Below are positions 1 through 64,000 of a stretch of DNA of 64,000 bases, in pieces. This DNA is from Cinnamomum chago. Taxonomy: Eukaryota; Streptophyta; Magnoliopsida; Laurales; Lauraceae. Below the pieces are notes generated by a model. The model was not told where the DNA came from. It did no database searches and worked only from the letters and a program-made list of their open reading frames with translations. A program made the position numbers and the translations under genes. Positions within the stretch are counted from its first letter, which is position 1. The number at the start of each line of letters is the position of its first letter. Location: positions 46,759,001-46,823,000 of the forward strand of contig CP142451.1 in the NCBI GenBank assembly GCA_038049695.1, in the 5' to 3' direction.

Positions 1-63
1 ATGCACGCTTAACTGCGGAGTTCTGATGTGATCCGGTGCATTAGCGCTGGTATGATCGCACCC
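1..63 (-). rRNA. 5S rRNA: 5S rRNA gene copy 0, cut by window edge
   Basis: Only RNA positions 1-63 are in the window. Changes are T62A in the A box and C35A. The upstream spacer 64-481 is class A. Confidence 0.95.
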
Positions 64-481
64 GGATTATATTCGCGAATGAAACTGGTTGTACCTTCCT
101 GTTCGTGTCTTCCAGCGGCCCGGATTGGGTTGTCGGGGACATAAATTTCGATCCGCCCGTCGGATTCGCCAATATGATATACCGTTGGAAAGCTCGAGAC
201 GAGCAGATCGGCGGGGCAAGCAGGCAAGCCCGTTTCGTGCGGCCTGCGGGGTCGGATTCGGCCATTCTCGATGCTGTATCCTCGGTTTTTTGCTCCCCGC
301 TCCCCACGCCCATCGTTCCGACACCGGGAGGACGCACGTCGCCCCCAATCGTGGCCCGGAATAGGGGATCGTGATGCCCATGTGCCCCCTGCATAACTAA
401 ACAAAATAAAAAGTGTAATTGCGAGTGCCAAACGATCAGCGCCCAAGGAGGGAAGGCCGAAGTTGACTTCAAAAGCAAAAA

Positions 482-601
482 GGGTGTGCAACACGAGGAC
501 TTCCCAGGAGGTCACCCATCCTAGTACTACTCTCGCCCAAGCACGCTTAACTGCAGAGTTCTGATGGGATCCGGTGCATTAGCGTTGGTATGATCGCACC
601 C
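482..601 (-). rRNA. 5S rRNA: 5S rRNA gene copy 1
   Basis: Changes: C117A (breaks the G2-C117 stem pair), C47T, G17A. The upstream spacer 602-1011 is class B1, the subtype whose right end reads CGGCGACAAAGG on the plus strand. Confidence 0.97.
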
Positions 602-1011
602 GGATTATATTCGCGAATGAAACTGGTTGTACCTTCCTGTTCGCGTCTTCCAGCGGCCCGGATTGGGTTGTCGGGGACGTAACTTTCCATCCGCCCGTCG
701 GATTCGCCAATATGATATACCGTTGGAAAGCTCGCGACGAGCAGATCGGCTGGGCAAACCGGCAAGCCCGAATCGTGCCGCCGGCGGGGTCGGATTCGGC
801 CATTCTCGATGCTGTATCCTCGGTTTTTTGCTCCCCACGCCCATCGTTCCGACACCGGGAGGACGCACGTCGCCCCCATCGTGGCCCGGAATAGGGGATC
901 ATGCAGCCCAGGTGCCCCCTCCATAACTAAACAAAAAAAAAAGTGTAATTGCGGGTGCCAAACGATCGGCGACAAAGGTGGGAAGGCCGAAGTTGACTTG
1001 AAACGCAAAAA
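602..1011. other. Representative class B1 spacer
   Basis: 410 bp. Plus strand, left to right: the promoter-proximal AT-rich element of copy 1; an ATATGATATACC motif about 110-120 bases upstream of the start; a G+C-rich middle with GTTTTTTGC; a single GCTCCCC before ACGCCC; CAGCCCAGGTGCCC; a pure A tract (T tract on the RNA strand); CGGCGACAAAGG; and GAAACGC ahead of the terminator of copy 2. It has no start-to-stop frame that is kept across units and no RNA gene. Confidence 0.9.
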
Positions 1012-1131
1012 GGGGGTGCAACACGAGGACTTCCCAGGAGGTCACCCTTCCTAGTACGACTCTCGCACAAGCACGCTCAACTGCGGAGTTCTGATGGGAT
1101 CCGGAGCATTAGCGCTAGTATGATCGCACCC
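1012..1131 (-). rRNA. 5S rRNA: 5S rRNA gene copy 2, haplotype H1
   Basis: H1 (A74C, G65T, A54G, A27T) plus T84A in the C box and C15T. The upstream spacer 1132-1540 is class B1. Confidence 0.97.
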
Positions 1132-1540
1132 GGATTATATTCGCGAATGAAACTAGTTGTACCTTGCGGTTCGTGTGTTCCAGCGGCCCGGATTGGGTTG
1201 TCGGGGACGTAACTTTCGATCCGCCCGTCGGATTCGCCAATATGATATACCGTTGGAAAGCTCGCGACGAGCAGATCGGTTGGGCAAACCTGCAAGCTCG
1301 ATTCGTGCCGCCGGCGGGGTCGGATTCGGCCATTCTCGATGCTGTATCCTCGGTTTTTTGCTCCCCACGCCCATCGTTCTGACACCGGGAGGACGCACGT
1401 CGCGCCTATCGTGGCCCGGAATAGGGGATCGTGCAGCCCAGGTGCCCCCTCCATACTTAACAAAAAAAAAAGTGCAATTGCGAGTGCCAAACGATCGGCG
1501 ACAAAGGAGGGAAGGCCGAAGTTGACTTGAAACGCAAAAA

Positions 1541-1660
1541 GGGGGTGCAACACGAGGACTTCCCAGGAGGTCACCCATCCTAGTACTACTCTCGCCCAAG
1601 CACGCTTAACTGCAAAGTTCTGATGGGATCCGGTGCATTAGCGTTGGTATGATCGCACCC
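1541..1660 (-). rRNA. 5S rRNA: 5S rRNA gene copy 3
   Basis: Changes: adjacent C47T and C46T, and G17A. The upstream spacer 1661-2077 is class A and carries an AATTGGGG marker shared with spacers 13904-14320 and 22962-23378. Confidence 0.97.
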
Positions 1661-2077
1661 GGATTATATTCGCGAATGAAACTGGTTGTACCTACCGGTT
1701 CGTGTCTTCCAGCGGCCCGGATTGGGTTGTCGGGGACTTAACTTTCGATCCGCCCGTCGGATTCGCCAATATGATATACCGTTGGAAGGCTCGGGACGAG
1801 CAGATCGGCGGGGCAAGCAGGCAAGCCCGTTTCGTGCGGCCGGCGGGGTCGGATTCGGCCATTCTCGGTGCTGTATCCTCGGTTTTTTGCTCCCCGCTCC
1901 CCACGCCCATCGTTCCGACACCGGGAGGACGCAAGTCGCCCCAATCGTGGCCCGGAATTGGGGATCGTGATGCCCATGTGCCCCCTGCATAACTAAACAA
2001 AACAAAAAGTGTAATTGCGAGTGCCAAACGATCAGCGCCCAAGGAGGGAAGGCCGAAGTTGACTTCAAAAGCAAAAA

Positions 2078-2197
2078 GGGTGTGCAACACGAGGACTTCC
2101 CAGGAGGTCACCCATCCTAGTACTACTCTCGCCCAAGCACGGTTAACTGCGGAGTTCTGATGGGATCCGGTGCATTAGCGTTGGTATGATCGCACCC
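2078..2197 (-). rRNA. 5S rRNA: 5S rRNA gene copy 4
   Basis: Changes: C117A, G56C in the A box, G17A. The same trio occurs in copy 44 (23379-23498), which also shares the flanking right end of the spacer, so the two share recent ancestry. The upstream spacer 2198-2613 is class A. Confidence 0.97.
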
Positions 2198-2613
2198 GGA
2201 TTATATTCGCGAATGAAACTGGTTGTACCTTCCTGTTCGTGTCTTCCAGCGGCCCGGATTGGGTTGTCGGGGACGTAACTTTCGATCCGCCCGTCGGATT
2301 CTCCAATAAGATATACCGTTGGAAAGCTCGGGACGAGCAGATCGGCCGGGCAAAAAGTAAGCCCGTTTCGTACAGCCGGCGGGGTCGGATTCGGCCATTC
2401 TCGATGCTGTATCCTCGGTTTTTTGCTCCCCGCTCCCCATGCCCATCATTCCGACACCGGGAGGACGCACGTCGCCCTAATCGTGGCCCGGAATAGGGGA
2501 TCGTGATGCCCATGTGCCCCCTGCATAACTAAACAAAATAAAAAGTGTAATTGCGAGTGCCAAATGATCAGCGCCCAAGGAGGGAAGGCCGAAGTTGACT
2601 TCAAAAGCAAAAA

Positions 2614-2733
2614 GGGGGTGCAACACGAGGACTTCCCAGGAGGTCACCCATCCTAGTACTACTCTCGCCCAAGCACGCTTAACTGCAGAGTTCTGATGGG
2701 ATCCGGTGCATTAGCGTTGGTATGATCGCACCC
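2614..2733 (-). rRNA. 5S rRNA: 5S rRNA gene copy 5
   Basis: Changes: C47T and G17A. The upstream spacer 2734-3142 is class B1, with CCCACCCCCA in place of CCCACGCCCA, a marker shared with spacer 4323-4731. Confidence 0.97.
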
Positions 2734-3142
2734 GGATTATATTCGCGAATGAAACTGGTTGTACCTTCCTGTTCGCGTCTTCCAGCGGCCCGGATTGGGT
2801 TGTCGGGGACGTAACTTTCGATCCGCCCGTCGGATTCGCCAATATGATATACCGTTGGAAAGCTCGCGACGAGCAGATCGGCTAGGCAAATCGGCAAGCC
2901 CGATTCGTGCCGCCGGCGGGGTCGGATTCGGCCATTCTCGATGCTGTATCCTCGGTTTTTTGCTCCCCACCCCCATCGTTCCGACACCGGGAGGACGCAC
3001 GTCGCCCCCATCGTGGCCCGGAATAGGGGATCATGCAGCCCAGGTGCCCCCTCCATAACTAAACAAAAAAAAAGTGTAATTGCGGGTGCCAAACGATCGG
3101 CGACAAAGGAGAGAAGGCCGAAGTCGACTTGAAACGCAAAAA

Positions 3143-3262
3143 GGGGGTGCAACACGAGGACTTCCCAGGAGGTCACCCATCCTAGTACGACTCTCGCACA
3201 AGCACGCTCAACTGCGGAGTTCTGATGGGATCCGGAGCATTAGCGCTGGTATGATCGCACCC
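3143..3262 (-). rRNA. 5S rRNA: 5S rRNA gene copy 6, haplotype H1
   Basis: Exactly H1, with -2 C>T. The upstream spacer 3263-3672 is class B2 and has a 14-base A tract at 3590-3603. Confidence 0.97.
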
Positions 3263-3672
3263 GAATTATATTCGCGAATGAAACTAGTTGTACCTTCCGG
3301 TTCGTGTGTTCCAGCGGCCCGGATTGGGTTGTCGGAGACGTAACTTTCGATCCGCCCGTCGGATTCGCCAATATGATATACCGTTGGAAAGCTCGCGACG
3401 AGCAGATCGGCTGGGCGAACCGGCAAGCCCGATTCGGGCCGCCGGCGGGGTCGGATTCGGCCATTCTCGATGCTGTATCTTCGGTTTTTTGCTCCCCACG
3501 CCCATCGTTCCGACACCGGGAGGTCGCACGTCGCCCCCATCGTGGCCCGGAATCGGGGATCGTGCAGCCCAGGTTCCCCCTCCATAACTAAAAAAAAAAA
3601 AAAGTGTAATTGCGAGTGCCAAACTATCTGCGCCCAAGGAGGGAAGGCCGAAGTTGACTTGAAACGCAAAAA
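3263..3672. other. Representative class B2 spacer
   Basis: 410 bp, differing from B1 mainly at its right end, which reads CTGCGCCCAAGG instead of CGGCGACAAAGG. The A tract (3590-3603) is the longest class of tract in the window and would be a T14 run on the transcribed strand about 70-80 bases beyond the end of copy 7, a plausible fail-safe polymerase III terminator. GAGGTCGCACG and GTCGGAGACG are private markers shared with spacer 4852-5261. Confidence 0.88.
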
Positions 3673-3792
3673 GGGAGTGCAACACGAGGACTTCCCAGGA
3701 GGTCACCCATCCTAGTACTACTCTCTCCCAAGCACGCTTAACTAAGGAGTTCTGATGGGATGCGGAGCATTAGCGCTGGTATGATCGCACCC
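3673..3792 (-). rRNA. 5S rRNA: 5S rRNA gene copy 7, diverged
   Basis: Changes: C117T, C67A (IE), C49T, G48T, G31C, A27T, and -2 C>A. C117T leaves a possible G-U pair in the closing stem. The upstream spacer 3793-4202 is class B2. Confidence 0.96.
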
Positions 3793-4202
3793 GTATTATA
3801 TTCGCGAATGAAACTAGTTGTACCTTCCGGTTCGTGTGTTCCAGCGGCCCGGATTGGATTGTCGGGGACGTAACTTTCGATCCGCCCGTCGGATTCACCA
3901 ATATGATATACCGTTGGAAAGCTCGCGACGAGCAGATCGGCTGGGTAAACCGGCAAGCCCGATTCGTGCCGCCGGCGGGGTCGGATTCGGCCATTCTCGA
4001 TGCTGTATCCTCGGTTTTTTGCTCCCCACGCCCATCGTTCCGACACCGGGAGGACGCACGTCGCCCCCATCGTGGCCCGGAATCGGGGATCGTGCAGCCC
4101 AGGTGCCCCCTCCATAACTAAAAAAAAAAATAAGTGTAATTGCGAGTGCCAAACGATCTGCGCCCAAGGAGGGAAGGCCGAAGTTTACTTGAAACGCAAA
4201 AA

Positions 4203-4322
4203 GGGGGTGCAACACGAGGACTTCCCAGGAGGTCACCCATCCGAGTACTACTCTCGCCCAAGCACGCTTAACTGCGGAGTTCTGATGTGATCCGGTGCAT
4301 TAGCGTTGGTATGATCGCACCC
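4203..4322 (-). rRNA. 5S rRNA: 5S rRNA gene copy 8
   Basis: Changes: A80C at the edge of the C box, C35A, G17A. The upstream spacer 4323-4731 is class B1. Confidence 0.97.
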
Positions 4323-4731
4323 GGATTATATTCGCGAATGAAACTGGTTGTACCTTCCTGTTCGCGTCTTCCAGCGGCCCGGATTGGGTTGTCGGGGACG
4401 TAACTTTCGATCCGCCCGTCGGATTCGCCAATATGATATACCGTTGGAAAGCTCGCGACGAGCAGATCGGCTGGGCAAACCGGCAAGCCCGATTCGTGCC
4501 GCCGGCGGGGTCGGATTCGGCCATTCTCGATGCTGTATCCTCGGTTTTTTGCTCCCCACCCCCATCGTTCCGACACCGGGAGGACGCACGTCGCCCCCAT
4601 CATGGCCCGGAATAGGGGATCATGCAGCCCAGGTGCCCCCTCCATAACTAAACAAAAAAAAAGTGTAATTGCGGGTGCCAAACGATCGGCGACAAAGGAG
4701 GGAAGGCCGAAGTCGACTTGAAACGCAAAAA

Positions 4732-4851
4732 GGGGGTGCAACACGAGGACTTCCCAGGAGGTCACCCATCCTAGTACGACTCTCGCACAAGCACGCTCAA
4801 CTGCGGAGTTCTGATGGGATCCGGAGCATTAGCGCTGGTATGATCGCACCC
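4732..4851 (-). rRNA. 5S rRNA: 5S rRNA gene copy 9, haplotype H1
   Basis: Exactly H1 with -2 C>T, like copy 6, which lies 1,589 bp (3 units) away. The upstream spacer 4852-5261 is class B2. Confidence 0.97.
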
Positions 4852-5261
4852 GAATTATATTCGCGAATGAAACTAGTTGTACCTTCCGGTTCGTGTGTTC
4901 CAGCGGCCCGGATTGGGTTGTCGGAGACGTAACTTTCGATCCACCCGTCGGATTCGCCAATATGATATACCGTTGGAAAGCTCGCGACGAGCAGATCGGC
5001 TCGGCGAACCGGCAAGCCCGATTCGAGCCGCCGGCGGGGTCGGATTCGGCTATTCTCGATGCTGTATCCTCGGTTTTTTGCTCCCCACGCCCATCGTTCC
5101 GACACCGGGAGGTCGCACGTCGCCCCCATCGTGGCCCGGAATCGGGGATCGTGCAGCCCAGGTTCCCCCTCCATAACTAAAAAAAAAAAAAAGTGTAATT
5201 GCGAGTGCCAAACTATCTGCGCCCAAGGACGGAAGGCCGAAGTTGACTTGAAACGCAAAAA

Positions 5262-5381
5262 GGGGGTGCAACACGAGGACTTCCTAGGAGGTCACCCATC
5301 CTAGTACTACTCTCTCCCAAGCACGCTTAACTACGGAGTTCTGATGGGATCCGGAGGATTAGCGCTGGTATGATCGCACCC
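5262..5381 (-). rRNA. 5S rRNA: 5S rRNA gene copy 10
   Basis: Changes: G97A (C box), C67A (IE), C49T, A27T, G25C, and -2 C>A. It is the first gene of the 9.06 kb duplicated block; its twin is copy 27. The upstream spacer 5382-5791 is class B2. Confidence 0.97.
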
Positions 5382-5791
5382 GTATTATATTCGCGAATGA
5401 AACTAGTTGTACCTTCCGGTTCGTGTGTTCCAGCGGCCCGGATTGGATTGTCGGGGACGTAACTTTCGATCCGCCCGTCGGATTCGCCAATATGATATAC
5501 CGTTGGAAAGCTCGCAACGAGCAGATCGGCTGGGTAAACCGGCAAGCCCGATTCGTGCCGCCGGCGGGGTCGGATTCGGCCATTCTCGATGCTGTATCCT
5601 CGGTTTTTTGCTCCCCACGCCCATCGTTCCGACACCGGGAGGACGCACGTCGCCCCCATCGTGGCCCGGAATCGGGGATCATGCAGCCCAGGTGCCCCCT
5701 CCATAACTAAAAAAAAAAATAAGTGTAATTGCGAGTGCCAAACGATCTGCGCCCAAGGAGGGAAGGCCGAAGTTTACTTGAAACGCAAAAA

Positions 5792-5911
5792 GGGGGTGCA
5801 ACACGAGGACTTCCCAGGAGGTCACCCATCCTAGTACTACTCTCGCCGAAGCACGCATAACTGCGGAGTTCTGATGTGATCCGGTGCATTAGCGCTGGTA
5901 TGATCGCACCC
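5792..5911 (-). rRNA. 5S rRNA: 5S rRNA gene copy 11
   Basis: Changes: G64C and A55T (both A box), C35A. Its twin is copy 28. The upstream spacer 5912-6320 is class B2 with a small deletion (CTCGAGCTG for CTCGATGCTG). Confidence 0.97.
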
Positions 5912-6320
5912 GGATTATATTCGCGAATGAAACTGGTTGTACCTTCCGGTTCGTGTCTTCCAGCGGCCCGGATTGGGTTGTCGGGGACGTAACTTTCGAT
6001 CCGCCCGTCGGATTCGCCAATATGATATACCGTTGGAAAGCTCGCGACGAGCAGATCGGCTTGGCAAAACGGCAAGCCCGATTCTTGCCGCCGGCGGGGT
6101 CGGATTCGGCCATTCTCGAGCTGTATCCTCGATTTTTTGCTCCCCACGCCCATCGTTCCGACACCGGGAGGACGCATGTCGCCCCCATCGTGGCCCGGAA
6201 TTGGGGATCGTGCAGCCCAGGTGCCCCCTCCATAACTAAAAAAAAAAAAAAGTGTAATTGCGAGTGCCAAACAATCTGCGCCCAAGGCGGGAAGGCCGAA
6301 GTTGACTTGAAACGCAAAAT

Positions 6321-6440
6321 GGGGGTGCAACACGAGGACTTCCCAGGAGGTCACCCATCCTAGTACTACTCTCGCCCAAGCACGCTTAACTGCGGAGTTC
6401 TGATGGGATCCGGTGCATTAGCGTTGGTATGATCGCACCC
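6321..6440 (-). rRNA. 5S rRNA: 5S rRNA gene copy 12
   Basis: The only gene change is G17A, but -1 is C>T and the terminator run is shortened to four T (a mismatch abuts the gene end). Its twin is copy 29. The upstream spacer 6441-6848 is class B1. Confidence 0.97.
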
Positions 6441-6848
6441 AGATTATATTCGCGAATGAAACTGGTTGTACCTTCCGGTTCGTGTCTTCAAGCGGCCCGG
6501 ATTGGGTTGTCGGGGACGTAACTTTCGATCCGCCCGTCGGATTCGCCAATATGATATACCGTTGGAAAGCTCGCGACGAGCAGATCGGCTGGGCAAACCG
6601 GCATGCTCTATTCGTGCTGCCGGCGCGGTCGGATTCGGCCATTCTCGATGCTGTATCCTCGGTTTTTTGATCCCCACGCCCATCGTTCCGACACCGGGAG
6701 GACGCACGTCGCGCCCATCGTGGCCCGGAATAGGGGATCGTGCAGCCCAGGTGCCCCCTCCATAACTAAACAAAAAAAAAGTGTAATTGCGAGTGCCAAA
6801 CGATCGGCGACAAAGATGGAAGGCCGAAGTTGACTTGAAACGCAAAAA

Positions 6849-6967
6849 GGGGTGCTACACGAGGACTTCCCAGGAGGTCACCCATCCTAGTACTACTCTC
6901 GCCCAAGCACGCTTAACTGCGGAGTTCTGATGGGATCCGGTGCATTAGCGCTGGTATGATCGCACCC
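6849..6967 (-). rRNA. 5S rRNA: 5S rRNA gene copy 13
   Basis: Change T112A only; one C fewer at the 3' end (119 bp). Upstream, -6 T>A alters the AT-rich element. Its twin is copy 30. The upstream spacer 6968-7384 is class A. Confidence 0.97.
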
Positions 6968-7384
6968 GGATTTTATTCGCGAATGAAACTAGTTGTACCT
7001 TCCGGTTCGTGTCTTCCAGCGGCCCGGATTGGGTTGTCGGGGACGTAACTTTCGATCCGCCCGTCGGATTCGCCAATATGATATACCGTTGGAAAGCTCG
7101 CGACGAGCAGATCGGCAGGGCAAGCAGGCAAGCCCGTTTCGTGCGGCCGGCGGGGTCGGATTCGGCCATTCTCGATGCTGTATCCTCGGTTTTTTGCTCC
7201 CCGCTCCCCACGCCCATCGTTCCGACACCGGGAGGACGCACGTCGCCCCCATCGTGGCCCGGAATAGGGGATCGTGATGCCCATGTGCCCCCTGCATAAC
7301 TAAACAAAATAAAGAGTGTAATTGCGAGTGCCAAACGATCAGCGCCCAAGGAGGGAAGGCCGAAGTTGACTTCAAAAGCAAAAA

Positions 7385-7504
7385 GGAGGTGCAACACGAG
7401 GACTTCCCAGGAGGTCACCCATCCTAGTACTACTCTCGCCCATGCACGCTTAACTGCGGAGTTCTGATGTGATCCAGTGCATTAGCGCTGGTATGATCGC
7501 ACCC
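7385..7504 (-). rRNA. 5S rRNA: 5S rRNA gene copy 14
   Basis: Changes: C118T, T62A, C35A, C29T, and -3 T>A. C29T and the -3 change are absent from its twin, copy 31, so they arose after the duplication or were lost there. The upstream spacer 7505-7921 is class A. Confidence 0.97.
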
Positions 7505-7921
7505 GGTTTATATTCGCGAATGAAACTGGTTGTACCTTCCTTTTCGTGTCTTCCAGCGGCCCGGATTGGGTTGTCGGGGACGTAACTTTCGATCCGCCCG
7601 TCGGATTCGCCAATATGATATACCGTTGGAAAGCTCGGGACGAGCAGATCGGCAGGGCAAGCAGGCAAGCCCGTTTCGTGCGGCCGGCGGGGTCGGATTC
7701 GGCCATTCTCGATGCTGTATCCTCGGTTTTTTGCTCCCCGCTCCCCACGCCCATCGTTCCGACACCGGGAGGACGCACGTCGCTCCAATCGTGGCTCGGA
7801 ATAGGGGATCGCGATGCCCATGTGCCCCCTGCATAACTAAACAAAATAAAAAGTGTAATTGCGAGTGCCAAACGATCAGCGCCCATGGAGGGAAGGCCGA
7901 AGTTGACTTCAAAAGCAAAAA

Positions 7922-8041
7922 GGGTGTGCAACACGAGGACTTCCCAGGAGGTCACCCATCCTAGTACTACTCTCGCCCAAGCACGCTTAACTACGGAGTT
8001 CTCATGGGATCCGGTGCATTAGCGCTGGTATGATCGCACCC
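7922..8041 (-). rRNA. 5S rRNA: 5S rRNA gene copy 15
   Basis: Changes: C117A, C49T, C39G. Its twin is copy 32. The upstream spacer 8042-8457 is class A with two single-base losses. Confidence 0.97.
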
Positions 8042-8457
8042 GGATTATATTCGCGAATTAAACTGGGTGTACCTTCCTTTTCGTGTCTCCCAGCGGCCCG
8101 GATTGGTTGTCGGGGACGTAACTTTCGATCCGCCCGTCGGATTCTCCAATATGATATACCGTTGAAAAGCTCGGGACGAGCAGATCGGCCGGGCAAAAAA
8201 GCAAGCCCGTTTCGTACCGCCGGCGGGGTCGGATTCGGCCATTGTCGATGCTGTATCCTCGGTTTTTTGCTCCCCGCTCCCCACGCCCATCATTCCGACA
8301 CCGGGAGGACGCACGTCGCCCTAATCGTGGCCCGGAATAGGGGATCGTGATGCCCATGTGCCCCTGCATAACTAAACAAAATAAAAAGTGTAATTGCGAG
8401 TGCCAAACGATCAGCGCCCAAGGAGGGAAGGCCGAAGTTGACTTCAAAAGCAAAAAT

Positions 8458-8576
8458 GGGGTGCAACACGAGGACTTCCCAGGAGGTCACCCATCCTAGT
8501 ACTACTCTCGCCCAAGCACGCTTAACTGCTGAGTTCTGATGGGATCCGGTGCATTAGCGTTGGTATGATCGCACCC
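8458..8576 (-). rRNA. 5S rRNA: 5S rRNA gene copy 16
   Basis: Changes: C47A and G17A; an A replaces C120 next to the T-run. Its twin, copy 33, lacks C47A. The upstream spacer 8577-8986 is class B1. Confidence 0.97.
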
Positions 8577-8986
8577 GGATTATATTCGCGAATGAAACTG
8601 GTTGTACCTTCCTGTTCGCGTCTTCCAGCGGCCCGGATTGGGTTGTCGGGGACGTAACTTTCGATCCGCCCGTCGGATTCGCCAATATGATATACCGTTG
8701 GAAAGCTCGCGACGAGCAGATCGGCTGGGCAAACCGGCAAGCCCGATTCGTGACGCCGGCGGGGTCGGATTCGGCCATTCTCGATGCTGTATCCTCGGTT
8801 TTTTGCTCCCCACGCCCATCGTTCCGACACCGGGAGGACGCACGTCGCCCCCATCGTGGCCCGGAATAGGGGATCATGCAGCCCAGGTGCCCCCTCCATA
8901 ACTAAACAAAAAAAAAGTGTAATTGCGGGTGCCAAACGATCGGCGACAAAGGAGGGAAGGCCGAAGTTGACTTGAAACGCAAAAAT

Positions 8987-9105
8987 GGGGTGTAACACGA
9001 GGACTTCCCAGGAGGTCACCCATCCTAGTACGACTCTCGCACAAGCACGCTCAACTGCGGAGTTCTGATGGGATCCGGAGCATTAACGCTGGTATATTCG
9101 CACCC
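8987..9105 (-). rRNA. 5S rRNA: 5S rRNA gene copy 17, H1, diverged
   Basis: H1 plus G113A (closing stem), C20T, C10T and T9A; upstream -2 C>T and -3 T>C. Eight or more changes in a 119 bp gene make it one of the most degraded copies, a likely pseudogene by accumulation. Its twin is copy 34. The upstream spacer 9106-9514 is class B2. Confidence 0.94.
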
Positions 9106-9514
9106 GAGTTATATTCGCGATTGAAACTAGTTGTACCTTCCGGTTCGTGTGTTCCAGCGGCCCGGATTGGGTTGTCGGGGACGTAACTTTCGATCCGCCC
9201 GTCGGATTCGCCAATATGATATGCCGTTGGAAAGCTCGAGACGAGCAGATCGGCTGGGCGAACCGGCAAGCCCGATTTGAGCCTCTGGCGGGGTCGGATT
9301 CGGCCATTCTCGATGCTGTATCCTCGGTTTTTTGCTCCCCACGCCCATCGTTCCGACACCGGGAGGACGCACGTCGCCCCCATCGTGGCCCGGAATCGGG
9401 GATCGTGCAGCCCAGGTTCCCCCTCCATAACTAAAAAAAAAAAAAGTGTAATTGCGAGTGCCAAACGATCTGCGCCCAAGGCGGGAAGGCCGAAGTTGAC
9501 TTGAAACGCAAAAA

Positions 9515-9634
9515 GGGGGTGCAACACGAGGACTTCCCAGGAGGTCACCCATCCTAGTACTACTCTCGCCCAAGTACGCTTAACTGCGGAGTTCTGATGG
9601 GATCCGGTGCATTAGCGTTGGTATGATCGCACCC
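9515..9634 (-). rRNA. 5S rRNA: 5S rRNA gene copy 18
   Basis: Changes: G60A in the A box, G17A, and -1 C>T. Its twin is copy 35, which lost one more base. The upstream spacer 9635-10043 is class B1. Confidence 0.97.
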
Positions 9635-10043
9635 AGATTATATTCGCGAATGAAACTGGTTGTACCTTCCGGTTCGTGTCTTCAAGCGGCCCGGATTGGG
9701 TTGTCGGGGACGTAACTTTCGATCCGCCCGTCGGATTCGCCAATATGATATACCGTTGGAAAGCTCGCGACGAGCAGATCGGCTGGGCAAACCGGCAAGC
9801 TCTATTCGTGCTGCCGGCGCGGTCGGATTCGGCCATTCTCGATCCTGTATCCTCGGTTTTTTGATCCCCACGCCCATCGTTCCGACACCGGGAGGACGCA
9901 CGTCGCGCCCATCGTGGCCCGGAATAGGGGATCGTGCAGCCCAGGTGCCCCCTCCATAACTAAACAAAAAAACAGTGTAATTGCGAGTGCCAAACGATCG
10001 GCGACAAAGGAGGGAAGGCCGAAGTTGACTTGAAACGCAAAAA

Positions 10044-10162
10044 GGGGTGCAACACGAGGACTTCCCAGGAGGTCACCCATCCTAGTACTACTCTCGCCCA
10101 AGCACGCTTAACTGCGGAGTTCTGATGTGATCCGGTGCATTAGCGCTGGTATGATCGCACCC
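10044..10162 (-). rRNA. 5S rRNA: 5S rRNA gene copy 19
   Basis: Change C35A only; -11 G>A. Its twin is copy 36. The upstream spacer 10163-10579 is class A. Confidence 0.97.
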
Positions 10163-10579
10163 GGATTATATTTGCGAATGAAACTGATTGTACCTTCCGG
10201 TTCGTGTGTTCCAGCGGCCCGGATTGGGTTGTCGGGGACGTAACTTTCGATCCGCCCGTCGGATTCGCCAATATGATATACCGTTGGAAAGCTCGGGACG
10301 AGCAGATCGGCGGGGCAAACAGGCGAGCCCGTTTCGTACCGCCGGCGGGGTCGGATTCGGCCATTCTCGATGCTGTATCCTCGGTTTTTTGGTCCCCGCT
10401 CCCCACGCCCATCGTTCCGACACCGGGAGGACGCACGTCGCCCCCATCGTGGCCCGGAATAGGGGATCCTGATGCCCATGTGCCCCCTGCATAACTAACC
10501 AAAATAAAAAGTGTAATTGCGAGTGCCAAACGATCAGCGCCCAAGGAGGGAAGGCCGAAGTTGACTTCAAAAGCAAAAA

Positions 10580-10699
10580 GGGGGTGCAACACGAGGACTT
10601 CCCAGGAGTTCACCCATCCTAGTACTACTCTCGCCCAAGCACGCTTAACTGCGGAGTTCTGATGTGATCCGGTGCATTAGCGCTGGTATGATCGCACCC
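10580..10699 (-). rRNA. 5S rRNA: 5S rRNA gene copy 20
   Basis: Changes: C91A (C box) and C35A. Its twin is copy 37. The upstream spacer 10700-11116 is class A. Confidence 0.97.
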
Positions 10700-11116
10700 G
10701 GATTATATTCGCGAATGAAACTGGGTGTACCTTCCTGTTCGTGTCTTCCAGCGGCCCGGATTGGGTTGTCGGGGACGTAACTTTCGATCCGCCCGTCGGA
10801 TTCGCCAATATGATATACCGTTGGAAAGCTCGGGACGAGCAGATCGGCGGGGCAAGCAGGCAAGCCCGTTTCGTGCCGCCGGCGGGGTCGGATTCGGCCA
10901 TTCTCGATGCTGTATCCTCGGTTTTTTGCTCCCCGATCCCCACGCCCATCGTTCCGACACCGGGATGACGCACGTCGCCCCAATCGTGGCCCGGAATAGG
11001 GGATCGTGATGCCCATGTGCCACCTGCATAATTAAACAAAAGAAAAAGTGTAATTGCGAGTGCCAAACGATCAGCGCCCAAGGAGGGAAGGCCGAAGTTG
11101 ACTTCAAAAGCAAAAA

Positions 11117-11236
11117 GGGTGTGCAACACGAGGACTTCCAAGGAGGTCACCCATCCTAGTACTACTTTCGCCCAAGCACGCTTAACTACGGAGTTCTGAT
11201 GGGATCCGGTGCATTAGCGCTGGTATGATCGCACCC
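11117..11236 (-). rRNA. 5S rRNA: 5S rRNA gene copy 21
   Basis: Changes: C117A, G97T (C box), G70A (IE), C49T. Its twin is copy 38. The upstream spacer 11237-11653 is class A. Confidence 0.97.
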
Positions 11237-11653
11237 GGATTATATTCGCGAATGAAACTGGTTGTACCTTCCTGTTCGTGTCTTCCAGCGGCTCGGATTG
11301 GGTTGTCGGGGACGTAACTTTCGATCCGCCCGTCGGATTCGCCAATATGATATACCGTTGGAAAGCTCGGGACGAGCAGATCGGCGGGGCAAGCAGGGAA
11401 GCCCGTTTCGTGCCGCCGGCGGGGTCGGATTCGGCCATTCTCGATGCTGTATCCTCGGTTTTTTGCTCCCCGCTCCTCACGCCCATCGTTCCGACACCGG
11501 GAGGACGCACGTCGCCCTAATCGTGGCCCGGAATAGGGGATCGTGATGCCCATGTGCCCCCTGCATAACTAAACAAAATAAAAAGTGTAATTGCGAGTGC
11601 CAAACGATCAGCGCCCAAGGAGGGAAGGCCGAAGTTGACTTCAATAGCAAAAC

Positions 11654-11773
11654 GGGGGTGCAACACGAGGACTTCACAGGAGGTCACCCATCCTAGTACT
11701 ACTCTCGCCCAAGCACGCTTAACTGCGGAGTTCTGATGCGATCCGGTGCATTAGCGTTGGTATGATCGCACCC
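11654..11773 (-). rRNA. 5S rRNA: 5S rRNA gene copy 22
   Basis: Changes: G98T, C35G, G17A. The terminator is TTTT preceded by a G, shorter than usual. Its twin is copy 39. The upstream spacer 11774-12183 is class B1. Confidence 0.97.
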
Positions 11774-12183
11774 GGATTATATTCGCGAATGAAACTGGTT
11801 GTACCTTCCTGTTCGTGTCTTCCAGAGTGCCCGGATTGGGTTGTCGGGGACGTAACTTTCGATCCGCCCGTCGGATTCGCCAATATGATATACCGTTGGA
11901 AAGCTCGCGACGAGCAGATCGGCTGGGTAAACCGCCAAACCCGATTCGTTCCGCCGGCGGGGTCGGATTCGGCCATTCTCGATGCTGTATCCTCGGTTTT
12001 TTGCTCCCCACGCCCATCGTTCCGACACCGGGAGGACGCACGTCGCCCTCATCGTGGCCCGGAATAGGGGATCGTGCAGCCCAGGTGCCCCCTCCATAAC
12101 TAAACAAAAAAAAAGTGTAATTGCGAGTGCCAAACGATCGGCGACAAAGGAGGGAAGGCCGAAGTTGACTTGAAACGCAAAAA

Positions 12184-12303
12184 GGGGGTGCAACACGAGG
12201 ACTTCCCAGGAGGTCACCCATCCTAATACTACTCTCGCACAAGCACGCTTAACTGCGGTGTTCTGGTGGGATCCGGAGCATTAGCGCTGGTATGATCGCA
12301 CCC
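12184..12303 (-). rRNA. 5S rRNA: 5S rRNA gene copy 23
   Basis: Changes: C78T, G65T, T45A, T38C, A27T. T45A is missing from its twin, copy 40. The upstream spacer 12304-12711 is class B1. Confidence 0.97.
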
Positions 12304-12711
12304 GGATTATATTCGCGACTGAAACTAGTTGTACCTTCCGGTTCGTGTGTTCCAGCGGCCCGGATTGGGTTGTCGGGGACGTAACTTTTGATCCGCCCGT
12401 CGGATTCGCCAATATGATATACCGTTGGAAAGCTCGCGACGAGCAGATCGGCTAGGCAAACCTGCAAGCCGATTCGTGCCGCCGGCGGGGTCGGATTCGG
12501 TCATTCTCGATGCTGTATCCTCGGTTTTTTGCTCCCCACGCCCATCGTTCCGACACCGGGAGGACGCACGTCGCGCCCATCGTGGCCCGGAATAGGGGAT
12601 CGTGCAGCCCAGGTGCCCCCTCCATAACTAAACAAAAAAAAAGTGTCATTGCGAGTGCCAAATGATCGGCGACAAAGGAGGGAAGGCCGAAGTTGACTTG
12701 AAACGCAAAAA

Positions 12712-12831
12712 GGTGGTGCAACACGAGGACTTCCCAGGAGGTCACCCATCCTAGTACTACTCTCGCCCAAGGACGCTTAACTGCAGAGTTCCGATGGGAT
12801 CCGGTGCATTAGCGTTGGTATGATCGCACCC
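12712..12831 (-). rRNA. 5S rRNA: 5S rRNA gene copy 24
   Basis: Changes: C118A, G60C (A box), C47T, A40G, G17A, and -12 C>A. Its twin is copy 41. The upstream spacer 12832-13248 is class A. Confidence 0.97.
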
Positions 12832-13248
12832 GGATTATATTCTCGAATGAAACTGGTTGTACCTTCCGGTTCGTGTCTTCCAGCGGCCCGGATTGGGTTG
12901 TCGGGGACGTAACTTTCGATCTGCCCGTCGGATTCGCCAATATGATATACCGTTGGAAAGCTCGGGACGAGCAGATCGGCGTGGATAACAGGCAAGCCTA
13001 TTTCGTACCGCCGGCGAGGTCGGATTCGGCCATTCTCGATGCTGTATCCTCGGTTTTTTGTTCCCCGCTCCCGACGCCCATCGTTCCGACACCGGGAGGA
13101 CGCACGTCGCCCCCATCGTGGCCCGGAATAGGGGATCATGATGCCCATGTGCCCCCTGCATAACTAAACAAAATAAAAAGTGTAATTGCGAGTGCCAAAC
13201 GATCAGCGCCCAAGGAGGGAAGGCCGAAGTTGACTTCAAAAGCAAAAA

Positions 13249-13367
13249 GGGGGTGCAACACGAGGACTTCCCAGGAGGTCACCCATCCTAGTACTACTCT
13301 CGCCCAAGCACGCTTAACTGCAGAGTTCTGATGGGATCCGGTGCATTACCCAGGTATGATCGCACCC
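13249..13367 (-). rRNA. 5S rRNA: 5S rRNA gene copy 25, with internal deletion
   Basis: C47T plus a one-base loss with neighbouring changes around positions 16-20, which would disturb the helix that pairs with the A-box region; -9 A>T. Its twin is copy 42. The upstream spacer 13368-13783 is class A with a short loss (GTCGGAACG for GTCGGGGACG). Confidence 0.94.
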
Positions 13368-13783
13368 GGATTATAATCGCGAATGAAACTTGTTGTAACT
13401 TCCGGTTCGTGTCTTCCAGCGGCCCGGATTGGGTTGTCGGAACGTAACTTTCGATACGCCCGTCGGATTCGCCAATATGATATACCGTCGGAAAGCTTGG
13501 GACGAGCAGATCGGCGGGGCAAACAAGAAAGCCCGTTTCGTACCTACGTCGGGGTCGGATTCGGCTATTCTCGATGCAGTATCCTCGGTTTTTTGCTCCC
13601 CACTCCACACGCCCATCGTTCCGACACCGGGAGGACGCACGTCGCCCCCATCGTGGCCCGGAATAGGGGATCGTGATGCCCATGTGCTCCCTTCATAACA
13701 AAACAAAATAAAAAGTGTAATTGCGAGTGCCAAATGATCAGCGCCCAAGAAGGGAAGGCCGAAGTTGACTTCAAAAGCAAAAA

Positions 13784-13903
13784 GGAGGTGCAACACGAGG
13801 ACTTCCCAGGAGGTCACCCATCCTAGTACTACTCTCGCCCATGCACGCTTAACTACGGAATTCTGATGGGATCCGGTGCATTAGCGCTGGTATGATCGCA
13901 CCC
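13784..13903 (-). rRNA. 5S rRNA: 5S rRNA gene copy 26
   Basis: Changes: C118T, T62A (A box), C49T, C44T. Copy 43 is its twin and copy 50 has the same set. The upstream spacer 13904-14320 is the A/B2 hybrid that marks the duplication junction. Confidence 0.97.
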
Positions 13904-14202
13904 GGATTATATTCGCGAATGAAACTGGTTGTACCTTCCTGTACGTGTCTTCCAGCGGCCCGGATTGGGTTGTCGAGGACGTAACTTTCGATCCGCCCGT
14001 CGGATTCGCCAATATGAAATACCGTTGGAAAGCTCGGGACGAGCAGATCGGCGGGGCAAGCAGGCAAACCCGTTTCGTGCCGCCGGCGGGGTCGGATTCG
14101 GCCATTCTCGATGCTGTATCCTCGGTTTTTTGCTCCCCGCTCCCCACGCCCATCGTTCCGACACCGGGAGGACGCAAGTCGCCCCAATCGTGGCCCGGAA
14201 TT

Positions 14203-14212
14203 GGGGATCGTG
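14203..14212. other. Crossover junction of the 9-kb duplication
   Basis: Left of this point the spacer matches class A spacer 22962-23260 (private T at 14202). Right of it the spacer matches class B2 spacer 5154 onward (private C at 14213). The ten bases GGGGATCGTG between them are common to both parents, so the exchange fell in this interval. Confidence 0.93.
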
Positions 14213-14320
14213 CAGCCCAGGTTCCCCCTCCATAACTAAAAAAAAAAAAAAGTGTAATTGCGAGTGCCAAACTATCTGCGCCCAAGGAGGGAAGGCCGAA
14301 GTTGACTTGAAACGCAAAAA

Positions 14321-14440
14321 GGGGGTGCAACACGAGGACTTCCTAGGAGGTCACCCATCCTAGTACTACTCTCTCCCAAGCACGCTTAACTACGGAGTTC
14401 TGATGGGATCCGGAGGATTAGCGCTGGTATGATCGCACCC
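14321..14440 (-). rRNA. 5S rRNA: 5S rRNA gene copy 27
   Basis: Same changes as copy 10 (G97A, C67A, C49T, A27T, G25C, -2 C>A). The upstream spacer 14441-14850 is class B2. Confidence 0.97.
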
Positions 14441-14850
14441 GTATTATATTCGCGAATGAAACTAGTTGTACCTTCCGGTTCGTGTGTTCCAGCGGCCCGG
14501 ATTGGATTGTCGGGGACGTAACTTTCGATCCGCCCGTCGGATTCGCCAATATGATATACCGTTGGAAAGCTCGCAACGAGCAGATCGGCTGGGTAAACCG
14601 GCAAGCCCGATTCGTGCCGCCGGCGGGGTCGGATTCGGCCATTCTCGATGCTGTATCCTCGGTTTTTTGCTCCCCACGCCCATCGTTCCGACACCGGGAG
14701 GACGCACGTCGCCCCCATCGTGGCCCGGAATCGGGGATCATGCAGCCCAGGTGCCCCCTCCATAACTAAAAAAAAAAATAAGTGTAATTGCGAGTGCCAA
14801 ACGATCTGCGCCCAAGGAGGGAAGGCCGAAGTTTACTTGAAACGCAAAAA

Positions 14851-14970
14851 GGGGGTGCAACACGAGGACTTCCCAGGAGGTCACCCATCCTAGTACTACT
14901 CTCGCCGAAGCACGCATAACTGCGGAGTTCTGATGTGATCCGGTGCATTAGCGCTGGTATGATCGCACCC
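14851..14970 (-). rRNA. 5S rRNA: 5S rRNA gene copy 28
   Basis: Same changes as copy 11 (G64C, A55T, C35A). The upstream spacer 14971-15379 is class B2 with the same CTCGAGCTG deletion. Confidence 0.97.
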
Positions 14971-15379
14971 GGATTATATTCGCGAATGAAACTGGTTGTA
15001 CCTTCCGGTTCGTGTCTTCCAGCGGCCCGGATTGGGTTGTCGGGGACGTAACTTTCGATCCGCCCGTCGGATTCGCCAATATGATATACCGTTGGAAAGC
15101 TCGCGACGAGCAGATCGGCTTGGCAAAACGGCAAGCCCGATTCTTGCCGCCGGCGGGGTCGGATTCGGCCATTCTCGAGCTGTATCCTCGATTTTTTGCT
15201 CCCCACGCCCATCGTTCCGACACCGGGAGGACGCATGTCGCCCCCATCGTGGCCCGGAATTGGGGATCGTGCAGCCCAGGTGCCCCCTCCATAACTAAAA
15301 AAAAAAAAAAGTGTAATTGCGAGTGCCAAACAATCTGCGCCCAAGGCGGGAAGGCCGAAGTTGACTTGAAACGCAAAAT

Positions 15380-15499
15380 GGGGGTGCAACACGAGGACTT
15401 CCCAGGAGGTCACCCATCCTAGTACTACTCTCGCCCAAGCACGCTTAACTGCGGAGTTCTGATGGGATCCGGTGCATTAGCGTTGGTATGATCGCACCC
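15380..15499 (-). rRNA. 5S rRNA: 5S rRNA gene copy 29
   Basis: Same as copy 12: G17A with -1 C>T. The upstream spacer 15500-15907 is class B1. Confidence 0.97.
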
Positions 15500-15907
15500 A
15501 GATTATATTCGCGAATGAAACTGGTTGTACCTTCCGGTTCGTGTCTTCAAGCGGCCCGGATTGGGTTGTCGGGGACGTAACTTTCGATCCGCCCGTCGGA
15601 TTCGCCAATATGATATACCGTTGGAAAGCTCGCGACGAGCAGATCGGCTGGGCAAACCGGCATGCTCTATTCGTGCTGCCGGCGCGGTCGGATTCGGCCA
15701 TTCTCGATGCTGTATCCTCGGTTTTTTGATCCCCACGCCCATCGTTCCGACACCGGGAGGACGCACGTCGCGCCCATCGTGGCCCGGAATAGGGGATCGT
15801 GCAGCCCAGGTGCCCCCTCCATAACTAAACAAAAAAAAAGTGTAATTGCGAGTGCCAAACGATCGGCGACAAAGATGGAAGGCCGAAGTTGACTTGAAAC
15901 GCAAAAA

Positions 15908-16026
15908 GGGGTGCTACACGAGGACTTCCCAGGAGGTCACCCATCCTAGTACTACTCTCGCCCAAGCACGCTTAACTGCGGAGTTCTGATGGGATCCGGT
16001 GCATTAGCGCTGGTATGATCGCACCC
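15908..16026 (-). rRNA. 5S rRNA: 5S rRNA gene copy 30
   Basis: Same as copy 13: T112A, -6 T>A. The upstream spacer 16027-16443 is class A and differs from its twin by two bases. Confidence 0.97.
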
Positions 16027-16443
16027 GGATTTTATTCGCGAATGAAACTAGTTGTACCTTCCGGTTCGTGTCTTCCAGCGGCCCGGATTGGGTTGTCGGG
16101 GACGTAACTTTCGATCCGCCCGTCGGATTCGCCAATATGATATACCGTTGGAAAGCTCGCGACGAGCAGATCGGCAGGGCAAGCAGGCAAGCCCGTTTCG
16201 TGCGGCCGGCGGGGTCGGATTCGGCCATTCTCGATGCTGTATCCTCGGTTTTTTGCTCCCCGCTCCCCACGCCCATCGTTCCGACACCGGGAGGACGCAC
16301 GTCGCCCCTATCGTGGCCCGGAATAGGGGATCGTGATGCCCATGTGCCCCCTGCATAACTAAACAAAATAAAAAGTGTAATTGCGAGTGCCAAACGATCA
16401 GCGCCCAAGGAGGGAAGGCCGAAGTTGACTTCAAAAGCAAAAA

Positions 16444-16563
16444 GGAGGTGCAACACGAGGACTTCCCAGGAGGTCACCCATCCTAGTACTACTCTCGCCC
16501 ATGCACGCTTAACTGCGGAGTTCTGATGTGATCCGGTGCATTAGCGCTGGTATGATCGCACCC
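16444..16563 (-). rRNA. 5S rRNA: 5S rRNA gene copy 31
   Basis: Changes: C118T, T62A, C35A. It lacks the C29T and -3 change of its twin, copy 14. The upstream spacer 16564-16980 is class A. Confidence 0.97.
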
Positions 16564-16980
16564 GGATTATATTCGCGAATGAAACTGGTTGTACCTTCCT
16601 TTTCGTGTCTTCCAGCGGCCCGGATTGGGTTGTCGGGGACGTAACTTTCGATCCGCCCGTCGGATTCGCCAATATGATATACCGTTGGAAAGCTCGGGAC
16701 GAGCAGATCGGCAGGGCAAGCAGGCAAGCCCGTTTCGTGCGGCCGGCGGGGTCGGATTCGGCCATTCTCGATGCTGTATCCTCGGTTTTTTGCTCCCCGC
16801 TCCCCACGCCCATCGTTCCGACACCGGGAGGACGCACGTCGCTCCAATCGTGGCTCGGAATAGGGGATCGCGATGCCCATGTGCCCCCTGCATAACTAAA
16901 CAAAATAAAAAGTGTAATTGCGAGTGCCAAACGATCAGCGCCCATGGAGGGAAGGCCGAAGTTGACTTCAAAAGCAAAAA

Positions 16981-17100
16981 GGGTGTGCAACACGAGGACT
17001 TCCCAGGAGGTCACCCATCCTAGTACTACTCTCGCCCAAGCACGCTTAACTACGGAGTTCTCATGGGATCCGGTGCATTAGCGCTGGTATGATCGCACCC
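16981..17100 (-). rRNA. 5S rRNA: 5S rRNA gene copy 32
   Basis: Same as copy 15: C117A, C49T, C39G. The upstream spacer 17101-17516 is class A. Confidence 0.97.
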
Positions 17101-17516
17101 GGATTATATTCGCGAATTAAACTGGGTGTACCTTCCTTTTCGTGTCTCCCAGCGGCCCGGATTGGTTGTCGGGGACGTAACTTTCGATCCGCCCGTCGGA
17201 TTCTCCAATATGATATACCGTTGAAAAGCTCGGGACGAGCAGATCGGCCGGGCAAAAAAGCAAGCCCGTTTCGTACCGCCGGCGGGGTCGGATTCGGCCA
17301 TTGTCGATGCTGTATCCTCGGTTTTTTGCTCCCCGCTCCCCACGCCCATCATTCCGACACCGGGAGGACGCACGTCGCCCTAATCGTGGCCCGGAATAGG
17401 GGATCGTGATGCCCATGTGCCCCTGCATAACTAAACAAAATAAAAAGTGTAATTGCGAGTGCCAAACGATCAGCGCCCAAGGAGGGAAGGCCGAAGTTGA
17501 CTTCAAAAGCAAAAAT

Positions 17517-17635
17517 GGGGTGCAACACGAGGACTTCCCAGGAGGTCACCCATCCTAGTACTACTCTCGCCCAAGCACGCTTAACTGCGGAGTTCTGATG
17601 GGATCCGGTGCATTAGCGTTGGTATGATCGCACCC
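17517..17635 (-). rRNA. 5S rRNA: 5S rRNA gene copy 33
   Basis: Change G17A, with -2 C>T that its twin, copy 16, lacks. The upstream spacer 17636-18045 is class B1. Confidence 0.97.
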
Positions 17636-18045
17636 GAATTATATTCGCGAATGAAACTGGTTGTACCTTCCTGTTCGCGTCTTCCAGCGGCCCGGATTGG
17701 GTTGTCGGGGACGTAACTTTCGATCCGCCCGTCGGATTCGCCAATATGATATACCGTTGGAAAGCTCGCGACGAGCAGATCGGCTGGGCAAACCGGCAAG
17801 CCCGATTCGTGACGCCGGCGGGGTCGGATTCGGCCATTCTCGATGCTGTATCCTCGGTTTTTTGCTCCCCACGCCCATCGTTCCGACACCGGGAGGACGC
17901 ACGTCGCCCCCATCGTGGCCCGGAATAGGGGATCATGCAGCCCAGGTGCCCCCTCCATAACTAAACAAAAAAAAAGTGTAATTGCGGGTGCCAAACGATC
18001 GGCGACAAAGGAGGGAAGGCCGAAGTTGACTTGAAACGCAAAAAT

Positions 18046-18164
18046 GGGGTGTAACACGAGGACTTCCCAGGAGGTCACCCATCCTAGTACGACTCTCGCA
18101 CAAGCACGCTCAACTGCGGAGTTCTGATGGGATCCGGAGCATTAACGCTGGTATATTCGCACCC
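18046..18164 (-). rRNA. 5S rRNA: 5S rRNA gene copy 34, H1, diverged
   Basis: Same heavily changed set as copy 17 (H1, G113A, C20T, C10T, T9A). The upstream spacer 18165-18573 is class B2. Confidence 0.94.
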
Positions 18165-18573
18165 GAGTTATATTCGCGATTGAAACTAGTTGTACCTTCC
18201 GGTTCGTGTGTTCCAGCGGCCCGGATTGGGTTGTCGGGGACGTAACTTTCGATCCGCCCGTCGGATTCGCCAATATGATATGCCGTTGGAAAGCTCGAGA
18301 CGAGCAGATCGGCTGGGCGAACCGGCAAGCCCGATTTGAGCCTCTGGCGGGGTCGGATTCGGCCATTCTCGATGCTGTATCCTCGGTTTTTTGCTCCCCA
18401 CGCCCATCGTTCCGACACCGGGAGGACGCACGTCGCCCCCATCGTGGCCCGGAATCGGGGATCGTGCAGCCCAGGTTCCCCCTCCATAACTAAAAAAAAA
18501 AAAAGTGTAATTGCGAGTGCCAAACGATCTGCGCCCAAGGCGGGAAGGCCGAAGTTGACTTGAAACGCAAAAA

Positions 18574-18692
18574 GGGGGTGCAACACGAGGACTTCCCAGG
18601 AGGTCACCCATCCTAGTACTACTCTCGCCCAAGTACGCTTAACTGCGGAGTTCTGATGGGATCCGGTGCATTAGCTTGGTATGATCGCACCC
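18574..18692 (-). rRNA. 5S rRNA: 5S rRNA gene copy 35, one-base deletion
   Basis: G60A and -1 C>T as in copy 18, plus loss of position 18, which shifts the offset between the two 9-kb copies from 9,059 to 9,058. The upstream spacer 18693-19101 is class B1. Confidence 0.95.
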
Positions 18693-19101
18693 AGATTATA
18701 TTCGCGAATGAAACTGGTTGTACCTTCCGGTTCGTGTCTTCAAGCGGCCCGGATTGGGTTGTCGGGGACGTAACTTTCGATCCGCCCGTCGGATTCGCCA
18801 ATATGATATACCGTTGGAAAGCTCGCGACGAGCAGATCGGCTGGGCAAACCGGCAAGCTCTATTCGTGCTGCCGGCGCGGTCGGATTCGGCCATTCTCGA
18901 TCCTGTATCCTCGGTTTTTTGATCCCCACGCCCATCGTTCCGACACCGGGAGGACGCACGTCGCGCCCATCGTGGCCCGGAATAGGGGATCGTGCAGCCC
19001 AGGTGCCCCCTCCATAACTAAACAAAAAAACAGTGTAATTGCGAGTGCCAAACGATCGGCGACAAAGGAGGGAAGGCCGAAGTTGACTTGAAACGCAAAA
19101 A

Positions 19102-19220
19102 GGGGTGCAACACGAGGACTTCCCAGGAGGTCACCCATCCTAGTACTACTCTCGCCCAAGCACGCTTAACTGCGGAGTTCTGATGTGATCCGGTGCATTA
19201 GCGCTGGTATGATCGCACCC
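19102..19220 (-). rRNA. 5S rRNA: 5S rRNA gene copy 36
   Basis: Same as copy 19: C35A, -11 G>A. The upstream spacer 19221-19637 is class A. Confidence 0.97.
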
Positions 19221-19637
19221 GGATTATATTTGCGAATGAAACTGATTGTACCTTCCGGTTCGTGTGTTCCAGCGGCCCGGATTGGGTTGTCGGGGACGTA
19301 ACTTTCGATCCGCCCGTCGGATTCGCCAATATGATATACCGTTGGAAAGCTCGGGACGAGCAGATCGGCGGGGCAAACAGGCGAGCCCGTTTCGTACCGC
19401 CGGCGGGGTCGGATTCGGCCATTCTCGATGCTGTATCCTCGGTTTTTTGGTCCCCGCTCCCCACGCCCATCGTTCCGACACCGGGAGGACGCACGTCGCC
19501 CCCATCGTGGCCCGGAATAGGGGATCCTGATGCCCATGTGCCCCCTGCATAACTAACCAAAATAAAAAGTGTAATTGCGAGTGCCAAACGATCAGCGCCC
19601 AAGGAGGGAAGGCCGAAGTTGACTTCAAAAGCAAAAA

Positions 19638-19757
19638 GGGGGTGCAACACGAGGACTTCCCAGGAGTTCACCCATCCTAGTACTACTCTCGCCCAAGCAC
19701 GCTTAACTGCGGAGTTCTGATGTGATCCGGTGCATTAGCGCTGGTATGATCGCACCC
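19638..19757 (-). rRNA. 5S rRNA: 5S rRNA gene copy 37
   Basis: Same as copy 20: C91A, C35A. The upstream spacer 19758-20174 is class A. Confidence 0.97.
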
Positions 19758-20174
19758 GGATTATATTCGCGAATGAAACTGGGTGTACCTTCCTGTTCGT
19801 GTCTTCCAGCGGCCCGGATTGGGTTGTCGGGGACGTAACTTTCGATCCGCCCGTCGGATTCGCCAATATGATATACCGTTGGAAAGCTCGGGACGAGCAG
19901 ATCGGCGGGGCAAGCAGGCAAGCCCGTTTCGTGCCGCCGGCGGGGTCGGATTCGGCCATTCTCGATGCTGTATCCTCGGTTTTTTGCTCCCCGATCCCCA
20001 CGCCCATCGTTCCGACACCGGGATGACGCACGTCGCCCCAATCGTGGCCCGGAATAGGGGATCGTGATGCCCATGTGCCACCTGCATAATTAAACAAAAG
20101 AAAAAGTGTAATTGCGAGTGCCAAACGATCAGCGCCCAAGGAGGGAAGGCCGAAGTTGACTTCAAAAGCAAAAA

Positions 20175-20294
20175 GGGTGTGCAACACGAGGACTTCCAAG
20201 GAGGTCACCCATCCTAGTACTACTTTCGCCCAAGCACGCTTAACTACGGAGTTCTGATGGGATCCGGTGCATTAGCGCTGGTATGATCGCACCC
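20175..20294 (-). rRNA. 5S rRNA: 5S rRNA gene copy 38
   Basis: Same as copy 21: C117A, G97T, G70A, C49T. The upstream spacer 20295-20711 is class A. Confidence 0.97.
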
Positions 20295-20711
20295 GGATTA
20301 TATTCGCGAATGAAACTGGTTGTACCTTCCTGTTCGTGTCTTCCAGCGGCTCGGATTGGGTTGTCGGGGACGTAACTTTCGATCCGCCCGTCGGATTCGC
20401 CAATATGATATACCGTTGGAAAGCTCGGGACGAGCAGATCGGCGGGGCAAGCAGGGAAGCCCGTTTCGTGCCGCCGGCGGGGTCGGATTTGGCCATTCTC
20501 GATGCTGTATCCTCGGTTTTTTGCTCCCCGCTCCTCACGCCCATCGTTCCGACACCGGGAGGACGCACGTCGCCCTAATCGTGGCCCGGAATAGGGGATC
20601 GTGATGCCCATGTGCCCCCTGCATAACTAAACAAAATAAAAAGTGTAATTGCGAGTGCCAAACGATCAGCGCCCAAGGAGGGAAGGCCGAAGTTGACTTC
20701 AATAGCAAAAC

Positions 20712-20831
20712 GGGGGTGCAACACGAGGACTTCACAGGAGGTCACCCATCCTAGTACTACTCTCGCCCAAGCACGCTTAACTGCGGAGTTCTGATGCGAT
20801 CCGGTGCATTAGCGTTGGTATGATCGCACCC
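20712..20831 (-). rRNA. 5S rRNA: 5S rRNA gene copy 39
   Basis: Same as copy 22: G98T, C35G, G17A, with the interrupted terminator. The upstream spacer 20832-21241 is class B1. Confidence 0.97.
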
Positions 20832-21241
20832 GGATTATATTCGCGAATGAAACTGGTTGTACCTTCCTGTTCGTGTCTTCCAGAGTGCCCGGATTGGGTT
20901 GTCGGGGACGTAACTTTCGATCCGCCCGTCGGATTCGCCAATATGATATACCGTTGGAAAGCTCGCGACGAGCAGATCGGCTGGGTAAACCGCCAAACCC
21001 GATTCGTTCCGCCGGCGGGGTCGGATTCGGCCATTCTCGATGCTGTATCCTCGGTTTTTTGCTCCCCACGCCCATCGTTCCGACACCGGGAGGACGCACG
21101 TCGCCCTCATCGTGGCCCGGAATAGGGGATCGTGCAGCCCAGGTGCCCCCTCCATAACTAAACAAAAAAAAAGTGTAATTGCGAGTGCCAAACGATCGGC
21201 GACAAAGGAGGGAAGGCCGAAGTTGACTTGAAACGCAAAAA

Positions 21242-21361
21242 GGGGGTGCAACACGAGGACTTCCCAGGAGGTCACCCATCCTAATACTACTCTCGCACAA
21301 GCACGCTTAACTGCGGAGTTCTGGTGGGATCCGGAGCATTAGCGCTGGTATGATCGCACCC
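21242..21361 (-). rRNA. 5S rRNA: 5S rRNA gene copy 40
   Basis: Changes: C78T, G65T, T38C, A27T. The upstream spacer 21362-21769 is class B1. Confidence 0.97.
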
Positions 21362-21769
21362 GGATTATATTCGCGACTGAAACTAGTTGTACCTTCCGGT
21401 TCGTGTGTTCCAGCGGCCCGGATTGGGTTGTCGGGGACGTAACTTTTGATCCGCCCGTCGGATTCGCCAATATGATATACCGTTGGAAAGCTCGCGACGA
21501 GCAGATCGGCTAGGCAAACCTGCAAGCCGATTCGTGCCGCCGGCGGGGTCGGATTCGGTCATTCTCGATGCTGTATCCTCGGTTTTTTGCTCCCCACGCC
21601 CATCGTTCCGACACCGGGAGGACGCACGTCGCGCCCATCGTGGCCCGGAATAGGGGATCGTGCAGCCCAGGTGCCCCCTCCATAACTAAACAAAAAAAAA
21701 GTGTCATTGCGAGTGCCAAATGATCGGCGACAAAGGAGGGAAGGCCGAAGTTGACTTGAAACGCAAAAA

Positions 21770-21889
21770 GGTGGTGCAACACGAGGACTTCCCAGGAGGT
21801 CACCCATCCTAGTACTACTCTCGCCCAAGGACGCTTAACTGCAGAGTTCCGATGGGATCCGGTGCATTAGCGTTGGTATGATCGCACCC
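21770..21889 (-). rRNA. 5S rRNA: 5S rRNA gene copy 41
   Basis: Same as copy 24: C118A, G60C, C47T, A40G, G17A, -12 C>A. The upstream spacer 21890-22306 is class A. Confidence 0.97.
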
Positions 21890-22306
21890 GGATTATATTC
21901 TCGAATGAAACTGGTTGTACCTTCCGGTTCGTGTCTTCCAGCGGCCCGGATTGGGTTGTCGGGGACGTAACTTTCGATCTGCCCGTCGGATTCGCCAATA
22001 TGATATACCGTTGGAAAGCTCGGGACGAGCAGATCGGCGTGGATAACAGGCAAGCCTGTTTCGTACCGCCGGCGAGGTCGGATTCGGCCATTCTCGATGC
22101 TGTATCCTCGGTTTTTTGTTCCCCGCTCCCGACGCCCATCGTTCCGACACCGGGAGGACGCACGTCGCCCCCATCGTGGCCCGGAATAGGGGATCATGAT
22201 GCCCATGTGCCCCCTGCATAACTAACCAAAATAAAAAGTGTAATTGCGAGTGCCAAACGATCAGCGCCCAAGGAGGGAAGGCCGAAGTTGACTTCAAAAG
22301 CAAAAA

Positions 22307-22425
22307 GGGGGTGCAACACGAGGACTTCCCAGGAGGTCACCCATCCTAGTACTACTCTCGCCCAAGCACGCTTAACTGCAGAGTTCTGATGGGATCCGGT
22401 GCATTAGCCAGGTATGATCGCACCC
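22307..22425 (-). rRNA. 5S rRNA: 5S rRNA gene copy 42, with internal deletion
   Basis: C47T and the one-base loss near positions 16-20 as in copy 25, with one flanking base different from it; -9 A>T. The upstream spacer 22426-22841 is class A. Confidence 0.94.
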
Positions 22426-22841
22426 GGATTATAATCGCGAATGAAACTTGTTGTAACTTCCGGTTCGTGTCTTCCAGCGGCCCGGATTGGGTTGTCGGAA
22501 CGTAACTTTCGATACGCCCGTCGGATTCGCCAATATGATATACCGTCGGAAAGCTTGGGACGAGCAGATCGGCGGGGCAAACAAGAAAGCCCGTTTCGTA
22601 CCTACGTCGGGGTCGGATTCGGCTATTCTCGATGCAGTATCCTCGGTTTTTTGCTCCCCACTCCACACGCCCATCGTTCCGACACCGGGAGGACGCACGT
22701 CGCCCCCATCGTGGCCCGGAATAGGGGATCGTGATGCCCATGTGCCCCCTTCATAACAAAACAAAATAAAAAGTGTAATTGCGAGTGCCAAATGATCAGC
22801 GCCCAAGAAGGGAAGGCCGAAGTTGACTTCAAAAGCAAAAA

Positions 22842-22961
22842 GGAGGTGCAACACGAGGACTTCCCAGGAGGTCACCCATCCTAGTACTACTCTCGCCCAT
22901 GCACGCTTAACTACGGAATTCTGATGGGATCCGGTGCATTAGCGCTGGTATGATCGCACCC
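22842..22961 (-). rRNA. 5S rRNA: 5S rRNA gene copy 43
   Basis: Same as copy 26: C118T, T62A, C49T, C44T. The upstream spacer 22962-23378 is pure class A, the unrecombined parent of the hybrid at 13904-14320. Confidence 0.97.
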
Positions 22962-23378
22962 GGATTATATTCGCGAATGAAACTGGTTGTACCTTCCTGT
23001 ACGTGTCTTCCAGCGGCCCGGATTGGGTTGTCGAGGACGTAACTTTCGATCCGCCCGTCGGATTCGCCAATATGAAATACCGTTGGAAAGCTCGGGACGA
23101 GCAGATCGGCGGGGCAAGCAGGCAAACCCGTTTCGTGCCGCCGGCGGGGTCGGATTCGGCCATTCTCGATGCTGTATCCTCGGTTTTTTGCTCCCCGCTC
23201 CCCACGCCCATCGTTCCGACACCGGGAGGACGCAAGTCGCCCCAATCGTGGCCCGGAATTGGGGATCGTGATGCCCATGTGCCCCCTGCATAACTAAACA
23301 AAATAAAAAGTGTAATTGCGAGTGCCAAACGATCAGCGCCCAAGGAGGGAAGGCCGAAGTTGACTTCAAAAGCAAAAA

Positions 23379-23498
23379 GGGTGTGCAACACGAGGACTTC
23401 CCAGGAGGTCACCCATCCTAGTACTACTCTCGCCCAAGCACGGTTAACTGCGGAGTTCTGATGGGATCCGGTGCATTAGCGTTGGTATGATCGCACCC
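23379..23498 (-). rRNA. 5S rRNA: 5S rRNA gene copy 44
   Basis: Changes C117A, G56C, G17A, identical to copy 4. The upstream spacer 23499-23909 is class B2 with a CTAGAAACG right end. Confidence 0.97.
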
Positions 23499-23909
23499 GG
23501 ATTATATTCGCGAATGAAACTGGTTGTACCTTCCTGTTCGTGTCTTCCAGCGGCCCGGATTGGGTTGTCGGGGACGTAACTTTCGATCCGCCCGTCGGAT
23601 TCGCTAATATGATATACCGTTGGAAAGCTCGCGACGAGCAGATCGGCTGGGCAAACCGGCAAGCCCGATTCGTGCCGCCGACGGGGTCGGATTCGGCCAT
23701 TCTCGATGCTGTATCGTCGGTTTTTTGCTCCCCACGCCCATCGTTCCGAAACCGGGAGGACGAACGTCGCCCCCATCGTGGCCCGGAATAGGGGATCGTG
23801 AAGCCCAAGTGCCCCCTCCATAACTAAACAAAAAAAAAATTATAATTGCGAGGGCCAAACGATCTGCGCCCAAGGAGGGAAGGCCGAAGTTGACTAGAAA
23901 CGCAAAAAG

Positions 23910-24029
23910 GGGGGTGCAACACGAGGACTTCCCAGGAGGTCACCCATCCTAGTACTAATCTCGCACAAGCACGCTTAACTGCGGAGTTCTGATGGGATAC
24001 GGTGCTTTAGTGCTGGTATGATCGCACCC
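23910..24029 (-). rRNA. 5S rRNA: 5S rRNA gene copy 45, diverged
   Basis: Changes: G72T (IE), G65T, G31T, T24A, G19A. It has six C at the 3' end before the T-run. The upstream spacer 24030-24439 is class B3, a B spacer whose right end has the class A CAGCGCCCAAGG motif. Confidence 0.96.
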
Positions 24030-24439
24030 GGATTATATTCGCGAATGAAACTAGTTGTACCTTCCGGTTCGTGTGTTCCAGCGGCCCGGATTGTGTTGTC
24101 AGGGACGTAACTTTCGATCCGCCCGTCGGATTCGCCAATATTATATACCGTTGGAAAGCTCGCGACGAGCAGATCGGCTGGGCAAACCTGCAAGCCCGAT
24201 TCGTGCCGCCGGCGGGGTCGGATTCGGCCATTCTCGATGCTGTATCCTCGGTTTTTTGCTCCCCACGCCCATCGTTCCGACATCGGGAGGACGCACGTCG
24301 CCCCCATCGTGGCCCGGAATAGGGGATCGTGCAGCCCAGGTGCCCCCTCCATAACTAAAAAAAAAAAAAGTGTAATTGCGAGTGCCAAACGATCAGCGCC
24401 CAAGGAGGGAAGGCCGAAGTTGACTTGAAACGCAAAAAG

Positions 24440-24558
24440 GGGGGTGCAACACGAGGACTTCCCAGGAGGTCACCCATCCTAGTACTACTCTCGCCCAAGC
24501 ACGCTTTCTGCGGAGTTCTGATGGGATCCGGAGCATTAGCGCTGGTATGATCGCACCC
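24440..24558 (-). rRNA. 5S rRNA: 5S rRNA gene copy 46, A-box deletion
   Basis: One base is lost from the A box (positions 52-54 region) and A27T is present. Loss inside the A box changes its length and probably its binding by TFIIIA/TFIIIC. The following spacer, 24559-25348, is the fused spacer of the gene-less unit. Confidence 0.94.
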
Positions 24559-25348
24559 GGATTATATTCGCGAATGAAACTAGTTGTACCTTCCGGTTCG
24601 TGTGTTCCAGCGGCCCAGATTGGGTTGTCGGGGACGTAGCTTTCGATCCGCCCGTCGGATTCGCCAATATGATATACCGTTGGAAAGCTCGCGACGAGCG
24701 GATCGGCTTGGCAAACCGGCAAGCTCGATTTGTGCCGCCGGCGGGGTCGGATTCGGATATTCTCGATGCTGTATCCTCGGTTTTTTGCTCCCCGCTCCCC
24801 ATGCCCATCGTTCCGACACCGGGAGGACGCACGTCGCCCCAATCGTGGCCCGGAATAGGGGATCGTGATACCCATGTGCCCCCTACATAACTAAACAAAA
24901 TAAAAAGTGTAATTGCGAGTGCCAAACGATCAGCGCCCAAGGAGGGAAGGCCGAAGTTGACTTCAAAAGCAAAAAGGGTTCGTGTGTTCCAGCGGCCCGG
25001 ATTGGGTTGTCGGGGACGTAACTTTCGATCCGCCCGTCGGATTCTCCATTATGATATACCGTTGGAAAGCTCGGGACGAGCAGATCGGCCGAGCAAAATA
25101 GCAAGCCCGTTTCGTACCGCCGGCGGGGTCGGATTCGGCCATTCTCGATGCTGTATCCTCGGTTTTTTGCTCCCCACGCCCATCGTTCCGACACCGGGAG
25201 GACGCACGTCGCCCTCATCGTGGCCCGGAATCGGGGATCGTACAGCCCAGGTGCCCCCTCCATAACTAAACAAAAAAAAGTGTAATTGCGAGTGCCAAAC
25301 GATCGGCGACAAAGGAGGGAAGGCCGAAGTTGACTTGAAACGCAAAAA
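24559..25348. other. Fused double spacer of a unit that lost its 5S gene
   Basis: 790 bp between copies 46 and 47, where one spacer and one gene would normally repeat. The first part has a B-like left half and a class A right half (doubled GCTCCCC, A/T tract). It stops at the A-run that should precede a gene and passes directly into the start-proximal part of a second spacer. The second part is A-like on the left and B1 on the right. Confidence 0.93.
24976..24978. other. Deletion scar: 5S gene and proximal promoter missing
   Basis: The run AAAAAGG of the terminator side continues as GTTCGTGTGTTCC, which normally lies about 36 bases upstream of a gene start. Spacing between neighbouring gene starts (909 bp against an expected ~1,067) gives a loss of about 155-158 bp. 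Two or three G shared by both edges suggest a microhomology deletion. Confidence 0.92.
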
Positions 25349-25467
25349 GGGGTGCAACACGAGGACTTCGTAGGAGGTCACCCATCCTAGTACTACTCTC
25401 GCACAAGCACGCTTAACTGCGGAGTTCTGATGGGATCCGGAGCATTAGCGCTGGTATGATCGCACCC
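25349..25467 (-). rRNA. 5S rRNA: 5S rRNA gene copy 47
   Basis: Changes: G98C and G97A next to the C box, G65T, A27T; -2 C>T. The upstream spacer 25468-25875 is class B2 with GCACCCC instead of GCTCCCC. Confidence 0.96.
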
Positions 25468-25875
25468 GAATTATATTCGCGAATGAAACTAGTTGTACCT
25501 TCCGGTTCGTTTGTTCAAGCGGCCCGGATTGGGTTGTCGGGGACGTAACTTTCGATCCGCCCGTCAGATTCGCCAATATGATATAGCGTTGGAAAGCTCG
25601 CGACGAGCAGATCGGCTGGGCAAACCGACAAGCCCGATTCGTGCCGCCGGCGGGGTCGGATTCGGCCACTCTCGATGCTGTATCCTCGGTTTTTTGCACC
25701 CCACGCCCATCGTTCCTACACCGGGAGGACGCACGTCGCCCCCATCGTGGCCCGGAATCGGGGATCGTGCAGCCCAGGTGCCCCCTCTATAACTAAAAAA
25801 AAAAAAGTGTAATTGCGAGAGCCAAACGATCTGCGCCCAAAGAGGGAAGGCCGAAGTTGACTTGAAACGCAAAAA

Positions 25876-25995
25876 GGGGGTGCAACACGAGGACTTCCCA
25901 GGAGGTCACCCATCCTAGTACTACTCTCGCCCAAGCACGCTTAACTGCGGAGTTCTGATGGGATCCGGAGCATTAGCGCTGGTTTGATCGCACCC
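25876..25995 (-). rRNA. 5S rRNA: 5S rRNA gene copy 48
   Basis: Changes: A27T, T12A; -2 C>T. The upstream spacer 25996-26404 is class B1. Confidence 0.97.
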
Positions 25996-26404
25996 GAATT
26001 ATATTCGCGAATGAAAGTAGTTGTACCTTCCGGTTCGTGTGTTCCAGCAGCCCCGATTGGGTTGTCGGGGACGTAACTTTCGATTCGCCCGTCGGATTCG
26101 CCAATATGATATACCGTTGGAAAGCTCGCGACGAGCAGAACGGCTGGGCAAACCTACAAGCTCGATTCGTGCCGCCGGCGGGGTCGGATTCGGCCATTCT
26201 CGATGCTGTATCCTCGGTTTTTTGCTCCCAACTACCATCGTTCCGACACCGGGAGGACGCATGTCGCGCCCATCGTGGCCCGGAATAGGGGATCGTGCAG
26301 CCCAGGTGCCCCCTCCGTAACTAAACAAAAAAAAAGTGTAATTGCGAGTGCCAAAGGATCGGCGACAAAGGAGGGAAGGCCGAAGTTGACTTGAAACGCA
26401 AAAA

Positions 26405-26499
26405 GGAGGTCACCCATCCTAGTACTACTCTCGCCCAAGCACGCTTAACTGCGGAGTTCTGATGGGATCCGGTGCATTAGCGTTGGTATGATCGCACCC
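26405..26499 (-). pseudogene. 5S rRNA: 3'-truncated 5S rRNA gene copy 49
   Basis: Only 95 bp remain: the 3'-terminal 25 bases, including part of the C box and the whole 3' strand of the closing stem, are missing. An AGG motif is present at both edges of the normal sequence, so the loss looks like a slip between short direct repeats. The A box, IE and upstream element are intact (G17A is the only other change) and the T-run still follows, so a short transcript that cannot fold as 5S is conceivable. The upstream spacer 26500-26917 is class A. Confidence 0.95.
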
Positions 26500-26917
26500 G
26501 GATTATATTCGCGAATGAAAATGGTTGTACCTTCCGGTTCGTGTCTTCCAGCGGCCTGGATTGGGTTGTCGGGGACGTAACTTTAGATCCGCCCGTCGGA
26601 TTCGCCAATATGATATACCGTTGGAAAGCTCGGGACGAGCAGATCGGCGGGACAAATAGGCAAAGCCCGTTTCGTACCGCCGGCGGGGTCGGATTCGGCC
26701 ATTCTCGATGCTGTATCCTCGGTTTTTTGTTCCCCGCTCCCCACGCCCATCGTTCCGACACCGGGAGGACGCACGTCGCCCCCATCGTGGCCCGGAATAG
26801 GGGATCATGATGCCCATGTGCCCCCTGCATAACTAAACAAAATAAAAAGTGTAATTGCGAGTGCCAAACGATCAGCGCCCAAGGAGGGAAGGCTGAAGTT
26901 GACTTCAAAAGCAAAAA

Positions 26918-27037
26918 GGAGGTGCAACACGAGGACTTCCCAGGAGGTCACCCATCCTAGTACTACTCTCGCCCATGCACGCTTAACTACGGAATTCTGA
27001 TGGGATCCGGTGCATTAGCGCTGGTATGATCGCACCC
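26918..27037 (-). rRNA. 5S rRNA: 5S rRNA gene copy 50
   Basis: Changes C118T, T62A, C49T, C44T, as in copies 26 and 43; -9 A>T as in copies 25 and 42. It joins features of two neighbours of the 9-kb block, a sign of exchange with it. The upstream spacer 27038-27454 is class A. Confidence 0.97.
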
Positions 27038-27454
27038 GGATTATAATCGCGAATGAAACTGGTTGTACCTTCCGGTTCGTGTCTTCCAGCGGCCCGGATT
27101 GGGTTGTAGGGGACGTAACTTTCGATCCGCCCGTCGGATTCGCCAATATGATATACCGTTGGAAAGCTCGGGACGAGCAGATATTCGGGGCAAACAAGAA
27201 AGCCGGTTTCGTACCTCTGGCGGGGTCGGATTCGGCCATTCTCGATGCAGTATCCTCGGTTTTTTGCTCCCCGCTCCACACGCACATCGTTCCGACACCG
27301 GGAGGACGCACGTCGCCCCCATCGTGGCCCGGAATAGGAGATCGTGTTGCCCATGTGCGCCCTGCATAACAAAACAAAATAAAAAGTGTAATTGCGAGTG
27401 CCAAACGATCAGCGCCCAAGGAGGGAAGGCCGAAGTTGACTTCAAAAGCAAAAA

Positions 27455-27574
27455 GGAGGTGCAACACGAGGACTTCCCAGGAGGTCACCCATCCTAGTAC
27501 TACTCTCGCCCATGCACGCTTAACTGCGGAATTCTGATGGGATCCGGTGCATTAGCGCTGGTATGATCTCACCC
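27455..27574 (-). rRNA. 5S rRNA: 5S rRNA gene copy 51
   Basis: Changes: C118T, T62A, C44T, C6A. C6A breaks the last pair of the closing stem. The upstream spacer 27575-27991 is class A. Confidence 0.97.
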
Positions 27575-27991
27575 GGATTATATTCGCGAATGAAACTGGT
27601 TGTACCTTCCTGTTCGTGTCTTCCAGCGGCCCGGATTGGGTTGTCGGGGACGTAACTTTCGATCCGCCCGTCGGATTCGCCGATATGATATACCGTTGGA
27701 AAGCTCGGGACGAGCAGATCGGCGGGGCAAGCAGGCAAGCCCGGTTAGTGCCGCCGGCGGGGTCGGATTCGGCCATTCTCGATGCTGTATCCTCGGTTTT
27801 TTGCTCCCCGCTCCCCACGCCCTTCGTTCCGACACCGGGAGGACGCAAGTCGCCCCAATCGTGGCCCGGAATAGGGGATCGTGATGCCCATGTGCCCCCT
27901 GCATAACTAAACAAAATAAAAAGTGTAATTGCGAGTGCCAAACGATCAGCGCCCAAGGAGGGAAGGCCGAAGTTGACTTCAAAAGCAAAAA

Positions 27992-28111
27992 GGATTTGCA
28001 ACACGAGGACTTCCCAGGAGGTCACCCATCCTAGTACTACTCTCGCCCAAGCACGCTTAACTACGGAGTTCTGATGGGATCCGGTGCATTAGCGCTGGTA
28101 TGATCGCACCC
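27992..28111 (-). rRNA. 5S rRNA: 5S rRNA gene copy 52, broken closing stem
   Basis: Three adjacent changes, C118T, C117A and C116A, remove most of the pairing with the 5' GGG; also C49T. The upstream spacer 28112-28528 is class A with GCGCCCC in the second 7-mer. Confidence 0.95.
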
Positions 28112-28528
28112 GGATTATATTCGCGAATGAAACTGGTTGTACCTTCCTGTTCGTGTCTTCCAGCGGCCTGGATTGGGTTGTCGGGGACGTAACTTTCGAT
28201 CCGCCCGTCGGATTCGCCAATATGATATACCGTTGGAAAGCTCGAGACGAGCAGATCGGCGGGGCAAAAATGGAAGCCCGTTTCGTACCGCCGGCGGGGT
28301 CGGATTCGGCCATTCTCGATGCTGTATCCTCGGTTTTTTGCTCCCCGCGCCCCACGCCCATCGTTCCGACACCGGGAGGACGCACGTCGCCGCAATCGTG
28401 GCCCAGAATAGGGGATCGTGATGCCCATGTGCCCCCTGCATAACTAAACAAAATAAAAAGTGTAATTGCGAGTGCCAAACGATCAGCGCCCAAGGAGGGA
28501 AGGCCGAAGTTGACTTTGAAAGCAAAAA

Positions 28529-28648
28529 GGGGGTGCAACACGAGGACTTCCCAGGAGGTCACCAATCCTAGTACTACTCTCGCCCAAGCACGCTTAACTG
28601 CGGAGTTCTGATGGGATCCGGTGCATTAGCGTTGGAATGATCGCACCC
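28529..28648 (-). rRNA. 5S rRNA: 5S rRNA gene copy 53
   Basis: Changes: G85T (C box), G17A, A13T. The upstream spacer 28649-29058 is class B2 with a CTAGAAACG right end. Confidence 0.97.
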
Positions 28649-29058
28649 GGATTATATTCGCGAATGAAACTGGTTGTACCTTCCTGTTCGTGTCTTCCAG
28701 CGGCCCGGATTGGGTTGTCGGGGACGTAACTTTCGATCCGCCCGTCGGATTCGCCAATATGATATACCGTTGGAAAGCTCGCGACGAGCAGATCGGCTGG
28801 GCGAACCGGCAAGCCCGATTCGTGCCGCCGGCGGGGTCGGATTCGGCCATTCTCGATGCTGTATACTCGGTTTTTTGCTCCCCACGCCCATCGTTCCGAC
28901 ACCGGGAGGACGAACGTCGCCCCCATCGTGGCCCGGAATAGGGGATCGTGAAGCCTAGGTGCCCCCTCCATAACTAAAGAAAAAAAAAAGTGTAATTGCG
29001 AGGGCCAAACGATCTGCGCCCAAGGAGGGAAGGCCGAAGTTGTCTAGAAACGCAAAAA

Positions 29059-29178
29059 GGGGGTGCAACACGAGGACTTCCCAGGAGTTCACCCATCCTA
29101 GTACTACTCTCGCAGAAGCACGCTTAACTGCGGAGTTCTGATGGGATCCGGTGCATTAGCGCTGGTATGATCGCACCC
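29059..29178 (-). rRNA. 5S rRNA: 5S rRNA gene copy 54
   Basis: Changes: C91A, G65T, G64C. Its relative in the 5-unit duplication is copy 59. The upstream spacer 29179-29585 is class B3. Confidence 0.97.
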
Positions 29179-29585
29179 GGATTATATTCGCGAATGAAAC
29201 TAGTTGTACCTTCCGGTTCGTGTGTTCCAGCGGCCCAGATTGGGTTGTCGGGGACGTAACTTTCGATCCGCCCGTCGGATTCACCAATATGATATACCGT
29301 TGGAAAGCTCGCGACGAGCAGATCGGCTCGGCAAACCTGCAAGCCCGATTCGTGCCGCCGGCGGGGTCGGATTCGGCCATTCTCGATGCTGTATCCTCGG
29401 TTTTTTGCTCCCCACGCCCATCGTTCCGACACCGGGAGGACGCACGTCGCCCCCATCGTGGCCCGGAATAGGGGATCGTGCAGCCCAGGTGACCCCTCCA
29501 TAACTAAAAAAAAAAAGTGTAATTACGAGTGCCAAACGATCAGCGCCCAAGGAGGGAAGGCCGAAGTTGACTTGAAACGCAAAAA

Positions 29586-29705
29586 GGGGGTGCAACACGA
29601 GGACTTCCCAGGAGGTCACCCAACCTAGTACTACTCTCGCCTAAGCACGCTTTACTGCGGAGTTCTGATGGGATCTGGAGCATTAGCGATGGTATGATCG
29701 CACCC
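29586..29705 (-). rRNA. 5S rRNA: 5S rRNA gene copy 55, diverged
   Basis: Changes: A83T (C box), G64A and T53A (A box), G30A, A27T, G17T. Its relative is copy 60. The upstream spacer 29706-30122 is class A. Confidence 0.96.
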
Positions 29706-30122
29706 GGATTATATTCGCGAATGAAACTAGTTGTACCTTCCGGTTCGTGTGTTCCTGTGGCCCGGATTGGGTTGTCGGGGACGTAACTTTCGATCCGCCA
29801 GTCGGATTCGCCAATATGATATACCGTTGGAAAGCTCGAGACGAGCAGATCGGCGGGGCAAACAGGCAAGCCCGTTTCGTGTCGCCGGCGGGGTCGGATT
29901 CGGCCATTCTCGATGCTGTATCCACGGTTTTTTCCTCCCCGCTCCCCACGCCCATCGTTCCGACACCGAGAGGACGCACGTCGCCCCCATCGTGGCCCGG
30001 AATAGGGGATCGTGATGCCCATGTGCCCCCTGCATAACTAAACAAAATAAAAAGTGTAATTGCGAGTGCCAAACGATAAGCGCCCAAGGAGGGAAGGCCG
30101 AAGTTGACTTCAAAAGCAAAAA

Positions 30123-30242
30123 GGGGGTGCAACACGAGGACTTCCCTGGAGGTCACCCATCCTAGTACTACTCTCGCCCATGCACGCTTAACTGCGGTGT
30201 TCTGATGTGATCCGGTGCATTAGCGCTGGTATGATCGCACCC
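30123..30242 (-). rRNA. 5S rRNA: 5S rRNA gene copy 56
   Basis: Changes: T96A (C box), T62A (A box), T45A, C35A. Its relative is copy 61. The upstream spacer 30243-30659 is class A. Confidence 0.97.
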
Positions 30243-30659
30243 GGATTATATTCGCGAATGAAACTGGTCGTACCTTCCTGTTCGTGTCTTCCAGCTGCCC
30301 GGATTGGGTTGTCGGGGACGTAACTTTCGATCCGCCCGTCGGATTCGCCAATATGATATACCGTTGGAAAGCTCGGGACGAGCAGATCGGCGGGGCAAGC
30401 AGGCAAGCCCGTTTCGTGCCGCCGGCGGGGTCGGATTCGGCCATTCTCGATGCTGTATCCTCGGTTTTTTGCTCCCCGCTCCCCACGCCCATCGTTCCGA
30501 CACCGGGAGGACGCACGTCGCCCCAATCGTGGCCCGGAATAGGGGATCGTGATACCCATGTGCCCCCTGCATAACTAAACAAAATAAAAAGTGTAATTGC
30601 GAGTGCCAAACGATCAGCGCCCAAGGACGGAAGGCCGAAGTTGACTTCAAAAGCAAAAA

Positions 30660-30779
30660 GGGTGTGCAACACGAGGACTTCCTAGGAGGTCAGCCATCCT
30701 AGTACTACTCTCGCCCAAGCACGCTTAACTACGGAGTTCTGATGGGATCCGGTGCATTAGCGCTGGTATGATCGCACCC
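30660..30779 (-). rRNA. 5S rRNA: 5S rRNA gene copy 57
   Basis: Changes: C117A, G97A, G87C (C box), C49T; -12 C>G. The upstream spacer 30780-31196 is class A. Confidence 0.97.
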
Positions 30780-31196
30780 GGATTATATTCCCGAATGAAA
30801 CTGGTTGTACCTTCCTGTTCGTGTCTTCCAGCGGCCCGGATTGGGTTGTCGGGGACGTAACTTTCGATCCGCCCGTCGGATTCGCCAATATGATATACCG
30901 TTGGAAAGCTCGGGACGAGCAGATCGGCGAGGCAAGCAGGCAAGCCCGTTTCGTACCGCCGGCGGGGTCGGATTCGGCCATTCTCGATGCTATATCCACG
31001 GTTTTTTGCTCCCCGCTCCCCACGCCCATCGTTCCGACACCGGGAGGACGCACGTCGCCCCCATCGTGGCCCGGAATAGTGGATCGTGATGCCCATTTGC
31101 CCCCTGCATAACTAAACAAAATAAAAAGTGTAATTCCGAGTGCCAAACGATCAGCGCCCAAGGAGGGAAGGCCGAAGTTGACTTCAAAAGCAAAAA

Positions 31197-31316
31197 GGGG
31201 GTGCAACAAGAGGACTTCCCAGGAGGTCACCCATCCTAGTACTACTCTCGCCCAAGCACGCTTAACTGCGGAGTTCTGAATGGATCCGGTGCATTAGCGC
31301 TGGTATGATCGCACCC
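31197..31316 (-). rRNA. 5S rRNA: 5S rRNA gene copy 58
   Basis: Changes: G108T, A37T, C36A; -13 G>A hits the conserved upstream GC. The upstream spacer 31317-31725 is class B2. Confidence 0.97.
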
Positions 31317-31725
31317 GGATTATATTCGTGAATGAAACTGGTTGTACCTTCCGGTTCGTGTCTTCCAACGGCCCGGATTGGGTTGTCGGGGACGTAACTT
31401 TCGATCCGCCCGTCGGATTCGCCAATATGATATACCGTTGGAAAGCTCGCGACGAGCAGATCGGCTGGAAAAATCGGCAAGCCCGATTCGTGCCGCCGGC
31501 GGGGTCGGATTCGGCCATTCTCGATGCTGTATCCTCGGTTTTTTGCTCCCCACGCCCATCGTTCCGACACCGGGAGGACGAACGTCGCCCCCATCGTGGC
31601 CCGGAATAGGGGATCGTGAAGCCTAGGTGCCCCCTCCATAACGAAAGAAAAAAAAAGTGTAATTGCGAGGGCCAAACGATCTGCGCCCAAGGAGGGAAGG
31701 CCGAAGTTGACTAGAAACGCAAAAA

Positions 31726-31845
31726 GGGGGTGCAACACGAGGACTTCCCAGGAGTTCACCCATCCTAGTACTACTCTCGCAGAAGCACGCTTAACTGCGG
31801 AGTTCTGATTGGATCCGGTGCATTAGCGCTGGTATGATCGCACCC
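31726..31845 (-). rRNA. 5S rRNA: 5S rRNA gene copy 59
   Basis: Changes: C91A, G65T, G64C, C36A. The upstream spacer 31846-32251 is class B3 with a short A tract and a small loss (GGTGCCAATCC). Confidence 0.97.
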
Positions 31846-32251
31846 GGATTATATTCGCGAATGAAACTAGTTGTACCTTCCGGTTCGTGTGTTCCAGCGG
31901 CCCGGATTGGGTTGTCGGGGACGTAACTTTCGATCCGCCCGTCGGATTCGCCAATATGATATACCGTTGGAATGCTCGCGACGAGCAGATCGGCTGGGCA
32001 AACCTGCAAGCCCGATTCGTGCCGCCGGCGGGGTCGGATTCGGCCATTCTCGATGCTGTATCCTCGGTTTTTTGCTCCCCACGCCCATCGTTCCGACACC
32101 GGGAGGACGCACGTCGCCCCCATCGTGGCCCGGAATAGGGGATCGTGCAGCCCAGGTGCCAATCCATAACTAAAAAAAAAAGTGTAATTGCGAGTGCCAA
32201 ACGATCAGCGCCCAAGGAGGGAAGGCCGAAGTTGACTTGAAACGCAAAAAA

Positions 32252-32370
32252 GGGGTGTAACACGAGGACTTCCCAGGAGGTCACCCAACCTAGTACTACT
32301 CTCGCCTAAGCACGCTTTACTGCGGAGTTCTGATGGGATCCGGAGCATTAGCGCTGGTATGATCGCACCC
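32252..32370 (-). rRNA. 5S rRNA: 5S rRNA gene copy 60
   Basis: Changes: G113A (stem), A83T, G64A, T53A, A27T; six T follow as terminator. The upstream spacer 32371-32787 is a B-left/A-right hybrid, like the first part of the fused spacer at 24559. Confidence 0.96.
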
Positions 32371-32787
32371 GGATTATATTCGCGAATGAAACTAGTTGTA
32401 CCTTCCGGTTCGGGTGTTCCAGCGGCCCGTATTGGGTTGTCGGGGACGTAACTTTCGATCCGCCCGTCGGATTCGCCAATATGATATACCGTTGGAAAGC
32501 TCGCGACGAGCAGAGCGGCTCGGCAAACCGGCAAGCTCGATTTGTGCCGCCGGCGAGGTCGGATTCAGCCATTCTCGATGCTGTATCCTCGGTTTTTTGC
32601 TCCCCGCTCCCCACGCCCATCGTTCCGACACCGGGAGGACGCACGTCGCCCTAATCGTGGCCCGGAATAGGGGATCGTGATGCCCATGTGCCCCCTGCAT
32701 AACTAAACAAAATAAAAAGTGTAATTGCGAGTGCCAAACGATAAGCGCCCAAGGAGGGAAGGCCGAAGTTGACTTCAAAAGCAAAAA

Positions 32788-32907
32788 GGGGGTGCAACAC
32801 GAGGACTTCCCTGGAGGTCACCCATCCTAGTACTACTCTCGCCCATGCACGCTTAACTGCGGTGTTCTGATGTGATCCGGTGCATTAGCACTGGTATGAT
32901 CGCACCC
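32788..32907 (-). rRNA. 5S rRNA: 5S rRNA gene copy 61
   Basis: Changes: T96A, T62A, T45A, C35A, C18T. The upstream spacer 32908-33324 is class A. Confidence 0.97.
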
Positions 32908-33324
32908 GGATTATATTCGCGAATGAAACTGGCCGTACCTTCCTGTTCGTGCCTTCCAGCTGCCCGGATTGGGTTGTCGGGGACGTAACTTTCGATCCGC
33001 CCGTCGGATTCGCCAATATGATATACCGTTGGAAAGCTCGGGACGAGCAGATCGGCGGGGCAAGCAGGCAAGCCCGTTTCGTACCGCCGGCGGAGTCGGA
33101 TTCGGCCATTCTCGATGCTGTATCCTCGGTTTTTTGCTCCCCGCTCCCCACGCCCATCGTTCCGACACCGGGAGGACGCACGTCGCCCCAATCGTGGCCC
33201 GGAATAGGGGATCGTGATGCCCATGTGCCCCCTGCATAACTAAACAAAATAAAAAGTGTAATTGCGAGTGCCAAACGATCAGCGCCCAAGGAGGGAAAGC
33301 CGAAGTTGACTTCAAAAGCAAAAA

Positions 33325-33444
33325 GGGGGTGCAACACGAGGACTTCCCAGGAGGTCACCCATCCTAGTACTACTCTCGCCCAAGCACGCTTAACTGCGGA
33401 GTTCTGATGGGATCCGGTGCATTAGAGTTGGTATGATCGCACCA
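33325..33444 (-). rRNA. 5S rRNA: 5S rRNA gene copy 62, altered first base
   Basis: Changes: G19T, G17A, G1T; -3 T>C. G1T replaces the initiating purine and opens the end of the closing stem. The upstream spacer 33445-33854 is an A-left/B1-right hybrid. Confidence 0.95.
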
Positions 33445-33854
33445 GGGTTATATTCGCGAATGAAACTGGTTGTACCTTCCTGTTCGTGTCTTCCAGCGGC
33501 CCGGATTGGGTTGTTGGGGACGTAACGTTCGATCCGCCCGTCGGATTCGCCAATATGATATACCGTTGGAAAGCTCGGGACGAGCAGATCGGCGAGGCAA
33601 GCAGGCAAGCCCAATTCGTGCCGCCGGCTGGGTCAGATTCGGCCATTCTCGATGCTTTATCCTCGGTTTTTTGCTCCCCACGCCCATCGTTCCGACACCG
33701 GGAGGAAGCACGTCGCCCCCATCGTGGCCCGGAATAGGGGATCGTGCAGCCCAGGTGCCCCCTCCATAACTAAACAAAAAAAAAAGTGTAATTGCGAGTG
33801 CCAAACGATCGGCGACAAAGGAGGGAAGGCCGAAGTTGACTTGAAACGCAAAAA

Positions 33855-33974
33855 GGGGGTGCAACACGAGGACTTCCCAGGAGGTCACCCATCCTAGTAC
33901 TACTCTCGCACATGCACGCTTAACTGCGGAGTTCTGATGGGATCCGGAGCATTAGCGATGGTATGATCGCACCC
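33855..33974 (-). rRNA. 5S rRNA: 5S rRNA gene copy 63
   Basis: Changes: G65T, T62A, A27T, G17T; -2 C>T. The upstream spacer 33975-34383 is class B2 with a CTAGAAACG end. Confidence 0.97.
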
Positions 33975-34383
33975 GAATTATATTCGCGAATGAAAGTAGT
34001 TGTACCTTCCGGTTCGTGTGTTCCAACGGCCCGGATTGGTTTGTCGGGGACGTAACTTTCGATCCGCCCGTCGGATTCGGCAATATGATATACCGTTGGA
34101 AAGCTCGCGACGAGCAGATCGGCGGGGCAAACCGGCACGCCCGTTTCGTGCCGCCAGCGGGGTCGGATTCGGCCATTCTTGATGCTGTATCCTCGGTTTT
34201 TTGCTCCCCACGCCCATCGTTCCGACACCGGGAGGACGAACGTCGCCCCCATCGTGGCCCGGAATAGGGGATCGTGAAGCCCAGGTGCTCCCTCCATAAC
34301 TAAACAAAAAAAAAGTGTAATTGCGAGGGCCAAACGATCTGCGCCCAAGGAGGAAAGGCCGAAGTTGACTAGAAACGCAAAAA

Positions 34384-34503
34384 GGGGGTACAACACGAGG
34401 ACTTCCCAGGAGGTCACCCATCCTAGTACTACTCTCGCACAAGCACGGTTAACTGCGGAGTTCTGATGGGATCCGGTGCATTAGCGCTGGTATGATCGCA
34501 CCC
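34384..34503 (-). rRNA. 5S rRNA: 5S rRNA gene copy 64
   Basis: Changes: C114T (stem), G65T, G56C. The upstream spacer 34504-34913 is a B-left/A-right hybrid and the last spacer with any class B sequence in the window. Confidence 0.97.
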
Positions 34504-34913
34504 GGATTATATTCGCGAATGAAACTAGTTGTACCTTCCGGTTCGTATGTTCCTGCGGCCCGGATTGGGTTGTCGGGGACGTAACTTTCGATCCGCCCGT
34601 CGGATTCGCCAATATGATATACCGTTGGAAAGCTCGCGACGAGCAGATCGGCTGGGCAAATCTGCAAGCTTGATTCGTGCCGCCTGCGGGGTCGGATTCG
34701 GCCATTCTCGATGCTGTATCCTCGGTTTTTTGCTCCCCACGCCCATCGTTCCGACACCGGGAGGACGCACGTCGCCCCCATCGTGGCCCGGAATAGGGGA
34801 TCGTGATGCCCATGTGCCCCCTGCATAACTAAACAAAATAAAAAGTGTAATTGCGAGTGCCAAACGATCAGCGCCCAAGGAGGGAAGGCCGAAGTTGACT
34901 TCAAAAGCAAAAA

Positions 34914-35033
34914 GGGGGTGCAACACGAGGACTTCCAAGGAGGTCACCCATCCTAGTACTACTCTCGCCCAAGCACGCTTAACTGCGGAGTTCTGATGGG
35001 ATCCGGTGCATTAGCGCTGGTATGATCGCACCC
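34914..35033 (-). rRNA. 5S rRNA: 5S rRNA gene copy 65
   Basis: Change G97T only. The upstream spacer 35034-35450 is class A, as are all spacers from here to the end of the window. Confidence 0.97.
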
Positions 35034-35450
35034 GGATTATATTCGCGAATGAAACTTGTTGTACCTTCCGGTTCGTGTTTTCCAGTGGTACGGATTGGGT
35101 TGTCGGGGACGTAACTTTCGATCCGCCCGTCGGATTCGCCAATATGATATACCGTTGGAAAGCTCGGGACAAGCAGATCGGCGAGGCAATTAGGCAAGCC
35201 CGTTTCGTGCCTCCGGCGGGGTCGGATTCGGCCATTCTGGATGCTGTATCCTCGGTTTTTTGCTCCCCGCTCCCCACGCCCATCGTTCCGACACCGGGAG
35301 GACGCAAGTCGCCCCAATCGTGGCCCGGAATAGGGGATCGTGATGCCCATGTGCCCCCTGCATAACTAAACAAAATAAAAAGTGTAATTGCGAGTGCCAA
35401 ACGATCAGCGCCCAAGGAGGGAAGGCCGAAGTTGACTTCAAAAGCAAAAA

Positions 35451-35570
35451 GGGGGTGCAACACGAGGACTTCCCAGGAGGTAACCCATCCTAGTACTACT
35501 CTCGCCCAAGCACGCTTAACTGCGGAGTTTTGATGGGATCCGGTGCATTAGCACTGGTATGATCGCACCC
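35451..35570 (-). rRNA. 5S rRNA: 5S rRNA gene copy 66
   Basis: Changes: G89T (C box), G41A, C18T. Spacer 35571-35988 is one base longer than its neighbours. Confidence 0.97.
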
Positions 35571-35988
35571 GGATTATATTCGCGAATGAAACTGGTTGTA
35601 CCTTCCGGTTCGTGTCTTCCAGCGGCCCGGATTGGGTTGTCGGGGACGTAACTTTCGATCCGCCCGTCGGATTCGCCAATATGATATACCGTTGGAAAGC
35701 TCGGGACGAGCAGATCGGCGGGGCTAAATCGGCAAGCCCGTTTCGTGCCGCCGGCGGGGTCGGATTCGGCTATTCTCGATGCTGTATGCACGGTTTTTTG
35801 CTCCCCGCTCACCACGCCCATCGTTCCGACACCGGGAGGACGCACGTCGCCCCCATCGTGGCCCGGAATAGGGGATCGTGATGTCCATGTGCCCCCTGCA
35901 TAACTAAACAAAATAAAATTTGTAATTCCGAGTGCCAAACGATCAGCGCCCAAGGAGGGAAGGCCGAAGTTGACTTCAAAAGCAAAAT

Positions 35989-36108
35989 GGGGGTGCAACA
36001 TGAGGACTTCCCAGGAGGTCACCCATCCTAGTACTACTCTTGCCCAAGCACGCTTAACTGCGGAGTTCTGATGGGATCCGGTGCATTAGCGCTGGTATGA
36101 TCGCACCC
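35989..36108 (-). rRNA. 5S rRNA: 5S rRNA gene copy 67
   Basis: Changes: G108A and G68A (IE). The T-run is interrupted by an A at the gene end. Spacer 36109-36525 carries a CTAGCCACC marker shared with spacers 36646, 40405 and 44701. Confidence 0.97.
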
Positions 36109-36525
36109 GGATTATATTCGCGAATGAAACTGGTTGTACCTTCCGGTTCGTGTCTTCCAGCGGCCCGGATTGGGTTGTCGGGGACGTAACTTTCGATCCG
36201 CCCGTCGGATTCGCCATTATGATATACCGTTGGAAAGCTCGGGACGAGCAGATCGGCGGGGCAATTCGGCAAGCCCGTTTCTAGCCACCGGCGGGGTCGG
36301 ATTCGGCCATTCTCGATGCTGTATCCACGGTTTTTTGCTCCCCGCTCCCCACGCCCATCGTTCCGACACCGGGAGGACGCACGTCGCCCCCATTGTGGCC
36401 CGGAATAGGGGATCGTGATGCCCATGTGCCCGCTGCATAACTAAACAAAATAAAAAGTGTAATCGCGAGTGCCAAACGATCAGCGCCCAAGGAGGGAAGG
36501 CCGAAGTTGACTTCAAAAGCAAAAA

Positions 36526-36645
36526 GGGGGTGCAACACGAGGACTTCCCAGGAGGTCACCCAACCTAGTACTACTCTCGCCCAAGCACGCTTCACTGCGG
36601 AGTTCTGATGGGATTCGGTGCATTAGCGCTGGTATGATCGCACCA
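36526..36645 (-). rRNA. 5S rRNA: 5S rRNA gene copy 68, haplotype H6
   Basis: Exactly H6 (A83T, T53G, G31A, G1T). Spacer 36646-37062 has the CTAGCCACC marker. Confidence 0.97.
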
Positions 36646-37062
36646 GGATTATATTCGCGAATGAAACTGGTTGAACCTTCCTGTTCGTGTCTTCCAGCGG
36701 CCCGGATTGGGTTGTCGGGGACGTAACTTTCGATCCGCCCGTCGGATTCGCCCGTATGATATACCGTTGGAAAGCTCGGGACGAGCAGATCGGCGGTGCA
36801 ATTCGGTAAGCCCGTTTCTAGCCACCGGCGGGGTCGGATTCGGCCATTCTCGATGCTGTATCCACGGTTTTTTGCTCCCCGCTCCCCACGCCCATCGTTC
36901 CGACACCGGGAGGACGCACGTCGCCCCCATCGTGGCCCGGAATAGGGGATCGTGATGCCCATGTGCCCCCTGCATAACTAAACAAAATAAAAAGTGTAAT
37001 TGCGAGTGCCAAACGATCCGCGCCCAAGGAGGGAAGGCCGAAGTTGACTTCAAAAGCAAAAA

Positions 37063-37182
37063 GGTGGTGCAACACGAGGACTTCCCAGGAGGTCACCAAT
37101 CCTAGTACTACTCTCGCCCAAGCACGCTTAACTGCGGAGTTCTGATGGGATCCGGTGCATTAGCGCTGGTATGATCGCACCC
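37063..37182 (-). rRNA. 5S rRNA: 5S rRNA gene copy 69
   Basis: Changes: C118A, G85T (C box). Homologue of copies 76 and 84. Spacer 37183-37599 has a GTTCTTGTCTTCCTG marker next to the promoter. Confidence 0.97.
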
Positions 37183-37599
37183 GGATTATATTCGCGAATG
37201 AAACTGGTTCTACCTTCCGGTTCTTGTCTTCCTGCGGCCCGGATTGGGTTGTCGGGGACGTAACTTTCGATCCGCCAGTCGGATTCGCCAATATGATATA
37301 CCGTTGGAAAGCTCGGGACGAGCAGATCGGCAGGGCAAACCGGCAAGCCCGTTTCGTGCCGCCGGCGGGGTCGGATTCGGCCATTCTCGATGCTGTATCC
37401 ACGGTTTTTTGCTCCCCGCTCCCCACGCCCATCGTTCCGACACCGGGAGGACGCACGTCGCCCCCATCGTGGCCCGGAATAGGGGATCGTGATGCCCATG
37501 TGCCCCCTGCATAACTAAACAAAATAAAAAGTGTAATTTTGAGTGCCAAACGATCATCGCCCAAGGAGAGAAAGCCGAATTTGACTTCAAAAGCAAAAA

Positions 37600-37719
37600 G
37601 GGGGTGCAACACGAGGACTTCCCAGGAGGTCACCCATCCTAAAACTACTCTCGCCCAAGCACGCTTAACTGCGGAGTTCTGATGGGATCCGGTGCATTAG
37701 CGCTGGTATGATCGCACCC
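37600..37719 (-). rRNA. 5S rRNA: 5S rRNA gene copy 70
   Basis: Adjacent changes C78T and A77T. Homologue of copies 77 and 85. Spacer 37720-38136 is the internal crossover hybrid of the 8-unit repeat. Confidence 0.97.
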
Positions 37720-38136
37720 GGATTATATTCGCGAATGAAACTGGTTGTACCTTCCTGTTCGTGTCTTCCTGCGGCCCGGATTGGGTTGTCGGGGACGTAA
37801 GTTTCGATCCGCCCGTCGGATTCGCCAATATGATATACCGTTGGAAAGCTCGTGACGAGCAGATCGGCGCGGCAAACAGGCAAGCCCGTTGCGTGCCTCC
37901 GGCGGGGTCGGATTCGGCCATTCTCGATGCTGTATCCTCGGTTTTTTGCTCCCCGCTACCCACGCCCATCGTTCCGACACAGGGAGGACGCACGTCGCCC
38001 CAATCGTGGCCCGGATTAGGGGATCGTGATGCCCATGTGCCCCCTGCATAACTAAACAAAATAAAAAGTGTAATTGCGAGTGCCAAACGATCAGCGCCCA
38101 AGGAGGGAAGGCCGAAGTTGACTTCAAAAGCAAAAA
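37720..38136. other. Hybrid class A spacer linking 7-unit and 8-unit blocks
   Basis: The promoter-proximal part (to about 37770) matches spacer 41479-41895 at an offset of 3,759 bp. From about 37868 it matches spacer 42016-42432 at an offset of 4,296 bp (GGCGCGGCAAACAGG and GTTGCGTGCC markers). One unit has therefore been lost here, or gained in the other block, by exchange between adjacent units. Confidence 0.88.
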
Positions 38137-38256
38137 GGGGGTGCAACACGAGGACTTCCCAGGAGGTCACCCATCCTAGTACTACTCTCGCCCAAGCACG
38201 CTTCACTGCGGAGTTCTGAAGGGATCCGGTGCATTAGCGCTGGTATGATCGCACCC
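38137..38256 (-). rRNA. 5S rRNA: 5S rRNA gene copy 71, haplotype H2
   Basis: Exactly H2: T53G in the A box, A37T, and -12 C>G. Spacer 38257-38673 has the CGCAAATATG and TTCGACC markers of the H2 group. Confidence 0.97.
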
Positions 38257-38673
38257 GGATTATATTCCCGAATGAAACTGGTTGTACCTTCCGGTTCGTG
38301 TCTTCCAGCGGCCCGGATTGGGTTGTCGGGGACGTAACTTTCGATTCGCCGGTCGGATTCGCAAATATGATATACCGTTGGAAAGCTCGAGACGAGCAGA
38401 TCGGCGGGGCAAACCGGCAAGCCCGTTTCGTGCCGCCGGCGGGGTCAGATTCGACCATTCTCGATGCTGTATCCACGGTTTTTTGCTTCCCGCTCCGCAC
38501 GCCCATCGTTCCGACACCGGGAGGACGCACGTCGCCCCAATCGTGGCCCGGAATAGGGGATCGTGATGCCCATGTGCCCCCTGCATAAATAAACAAAATA
38601 AAAAGTGTAATTGCGAGTGCCAAACGATCAGCGCCCAAGGAGGGAAGGCCGAAGTTGACTTGAAAAGCAAAAA

Positions 38674-38793
38674 GGGGGTGCAACACGAGGACTTCCCAGG
38701 AGGTCACCCATCCAAGTACTAGTCTCGCCCTAGCACGCTTAGCTGCGGAGTTCTGATGGGATCCGGTGCATTAGCGCTGGTATGATCGCACCC
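38674..38793 (-). rRNA. 5S rRNA: 5S rRNA gene copy 72, haplotype H3
   Basis: Exactly H3, so the A box (T63A, T52C), IE (G72C) and C box (A80T) are all altered. The upstream spacer is 38794-39210. Confidence 0.97.
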
Positions 38794-39210
38794 GGATTAT
38801 ATTCGCGAATGAAACTGGTTGTACCTTCCGGTTCGTGTCTTCCAGCGGCCTGGATTGGGTTGTCGGGGTCGTAACTTTCAATCCGCCTGTCGGATTCGCC
38901 AATATGATATACCGTTGGAAAGCTCGGGACGAGCAGATCGGCGGGGCTAGCAGGCAAGCCCGTTTCGTGCCGCCAGCGGGGTCGTATTCGGCTATTCTCG
39001 ATGCTGTATCCTCGGTTTTTTGCTCCCCGCTCCCCACGCCCATCGTTCCGACACCGGGAGGACGCACGTCGCCCCCATCGTGGCCCAGAATAGGGGATCG
39101 TGATGCCCATGTGCCCCCTGCATAACTAAACAAAATAAAAAGTGTAATTGCGAGTGCCAAACGATCAGCGCCCAAGGAGGGAAGGCCGAAGTTGACTTCA
39201 AAAGCAAAAA

Positions 39211-39330
39211 GGGGGTGCAACACGAGGACTTCTCAGGAGGTCACCCATCCTAGTACTACTCTCGCCCAATCACGATTAACTGCGGAGTTCTGATGGGATT
39301 CGGTGCATTAGCGCTGGTATGATCGCACCC
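39211..39330 (-). rRNA. 5S rRNA: 5S rRNA gene copy 73, haplotype H4
   Basis: H4 plus G56T (A box) and G31A. Spacer 39331-39747 has the TATTGTGGATG marker. Confidence 0.97.
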
Positions 39331-39747
39331 GGATTATATTCGCGAATGAAACTGGTTGTACCTTCCGGTTCGTGTCTTCCAGCGGCCCGGATTGGGTTGT
39401 CGGGGTCGTAACTTTCGATCCGCCTGTCGGATTCGCCAATATGATATACCGTTGGAAAGCTCGGGACGAGCAGATCGGCGGAGCAAACCGGCCAGCCCGT
39501 TTCGGGCCGCCGACGGGGTCGTATTCGGCTATTGTGGATGCTGTATCCTCGGTTTTTTGCTCCCCAGTCCCCACGCCCATCGTTCCGACACAGGGAGGAC
39601 GCACGTCGCCCCAATCGTGGCCCGGATTAGGGGATCGTGATGCCCATGTGCCCCCTGCATAACTAAACAAAATAAAAAGTGTAATTGCGAGTGCCAAACG
39701 ATCAGCGCCCAAGGAGGGAAGGCCGAAGTTGACTTCAAAAGCAAAAA

Positions 39748-39867
39748 GGGGGTGCAACACGAGGACTTCCCAGGAGGTCACCCAACCTAGTACTACTCTC
39801 GCCCAAGCACGCTTCACTGCGGAGTTCTGATGGGATTCGGTGCATTAGCGCTGGTATGATCGCACCA
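39748..39867 (-). rRNA. 5S rRNA: 5S rRNA gene copy 74, haplotype H6
   Basis: Exactly H6. The upstream spacer is 39868-40284. Confidence 0.97.
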
Positions 39868-40284
39868 GGATTATATTCGCGAATGAAACTGGTTGTACCT
39901 TCCTGTTCGTGTCTTCCAGCGGCCCGGATTGGGTTGTCGGGGACGTAACTTTCGATCCGCCCGTCGGATTCGCCAATATGATATACCGTTGGAAAGCTCG
40001 GGACGAGCATATCGGGGGAGCAAACAGGCAAGCCCGTTTCGTGCCGCCGGCGGGGTCGGATTCGGCCATTCTCGATGCTGTATCCTCGGTTTTTTGCTCC
40101 CCGCCCCGCACGCCCATCGTTCCGACACCGGGAGGACGCACGTCGCCCCCATCGTGGCCCGGAATAGGGGATCGTGATGCCCATGTTCCCCCTGCTTAAC
40201 TAAACAAAATAAAAAGTGTAATTGCGAGTACCAAACGATCAGCGCCCAAGGAGGGAAGGCCGAAGTTGACTTCAAAAGCAAAAT

Positions 40285-40404
40285 GGGGGTGCAACATGAG
40301 GACTTCCCAGGAGGTCACCCATCCTAGTACTACTCTCGCCCAAGCACGCTTAACTGCGGAGTTCTGATGGGATCCGGTGCATTAGCGCTGGTATGATCGC
40401 ACCC
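40285..40404 (-). rRNA. 5S rRNA: 5S rRNA gene copy 75
   Basis: Change G108A only; the terminator is interrupted (four T). Spacer 40405-40821 has the CTAGCCACC marker. Confidence 0.97.
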
Positions 40405-40821
40405 GGATTATATTCGCGAATGAAACTGGTTGTACATTCCGGTTCGTGTCTTCCAGCGGCCCGGATTGGGTTGTCGGGGACGTAACTTTCGATCCGCCCG
40501 TCGGATTCGCCAGTATGATATACCGTTGGAAAGCTCGGGACGAGCGGATCGGCGGGGCAATTCGGCAAGCCCGTTTCTAGCCACCGGCGGGGTCGGATTC
40601 GGCCATTCTCGATGCTGTATCCACGGTTTTTTGCTCCCCGCTCCCCACGCCCATCGTTCCGACACCGGGAGGACGCACGTCGCCCCCATAGTGGCCCGGA
40701 ATAAGGGATCGTGATGCCCATGTGCCCCCTGCATAACTAAACAAAATGAAAAGTGTAATTGCGAGTGCCAAACGATCAGCGCCCAAGGAGGGAAGGCCGA
40801 AGTTGACTTCAAAAGCAAAAA

Positions 40822-40941
40822 GGGGGTGCAACACGAGGACTTCCCAGGAGGTCACCAATCCTAGTACTACTCTCGCCCAAGCACGCTTAACTGCAGAGTT
40901 CTGATGGGATCCGGTGCATTAGCGCTGGTATGATCGCACCC
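40822..40941 (-). rRNA. 5S rRNA: 5S rRNA gene copy 76
   Basis: Changes: G85T, C47T. Spacer 40942-41358 has the GTTCTTGTCTTCCTG marker. Confidence 0.97.
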
Positions 40942-41358
40942 GGATTATATTCGCGAATGAAACTGGTTGTACCTTCCGGTTCTTGTCTTCCTGCGGCCCG
41001 GATTGGGTTGTCGGGGACGTAACTTTCGATCCGCCAGTCGGATTCGCCAATATGATATACCGTTGGAAAGCTCGGGACGAGCAGATCGGCAGGGCAAACC
41101 GGCAAGCCCGTTTCGTGCCGCCGGCGGGGTCGGATTCGGCCATTCTCGATGCTGTATCCACGGTTTTTTGCTCCTCGCTCCCCACGCCCATCGTTCCGAC
41201 ACCGGGAGGACGCACGTCGCCCCCATCGTGGCCCGGAATAGGGGATCGTGATGCCCATGTGCCCCCTGCATAACTAAACAAAATAAAAAGTGTAAGTGGG
41301 AGTGCCAAACGATCAGCGCCCAAGGAGAGAAAGCCGAAGTTGACTTCAAAAGCAAAAA

Positions 41359-41478
41359 GGGGGTGCAACACGAGGACTTCCCAGGAGGTCACCCATCCTA
41401 AAACTACTCTCGCCCAAGCACGATTAACTGCGGAGTTCTGATGGGATCCGGTGCATTAGCGCTGGTATGATCGCACCC
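41359..41478 (-). rRNA. 5S rRNA: 5S rRNA gene copy 77
   Basis: Changes: C78T, A77T, G56T. The upstream spacer is 41479-41895. Confidence 0.97.
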
Positions 41479-41895
41479 GGATTATATTCGCGAATGAAAC
41501 TGGTTGTACCTTCCTGTTCGTGTCTTCCTGCGGCCCGGATTGGGTTGTCGGGGACGTAACTTTCGATCCGCCCGTCGGATTCGCCAATATGATATACCGT
41601 TGGAAAGCTCGGGACGAGCAGATCGGCGGGGCAAACAGGCAAGCCAGTTTCGTGCCTCCGGCGGGGTCGGATTCGGCCATTCTCGATGCTTTATCCTCGG
41701 TTTTTTGCTCCCCGCTCCCCACGCCTATCGTTCCGACACCGGGAGGACGCACGTCGCCCCAATCGTGGCCCGGAATAGGGGATCGTAATGCCCATGTGCC
41801 CCCTGCATAACTAAACAAAATAAAAAGTGTAATTGCGAGTGCCAAACGATCAGCACCCAAGGAGGGAAGGCCGAAGTTGACTTCAAAAGCAAAAA

Positions 41896-42015
41896 GGGGG
41901 TGCAATACGAGGACTTCCCAGGAGGTCACCCATCCTAGTACTACTCTCGCCCAAGCACGCTTAACTGCGGGGTTCTGATGGGATCCGGTGCATTAGCGCT
42001 GGTATGATCGCACCC
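41896..42015 (-). rRNA. 5S rRNA: 5S rRNA gene copy 78
   Basis: Changes: G110A, T45C. Spacer 42016-42432 has the GGCGCGGCAAACAGG marker. Confidence 0.97.
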
Positions 42016-42432
42016 GGATTATATTCGCGAATGAAACTGGTTGTACCTTCCGGTTCGTGTCTTCCAGCGGCCCGGATTGTGTTGTCGGGGACGTAACTTT
42101 CGATCCGCCCGTCGGATTCGCCAATATGATATACCGTTGGAAAGCTCGGGACGAGCAGATCGGCGCGGCAAACAGGCAAGCCCGTTGCGTGCCTCCGGCG
42201 GGGTCGGATTCGGCCATTCTCGATGCTGTATCCTCGGTTTTTTGCTCCCCGCTCCCCGCGCCCATCGTTCCGACACCGGGAGGACGCACGTCGCCCCAAT
42301 CGTGGCCCGGATTAGGGGATCGTGATGCCCATGTGCCCCCTGCATAACTAAACAAAATAAAAAGTGTAATTGCGAGTGCCAAACGATCAGCGCCCAAGGA
42401 GGGAAGGCCGAAGTTGACTTCAAAAGCAAAAA

Positions 42433-42552
42433 GGGGGTGCAACACGAGGACTTCCCAGGAGGTCACCCATCCTAGTACTACTCTCGCCCAAGCACGCTTC
42501 ACTGCGGAGTTCTGAAGGGATCCGGTGCATTAGCGCTGGTATGATCGCACCC
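42433..42552 (-). rRNA. 5S rRNA: 5S rRNA gene copy 79, haplotype H2
   Basis: Exactly H2 with -12 C>G. The upstream spacer is 42553-42969. Confidence 0.97.
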
Positions 42553-42969
42553 GGATTATATTCCCGAATGAAACTGGTTGTACCTTCCGGTTCGTGTCTT
42601 CCAGCGGCCCGGATTGGGTTGTCGGGGACGTAACTTTCGATTCGCCGGTCGGATTCGCAAATATGATATACCGTTGGAAAGCTCGGGACGAGCAGATCGG
42701 CGGGGCAAACCGGCAAGCCCGTTTCGTGCCGCCGGCGGGGTCAGATTCGACCATTCTCGATGCTGTATCCACGGTTTTTTGCTTCCCGCTCCGCACGCCC
42801 ATCGTTCCGACACCGGGAGGACGCACGTCGCCCCAATCGTGGCCCGGAATAGGGGATCGTGATGCCCATGTGCCCCCTGCATAAATAAACAAAATAAAAA
42901 GTGTAATTGCGAGTGCCAAACGATCAGCGCCCAAGGAGGGAAGGCCGAAGTTGACTTGAAAAGCAAAAA

Positions 42970-43089
42970 GGGGGTGCAACACGAGGACTTCCCAGGAGGT
43001 CACCCATCCAAGTACTAGTCTCGCCCTAGCACGCTTAGCTGCGGAGTTCTGATGGGATCCGGTGCATTAGCGCTGGTATGATCGCACCC
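42970..43089 (-). rRNA. 5S rRNA: 5S rRNA gene copy 80, haplotype H3
   Basis: Exactly H3. The upstream spacer is 43090-43506. Confidence 0.97.
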
Positions 43090-43506
43090 GGATTATATTC
43101 GCGAATGAAACTGGTTGTACCTTCCGGTTCGTGTCTTCCAGCGGCCCGGATTGGGTTGTCGGGGTCGTAACTTTCGATCCGCCTGTCGGATTCGCCAATA
43201 TGATATACCGTTGGAAAGCTCGGGACGAGCAGATCGGCGGGGCAAGCAGGCAAGCCCGTTTCGTGCCGCCAGCGGGGTCGTATTCGGCTATTCTCGATGC
43301 TGTATCCTCGGTTTTTTGCTCCCCGCTCCCCACGCCCATCGTTCCGACACCGGGAGGACGCACGTCGCCCCCATCGTGGCCCAGAATAGGGGATCGTGAT
43401 GCCCATGTGCCCCCTGCATAACTAAACAAAATAAAAAGTGTAATTGCGAGTGCCAAACGATCAGCGCCCAAGGAGGGAAGGCCGAAGTTGACTTCAAAAG
43501 CAAAAA

Positions 43507-43626
43507 GGGGGTGCAACACGAGGACTTCTCAGGAGGTCACCCATCCTAGTACTACTCTCGCCCAATCACGATTAACTGCGGAGTTCTGATGGGATCCGGT
43601 GCATTAGCGCTGGTATGATCGCACCC
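43507..43626 (-). rRNA. 5S rRNA: 5S rRNA gene copy 81, haplotype H4
   Basis: H4 plus G56T. The upstream spacer is 43627-44043. Confidence 0.97.
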
Positions 43627-44043
43627 GGATTATATTCGCGAATGAAACTGGTTGTACCTTCCGGTTCGTGTCTTCCAGCGGCCCGGATTGGGTTGTCGGG
43701 GTCGTAACTTTCGATCCGCCTGTCGGATTCGCCAATATGATATACCGTTGGAAAGCTCGGGACGAGCAGATCGGCGGAGCAAACCGGCTAGCCCGTTTCG
43801 GGCCGCCGACGGGGTCGTATTCGGCTATTGTGGATGCTGTATCCTCGGTTTTTTGCTCCCCAGTCCCCACGCCCATCGTTCCGACACAGGGAGGACGCAC
43901 GTCGCCCCAATCGTGGCCCGGATTAGGGGATCGTGATGCCCATGTGCCCCCTGCATAACTAAACAAAATAAAAAGTGTAATTGCGAGTGCCAAACGATCA
44001 GCGCCCAAGGAGGGAAGGCCGAAGTTGACTTCAAAAGCAAAAA

Positions 44044-44163
44044 GGGGGTGCAACACGAGGACTTCCCAGGAGGTCACCCAACCTAGTACTACTCTCGCCC
44101 AAGCACGCTTCACTGCGGAGTTCTGATGGGATTCGGTGCATTAGCGCTGGTATGATCGCACCA
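44044..44163 (-). rRNA. 5S rRNA: 5S rRNA gene copy 82, haplotype H6
   Basis: Exactly H6. The upstream spacer is 44164-44580. Confidence 0.97.
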
Positions 44164-44580
44164 GGATTATATTCGCGAATGAAACTGGTTGTACCTTCCT
44201 GTTCGTGTCTTCCAGCGGCCCGGATTGGGTTGTCGGGGACGTAACTTTCGATCCGCCCGTCGGATTCGCCAATATGATATACCGTTGGAAAGCTCGGGAC
44301 GAGCATATCGGGGGAGCAAACAGGCAAGCCCGTTTCGTGCCGCCGGCGGGGTCGGATTCGGCCATTCTCGATGCTGTATCCTCGGTTTTTTGCTCCCCGC
44401 CCCGCACGCCCATCGTTCCGACACCGGGAGGACGCACGTCGCCCCCATCGTGGCCCGGAATAGGGGATCGTGATGCCCATGTTCCCCCTGCTTAACTAAA
44501 CAAAATAAAAAGTGTAATTGCGAGTACCAAACGATCAGCGCCCAAGGAGGGAAGGCCGAAGTTGACTTCAAAAGCAAAAT

Positions 44581-44700
44581 GGGGGTGCAACATGAGGACT
44601 TCCCAGGAGGTCACCCATCCTAGTACTACTCTCGCCCAAGCACGCTTAACTGCGGAGTTCTGATGGGATCCGGTGCATTAGCGCTGGTATGATCGCACCC
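44581..44700 (-). rRNA. 5S rRNA: 5S rRNA gene copy 83
   Basis: Change G108A, with the interrupted terminator of copy 75. Spacer 44701-45117 has the CTAGCCACC marker. Confidence 0.97.
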
Positions 44701-45117
44701 GGATTATATTCGCGAATGAAACTGGTTGTACATTCCGGTTCGTGTCTTCCAGCGGCCCGGATTGGGTTGTCGGGGACGTAACTTTCGATCCGCCCGTCGG
44801 ATTCGCCAGTATGATATACCGTTGGAAAGCTCGGGACGAGCGGATCGGCGGGGCAATTCGGCAAGCCCGTTGCTAGCCACCGGCGGGGTCGGATTCGGCC
44901 ATTCTCGATGCTGTATCCACGGTTTTTTGCTCCCCGCTCCCCACGCCCATCGTTCCGACACCGGGAGGACGCACGTCGCCCCCATAGTGGCCCGGAATAA
45001 AGGATCGTGATGCCCATGTGCCCCCTGCATAACTAAACAAAATAAAAAGTGTAATTGCGAGTGCCAAACGATCAGCGCCCAAGGAGGGAAGGCCGAAGTT
45101 GACTTCAAAAGCAAAAA

Positions 45118-45237
45118 GGGGGTGCAACACGAGGACTTCCCAGGAGGTCACCAATCCTAGTACTACTCTCGCCCAAGCACGCTTAACTGCAGAGTTCTGA
45201 TGGGATCCGGTGCATTAGCGCTGGTATGATCGCACCC
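45118..45237 (-). rRNA. 5S rRNA: 5S rRNA gene copy 84
   Basis: Changes: G85T, C47T. The upstream spacer is 45238-45654. Confidence 0.97.
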
Positions 45238-45654
45238 GGATTATATTCGCGAATGAAACTGGTTTTACCTTCCGGTTCTTGTCTTCCTGCGGCCCGGATT
45301 GGGTTGTCGGGGACGTAACTTTCGATCCGCCAGTCGGATTCGCCAATATGATATACCGTTGGAAAGCTCGGGACGAGCAGATCGGCAGGGCAAACCGGCA
45401 AGCCCGTTTCGTGCCGCCGGCGCGGTCGGATTCGGCCATTCACGATGCTGTATCCACGGTTTTTTGCTCCCCGCTCCCCACGCCCATCGTTCCGACACCG
45501 GGAGGACGCACGTCGCCCCCATCGTGGCCCGGAATAGGGGATCGTGATGCCCATGTGCCCCCTGCATAACTAAACAAAATAAAAAGTGTAATTGGGAGTG
45601 CCAAACGATCAGCGCCCAAGGAGAGAAAGCCGAAGTTGACTTCAAAAGCAAAAA

Positions 45655-45774
45655 GGGGGTGCAACACGAGGACTTCCCAGGAGGTCACCCATCCTAAAAC
45701 TACTCTCGCCCAAGCACGCTTAACTGCGGAGTTCTGATGGGATCCGGTGCATTAGCGCTGGTATGATCGCACCC
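45655..45774 (-). rRNA. 5S rRNA: 5S rRNA gene copy 85
   Basis: Changes: C78T, A77T, without the G56T of copy 77. The upstream spacer is 45775-46191. Confidence 0.97.
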
Positions 45775-46191
45775 GGATTATATTCGCGAATGAAACTGGT
45801 TGTACCTTCCTGTTCGTGTCTTCCTGCGGCCCGGATTGGGTTGTCGGGGACGTAACTTTCGATCCGCCCGTCGGATTCGCCAATATGATATACCGTTGGA
45901 AAGCTCGGGACGAGCAGTTCGGCGGGGCAAACAGGCAAGCCAGTTTCGTGCCTCCGGCGGGGTCGGATTCGGCCATTCTCGATGCTTTATCCTCGGTTTT
46001 TTGCTCCCCGCTCCCCACGCCTATCGTTCCGACACCGGGAGGACGCACGTCGCCCCAATCGTGGCCCGGAATAGGGGATCGTAATGCCCATGTGCCCCCT
46101 GCATAACTAAACAAAATAAAAAGTGTAATTGCGAGTGCCAAACGATCAGCGCCCAAGGAGGGAAGGCCGAAGTTGACTTCAAAAGCAAAAA

Positions 46192-46311
46192 GGGGGTGCA
46201 ATACGAGGACTTCCCAGGAGGTCACCCATCCTAGTACTACTCTCGCCCAAGCACGCTTAACTGCGGGGTTCTGATGGGATCCGGTGCATTAGCGCTGGTA
46301 TGATCGCACCC
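46192..46311 (-). rRNA. 5S rRNA: 5S rRNA gene copy 86
   Basis: Changes: G110A, T45C. The upstream spacer is 46312-46728. Confidence 0.97.
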
Positions 46312-46728
46312 GGATTATATTCGCGAATGAAACTGGTTGTACCTTCCGGTTCGTGTCTTCCAGCGGCCCGGATTGTGTTGTCGGGGACGTAACTTTCGAT
46401 CCGCCCGTCGGATTCGCCAATATGATATACCGTTGGAAAGCTCGGGACGAGCAGATCGGCGCGGCAAACAGGCAAGCCCGTTGCGTGCCTCCGGCGGGGT
46501 CGGATTCGGCCATTCTCGATGCTGTATCCTCGGTTTTTTGCTCCCCGCTCCCCGCGCCCATCGTTCCGACACCGGGAGGACGCACGTCGCCCCAATCGTG
46601 GCCCGGATTAGGGGATCGTGATGCCCATGTGCCCCCTGCATAACTAAACAAAATAAAAAGTGTAATTGCGAGTGCCAAACGATCAGCGCCCAAGGAGGGA
46701 AGGCCGAAGTTGACTTCAAAAGCAAAAA

Positions 46729-46848
46729 GGGGGTGCAACACGAGGACTTCCCAGGAGGTCACCCATCCTAGTACTACTCTCGCCTAAGCACGCTTCACTG
46801 CGGAGTTCTGAAGGGATCCGGTGCATTAGCGCTGGTATGATCGCACCC
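46729..46848 (-). rRNA. 5S rRNA: 5S rRNA gene copy 87, haplotype H2
   Basis: H2 with -12 C>G, plus G64A in the A box. The upstream spacer is 46849-47265. Confidence 0.97.
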
Positions 46849-47265
46849 GGATTATATTCCCGAATGAAACTGGTTGTACCTTCCGATTCGTGTCTTCCAG
46901 CGGCCCGGATTGGGTTGTCGGGGAAGTAACTTTCGATTCGCCCGTCGGATTCGCAAATATGATATACCGTTGGAAAGCTCGGGACGAGCAGATCGGCGGG
47001 GCAAACCGGCAAGCCCGTTTCGTGCCGCCGGCGGGGTCAGATTCGACCATTCTCGATGCTGTATCCACGGTTTTTTGCTCCCCGCTCCGCACGCCCATCG
47101 TTCCGACACCGGGAGGACGCACGTCGCCCCCATCGTGGCCCGGAATAGGGGATCGTGATGCCCATGTGCCCCCTGCATAACTAAACAAAATAAAAAGTAT
47201 AATTGCGAGTGCCAAACGATCAGCGCCCAAGGAGGGAAGGCCGAAGTTGACTTCAAAAGCAAAAA

Positions 47266-47385
47266 GGGGTTGCAACACGAGGACTTCCCAGGAGGTCACC
47301 CATCCTAGTACTACTCTCGCCCAAGCACGTTTAACTGCGGAGTTCTGATGGGATCCGGTGCATTAGCGCTGGTATGATCGCACCC
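47266..47385 (-). rRNA. 5S rRNA: 5S rRNA gene copy 88
   Basis: Changes: C116A (stem), G56A (A box); -13 G>A. Spacer 47386-47803 has GTTTTTTACTCC and TGCGTGTGCC markers shared with spacer 51146-51562. Confidence 0.97.
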
Positions 47386-47803
47386 GGATTATATTCGTGA
47401 ATGAAACCTTTTTGTACCTTCCTGTTCGTGTCTTCCAGGTGCCCGGATTGTGTTGTCGGGGACGTAACTTTCGATCCGCCCGTCGGATTCGCTAATATGA
47501 TATACCGTTGGAAAGCTCGGGACGAGCAGATCGGCGTGGCAAACAGGCAAGCCCGTTTCGTGCCGCCGGCGGGGTCGGATTCGGCCATTCTCGATGCTGT
47601 ATCCTCGGTTTTTTACTCCCCGCTCCCCACGCCCATCGTTCCGACACCGGGAGGACGCACGTCGCCCCAATCGTGGCCCGGAATAGGGGATCGTGATGCC
47701 CATGTGCCCCCTGCATAAATAATCAAAATAAAAAGTGTAATTGCGTGTGCCAAACGATCAGCGCCCAAGGAGGGAAGGCCGAAGTTGACTTGAAAAGCAA
47801 AAA

Positions 47804-47923
47804 GGGGGTGCAACACGAGGACTTCCCAGGAGGTCACCCATCCAAGTACTACTCTCGCCCTAGCACGCTTAGCTGCGGAGTTCTGATGGGATCCGGTGCA
47901 TTAGCGCTGGTATGAACGCACCC
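47804..47923 (-). rRNA. 5S rRNA: 5S rRNA gene copy 89, H3-like
   Basis: H3 without G72C, plus A8T. Spacer 47924-48340 has the GCACGGGACGAGAAG marker shared with spacer 51683-52099. Confidence 0.97.
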
Positions 47924-48340
47924 GGATTATATTCGCGAATGAAACTGGATGTACCTTCCGGTTCGTGTCTTCCAGCGGCCCGGATTGGGTTGTCGGGGTC
48001 GTAACTTTCGATCCGCCTGTCGGATTCGCCAATATGATATACCGTTGGAAAGCACGGGACGAGAAGATCGGCGGGGCAAGCAGGCAAGCCCGTTTCGTGC
48101 CGCCTGCGGGGTCGTATTCGGCTATTCTCGATGCTGTATCCTCGGTTTTTTGCTCCCCGCTCCCCACGCCCATCGTTCCGACACCGGGAGGACGCACGTC
48201 GCCCCCATCGTGGCCCAGAATAGGGGATCGTGATGCCCATGTGCCCCCTGCATAACTAAACAAAATAAAAAGTGTAATTGCGAGTGCCAAACGATCAGCG
48301 CCCAAGGAGGGAAGGCCGAAGTTGACTTCAAAAGCAAAAA

Positions 48341-48460
48341 GGGGGTGCAACACGAGGACTTCTCAGGAGGTCACCCATCCTAGTACTACTCTCGCCCAAT
48401 CACGCTTAACTGCGGAGTTCTGATGGGATCCGGTGCATTAGCGCTGGTATGATCGCACCC
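48341..48460 (-). rRNA. 5S rRNA: 5S rRNA gene copy 90, haplotype H4
   Basis: Exactly H4. The upstream spacer is 48461-48877. Confidence 0.97.
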
Positions 48461-48877
48461 GGATTATATTCGCGAATGAAACTGGTTGTACCTTCCGGTT
48501 CGTGTCTTCCAGCTGCCCGGATTGGGTTGTCGGGGACGTAACTTTCGATCCGCCCGTCGGATTCGCCAATATGATATACCGTTGGAAAGCTCGGGACGAG
48601 CAGATCGGCGGGGCAAACCGGCAAGCCCGTTTCGGGCCGCCGGCGGGGTCGGATTCGGCTATTCTCGATGCTGTATCCTCGGTTTTTTGCTCCCCGCTCC
48701 GCACGCCCATCGTTCCGACACCGGGAGGACGCACGTCGCCCCCATCGTGGCCCGGAATAGGGGATCGTGATGCCCATGTTCCCCCTGCATAACTAAAGAA
48801 AATAAAAAGTGTAATTGCGAGTGCCAAACGATCAGCGCCCAAGGAGGGAAGGCCGAAGTTGACTTCAGAAGCAAAAA

Positions 48878-48997
48878 GGGGGTGCAACACGAGGACTTCT
48901 CAGGAGGTCACCCATCCTAGTACTACTCTCGCCCAATCACGCTTAACTGCGGAGTTCTGATGGGATCCGGTGCATTAGCGCTGGTATGATCGCACCC
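48878..48997 (-). rRNA. 5S rRNA: 5S rRNA gene copy 91, haplotype H4
   Basis: Exactly H4. It and copy 90 form an adjacent H4 pair. The upstream spacer is 48998-49414. Confidence 0.97.
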
Positions 48998-49414
48998 GGA
49001 TTATATTCGCGAATGAAACTGGTTGTACCTTCCGGTTCGTGTCTTCCAGCGGCCCGGATTGGGTTGTCGGGGTCGTAACTTTCGATCCGCCTGTCGGATT
49101 CGCCAATATGATATACCGTTGGAAAGCTCGGGACGAGCAGATCGGCGGGGCAAGCAGGCAAGCCCGTTTCGTGCCGCCTGCGGGGTCGTATTCGGCTATT
49201 CTCGATGCTGTATCCTCGGTTTTTTGCTCCCCGCTCCCCACGCCCATCGTTCCGACACCGGGAGGACGCACGTCGCCCCTATCGTGGCCCAGAATAGGGG
49301 ATCGTGATGCCCATGTGCCCCCTGCATAACTAAACAAAATAAAAAGTGTAATTGCGAGTGCCAAACGATCAGCGCCCAAGGAGGGAAGGCCGAAGTTGAC
49401 TTCAAAAGCAAAAA

Positions 49415-49534
49415 GGGGGTGCAACACGAGGACTTCCCAGGAGGTCACCCATCCTAGTACTACTCTCGCCCAAGCACGCTTCACTGCGGAGTTCTGAAGG
49501 GATCCGGTGCATTAGCGCTGGTATGATCGCACCC
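49415..49534 (-). rRNA. 5S rRNA: 5S rRNA gene copy 92, haplotype H2
   Basis: Exactly H2 with -12 C>G. Spacer 49535-49951 is a variant of the H2 spacer without the TTCGACC marker. Confidence 0.97.
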
Positions 49535-49951
49535 GGATTATATTCCCGAATGAAACTGGTTGTACCTTCCTGTTCGTGTCTTCCAGCGGCCCGGATTGGG
49601 TTGTCGGGGACGTAACTTTCGATCCGCCCGTCGGATTCGCAAATATGATATACCGTTGGAAAGCTCGGGACGAGCAGATCGGCGGGGCAAACAAGCAAGC
49701 CCGTTTCGTGCCGCCGGCGGGGTCGGATTCGGCCATTCTCGATGCTGTATCCACGGTTTTTTGCTCCCCGCTCCCCACGCCCATCGTTCCGACACCGGGA
49801 GGACGCACGTCGCCCCAATCGTGGCCCGGAATAGGGGATCGTGATGCCCATGTGCCCCCTGCATAAATAAACAAAATAAAAAGTGTAATTGCGAGTGCCA
49901 AACGATCAGCGCCCAAGGAGGGAAGGCCGAAGTTGACTTGAAAAGCAAAAA

Positions 49952-50071
49952 GGGGGTGCAACACGAGGACTTCCCAAGAGGTCACCCATCCAAGTACTAG
50001 TCTCGCCCTAGCACGCTTAGCTGCGGAGTTCTGATGGGATCCGGTGCATTAGCGCTGGTATGATCGCACCC
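49952..50071 (-). rRNA. 5S rRNA: 5S rRNA gene copy 93, haplotype H3
   Basis: H3 plus C95T, a fifth change inside control elements. The upstream spacer is 50072-50488. Confidence 0.97.
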
Positions 50072-50488
50072 GGATTATATTCGCGAATGAAACTGGATGT
50101 ACCTTCCGGTTCGTGTCTTCCAGCGGCCCGGATTGGGTTGTCGGGGTCGTAACTTTCGATCCGCCTGTCGGATTCGCCAATATGATATACCGTTGGAAAG
50201 CTCGGGACGAGCAGATCGGCGGGGCAAGCAGGCAAGCCCGTTTCGTGCCGCCAGCGGGGTCGTATTCGGCTATTCTCGATGCTGTATCCTCGGTTTTTTG
50301 CTCCCCGCTCCCCACGCCCATCGTTCCGACACCGGGAGGACGCACGTCGCCCCCATCGTGGCCCAGAATAGGGGATCGTGATGCCCATGTGCCCCCTGCA
50401 TAACTAAACAAAATAAAAAGTGTAATTGCGAGTGCCAAACGATCAGCGCCCAAGGAGGGAAGGCCGAAGTTGACTTCAAAAGCAAAAA

Positions 50489-50608
50489 GGGGGTGCAACA
50501 CGAGGACTTCTCAGGAGGTCACCCATCCTAGTACTACTCTCGCCCAATCACGCTTAACTGCGGGGTTCTGTTGGGATCCGGTGCATTAGCGCTGGTATGA
50601 TCGCACCC
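50489..50608 (-). rRNA. 5S rRNA: 5S rRNA gene copy 94, haplotype H4
   Basis: H4 plus T45C and T38A; the same set recurs in copies 113 and 119. The upstream spacer is 50609-51025. Confidence 0.97.
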
Positions 50609-51025
50609 GGATTATATTCGCGAATGAAACTGGTTGTACCTTCCGGTTCGTGTCTTCCAGCGGCCCGGATTGGGTTGTCGGGGTCGTAACTTTCGATCCG
50701 CCTGTCGGATTCGCCAATATGATATACCGTTGGAAAGCTCGGGACGAGCAGATCGGCGGAGCAAACCGGCCAGCCCGTTTCGGGCCGCCGGCGGGGTCGT
50801 ATTCGGCTATTGTTGATGCTGTATCCTCGGTTTTTTGCTCCCCACTCCCCACGCCCATCGTTCCGACACCGGGAGGACGCACGTCGCCCCCATCGTGGCC
50901 CGGAATAGGGGATCGTGATGCCCATGTGCCCCCTGCATAACTAAACAAAATAAAAAGTGTAATTGCGAGTGCCAAACGATCAGCGCCCAAGGAGGGAAGG
51001 CCGAAGTTGACTTCAAAAGCAAAAA

Positions 51026-51145
51026 GGGGGTGCAACACGAGGACTTCCCAGGAGATCACCCAACCTACTACTACTCTCGCCCAAGCACGCTTCACTGCGG
51101 AGTTCTGATGGGATTCGGTGCATTAGCGCTGGTATGATCGCACCA
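51026..51145 (-). rRNA. 5S rRNA: 5S rRNA gene copy 95, H6 derivative
   Basis: H6 plus C91T and C78G. Six changes, two of them in the C box. The upstream spacer is 51146-51562. Confidence 0.96.
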
Positions 51146-51562
51146 GGATTATATTCGCGAATGAAACTAGTTGTACCTTCCTGTTCGTGTCTTCCAGCGG
51201 CCCGGATTGGGTTGTCGGGGACGTAACTTTCGATCCGCCCGTCGGATTCGCCAATATGATATACCGTTGGAAAGCTCGGGACGAGCAGATCGGGGGAGCA
51301 AACAGGCAAGCCCGTTTCGTGCCGCCGGCGGGGTCGGATTCGGCCATTCTCGATGCTGTATCCTCGGTTTTTTACTCCCCGCTCCCCACGCCCATCGTTC
51401 CGACACCGGGAGGACGCACGTCGCCCCAATCGTGGCCCGGAATAGGGGATCGTGATGCCCATGTGCCTCCTGCATAAATAAACAAAATAAAAAGTGTAAT
51501 TGCGTGTGCCAAACGATCAGCGCCCAAGGAGGGAAGGCCGAAGTTGACTTGAAAAGCAAAAA

Positions 51563-51682
51563 GGGGGTGCAACACGAGGACTTCCCAGGAGGTCACCCAT
51601 CCAAGTACTACTCTCGCCCTAGCACGCTTAGCTGCGGAGTTCTGATGGGATCCGGTGCATTAGCGCTGGTATGATCGCACCC
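51563..51682 (-). rRNA. 5S rRNA: 5S rRNA gene copy 96, H3-like
   Basis: H3 without G72C, as in copy 89. The upstream spacer is 51683-52099. Confidence 0.97.
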
Positions 51683-52099
51683 GGATTATATTCGCGAATG
51701 AAACTGGATGTACCTTCCGGTTCGTGTCTTCCAGCGGCCCGGATTGGGTTGTCGGGGTCGTAACTTTCGATCCGCCTGTCGGATTCGCCAATATGATATA
51801 CCGTTGGAAAGCACGGGACGAGAAGATCGGCGGGGCAAGCAGGCAAGCCCGTTTCGTGCCGCTTGCGGGGTCGTATTCGGCTATTCTCGATGCTGTATCC
51901 TCGGTTTTTTGCTCCCCGCTCCCCACGCCCATCGTTCCGACACCGGGAGGACGCACGTCGCCCCCATCGTGGCCCAGAATAGGGGATCGTGATGCCCATG
52001 TGCCCCCTGCATAACTAAACAAAATAAAAAGTGTAATTGCGAGTGCCAAACGATCAGCGCCCAAGGAGGGAAGGCCGAAGTTGACTTCAAAAGCAAAAA

Positions 52100-52219
52100 G
52101 GGGGTGCAACACGAGGACTTCTCAGGAGGTCACCCATCCTAGTACTACTCTGGCCCAATCACGCTTAACTGCGGAGTTCTGATGGGATCCGGTGCATTAG
52201 CGCTGGTATGATCGCACCC
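52100..52219 (-). rRNA. 5S rRNA: 5S rRNA gene copy 97, haplotype H4
   Basis: H4 plus G68C in the IE. The upstream spacer is 52220-52636. Confidence 0.97.
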
Positions 52220-52636
52220 GGATTATATTCGCGAATGAAACTGGTTGTACCTTCCGGTTCGTGTCTTCCAGCTGCCCGGATTGGGTTGTCGGGGACGTAA
52301 CTTTCGATCCGCCCGTCGGATTCGCCAATATGATATACCGTTAGAAAGCTCGGGACGAGCAGATCGGCGGGGTAAACCGGCAAACACGTTTCGTGCCGCC
52401 GGCGGGGTCGGATTCGGCCATTCTCGATGCTGTATCCACGGTTTTTTGCTCCCCGCTCCGCACGCCCATCGTTCCGACACCGGGAGGACGCACGTCGCCC
52501 CTATCGTGGCCCGGAATAGGGGATCGTGATGCCCATGTGCCCCCTGCATAACTAAAGAAAATAAAAAGTGTAATTGCGAGTGCCAAACGATCAGCGCCCA
52601 AGGAGGGAAGGCCGAAGTTGACTTCAAAAGCAAAAA

Positions 52637-52756
52637 GGGGGTGCAACACGAGGACTTCTCAGGAGGTCACCCATCCTAGTACTACTCTCGCCCAATCACG
52701 CTTAACTGCGGAGTTCTGATGGGATCCGGTGCATTAGCGCTGGTATGATCGCACCC
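52637..52756 (-). rRNA. 5S rRNA: 5S rRNA gene copy 98, haplotype H4
   Basis: Exactly H4. Spacer 52757-53173 contains the left edge of the 3,758-bp duplication. Confidence 0.97.
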
Positions 52757-53094
52757 GGATTATATTCGCGAATGAAACTGGTTGTACCTTCCGGTTCGTG
52801 TCTTCCAGCGGCCCGGATTGGGTTGTCGGGGTCGTAACTTTCGATCCGCCTGTCGGATTCGCCAATATGATATACCGTTGGAAAGCTCGGGACGAGCAGA
52901 TCGGCGGGGCAAGCAGGCAAGCCCGTTTCGTGCCGCCTGCGGGGTCGTATTCGGCTATTCTCGATGCTGTATCCTCGGTTTTTTGCTCCCCGCTCCCCAC
53001 GCCCATCGTTCCGACACCGGGAGGACGCACGTCGCCCCCATCGTGGCCCAGAATAGGCGATCGTGATGCCCATGTGCCCCCTGCATAACTAAAC

Positions 53095-53104
53095 AAAATA
53101 AAAA
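53095..53104 (-). terminator. Possible second T-rich stop in class A spacers
   Basis: On the RNA strand this reads T5-A-T4, about 70-80 bases beyond the gene end. In class B spacers the same place holds an unbroken run of 8-14 T. A back-up termination role is an inference from the position and base content. Confidence 0.5.
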
Positions 53105-53168
53105 GTGTAATTGCGAGTGCCAAACGATCAGCGCCCAAGGAGGGAAGGCCGAAGTTGACTTCAAAAGC

Positions 53169-53173
53169 AAAAA
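53169..53173 (-). terminator. Polymerase III T-run after 5S copy 99
   Basis: Five T on the RNA strand directly follow the last C of the gene. The same run ends nearly every copy; exceptions with a mismatch next to the gene or a shorter run include copies 12, 16, 17, 22, 67 and 75. Confidence 0.9.
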
Positions 53174-53196
53174 GGGGGTGCAACACGAGGACTTCC

Positions 53197-53214
53197 CAGG
53201 AGGTCACCCATCCT
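53197..53214 (-). promoter_or_regulatory. C box (internal promoter) of copy 99
   Basis: RNA positions 80-97, a binding site for TFIIIA in plant 5S genes. The majority sequence is AGGATGGGTGACCTCCTG. Confidence 0.85.
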
Positions 53215-53221
53215 AGTACTA

Positions 53222-53227
53222 CTCTCG
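53222..53227 (-). promoter_or_regulatory. Intermediate element of copy 99
   Basis: RNA positions 67-72, CGAGAG. Changes here recur in copies 7, 10, 21, 45, 67, 97 and in all H3 and H5 copies. Confidence 0.8.
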
Positions 53228-53229
53228 CC

Positions 53230-53244
53230 CAAGCACGCTTAACT
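53230..53244 (-). promoter_or_regulatory. A box of copy 99
   Basis: RNA positions 50-64, AGTTAAGCGTGCTTG. It is the element most often altered in amplified haplotypes (H1, H2, H3, H4, H6). Confidence 0.85.
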
Positions 53245-53293
53245 GCGGAGTTCTGATGGGATCCGGTGCATTAGCGCTGGTATGATCGCACCC

Positions 53294-53325
53294 GGATTAT
53301 ATTCGCGAATGAAACTGGTGGTACC
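53294..53325 (-). promoter_or_regulatory. Upstream promoter element of copy 99
   Basis: On the RNA strand C is at -1, an ATATAAT-like stretch lies at -4 to -10 and GC at -13/-12. C at -1 and GC near -12 are known requirements in Arabidopsis 5S genes. The TATA-like motif usually placed near -28 is not there; an AT-rich stretch sits next to the start instead. Confidence 0.7.
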
Positions 53326-53521
53326 TTCCTGTTCGTGTCTTCCAGCGGCCCGGATTGGGTTGTCGGGGACGTAACTTTCGATCCGCCCGTCGGATTCGCC
53401 AATATGATATACCGTTGGAAAGCTCGGGACGAGCAGATCGGCGGGGCAAACAAGCAAGCCCGTTTCGTGCCGCCGGCGGGGTCGGATTCGGCCATTCTCG
53501 ATGCTGTATCCTCGGTTTTTT

Positions 53522-53535
53522 GCTCCCCGCTCCCC
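53522..53535. repeat. 7-bp tandem duplication diagnostic of class A
   Basis: GCTCCCC occurs twice in a row here but once in class B. This alone accounts for the 537 versus 530 bp unit lengths. Confidence 0.92.
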
Positions 53536-53710
53536 ACGCCCATCGTTCCGACTCCGGGAGGACGCACGTCGCCCCAATCGTGGCCCGGAATAGGAGATCG
53601 TGATGCCCATGTGCCCCCTGCATAACTAAACAAAATAAAAAGTGTAATTGCGAGTGCCAAACGATCAGCGCCCAAGGAGGGAAGGCCGAAGTTGACATCA
53701 AAAGCAAAAA

Positions 53711-53830
53711 GGGGGTGCAACACGAGGACTTCTCAGGAGGTCACCCATCCTAGTACTACTCTCGCCCAATCACGCTTAACTGCGGAGTTCTGATGGGATC
53801 CGGCGCATTAGCGCTGGTATGATCGCACCC
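53711..53830 (-). rRNA. 5S rRNA: 5S rRNA gene copy 100, haplotype H4
   Basis: H4 plus A27G. The upstream spacer is 53831-54247. Confidence 0.97.
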
Positions 53831-54247
53831 GGATTATATTCGCGAATGAAACTGGTTGTACCTTCCGGTTCGTGTCTTCCAGCTGCCCGGATTGGGTTGT
53901 CGGGGACGTAACTTTCGATCCGCCCGTCGGATTCGCCAATATGATATACCGTTGGAAAGCTCGGGACGAGCAGGTCGGCGGGGCAAACCGGCAAACCCGT
54001 TTCGTGCCGCCGGCGGGGTCGGATTCGGCCATTCTCGATGCTGTATCCACGATTTTTTGCTCCCCGCTCCGCACGTTCATCGTTCCGACACCGGGAGGAC
54101 GCACGTCGCCCCTATCGTGGCCCGGAATAGGGGATCGTGATGCCCATGTGCCCCCTGCATAACTAAACAAAATAAAAAGTGTAATTGCGAGTGCCAAACG
54201 ATCAGCGCCCAAGGAGGGAAGGCCGAAGTTGACTTCAAAAGCAAAAA

Positions 54248-54367
54248 GGGGGTGCAACACGAGGACTTCTCAGGAGGTCACCCATCCTAGTACTATTCTC
54301 GCCCAAGCACGCTTAACTGCGGAGTTCTGATGGGATCCGGGGCATTAGCGCTAGTATGATCGCACCC
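54248..54367 (-). rRNA. 5S rRNA: 5S rRNA gene copy 101, haplotype H5
   Basis: Exactly H5 with -1 C>T. The upstream spacer is 54368-54784. Confidence 0.97.
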
Positions 54368-54784
54368 AGATTATATTCGCGAATGAAACTGGTTGTACCT
54401 TCCGGTTCGTGTCTTCCAGCGGCCCGGATTGGGTTGTCGGGGACGTAACTTTCGATCCGCGCGTCGGATTCGCCAGTATGATATACCGTTGGAAAGCTCG
54501 GAACGAGCAGATCAGCGGGGCAAACCGGCAAGCCCGTTTCGGGCCGCCGGCGGGGTCGTATTCGGCTATTCTCGATGCTGTATCCTCGGTTTTTTGCTCC
54601 CCGCTCCGCACGCCCATCGTTCCGACACCGGGAGGACGCACGTCGCCCCTATCGTGGCCCGGAATAGGGGATCGTGATGCCCATGTGCCCCCTGCATAAC
54701 TAAACAAAATAAAAAGTGTAATTGCGAGTGCCAAACGATCAGCGCCCAAGGAGGGAAGGCCGAAGTTGACTTCAAAAGCAAAAA

Positions 54785-54904
54785 GGGGGAGCAACACGAG
54801 GACTTCTCAGGAGGTCACCCATCCTAGTACTATTCTCGCCCAAGCACGCTTAACTGCGGAGTTCTGATGGGATCCGGGGCATTAGCGCTAGTATGATCGC
54901 ACCC
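54785..54904 (-). rRNA. 5S rRNA: 5S rRNA gene copy 102, haplotype H5
   Basis: H5 with -1 C>T, plus A115T in the closing stem. The upstream spacer is 54905-55321. Confidence 0.97.
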
Positions 54905-55321
54905 AGATTATATTCGCGAATGAAACTGGTTGTACCTTCCGGTTCGTGTCTTCCAGCGGCCCGGATTGGGTTGTCGGGGACGTAACTTTCGATCCGCGCG
55001 TCGGATTCGCCAGTATGATATACCGTTGGAAAGCTCGGAACGAGCAGATCAGCGGGGCGAACCGGCAAGCCCGTTTCGGGCCGCCGGCGGGGTCGTATTC
55101 GGCTATTCTCGATGCTGTATCCTCGGTTTTTTGCTCCCCGCTCCGCACGCCCATCGTTCCGACACCGGGAGGACGCACGTCGCCCCCATCGTGGCCCGGA
55201 ATAGGGGATCGTGATGCCCATGTTCCCCCTACATAACTAAAGAAAATAAAAAGTGTAATTGCGAGTGCCAAACGATCAGCGCCCAAGGAGGGAAGGCCGA
55301 AGTTGACTTCAGAAGCAAAAA

Positions 55322-55441
55322 GGGGGTGCAACACGAGGACTTCTCAGGAGGTCACCCATCCTAGTACTACTCTCGCCCAATCACGCTTAACTGCGGAGTT
55401 CTGATGGGATCCGGTGCATTAGCGCTGGTATGATCGCACCC
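55322..55441 (-). rRNA. 5S rRNA: 5S rRNA gene copy 103, haplotype H4
   Basis: Exactly H4. Spacer 55442-55857 is one base short (TCTTCAGCGG for TCTTCCAGCGG). Confidence 0.97.
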
Positions 55442-55857
55442 GGATTATATTCGCGAATGAAACTGGTTGTACCTTCCGGTTCGTGTCTTCAGCGGCCCGG
55501 ATTGGGTTGTCGGGGTCGTAACTTTCGATCCGCCTGTCGGATTCGCCAATATGATATACCGTTGGAAAGCTCGGGACGAGCAGATCGGCGAGGCAAGCAG
55601 GCAAGCCCGTTTCGTGCCGCCTGCCGGGTCGTATTCGGCTATTCTCGATGCTGTATCCTCGGTTTTTTGCTCCCCGCTCCCCACGCCCATCGTTCCGACA
55701 CCGGGAGGACGCACGTCGCCCCTATCGTGGCCCGGAATAGGGGATCGTGATGCCCATGTGCCCCCTGCATAACTAAACAAAATAAAAAGTGTAATTGCGA
55801 GTGCCAAACGATCAGCGCCCAAGGAGGGAAGGCCGAAGTTGACTTCAAAAGCAAAAA

Positions 55858-55977
55858 GGGGGTGCAACACGAGGACTTCCCAGGAGGTCACCCATCCTAG
55901 TACTACTCTCGCCCAAGCACGCTTCACTGCGGAGTTCTGAAGGGATCCGGTGCATTAGCGCTGGTATGATCGCACCC
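55858..55977 (-). rRNA. 5S rRNA: 5S rRNA gene copy 104, haplotype H2
   Basis: Exactly H2 with -12 C>G. Spacer 55978-56394 has one private change near 56210. Confidence 0.97.
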
Positions 55978-56394
55978 GGATTATATTCCCGAATGAAACT
56001 GGTTGTACCTTCCGGTTCGTGTCTTCCAGCGGCCCGGATTGGGTTGTCGGGGACGTAACTTTCGATTCGCCGGTCGGATTCGCAAATATGATATACCGTT
56101 GGAAAGCTCGGGACGAGCAGATCGGCGGGGCAAACCGGCAAGCCCATTTCGTGCCGCCGGCGGGGTCAGATTCGACCATTCTCGATGCTGTATCCACGGT
56201 ATTTTGCTCCCCGCTCCGCACGCCCATCGTTCCGACACCGGGAGGACGCACGTCGCCCCAATCGTGGCCCGGAATAGGGGATCGTGATGCCCATGTGCCC
56301 CCTGCATAAATAAACAAAATAAAAAGTGTAATTGCGAGTGCCAAACGATCAGCGCCCAAGGAGGGAAGGCCGAAGTTGACTTGAAAAGCAAAAA

Positions 56395-56514
56395 GGGGGT
56401 GCAACACGAGGACTTCCCAGGAGGTCACCCATCCAAGTACTAGTCTCGCCCTAGCACGCTTAGCTGCGGAGTTCTGATGGGATCCGGTGCATTAGCGCTG
56501 GTATGATCGCACCC
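56395..56514 (-). rRNA. 5S rRNA: 5S rRNA gene copy 105, haplotype H3
   Basis: Exactly H3. Spacer 56515-56931 holds the duplication junction: its left part (G-GATGTACC at 56537) matches spacer 60273-60689 and its right part matches spacer 52757-53173. Confidence 0.97.
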
Positions 56515-56539
56515 GGATTATATTCGCGAATGAAACTGG

Positions 56540-56682
56540 ATGTACCTTCCGGTTCGTGTCTTCCAGCGGCCCGGATTGGGTTGTCGGGGTCGTAACTTTC
56601 GATCCGCCTGTCGGATTCGCCAATATGATATACCGTTGGAAAGCTCGGGACGAGCAGATCGGCGGGGCAAGCAGGCAAGCCC
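56540..56682. other. Junction interval of the 3,758-bp duplication
   Basis: The last base shared only with the 60.3 kb spacer lies at 56539 and the first base shared only with the 52.8 kb spacer lies at 56683, so the exchange fell between them. Confidence 0.85.
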
Positions 56683-56931
56683 GTTTCGTGCCGCCTGCGG
56701 GGTCGTATTCGGCTATTCTCGATGCTGTATCCTCGGTTTTTTGCTCCCCGCTCCCCACGCCCATCGTTCCGACACCGGGAGGACGCACGTCGCCCCCATC
56801 GTGGCCCAGAATAGGCGATCGTGATGCCCATGTGCCCCCTGCATAACTAAACAAAATAAAAAGTGTAATTGCGAGTGCCAAACGATCAGCGCCCAAGGAG
56901 GGAAGGCCGAAGTTGACTTCAAAAGCAAAAA

Positions 56932-57051
56932 GGGGGTGCAACACGAGGACTTCCCAGGAGGTCACCCATCCTAGTACTACTCTCGCCCAAGCACGCTTAA
57001 CTGCGGAGTTCTGATGGGATCCGGTGCATTAGCGCTGGTATGATCGCACCC
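56932..57051 (-). rRNA. 5S rRNA: 5S rRNA gene copy 106, exact majority sequence
   Basis: No changes; duplicate of copy 99. The upstream spacer 57052-57468 differs from its twin by one base near 57206. Confidence 0.98.
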
Positions 57052-57468
57052 GGATTATATTCGCGAATGAAACTGGTGGTACCTTCCTGTTCGTGTCTTC
57101 CAGCGGCCCGGATTGGGTTGTCGGGGACGTAACTTTCGATCCGCCCGTCGGATTCGCCAATATGATATACCGTTGGAAAGCTCGGGACGAGCAGATCGGC
57201 GGGGCAAAGAAGCAAGCCCGTTTCGTGCCGCCGGCGGGGTCGGATTCGGCCATTCTCGATGCTGTATCCTCGGTTTTTTGCTCCCCGCTCCCCACGCCCA
57301 TCGTTCCGACTCCGGGAGGACGCACGTCGCCCCAATCGTGGCCCGGAATAGGAGATCGTGATGCCCATGTGCCCCCTGCATAACTAAACAAAATAAAAAG
57401 TGTAATTGCGAGTGCCAAACGATCAGCGCCCAAGGAGGGAAGGCCGAAGTTGACATCAAAAGCAAAAA

Positions 57469-57588
57469 GGGGGTGCAACACGAGGACTTCTCAGGAGGTC
57501 ACCCATCCTAGTACTACTCTCGCCCAATCACGCTTAACTGCGGAGTTCTGATGGGATCCGGCGCATTAGCGCTGGTATGATCGCACCC
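57469..57588 (-). rRNA. 5S rRNA: 5S rRNA gene copy 107, haplotype H4
   Basis: H4 plus A27G, as copy 100. The upstream spacer is 57589-58005. Confidence 0.97.
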
Positions 57589-58005
57589 GGATTATATTCG
57601 CGAATGAAACTGGTTGTACCTTCCGGTTCGTGTCTTCCAGCTGCCCGGATTGGGTTGTCGGGGACGTAACTTTCGATCCGCCCGTCGGATTCGCCAATAT
57701 GATATACCGTTGGAAAGCTCGGGACGAGCAGGTCGGCGGGGCAAACCGGCAAACCCGTTTCGTGCCGCCGGCGGGGTCGGATTCGGCCATTCTCGATGCT
57801 GTATCCACGATTTTTTGCTCCCCGCTCCGCACGTTCATCGTTCCGACACCGGGAGGACGCACGTCGCCCCTATCGTGGCCCGGAATAGGGGATCGTGATG
57901 CCCATGTGCCCCCTGCATAACTAAACAAAATAAAAAGTGTAATTGCGAGTGCCAAACGATCAGCGCCCAAGGAGGGAAGGCCGAAGTTGACTTCAAAAGC
58001 AAAAA

Positions 58006-58125
58006 GGGGGTGCAACACGAGGACTTCTCAGGAGGTCACCCATCCTAGTACTATTCTCGCCCAAGCACGCTTAACTGCGGAGTTCTGATGGGATCCGGGG
58101 CATTAGCGCTAGTATGATCGCACCC
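58006..58125 (-). rRNA. 5S rRNA: 5S rRNA gene copy 108, haplotype H5
   Basis: Exactly H5 with -1 C>T, as copy 101. The upstream spacer is 58126-58542. Confidence 0.97.
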
Positions 58126-58542
58126 AGATTATATTCGCGAATGAAACTGGTTGTACCTTCCGGTTCGTGTCTTCCAGCGGCCCGGATTGGGTTGTCGGGG
58201 ACGTAACTTTCGATCCGCGCGTCGGATTCGCCAGTATGATATACCGTTGGAAAGCTCGGAACGAGCAGATCAGCGGGGCAAACCGGCAAGCCCGTTTCGG
58301 GCCGCCGGCGGGGTCGTATTCGGCTATTCTCGATGCTGTATCCTCGGTTTTTTGCTCCCCGCTCCGCACGCCCATCGTTCCGACACCGGGAGGACGCACG
58401 TCGCCCCTATCGTGGCCCGGAATAGGGGATCGTGATGCCCATGTGCCCCCTGCATAACTAAACAAAATAAAAAGTGTAATTGCGAGTGCCAAACGATCAG
58501 CGCCCAAGGAGGGAAGGCCGAAGTTGACTTCAAAAGCAAAAA

Positions 58543-58662
58543 GGGGGAGCAACACGAGGACTTCTCAGGAGGTCACCCATCCTAGTACTATTCTCGCCCA
58601 AGCACGCTTAACTGCGGAGTTCTGATGGGATCCGGGGCATTAGCGCTAGTATGATCGCACCC
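58543..58662 (-). rRNA. 5S rRNA: 5S rRNA gene copy 109, haplotype H5
   Basis: H5 with -1 C>T and A115T, as copy 102. The upstream spacer is 58663-59079. Confidence 0.97.
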
Positions 58663-59079
58663 AGATTATATTCGCGAATGAAACTGGTTGTACCTTCCGG
58701 TTCGTGTCTTCCAGCGGCCCGGATTGGGTTGTCGGGGACGTAACTTTCGATCCGCGCGTCGGATTCGCCAGTATGATATACCGTTGGAAAGCTCGGAACG
58801 AGCAGATCAGCGGGGCGAACCGGCAAGCCCGTTTCGGGCCGCCGGCGGGGTCGTATTCGGCTATTCTCGATGCTGTATCCTCGGTTTTTTGCTCCCCGCT
58901 CCGCACGCCCATCGTTCCGACACCGGGAGGACGCACGTCGCCCCCATCGTGGCCCGGAATAGGGGATCGTGATGCCCATGTTCCCCCTACATAACTAAAG
59001 AAAATAAAAAGTGTAATTGCGAGTGCCAAACGATCAGCGCCCAAGGAGGGAAGGCCGAAGTTGACTTCAGAAGCAAAAA

Positions 59080-59199
59080 GGGGGTGCAACACGAGGACTT
59101 CTCAGGAGGTCACCCATCCTAGTACTACTCTCGCCCAATCACGCTTAACTGCGGAGTTCTGATGGGATCCGGTGCATTAGCGCTGGTATGATCGCACCC
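59080..59199 (-). rRNA. 5S rRNA: 5S rRNA gene copy 110, haplotype H4
   Basis: Exactly H4. Spacer 59200-59615 has the one-base loss of spacer 55442-55857. Confidence 0.97.
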
Positions 59200-59615
59200 G
59201 GATTATATTCGCGAATGAAACTGGTTGTACCTTCCGGTTCGTGTCTTCAGCGGCCCGGATTGGGTTGTCGGGGTCGTAACTTTCGATCCGCCTGTCGGAT
59301 TCGCCAATATGATATACCGTTGGAAAGCTCGGGACGAGCAGATCGGCGAGGCAAGCAGGCAAGCCCGTTTCGTGCCGCCTGCCGGGTCGTATTCGGCTAT
59401 TCTCGATGCTGTATCCTCGGTTTTTTGCTCCCCGCTCCCCACGCCCATCGTTCCGACACCGGGAGGACGCACGTCGCCCCTATCGTGGCCCGGAATAGGG
59501 GATCGTGATGCCCATGTGCCCCCTGCATAACTAAACAAAATAAAAAGTGTAATTGCGAGTGCCAAACGATCAGCGCCCAAGGAGGGAAGGCCGAAGTTGA
59601 CTTCAAAAGCAAAAA

Positions 59616-59735
59616 GGGGGTGCAACACGAGGACTTCCCAGGAGGTCACCCATCCTAGTACTACTCTCGCCCAAGCACGCTTCACTGCGGAGTTCTGAAG
59701 GGATCCGGTGCATTAGCGCTGGTATGATCGCACCC
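59616..59735 (-). rRNA. 5S rRNA: 5S rRNA gene copy 111, haplotype H2
   Basis: Exactly H2 with -12 C>G. The upstream spacer is 59736-60152. Confidence 0.97.
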
Positions 59736-60152
59736 GGATTATATTCCCGAATGAAACTGGTTGTACCTTCCGGTTCGTGTCTTCCAGCGGCCCGGATTGG
59801 GTTGTCGGGGACGTAACTTTCGATTCGCCGGTCGGATTCGCAAATATGATATACCGTTGGAAAGCTCGGGACGAGCAGATCGGCGGGGCAAACCGGCAAG
59901 CCCATTTCGTGCCGCCGGCGGGGTCAGATTCGACCATTCTCGATGCTGTATCCACGGTTTTTTGCTCCCCGCTCCGCACGCCCATCGTTCCGACACCGGG
60001 AGGACGCACGTCGCCCCAATCGTGGCCCGGAATAGGGGATCGTGATGCCCATGTGCCCCCTGCATAAATAAACAAAATAAAAAGTGTAATTGCGAGTGCC
60101 AAACGATCAGCGCCCAAGGAGGGAAGGCCGAAGTTGACTTGAAAAGCAAAAA

Positions 60153-60272
60153 GGGGGTGCAACACGAGGACTTCCCAGGAGGTCACCCATCCAAGTACTA
60201 GTCTCGCCCTAGCACGCTTAGCTGCGGAGTTCTGATGGGATCCGGTGCATTAGCGCTGGTATGATCGCACCC
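60153..60272 (-). rRNA. 5S rRNA: 5S rRNA gene copy 112, haplotype H3
   Basis: Exactly H3. Spacer 60273-60689 has the TTCGTCTATTC marker shared with spacer 63495-63911. Confidence 0.97.
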
Positions 60273-60689
60273 GGATTATATTCGCGAATGAAACTGGATG
60301 TACCTTCCGGTTCGTGTCTTCCAGCGGCCCGGATTGGGTTGTCGGGGTCGTAACTTTCGATCCGCCTGTCGGATTCGCCAATATGATATACCGTTGGAAA
60401 GCTCGGGACGAGCAGATCGGCGGGGCAAGCAGGCAAGCCCATTTCGTGCCGCCAGCGGGGTCGTATTCGTCTATTCTCGATGCAGTATCCTCGGTTTTTT
60501 GCTCCCCGCTCCCCACGCCCATCGTTCCGACACCGGGAGGACGCACGTCGCCCCCATCGTGGCCCAGAATAGGGGATCGTGATGCCCATGTGCCCCCTGC
60601 ATAACTAAACAAAATAAAAAGTGTAATTGCGAGTGCCAAACGATCAGCGCCCAAGGAGGGAAGGCCGAAGTTGACTTCAAAAGCAAAAA

Positions 60690-60809
60690 GGGGGTGCAAC
60701 ACGAGGACTTCTCAGGAGGTCACCCATCCTAGTACTACTCTCGCCCAATCACGCTTAACTGCGGGGTTCTGTTGGGATCCGGTGCATTAGCGCTGGTATG
60801 ATCGCACCC
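60690..60809 (-). rRNA. 5S rRNA: 5S rRNA gene copy 113, haplotype H4
   Basis: H4 plus T45C and T38A, as copy 94. The upstream spacer 60810-61226 differs from spacer 50609-51025 at about one base. Confidence 0.97.
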
Positions 60810-61226
60810 GGATTATATTCGCGAATGAAACTGGTTGTACCTTCCGGTTCGTGTCTTCCAGCGGCCCGGATTGGGTTGTCGGGGTCGTAACTTTCGATCC
60901 GCCTGTCGGATTCGCCAATATGATATACCGTTGGAAAGCTCGGGACGAGCAGATCGGCGGAGCAAACCGGCCAGCCCGTTTCGGGCCGCCGGCGGGGTCG
61001 TATTCGGCTATTGTGGATGCTGTATCCTCGGTTTTTTGCTCCCCACTCCCCACGCCCATCGTTCCGACACCGGGAGGACGCACGTCGCCCCCATCGTGGC
61101 CCGGAATAGGGGATCGTGATGCCCATGTGCCCCCTGCATAACTAAACAAAATAAAAAGTGTAATTGCGAGTGCCAAACGATCAGCGCCCAAGGAGGGAAG
61201 GCCGAAGTTGACTTCAAAAGCAAAAA

Positions 61227-61346
61227 GGGGGTGCAACACGAGGACTTCCCAGGAGATCACCCAACCTACTACTACTCTCGCCCAAGCACGCTTCACTGCG
61301 GAGTTCTGATGGGATCCGGTGCATTAGCGCTGGTATGATCGCACCC
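61227..61346 (-). rRNA. 5S rRNA: 5S rRNA gene copy 114
   Basis: Changes: C91T, A83T, C78G, T53G, i.e. the 3' half of copy 95 joined to a normal 5' end (G31 and G1 intact). A crossover or conversion tract inside the gene is likely. The upstream spacer is 61347-61763. Confidence 0.96.
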
Positions 61347-61763
61347 GGATTATATTCGCGAATGAAACTGGTTGTACCTTCCTGTTCGTGTCTTCCTGCG
61401 GCCCGGATTGGGTTGTCGGGGACGTAACTTTCGATCCGCCCGTCGGATTCGCCAATATGATATACCGTTGGAAAGCTCGGGACGAGCAGATCGGCGGGGC
61501 AAACAGGCAAGCCAGTTTCGTGCCTCCGGCGGGGTCGGATTCGGCCATTCTCGATGCTTTATCCTCGGTTTTTTGCTCCCCGCTCCCCACGCCTATCGTT
61601 CCGACACCGGGAGGACGCACGTCGCCCCAATCGTGGCCCGGAATAGGGGATCGTAATGCCCATGTGCCCCCTGCATAACTAAACAAAATAAAAAGTGTAA
61701 TTGCGAGTGCCAAACGATCAGCGCCCATGGAGGGAAGGCCGAAGTTGACTTCAAAAGCAAAAA

Positions 61764-61883
61764 GGGGGTGCAACACGAGGACTTCTCAGGAGGTCACCCA
61801 TCCTAGTACTATTCTCGCCCAAGCACGCTTAACTGCAGAGTTCTGATGGGATCCGGGGCATTAGCGCTAGTATGATCGCACCC
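61764..61883 (-). rRNA. 5S rRNA: 5S rRNA gene copy 115, haplotype H5
   Basis: H5 with -1 C>T, plus C47T. The upstream spacer is 61884-62300. Confidence 0.97.
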
Positions 61884-62300
61884 AGATTATATTCGCGAAT
61901 GAAACTGGTTGTACCTTCCGGTTCGTGTCTTCCAGCGGCCCGGATTGGGTTGTCGGGGACGTAACTTTCGATCCGCGCGTCGGATTCGACAGTATGATAT
62001 ACCGTTGGAAAGCTCGGAACGAGCAGATCCGCGGGGCGAACCGGCAAGCCCGTTTCGGGCCGCCGGCGGGGTCGTATTCGGCTATTCTCGATGCTGTATC
62101 CTCGGTTTTTTGCTCCCCGCTCCGCACGCCCATCGTTCCGACACCGGGAGGACGCACGTCGCCCCCATCGTGGCCCGGAATAGGGGATCGTGATGCCCAT
62201 GTTCCCCCTGCATAACTAAAGAAAATAAAAAGTGTAATTGCGAGTGCCAAACGATCAGCGCCCAAGGAGGGAAGGCCGAAGTTGACTTCAGAAGCAAAAA

Positions 62301-62420
62301 GGGGGTGCAACACGAGGACTTCTCAGGAGGTCACCCATCCTAGTACTACTCTCGCCCAATCACGCTTAACTGCGGAGTTCTGATGGGATCCGGTGCATTA
62401 GCGCTGGTATGATCGCACCC
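62301..62420 (-). rRNA. 5S rRNA: 5S rRNA gene copy 116, haplotype H4
   Basis: Exactly H4. Spacer 62421-62837 lacks the one-base loss seen after copies 103 and 110. Confidence 0.97.
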
Positions 62421-62837
62421 GGATTATATTCGCGAATGAAACTGGTTGTACCTTCCGGTTCGTGTCTTCCAGCGGCCCGGATTGGGTTGTCGGGGTCGTA
62501 ACTTTCGATCCGCCTGTCGGATTCGCCAATATGATATACCGTTGGAAAGCTCGGGACGAGCAGATCGGCGAGGCAAGCAGGCAAGCCCGTTTCGTGCCGC
62601 CTGCGGGGTCGTATTCGGCTATTCTCGATGCTGTATCCTCGGTTTTTTGCTCCCCGCTCCCCACGCCCATCGTTCCGACACCGGGAGGACGCACGTCGCC
62701 CCTATCGTGGCCCGGAATAGGGGATCGTGATGCCCATGTGCCCCCTGCATAACTAAACAAAATAAAAAGTGTAATTGCGAGTGCCAAACGATCAGCGCCC
62801 AAGGAGGGAAGGCCGAAGTTGACTTCAAAAGCAAAAA

Positions 62838-62957
62838 GGGGGTGCAACACGAGGACTTCCCAGGAGGTCACCCATCCTAGTACTACTCTCGCCCAAGCAC
62901 GCTTCACTGCGGAGTTCTGAAGGGATCCGGTGCATTAGCGCTGGTATGATCGCACCC
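62838..62957 (-). rRNA. 5S rRNA: 5S rRNA gene copy 117, haplotype H2
   Basis: Exactly H2 with -12 C>G. The upstream spacer is 62958-63374. Confidence 0.97.
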
Positions 62958-63374
62958 GGATTATATTCCCGAATGAAACTGGTTGTACCTTCCGGTTCGT
63001 GTCTTCCAGCGGCCCGGATTGGGTTGTCGGGGACGTAACTTTCGATTCGCCGGTCGGATTCGCAAATATGATATACCGTTGGAAAGCTCGGGACGAGCAG
63101 ATCGGCGGGGCAAACCGGCAAGCCCATTTCGTGCCGCCGGCGGGGTCAGATTCGACCATTCTCGATGCTGTATCCACGGTTTTTTGCTCCCCGCTCCGCA
63201 CGCCCATCGTTCCGACACCGGGAGGACGCACGTCGCCCCAATCGTGGCCCGGAATAGGGGATCGTGATGCCCATGTGCCCCCTGCATAAATAAACAAAAT
63301 AAAAAGTGTAATTGCGAGTGCCAAACGATCAGCGCCCAAGGAGGGAAGGCCGAAGTTGACTTGAAAAGCAAAAA

Positions 63375-63494
63375 GGGGGTGCAACACGAGGACTTCCCAG
63401 GAGGTCACCCATCCAAGTACTAGTCTCGCCCTAGCACGCTTAGCTGCGGAGTTCTGATGGGATCCGGTGCATTAGCGCTGGTATGATCGCACCC
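63375..63494 (-). rRNA. 5S rRNA: 5S rRNA gene copy 118, haplotype H3
   Basis: Exactly H3. The upstream spacer is 63495-63911. Confidence 0.97.
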
Positions 63495-63911
63495 GGATTA
63501 TATTCGCGAATGAAACTGGATGTACCTTCCGGTTCGTGTCTTCCAGCGGCCCGAATTGGGTTGTCGGGGTCGTAACTTTCGATCCGCCTGTCGGATTCGC
63601 CAATATGATATACCGTTGGAAAGCTCCGGACGAGCAGATCGGCGGGGCAAGCAGGCAAGCCCGTTTCGTGCCGCCAGCGGGGTCGTATTCGTCTATTCTC
63701 GATGCTGTATCCTCGGTTTTTTGCTCCCCGCTCCCCACGCCCATCGTTCCGACACCGGGAGGACGCACGTCGCCCCCATCGTGGCCCAGAATAGGGGATC
63801 GTGATGCCCATGTGCCCCCTGCATAACTAAACAAAATAAAAAGTGTAATTGCGAGTGCCAAACGATCAGCGCCCAAGGAGGGAAGGCCGAAGTTGACTTC
63901 AAAAGCAAAAA

Positions 63912-64000
63912 GGGGGTGCAACACGAGGACTTCTCAGGAGGTCACCCATCCTAGTACTACTCTCGCCCAATCACGCTTAACTGCGGGGTTCTGTTGGGAT
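63912..64000 (-). rRNA. 5S rRNA: 5S rRNA gene copy 119, cut by window edge
   Basis: RNA positions 32-120 are present, with H4, T45C and T38A, as in copies 94 and 113. The array continues beyond the window. Confidence 0.95.

Follow-up and report, generated by a model that had tools for sequence, protein, structure and literature searches.

Recurrence of two neighbouring 5S rRNA gene alleles within duplicated blocks of a 5S array flank in Cinnamomum chago

Two substituted 5S rRNA gene haplotypes, here called H2 and H3, lie side by side six times in a stretch of 64,000 nucleotides of Cinnamomum chago DNA (C1:46759001-46823000), which is referred to throughout as the window. The locus raises the question of why the same two altered genes recur as neighbours, and of whether the changes that they carry in and near the 5S promoter have a part in it. 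A preliminary description of the sequence had regarded them as a pair of promoter-damaged genes that spread together with larger blocks.

The window was found to lie within a plant-type 5S rDNA array (gene and spacer type were judged by eye), on its left flank, since the leftmost 5S gene found, at C1:46738985, adjoins sequence that is retrotransposon-like by eye. There were 120 matches to the 5S rRNA family (RF00001) in the window, every one on the minus strand and two truncated by the ends of the window, and the unit length in the window and the neighbouring array was mostly 530-539 bp. Genome-wide searches of 1.06 Gb in 14 contigs gave 1571 places (20 forward, 1551 reverse) that match the gene's first 31 bases with three or fewer mismatches, and 527 exact copies of the 119-base canonical gene. 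All comparisons between zones were based on 264 kb of contiguous array sequence and four 10-kb samples, from which 518 units were aligned; the analysis of adjacency used 447 of 455 genes, eight having been excluded for their start motif or spacing. Canonical genes were absent from the three leftmost zones (98 units) and made up 2 of the 87 units in the zone that contains H2 and H3, and 1/134, 13/82 and 14/46 in the three zones that follow it. In the 10-kb samples they numbered 17 of 18 at 47.035 Mb and 13 of 17 at 47.200 Mb, and 0 of 18 at both 47.400 and 47.560 Mb. The homogenised core, at 47.035 Mb, is outside the window, and most of the flank genes read bear substitutions. Erosion was much stronger than in the left flank in the right-hand sample at C1:47560001-47570000, where 17 of 18 genes carry between 5 and 15 changes or have an indel.

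The H2 gene carries A37T and T53G, and its upstream sequence, TTCGGGAATATAATCC, shows a C-to-G change at -12, so that the combination of an A-box change with -12 C>G that had been described for it was seen again. The H3 gene carries T52C, T63A, G72C and A80T. In the first pair, H2 (copy 71) occupies 38138..38256, with the -12 change in the 45 bp upstream of it (38257..38301), and H3 (copy 72) occupies 38675..38793; both genes are RF00001 matches, and these features, like all the genes below, are on the minus strand. The other five pairs are formed by H2 copy 79 (42434..42552) and H3 copy 80 (42971..43089), H2 copy 92 (49416..49534) and H3 copy 93 (49953..50071), H2 copy 104 (55859..55977) and H3 copy 105 (56396..56514), H2 copy 111 (59617..59735) and H3 copy 112 (60154..60272), and H2 copy 117 (62839..62957) and H3 copy 118 (63376..63494). 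All six neighbouring pairs were therefore present as reported, with H3 exact in five of the six copies and an additional C95T in copy 93. Four further adjacent pairs lie to the right of the window (low coordinates of H2 at C1:46825061, 46828283, 46831498 and 46834720), the last of which has an H3 with C28T and T73C, for a total of 10 pairs within 38.2 kb. The units of both haplotypes are 537 bp long, with one of 530, and neither gene haplotype contains a C>T change.

An exact-pattern search, which misses copies changed inside the signature, found the H2 signature 11 times in the genome and the H3 signature 15 times when either G or C was allowed at position 72 (9 C, 6 G), all at C1:46.797-46.848 Mb. 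Among the 518 aligned units the H2 family has 12 members, including derivatives with G64A or T52C, and the H3 family has 16, of which 6 are without G72C. A G at -12 was present upstream of all 12 genes of the H2 family and of one other gene. At window coordinates 46730-47805 and 78943-80018, one other unit stands between an H2 derivative and an H3-type gene, and adjacency of H2 and H3 is therefore not a fixed property. The first of these places consists of an H2 derivative with G64A (copy 87, 46730..46848), followed by an unrelated unit that is not H3, and of an H3-type gene without G72C and with A8T (copy 89, 47805..47923).

Duplicated blocks were identified by scanning for mismatches along diagonals, and the H2-H3 pairs were found inside blocks of 98.8-99.9% identity. 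Tandem Repeats Finder, whose maximum period of 500 falls below the unit length, reported no repeat. Pairs 1 and 2 belong to a tandem duplication of eight units (37676..47180; 4296 bp, 99.40% identical), pairs 4 and 5 to one of seven units (52706..60711; 3758 bp, 99.81% identical), and pairs 5 to 10 to a run of six-unit blocks (3222 bp, 99.8%) that starts within the window at 59248..64000 and continues to window coordinate 77866. Pair 3 lies within a stretch of 2.1-2.6 kb that is common to other blocks. The blocks are 99.4-99.8% identical, compared to a pairwise difference of approximately 4% among the units of the zone, and thus qualify as higher-order repeats. Chance recurrence was ruled out because the pairs sit in near-identical duplicated blocks. 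The pair was also ruled out as an amplification unit of its own, because the blocks comprise 6 to 8 units and other pairs are equally or more frequent: the 442 adjacent unit pairs fell into 266 ordered haplotype pairs, of which the two commonest recur 11 times each, while exact H2-H3 recurs 8 times and ranks 4-5. The duplications of 8, 7 and 6 units, at offsets of 4296, 3758 and 3222 bp, bear out the earlier proposal that the pair spread with the blocks, and our data indicate that it was multiplied passively as part of copied multi-unit blocks.

Larger tandem blocks were observed elsewhere in the array. These included blocks of 17 units (about 9059 bp, 99.8-99.9%) at window coordinates 5144-23270 and of 18 units (9462 bp, 99.98%) at window coordinates -14198 to 4764, as well as a block of 16 units (8575 bp) in about three copies at 99.9%, at window coordinates 163947-191245.

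We consider it quite probable that H2 and H3 are among many mutated alleles in an unhomogenised 5S array flank, multiplied passively by block duplication. The contrast between flank and core is plain in the counts of canonical genes, and its cause may be that the left flank escapes the homogenisation that holds the core canonical. Flank genes collect substitutions at about the rate of the spacer in the pooled counts given below. Multi-unit blocks of the flank, which are themselves observed, would have been duplicated in tandem repeatedly, most simply through unequal exchange or replication-based repair, and H2 and H3, neighbours by chance, would have been copied along in blocks of 8, 7 and 6 units. 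Loss of function was probably neither required nor selected for. Similar behavior has been described for human and wheat rDNA, in which edge copies escape homogenisation and decay (PMC10462631), and the maize 5S array is described as having an old, diverse end (PMC10335936).

The collection of substitutions at the spacer rate was examined first with variants carried by only one or two units of a zone. In the eight zones besides that of H2 and H3, 295 of 1341 such variants (22.0%) fell in the gene, compared to 22.2% expected by length (p=0.92), with a gene share of 9 to 30% in single zones. For comparison between block copies, 13 block pairs were chosen from the 120 found by the diagonal scan. 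These showed 32 gene differences in 18420 sites and 136 spacer differences in 64702 (p=0.35), and 8 differences in 5994 sites of the promoter boxes versus 24 in 12426 of the rest of the gene (p=0.45); the deficit of changes in the control region relative to the remaining gene was not significant. The pooled counts show that flank genes gather substitutions at roughly the spacer rate, with the exceptions that are given below for the H2/H3 zone and for rare bases.

The alternative that retains the most weight after this is the one favored by the preliminary description, in which H2 and H3 are promoter-dead, silenced and methylated pseudogenes that were multiplied as junk. We regard it as possible but doubtful. 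The boxes of the internal promoter were placed at positions 50-64 (A), 67-72 (IE) and 80-97 (C), which we take to be their limits. H2 gives the claim of promoter damage some substance, in that T53G falls on an upper-case, strongly conserved A-box base of the 5S model and -12 C>G destroys the GC at -12/-11. A plant study places a GC dinucleotide at -11/-12 (PMC8928438). The family score of H2 was 107.3 bits (ranks 18-23 of the 120 window matches), 4.7 bits below the canonical reference gene (copy 99, 53175..53293; 112.0 bits). These scores come from a covariance model that reflects the RNA and only indirectly the binding of TFIIIA or TFIIIC.

For H3 the same claim was not supported. Five of its window copies scored 110.4 bits, at ranks 4-8 of 120, and the copy with C95T scored 109.9, which rules out H3 as the most damaged gene. 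The combination T52C, T63A and A80T, that is H3 without G72C, has no cost in the model at 112.1 bits, and the copy 96 gene of this type (51564..51682) has the highest 5S family score of the window. Position 52 pairs with G25 in the family structure, and T52C turns a G-U into a G-C pair; positions 37, 53, 63, 72 and 80 are unpaired. T63A matches the consensus letter of the model, and the consensus at position 80 is lower-case, with A and T both tolerated in scoring. In some Asteraceae, the genic C-box is described as differing at position 80, in our numbering, and at two others (PMC10853983). Both haplotypes are 119 nt long, scored above the RF00001 gathering score of 38 with model positions 1-120 covered, and were free of truncation, indel or loss of fold. 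Predicted minimum free energies were -44.5 kcal/mol for H2, -42.3 for H3, -40.9 for the H3 type without G72C and -43.5 for the canonical gene, and the window copies of H2 and H3 are directly followed by a Pol III terminator T-run, CTTTTTGC. In Xenopus, 5S genes carry C at position 52 and T at position 80, with G at 53 in the oocyte type.

Three elements of the plant 5S external promoter were looked for: a TATA-like motif between -28 and -23, a GC at -12/-11 and a C at -1. Between -28 and -23 the consensus of the 518 aligned units reads CAACCA and thus lacks the TATA-like motif; it has instead a TATA-like stretch at -10 to -3, together with the GC and the C at -1. In the core, the last 45 upstream bases of all 18 units sampled at 47.035 Mb are identical to this consensus. 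The promoter rules of other plants therefore carry over only partly. Judged from sequence, H2 is more likely to be the weak gene of the two, and H3 probably still passes as a 5S gene, whose silencing would not follow from its bases.

Changes in the boxes are not unusual among the window units, and H2 and H3 are not special in this respect. At least one box change was present in 84 of 112 units and at least two in 33 of 112, with 7 of 119 units left out. Among the 68 indel-free, non-canonical distinct haplotypes of the window, 85 of 238 changes fell in the boxes versus 78.0 expected with the box limits that we assumed. The concentration of all H3 changes in boxes was rejected as a signal: haplotypes with at least three changes, all of them in boxes, numbered 3, from one lineage, versus 0.95 expected.

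Methylation is the other part of the dead-pseudogene reading. Subsets of Arabidopsis 5S genes are described as silenced via CG and CHG methylation (PMC2691480), and transitions at CG and CHG sites were raised in other parts of the array. In genes at 46.7494-46.7955, transitions per site were 0.64 at CG, 0.64 at CHG and 0.34 at CHH, and in the right-hand spacer 0.73, 0.74 and 0.48. In the H2/H3 zone, however, the signature of deamination was weak, with values of 0.20, 0.31 and 0.24 in the spacer and 0.14, 0.36 and 0.16 in the gene, and a CpG observed/expected ratio of 1.12. Between block copies, over all 13 block pairs, the ts/tv ratio was 78/90 (0.87). The spectrum of 5S decay described for Atropa is rich in C>T and G>A, which account for 42 of 44 transitions in the clones, and as decay proceeds the share of transitions there rises from 50.0 to 74.1% (PMC5260122). 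The weakness of the signature is not decisive against methylation, since methylated pike 5S rDNA is described as lacking such an enrichment of transitions (PMC5437419).

The low ts/tv ratio was not confined to the block copies. For distinct variants it was 86/129 in the H2/H3 zone and 0.57-0.98 in the other zones. It was low in every frequency class of the 244 kb at C1:46739000-46983000, a stretch that retains its full CpG content (0.42-0.90, with one class of the H2/H3 zone at 1.11) and is therefore not explained by single-copy errors, with the qualification that counts of distinct variants are partly saturated. Eight copies of a dispersed repeat obtained with a query from the left flank, 94-95% like the query, gave 125/62 (2.0), which differs from the block pairs (Fisher p=0.0001), in a single close control family of lower G+C and CpG content than the array. 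Two older pairs of flank repeats, 79 and 82% alike, gave 1.25 and 1.42. If the transversion-rich spectrum is general, it would give independent information on the mutation of array DNA.

An improbable alternative is that selection maintains H2 and H3 as functional minor variants of the 5S gene, for example through tissue-specific expression. In addition to the family score of H3, a predicted fold energy near that of the canonical gene and the retained terminator, it has the depletion of young gene differences in its favor. Within the H2/H3 zone, five block pairs gave 6 differences in 5352 gene sites against 64 in 19509 spacer sites (Fisher p=0.0055; one-sided P=0.021 by a shift test that keeps the clustering), while the eight block pairs outside the zone gave 26/13068 and 72/45193 (p=0.33). 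Differences whose rarer base occurs in at most three units were likewise few in genes across all 13 block pairs (4 gene, 47 spacer; p=0.011) and in the zone (1 and 26; p=0.019), but not outside it (3 and 21; p=0.33), and differences involving commoner bases showed no depletion (28 and 89 in the 13 block pairs; p=0.66). These tests overlap one another and were made after the H2/H3 zone was known. Of the rare variants of the zone, 14 of 110 were in the gene (p=0.016), a value that loses significance once corrected for nine zones, and singletons examined zone by zone gave no clear pattern (p 0.08 to 0.92). Against selection on the two genes, the 11 H2 and 9 H3 (C at 72) exact copies among approximately 1571 genes all lie in one stretch of 50 kb, and the boxes of the zone had 0.41 distinct variants per site, no fewer than the 0.29 of the remaining gene sequence. 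Evidence of selection from comparison within haplotypes was set aside because the families had been picked by gene haplotype. The depletion of young gene differences weighs against neutral decay of the flank and is taken as a hint, no more, of residual constraint or of gene-centred conversion.

A combination of these observations would make the H2/H3 zone a still constrained and still transcribed minor 5S class, in an array mutated by a transversion-rich process, such as error-prone copying during block duplication, rather than by decay of methyl-cytosine; we consider this a long shot. Tandem arrays are hard to assemble, but that the block repeats are false duplications of the assembly is very improbable: rare substitutions distinguish the block copies and the offsets differ (8, 7 and 6 units).

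The flank has close counterparts in other systems. Decay at array edges, diverse ends of rDNA arrays and multi-unit 5S blocks are already published, and the recurrence of H2-H3 is real and mostly ordinary array evolution. The eroded edges described in human and wheat (PMC10462631) and in the maize 5S array (PMC10335936) likewise combine a homogeneous part with a diverse, decaying end, with variants confined to sub-regions; here, in contrast, the flank itself is made up of multi-unit blocks that are repeated and in which gene alleles can be recognised. Pike 5S rDNA is likewise described as having blocks of several 5S units as larger repeat units, but no significant pseudogenisation is reported for it (PMC5437419), whereas most of the flank genes read here are substituted. 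The minor 5S species of Arabidopsis, like H2 and H3, differ from the major gene at few positions; they are described as derepressed in methylation mutants (PMC2691480), whereas H2 and H3 are known from DNA alone. The 5S pseudogenes of Atropa share altered upstream signals and extra gene substitutions with the genes described here, but their spacer deletions and C>T-rich spectra (PMC5260122) are seen in neither H2 nor H3 units. No publication on the H2 and H3 alleles was found in the literature searched.

At the level of single bases, the locus gives a view of 5S gene alleles that spread through block duplication irrespective of the state of their promoters. It also cautions that a 5S variant should not be called dead on box positions alone. 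Haplotypes labelled in this way make the expressed fraction of 5S genes directly measurable.

Other 5S genes of the window and genome were also noted. A family with C15T, A27C, G72A and G98A (window copies at 54249, 54786, 58007, 58544 and 61765) carries a C-to-T change at -1, a start-site base that is described as required in the Atropa study (PMC5260122), and its sequence makes it a better candidate than H3 for loss of a promoter or start signal. The gene at window 26381-26499 is disrupted in its 3' part; it gave a 107-base match to the full model with 67.6 bits, the lowest score of the matches uncut by the window ends. Among the matches listed, stray 5S sequences outside the array, perhaps moved pieces or 5S-bearing retroelements for which Cassandra elements would be candidates, were located at C1:48284928 and 48289474 (both on the plus strand), C2:72574601, C6:26538105, C9:18501162 and C11:7320299, with 0-1 mismatch within the first 31 bases.
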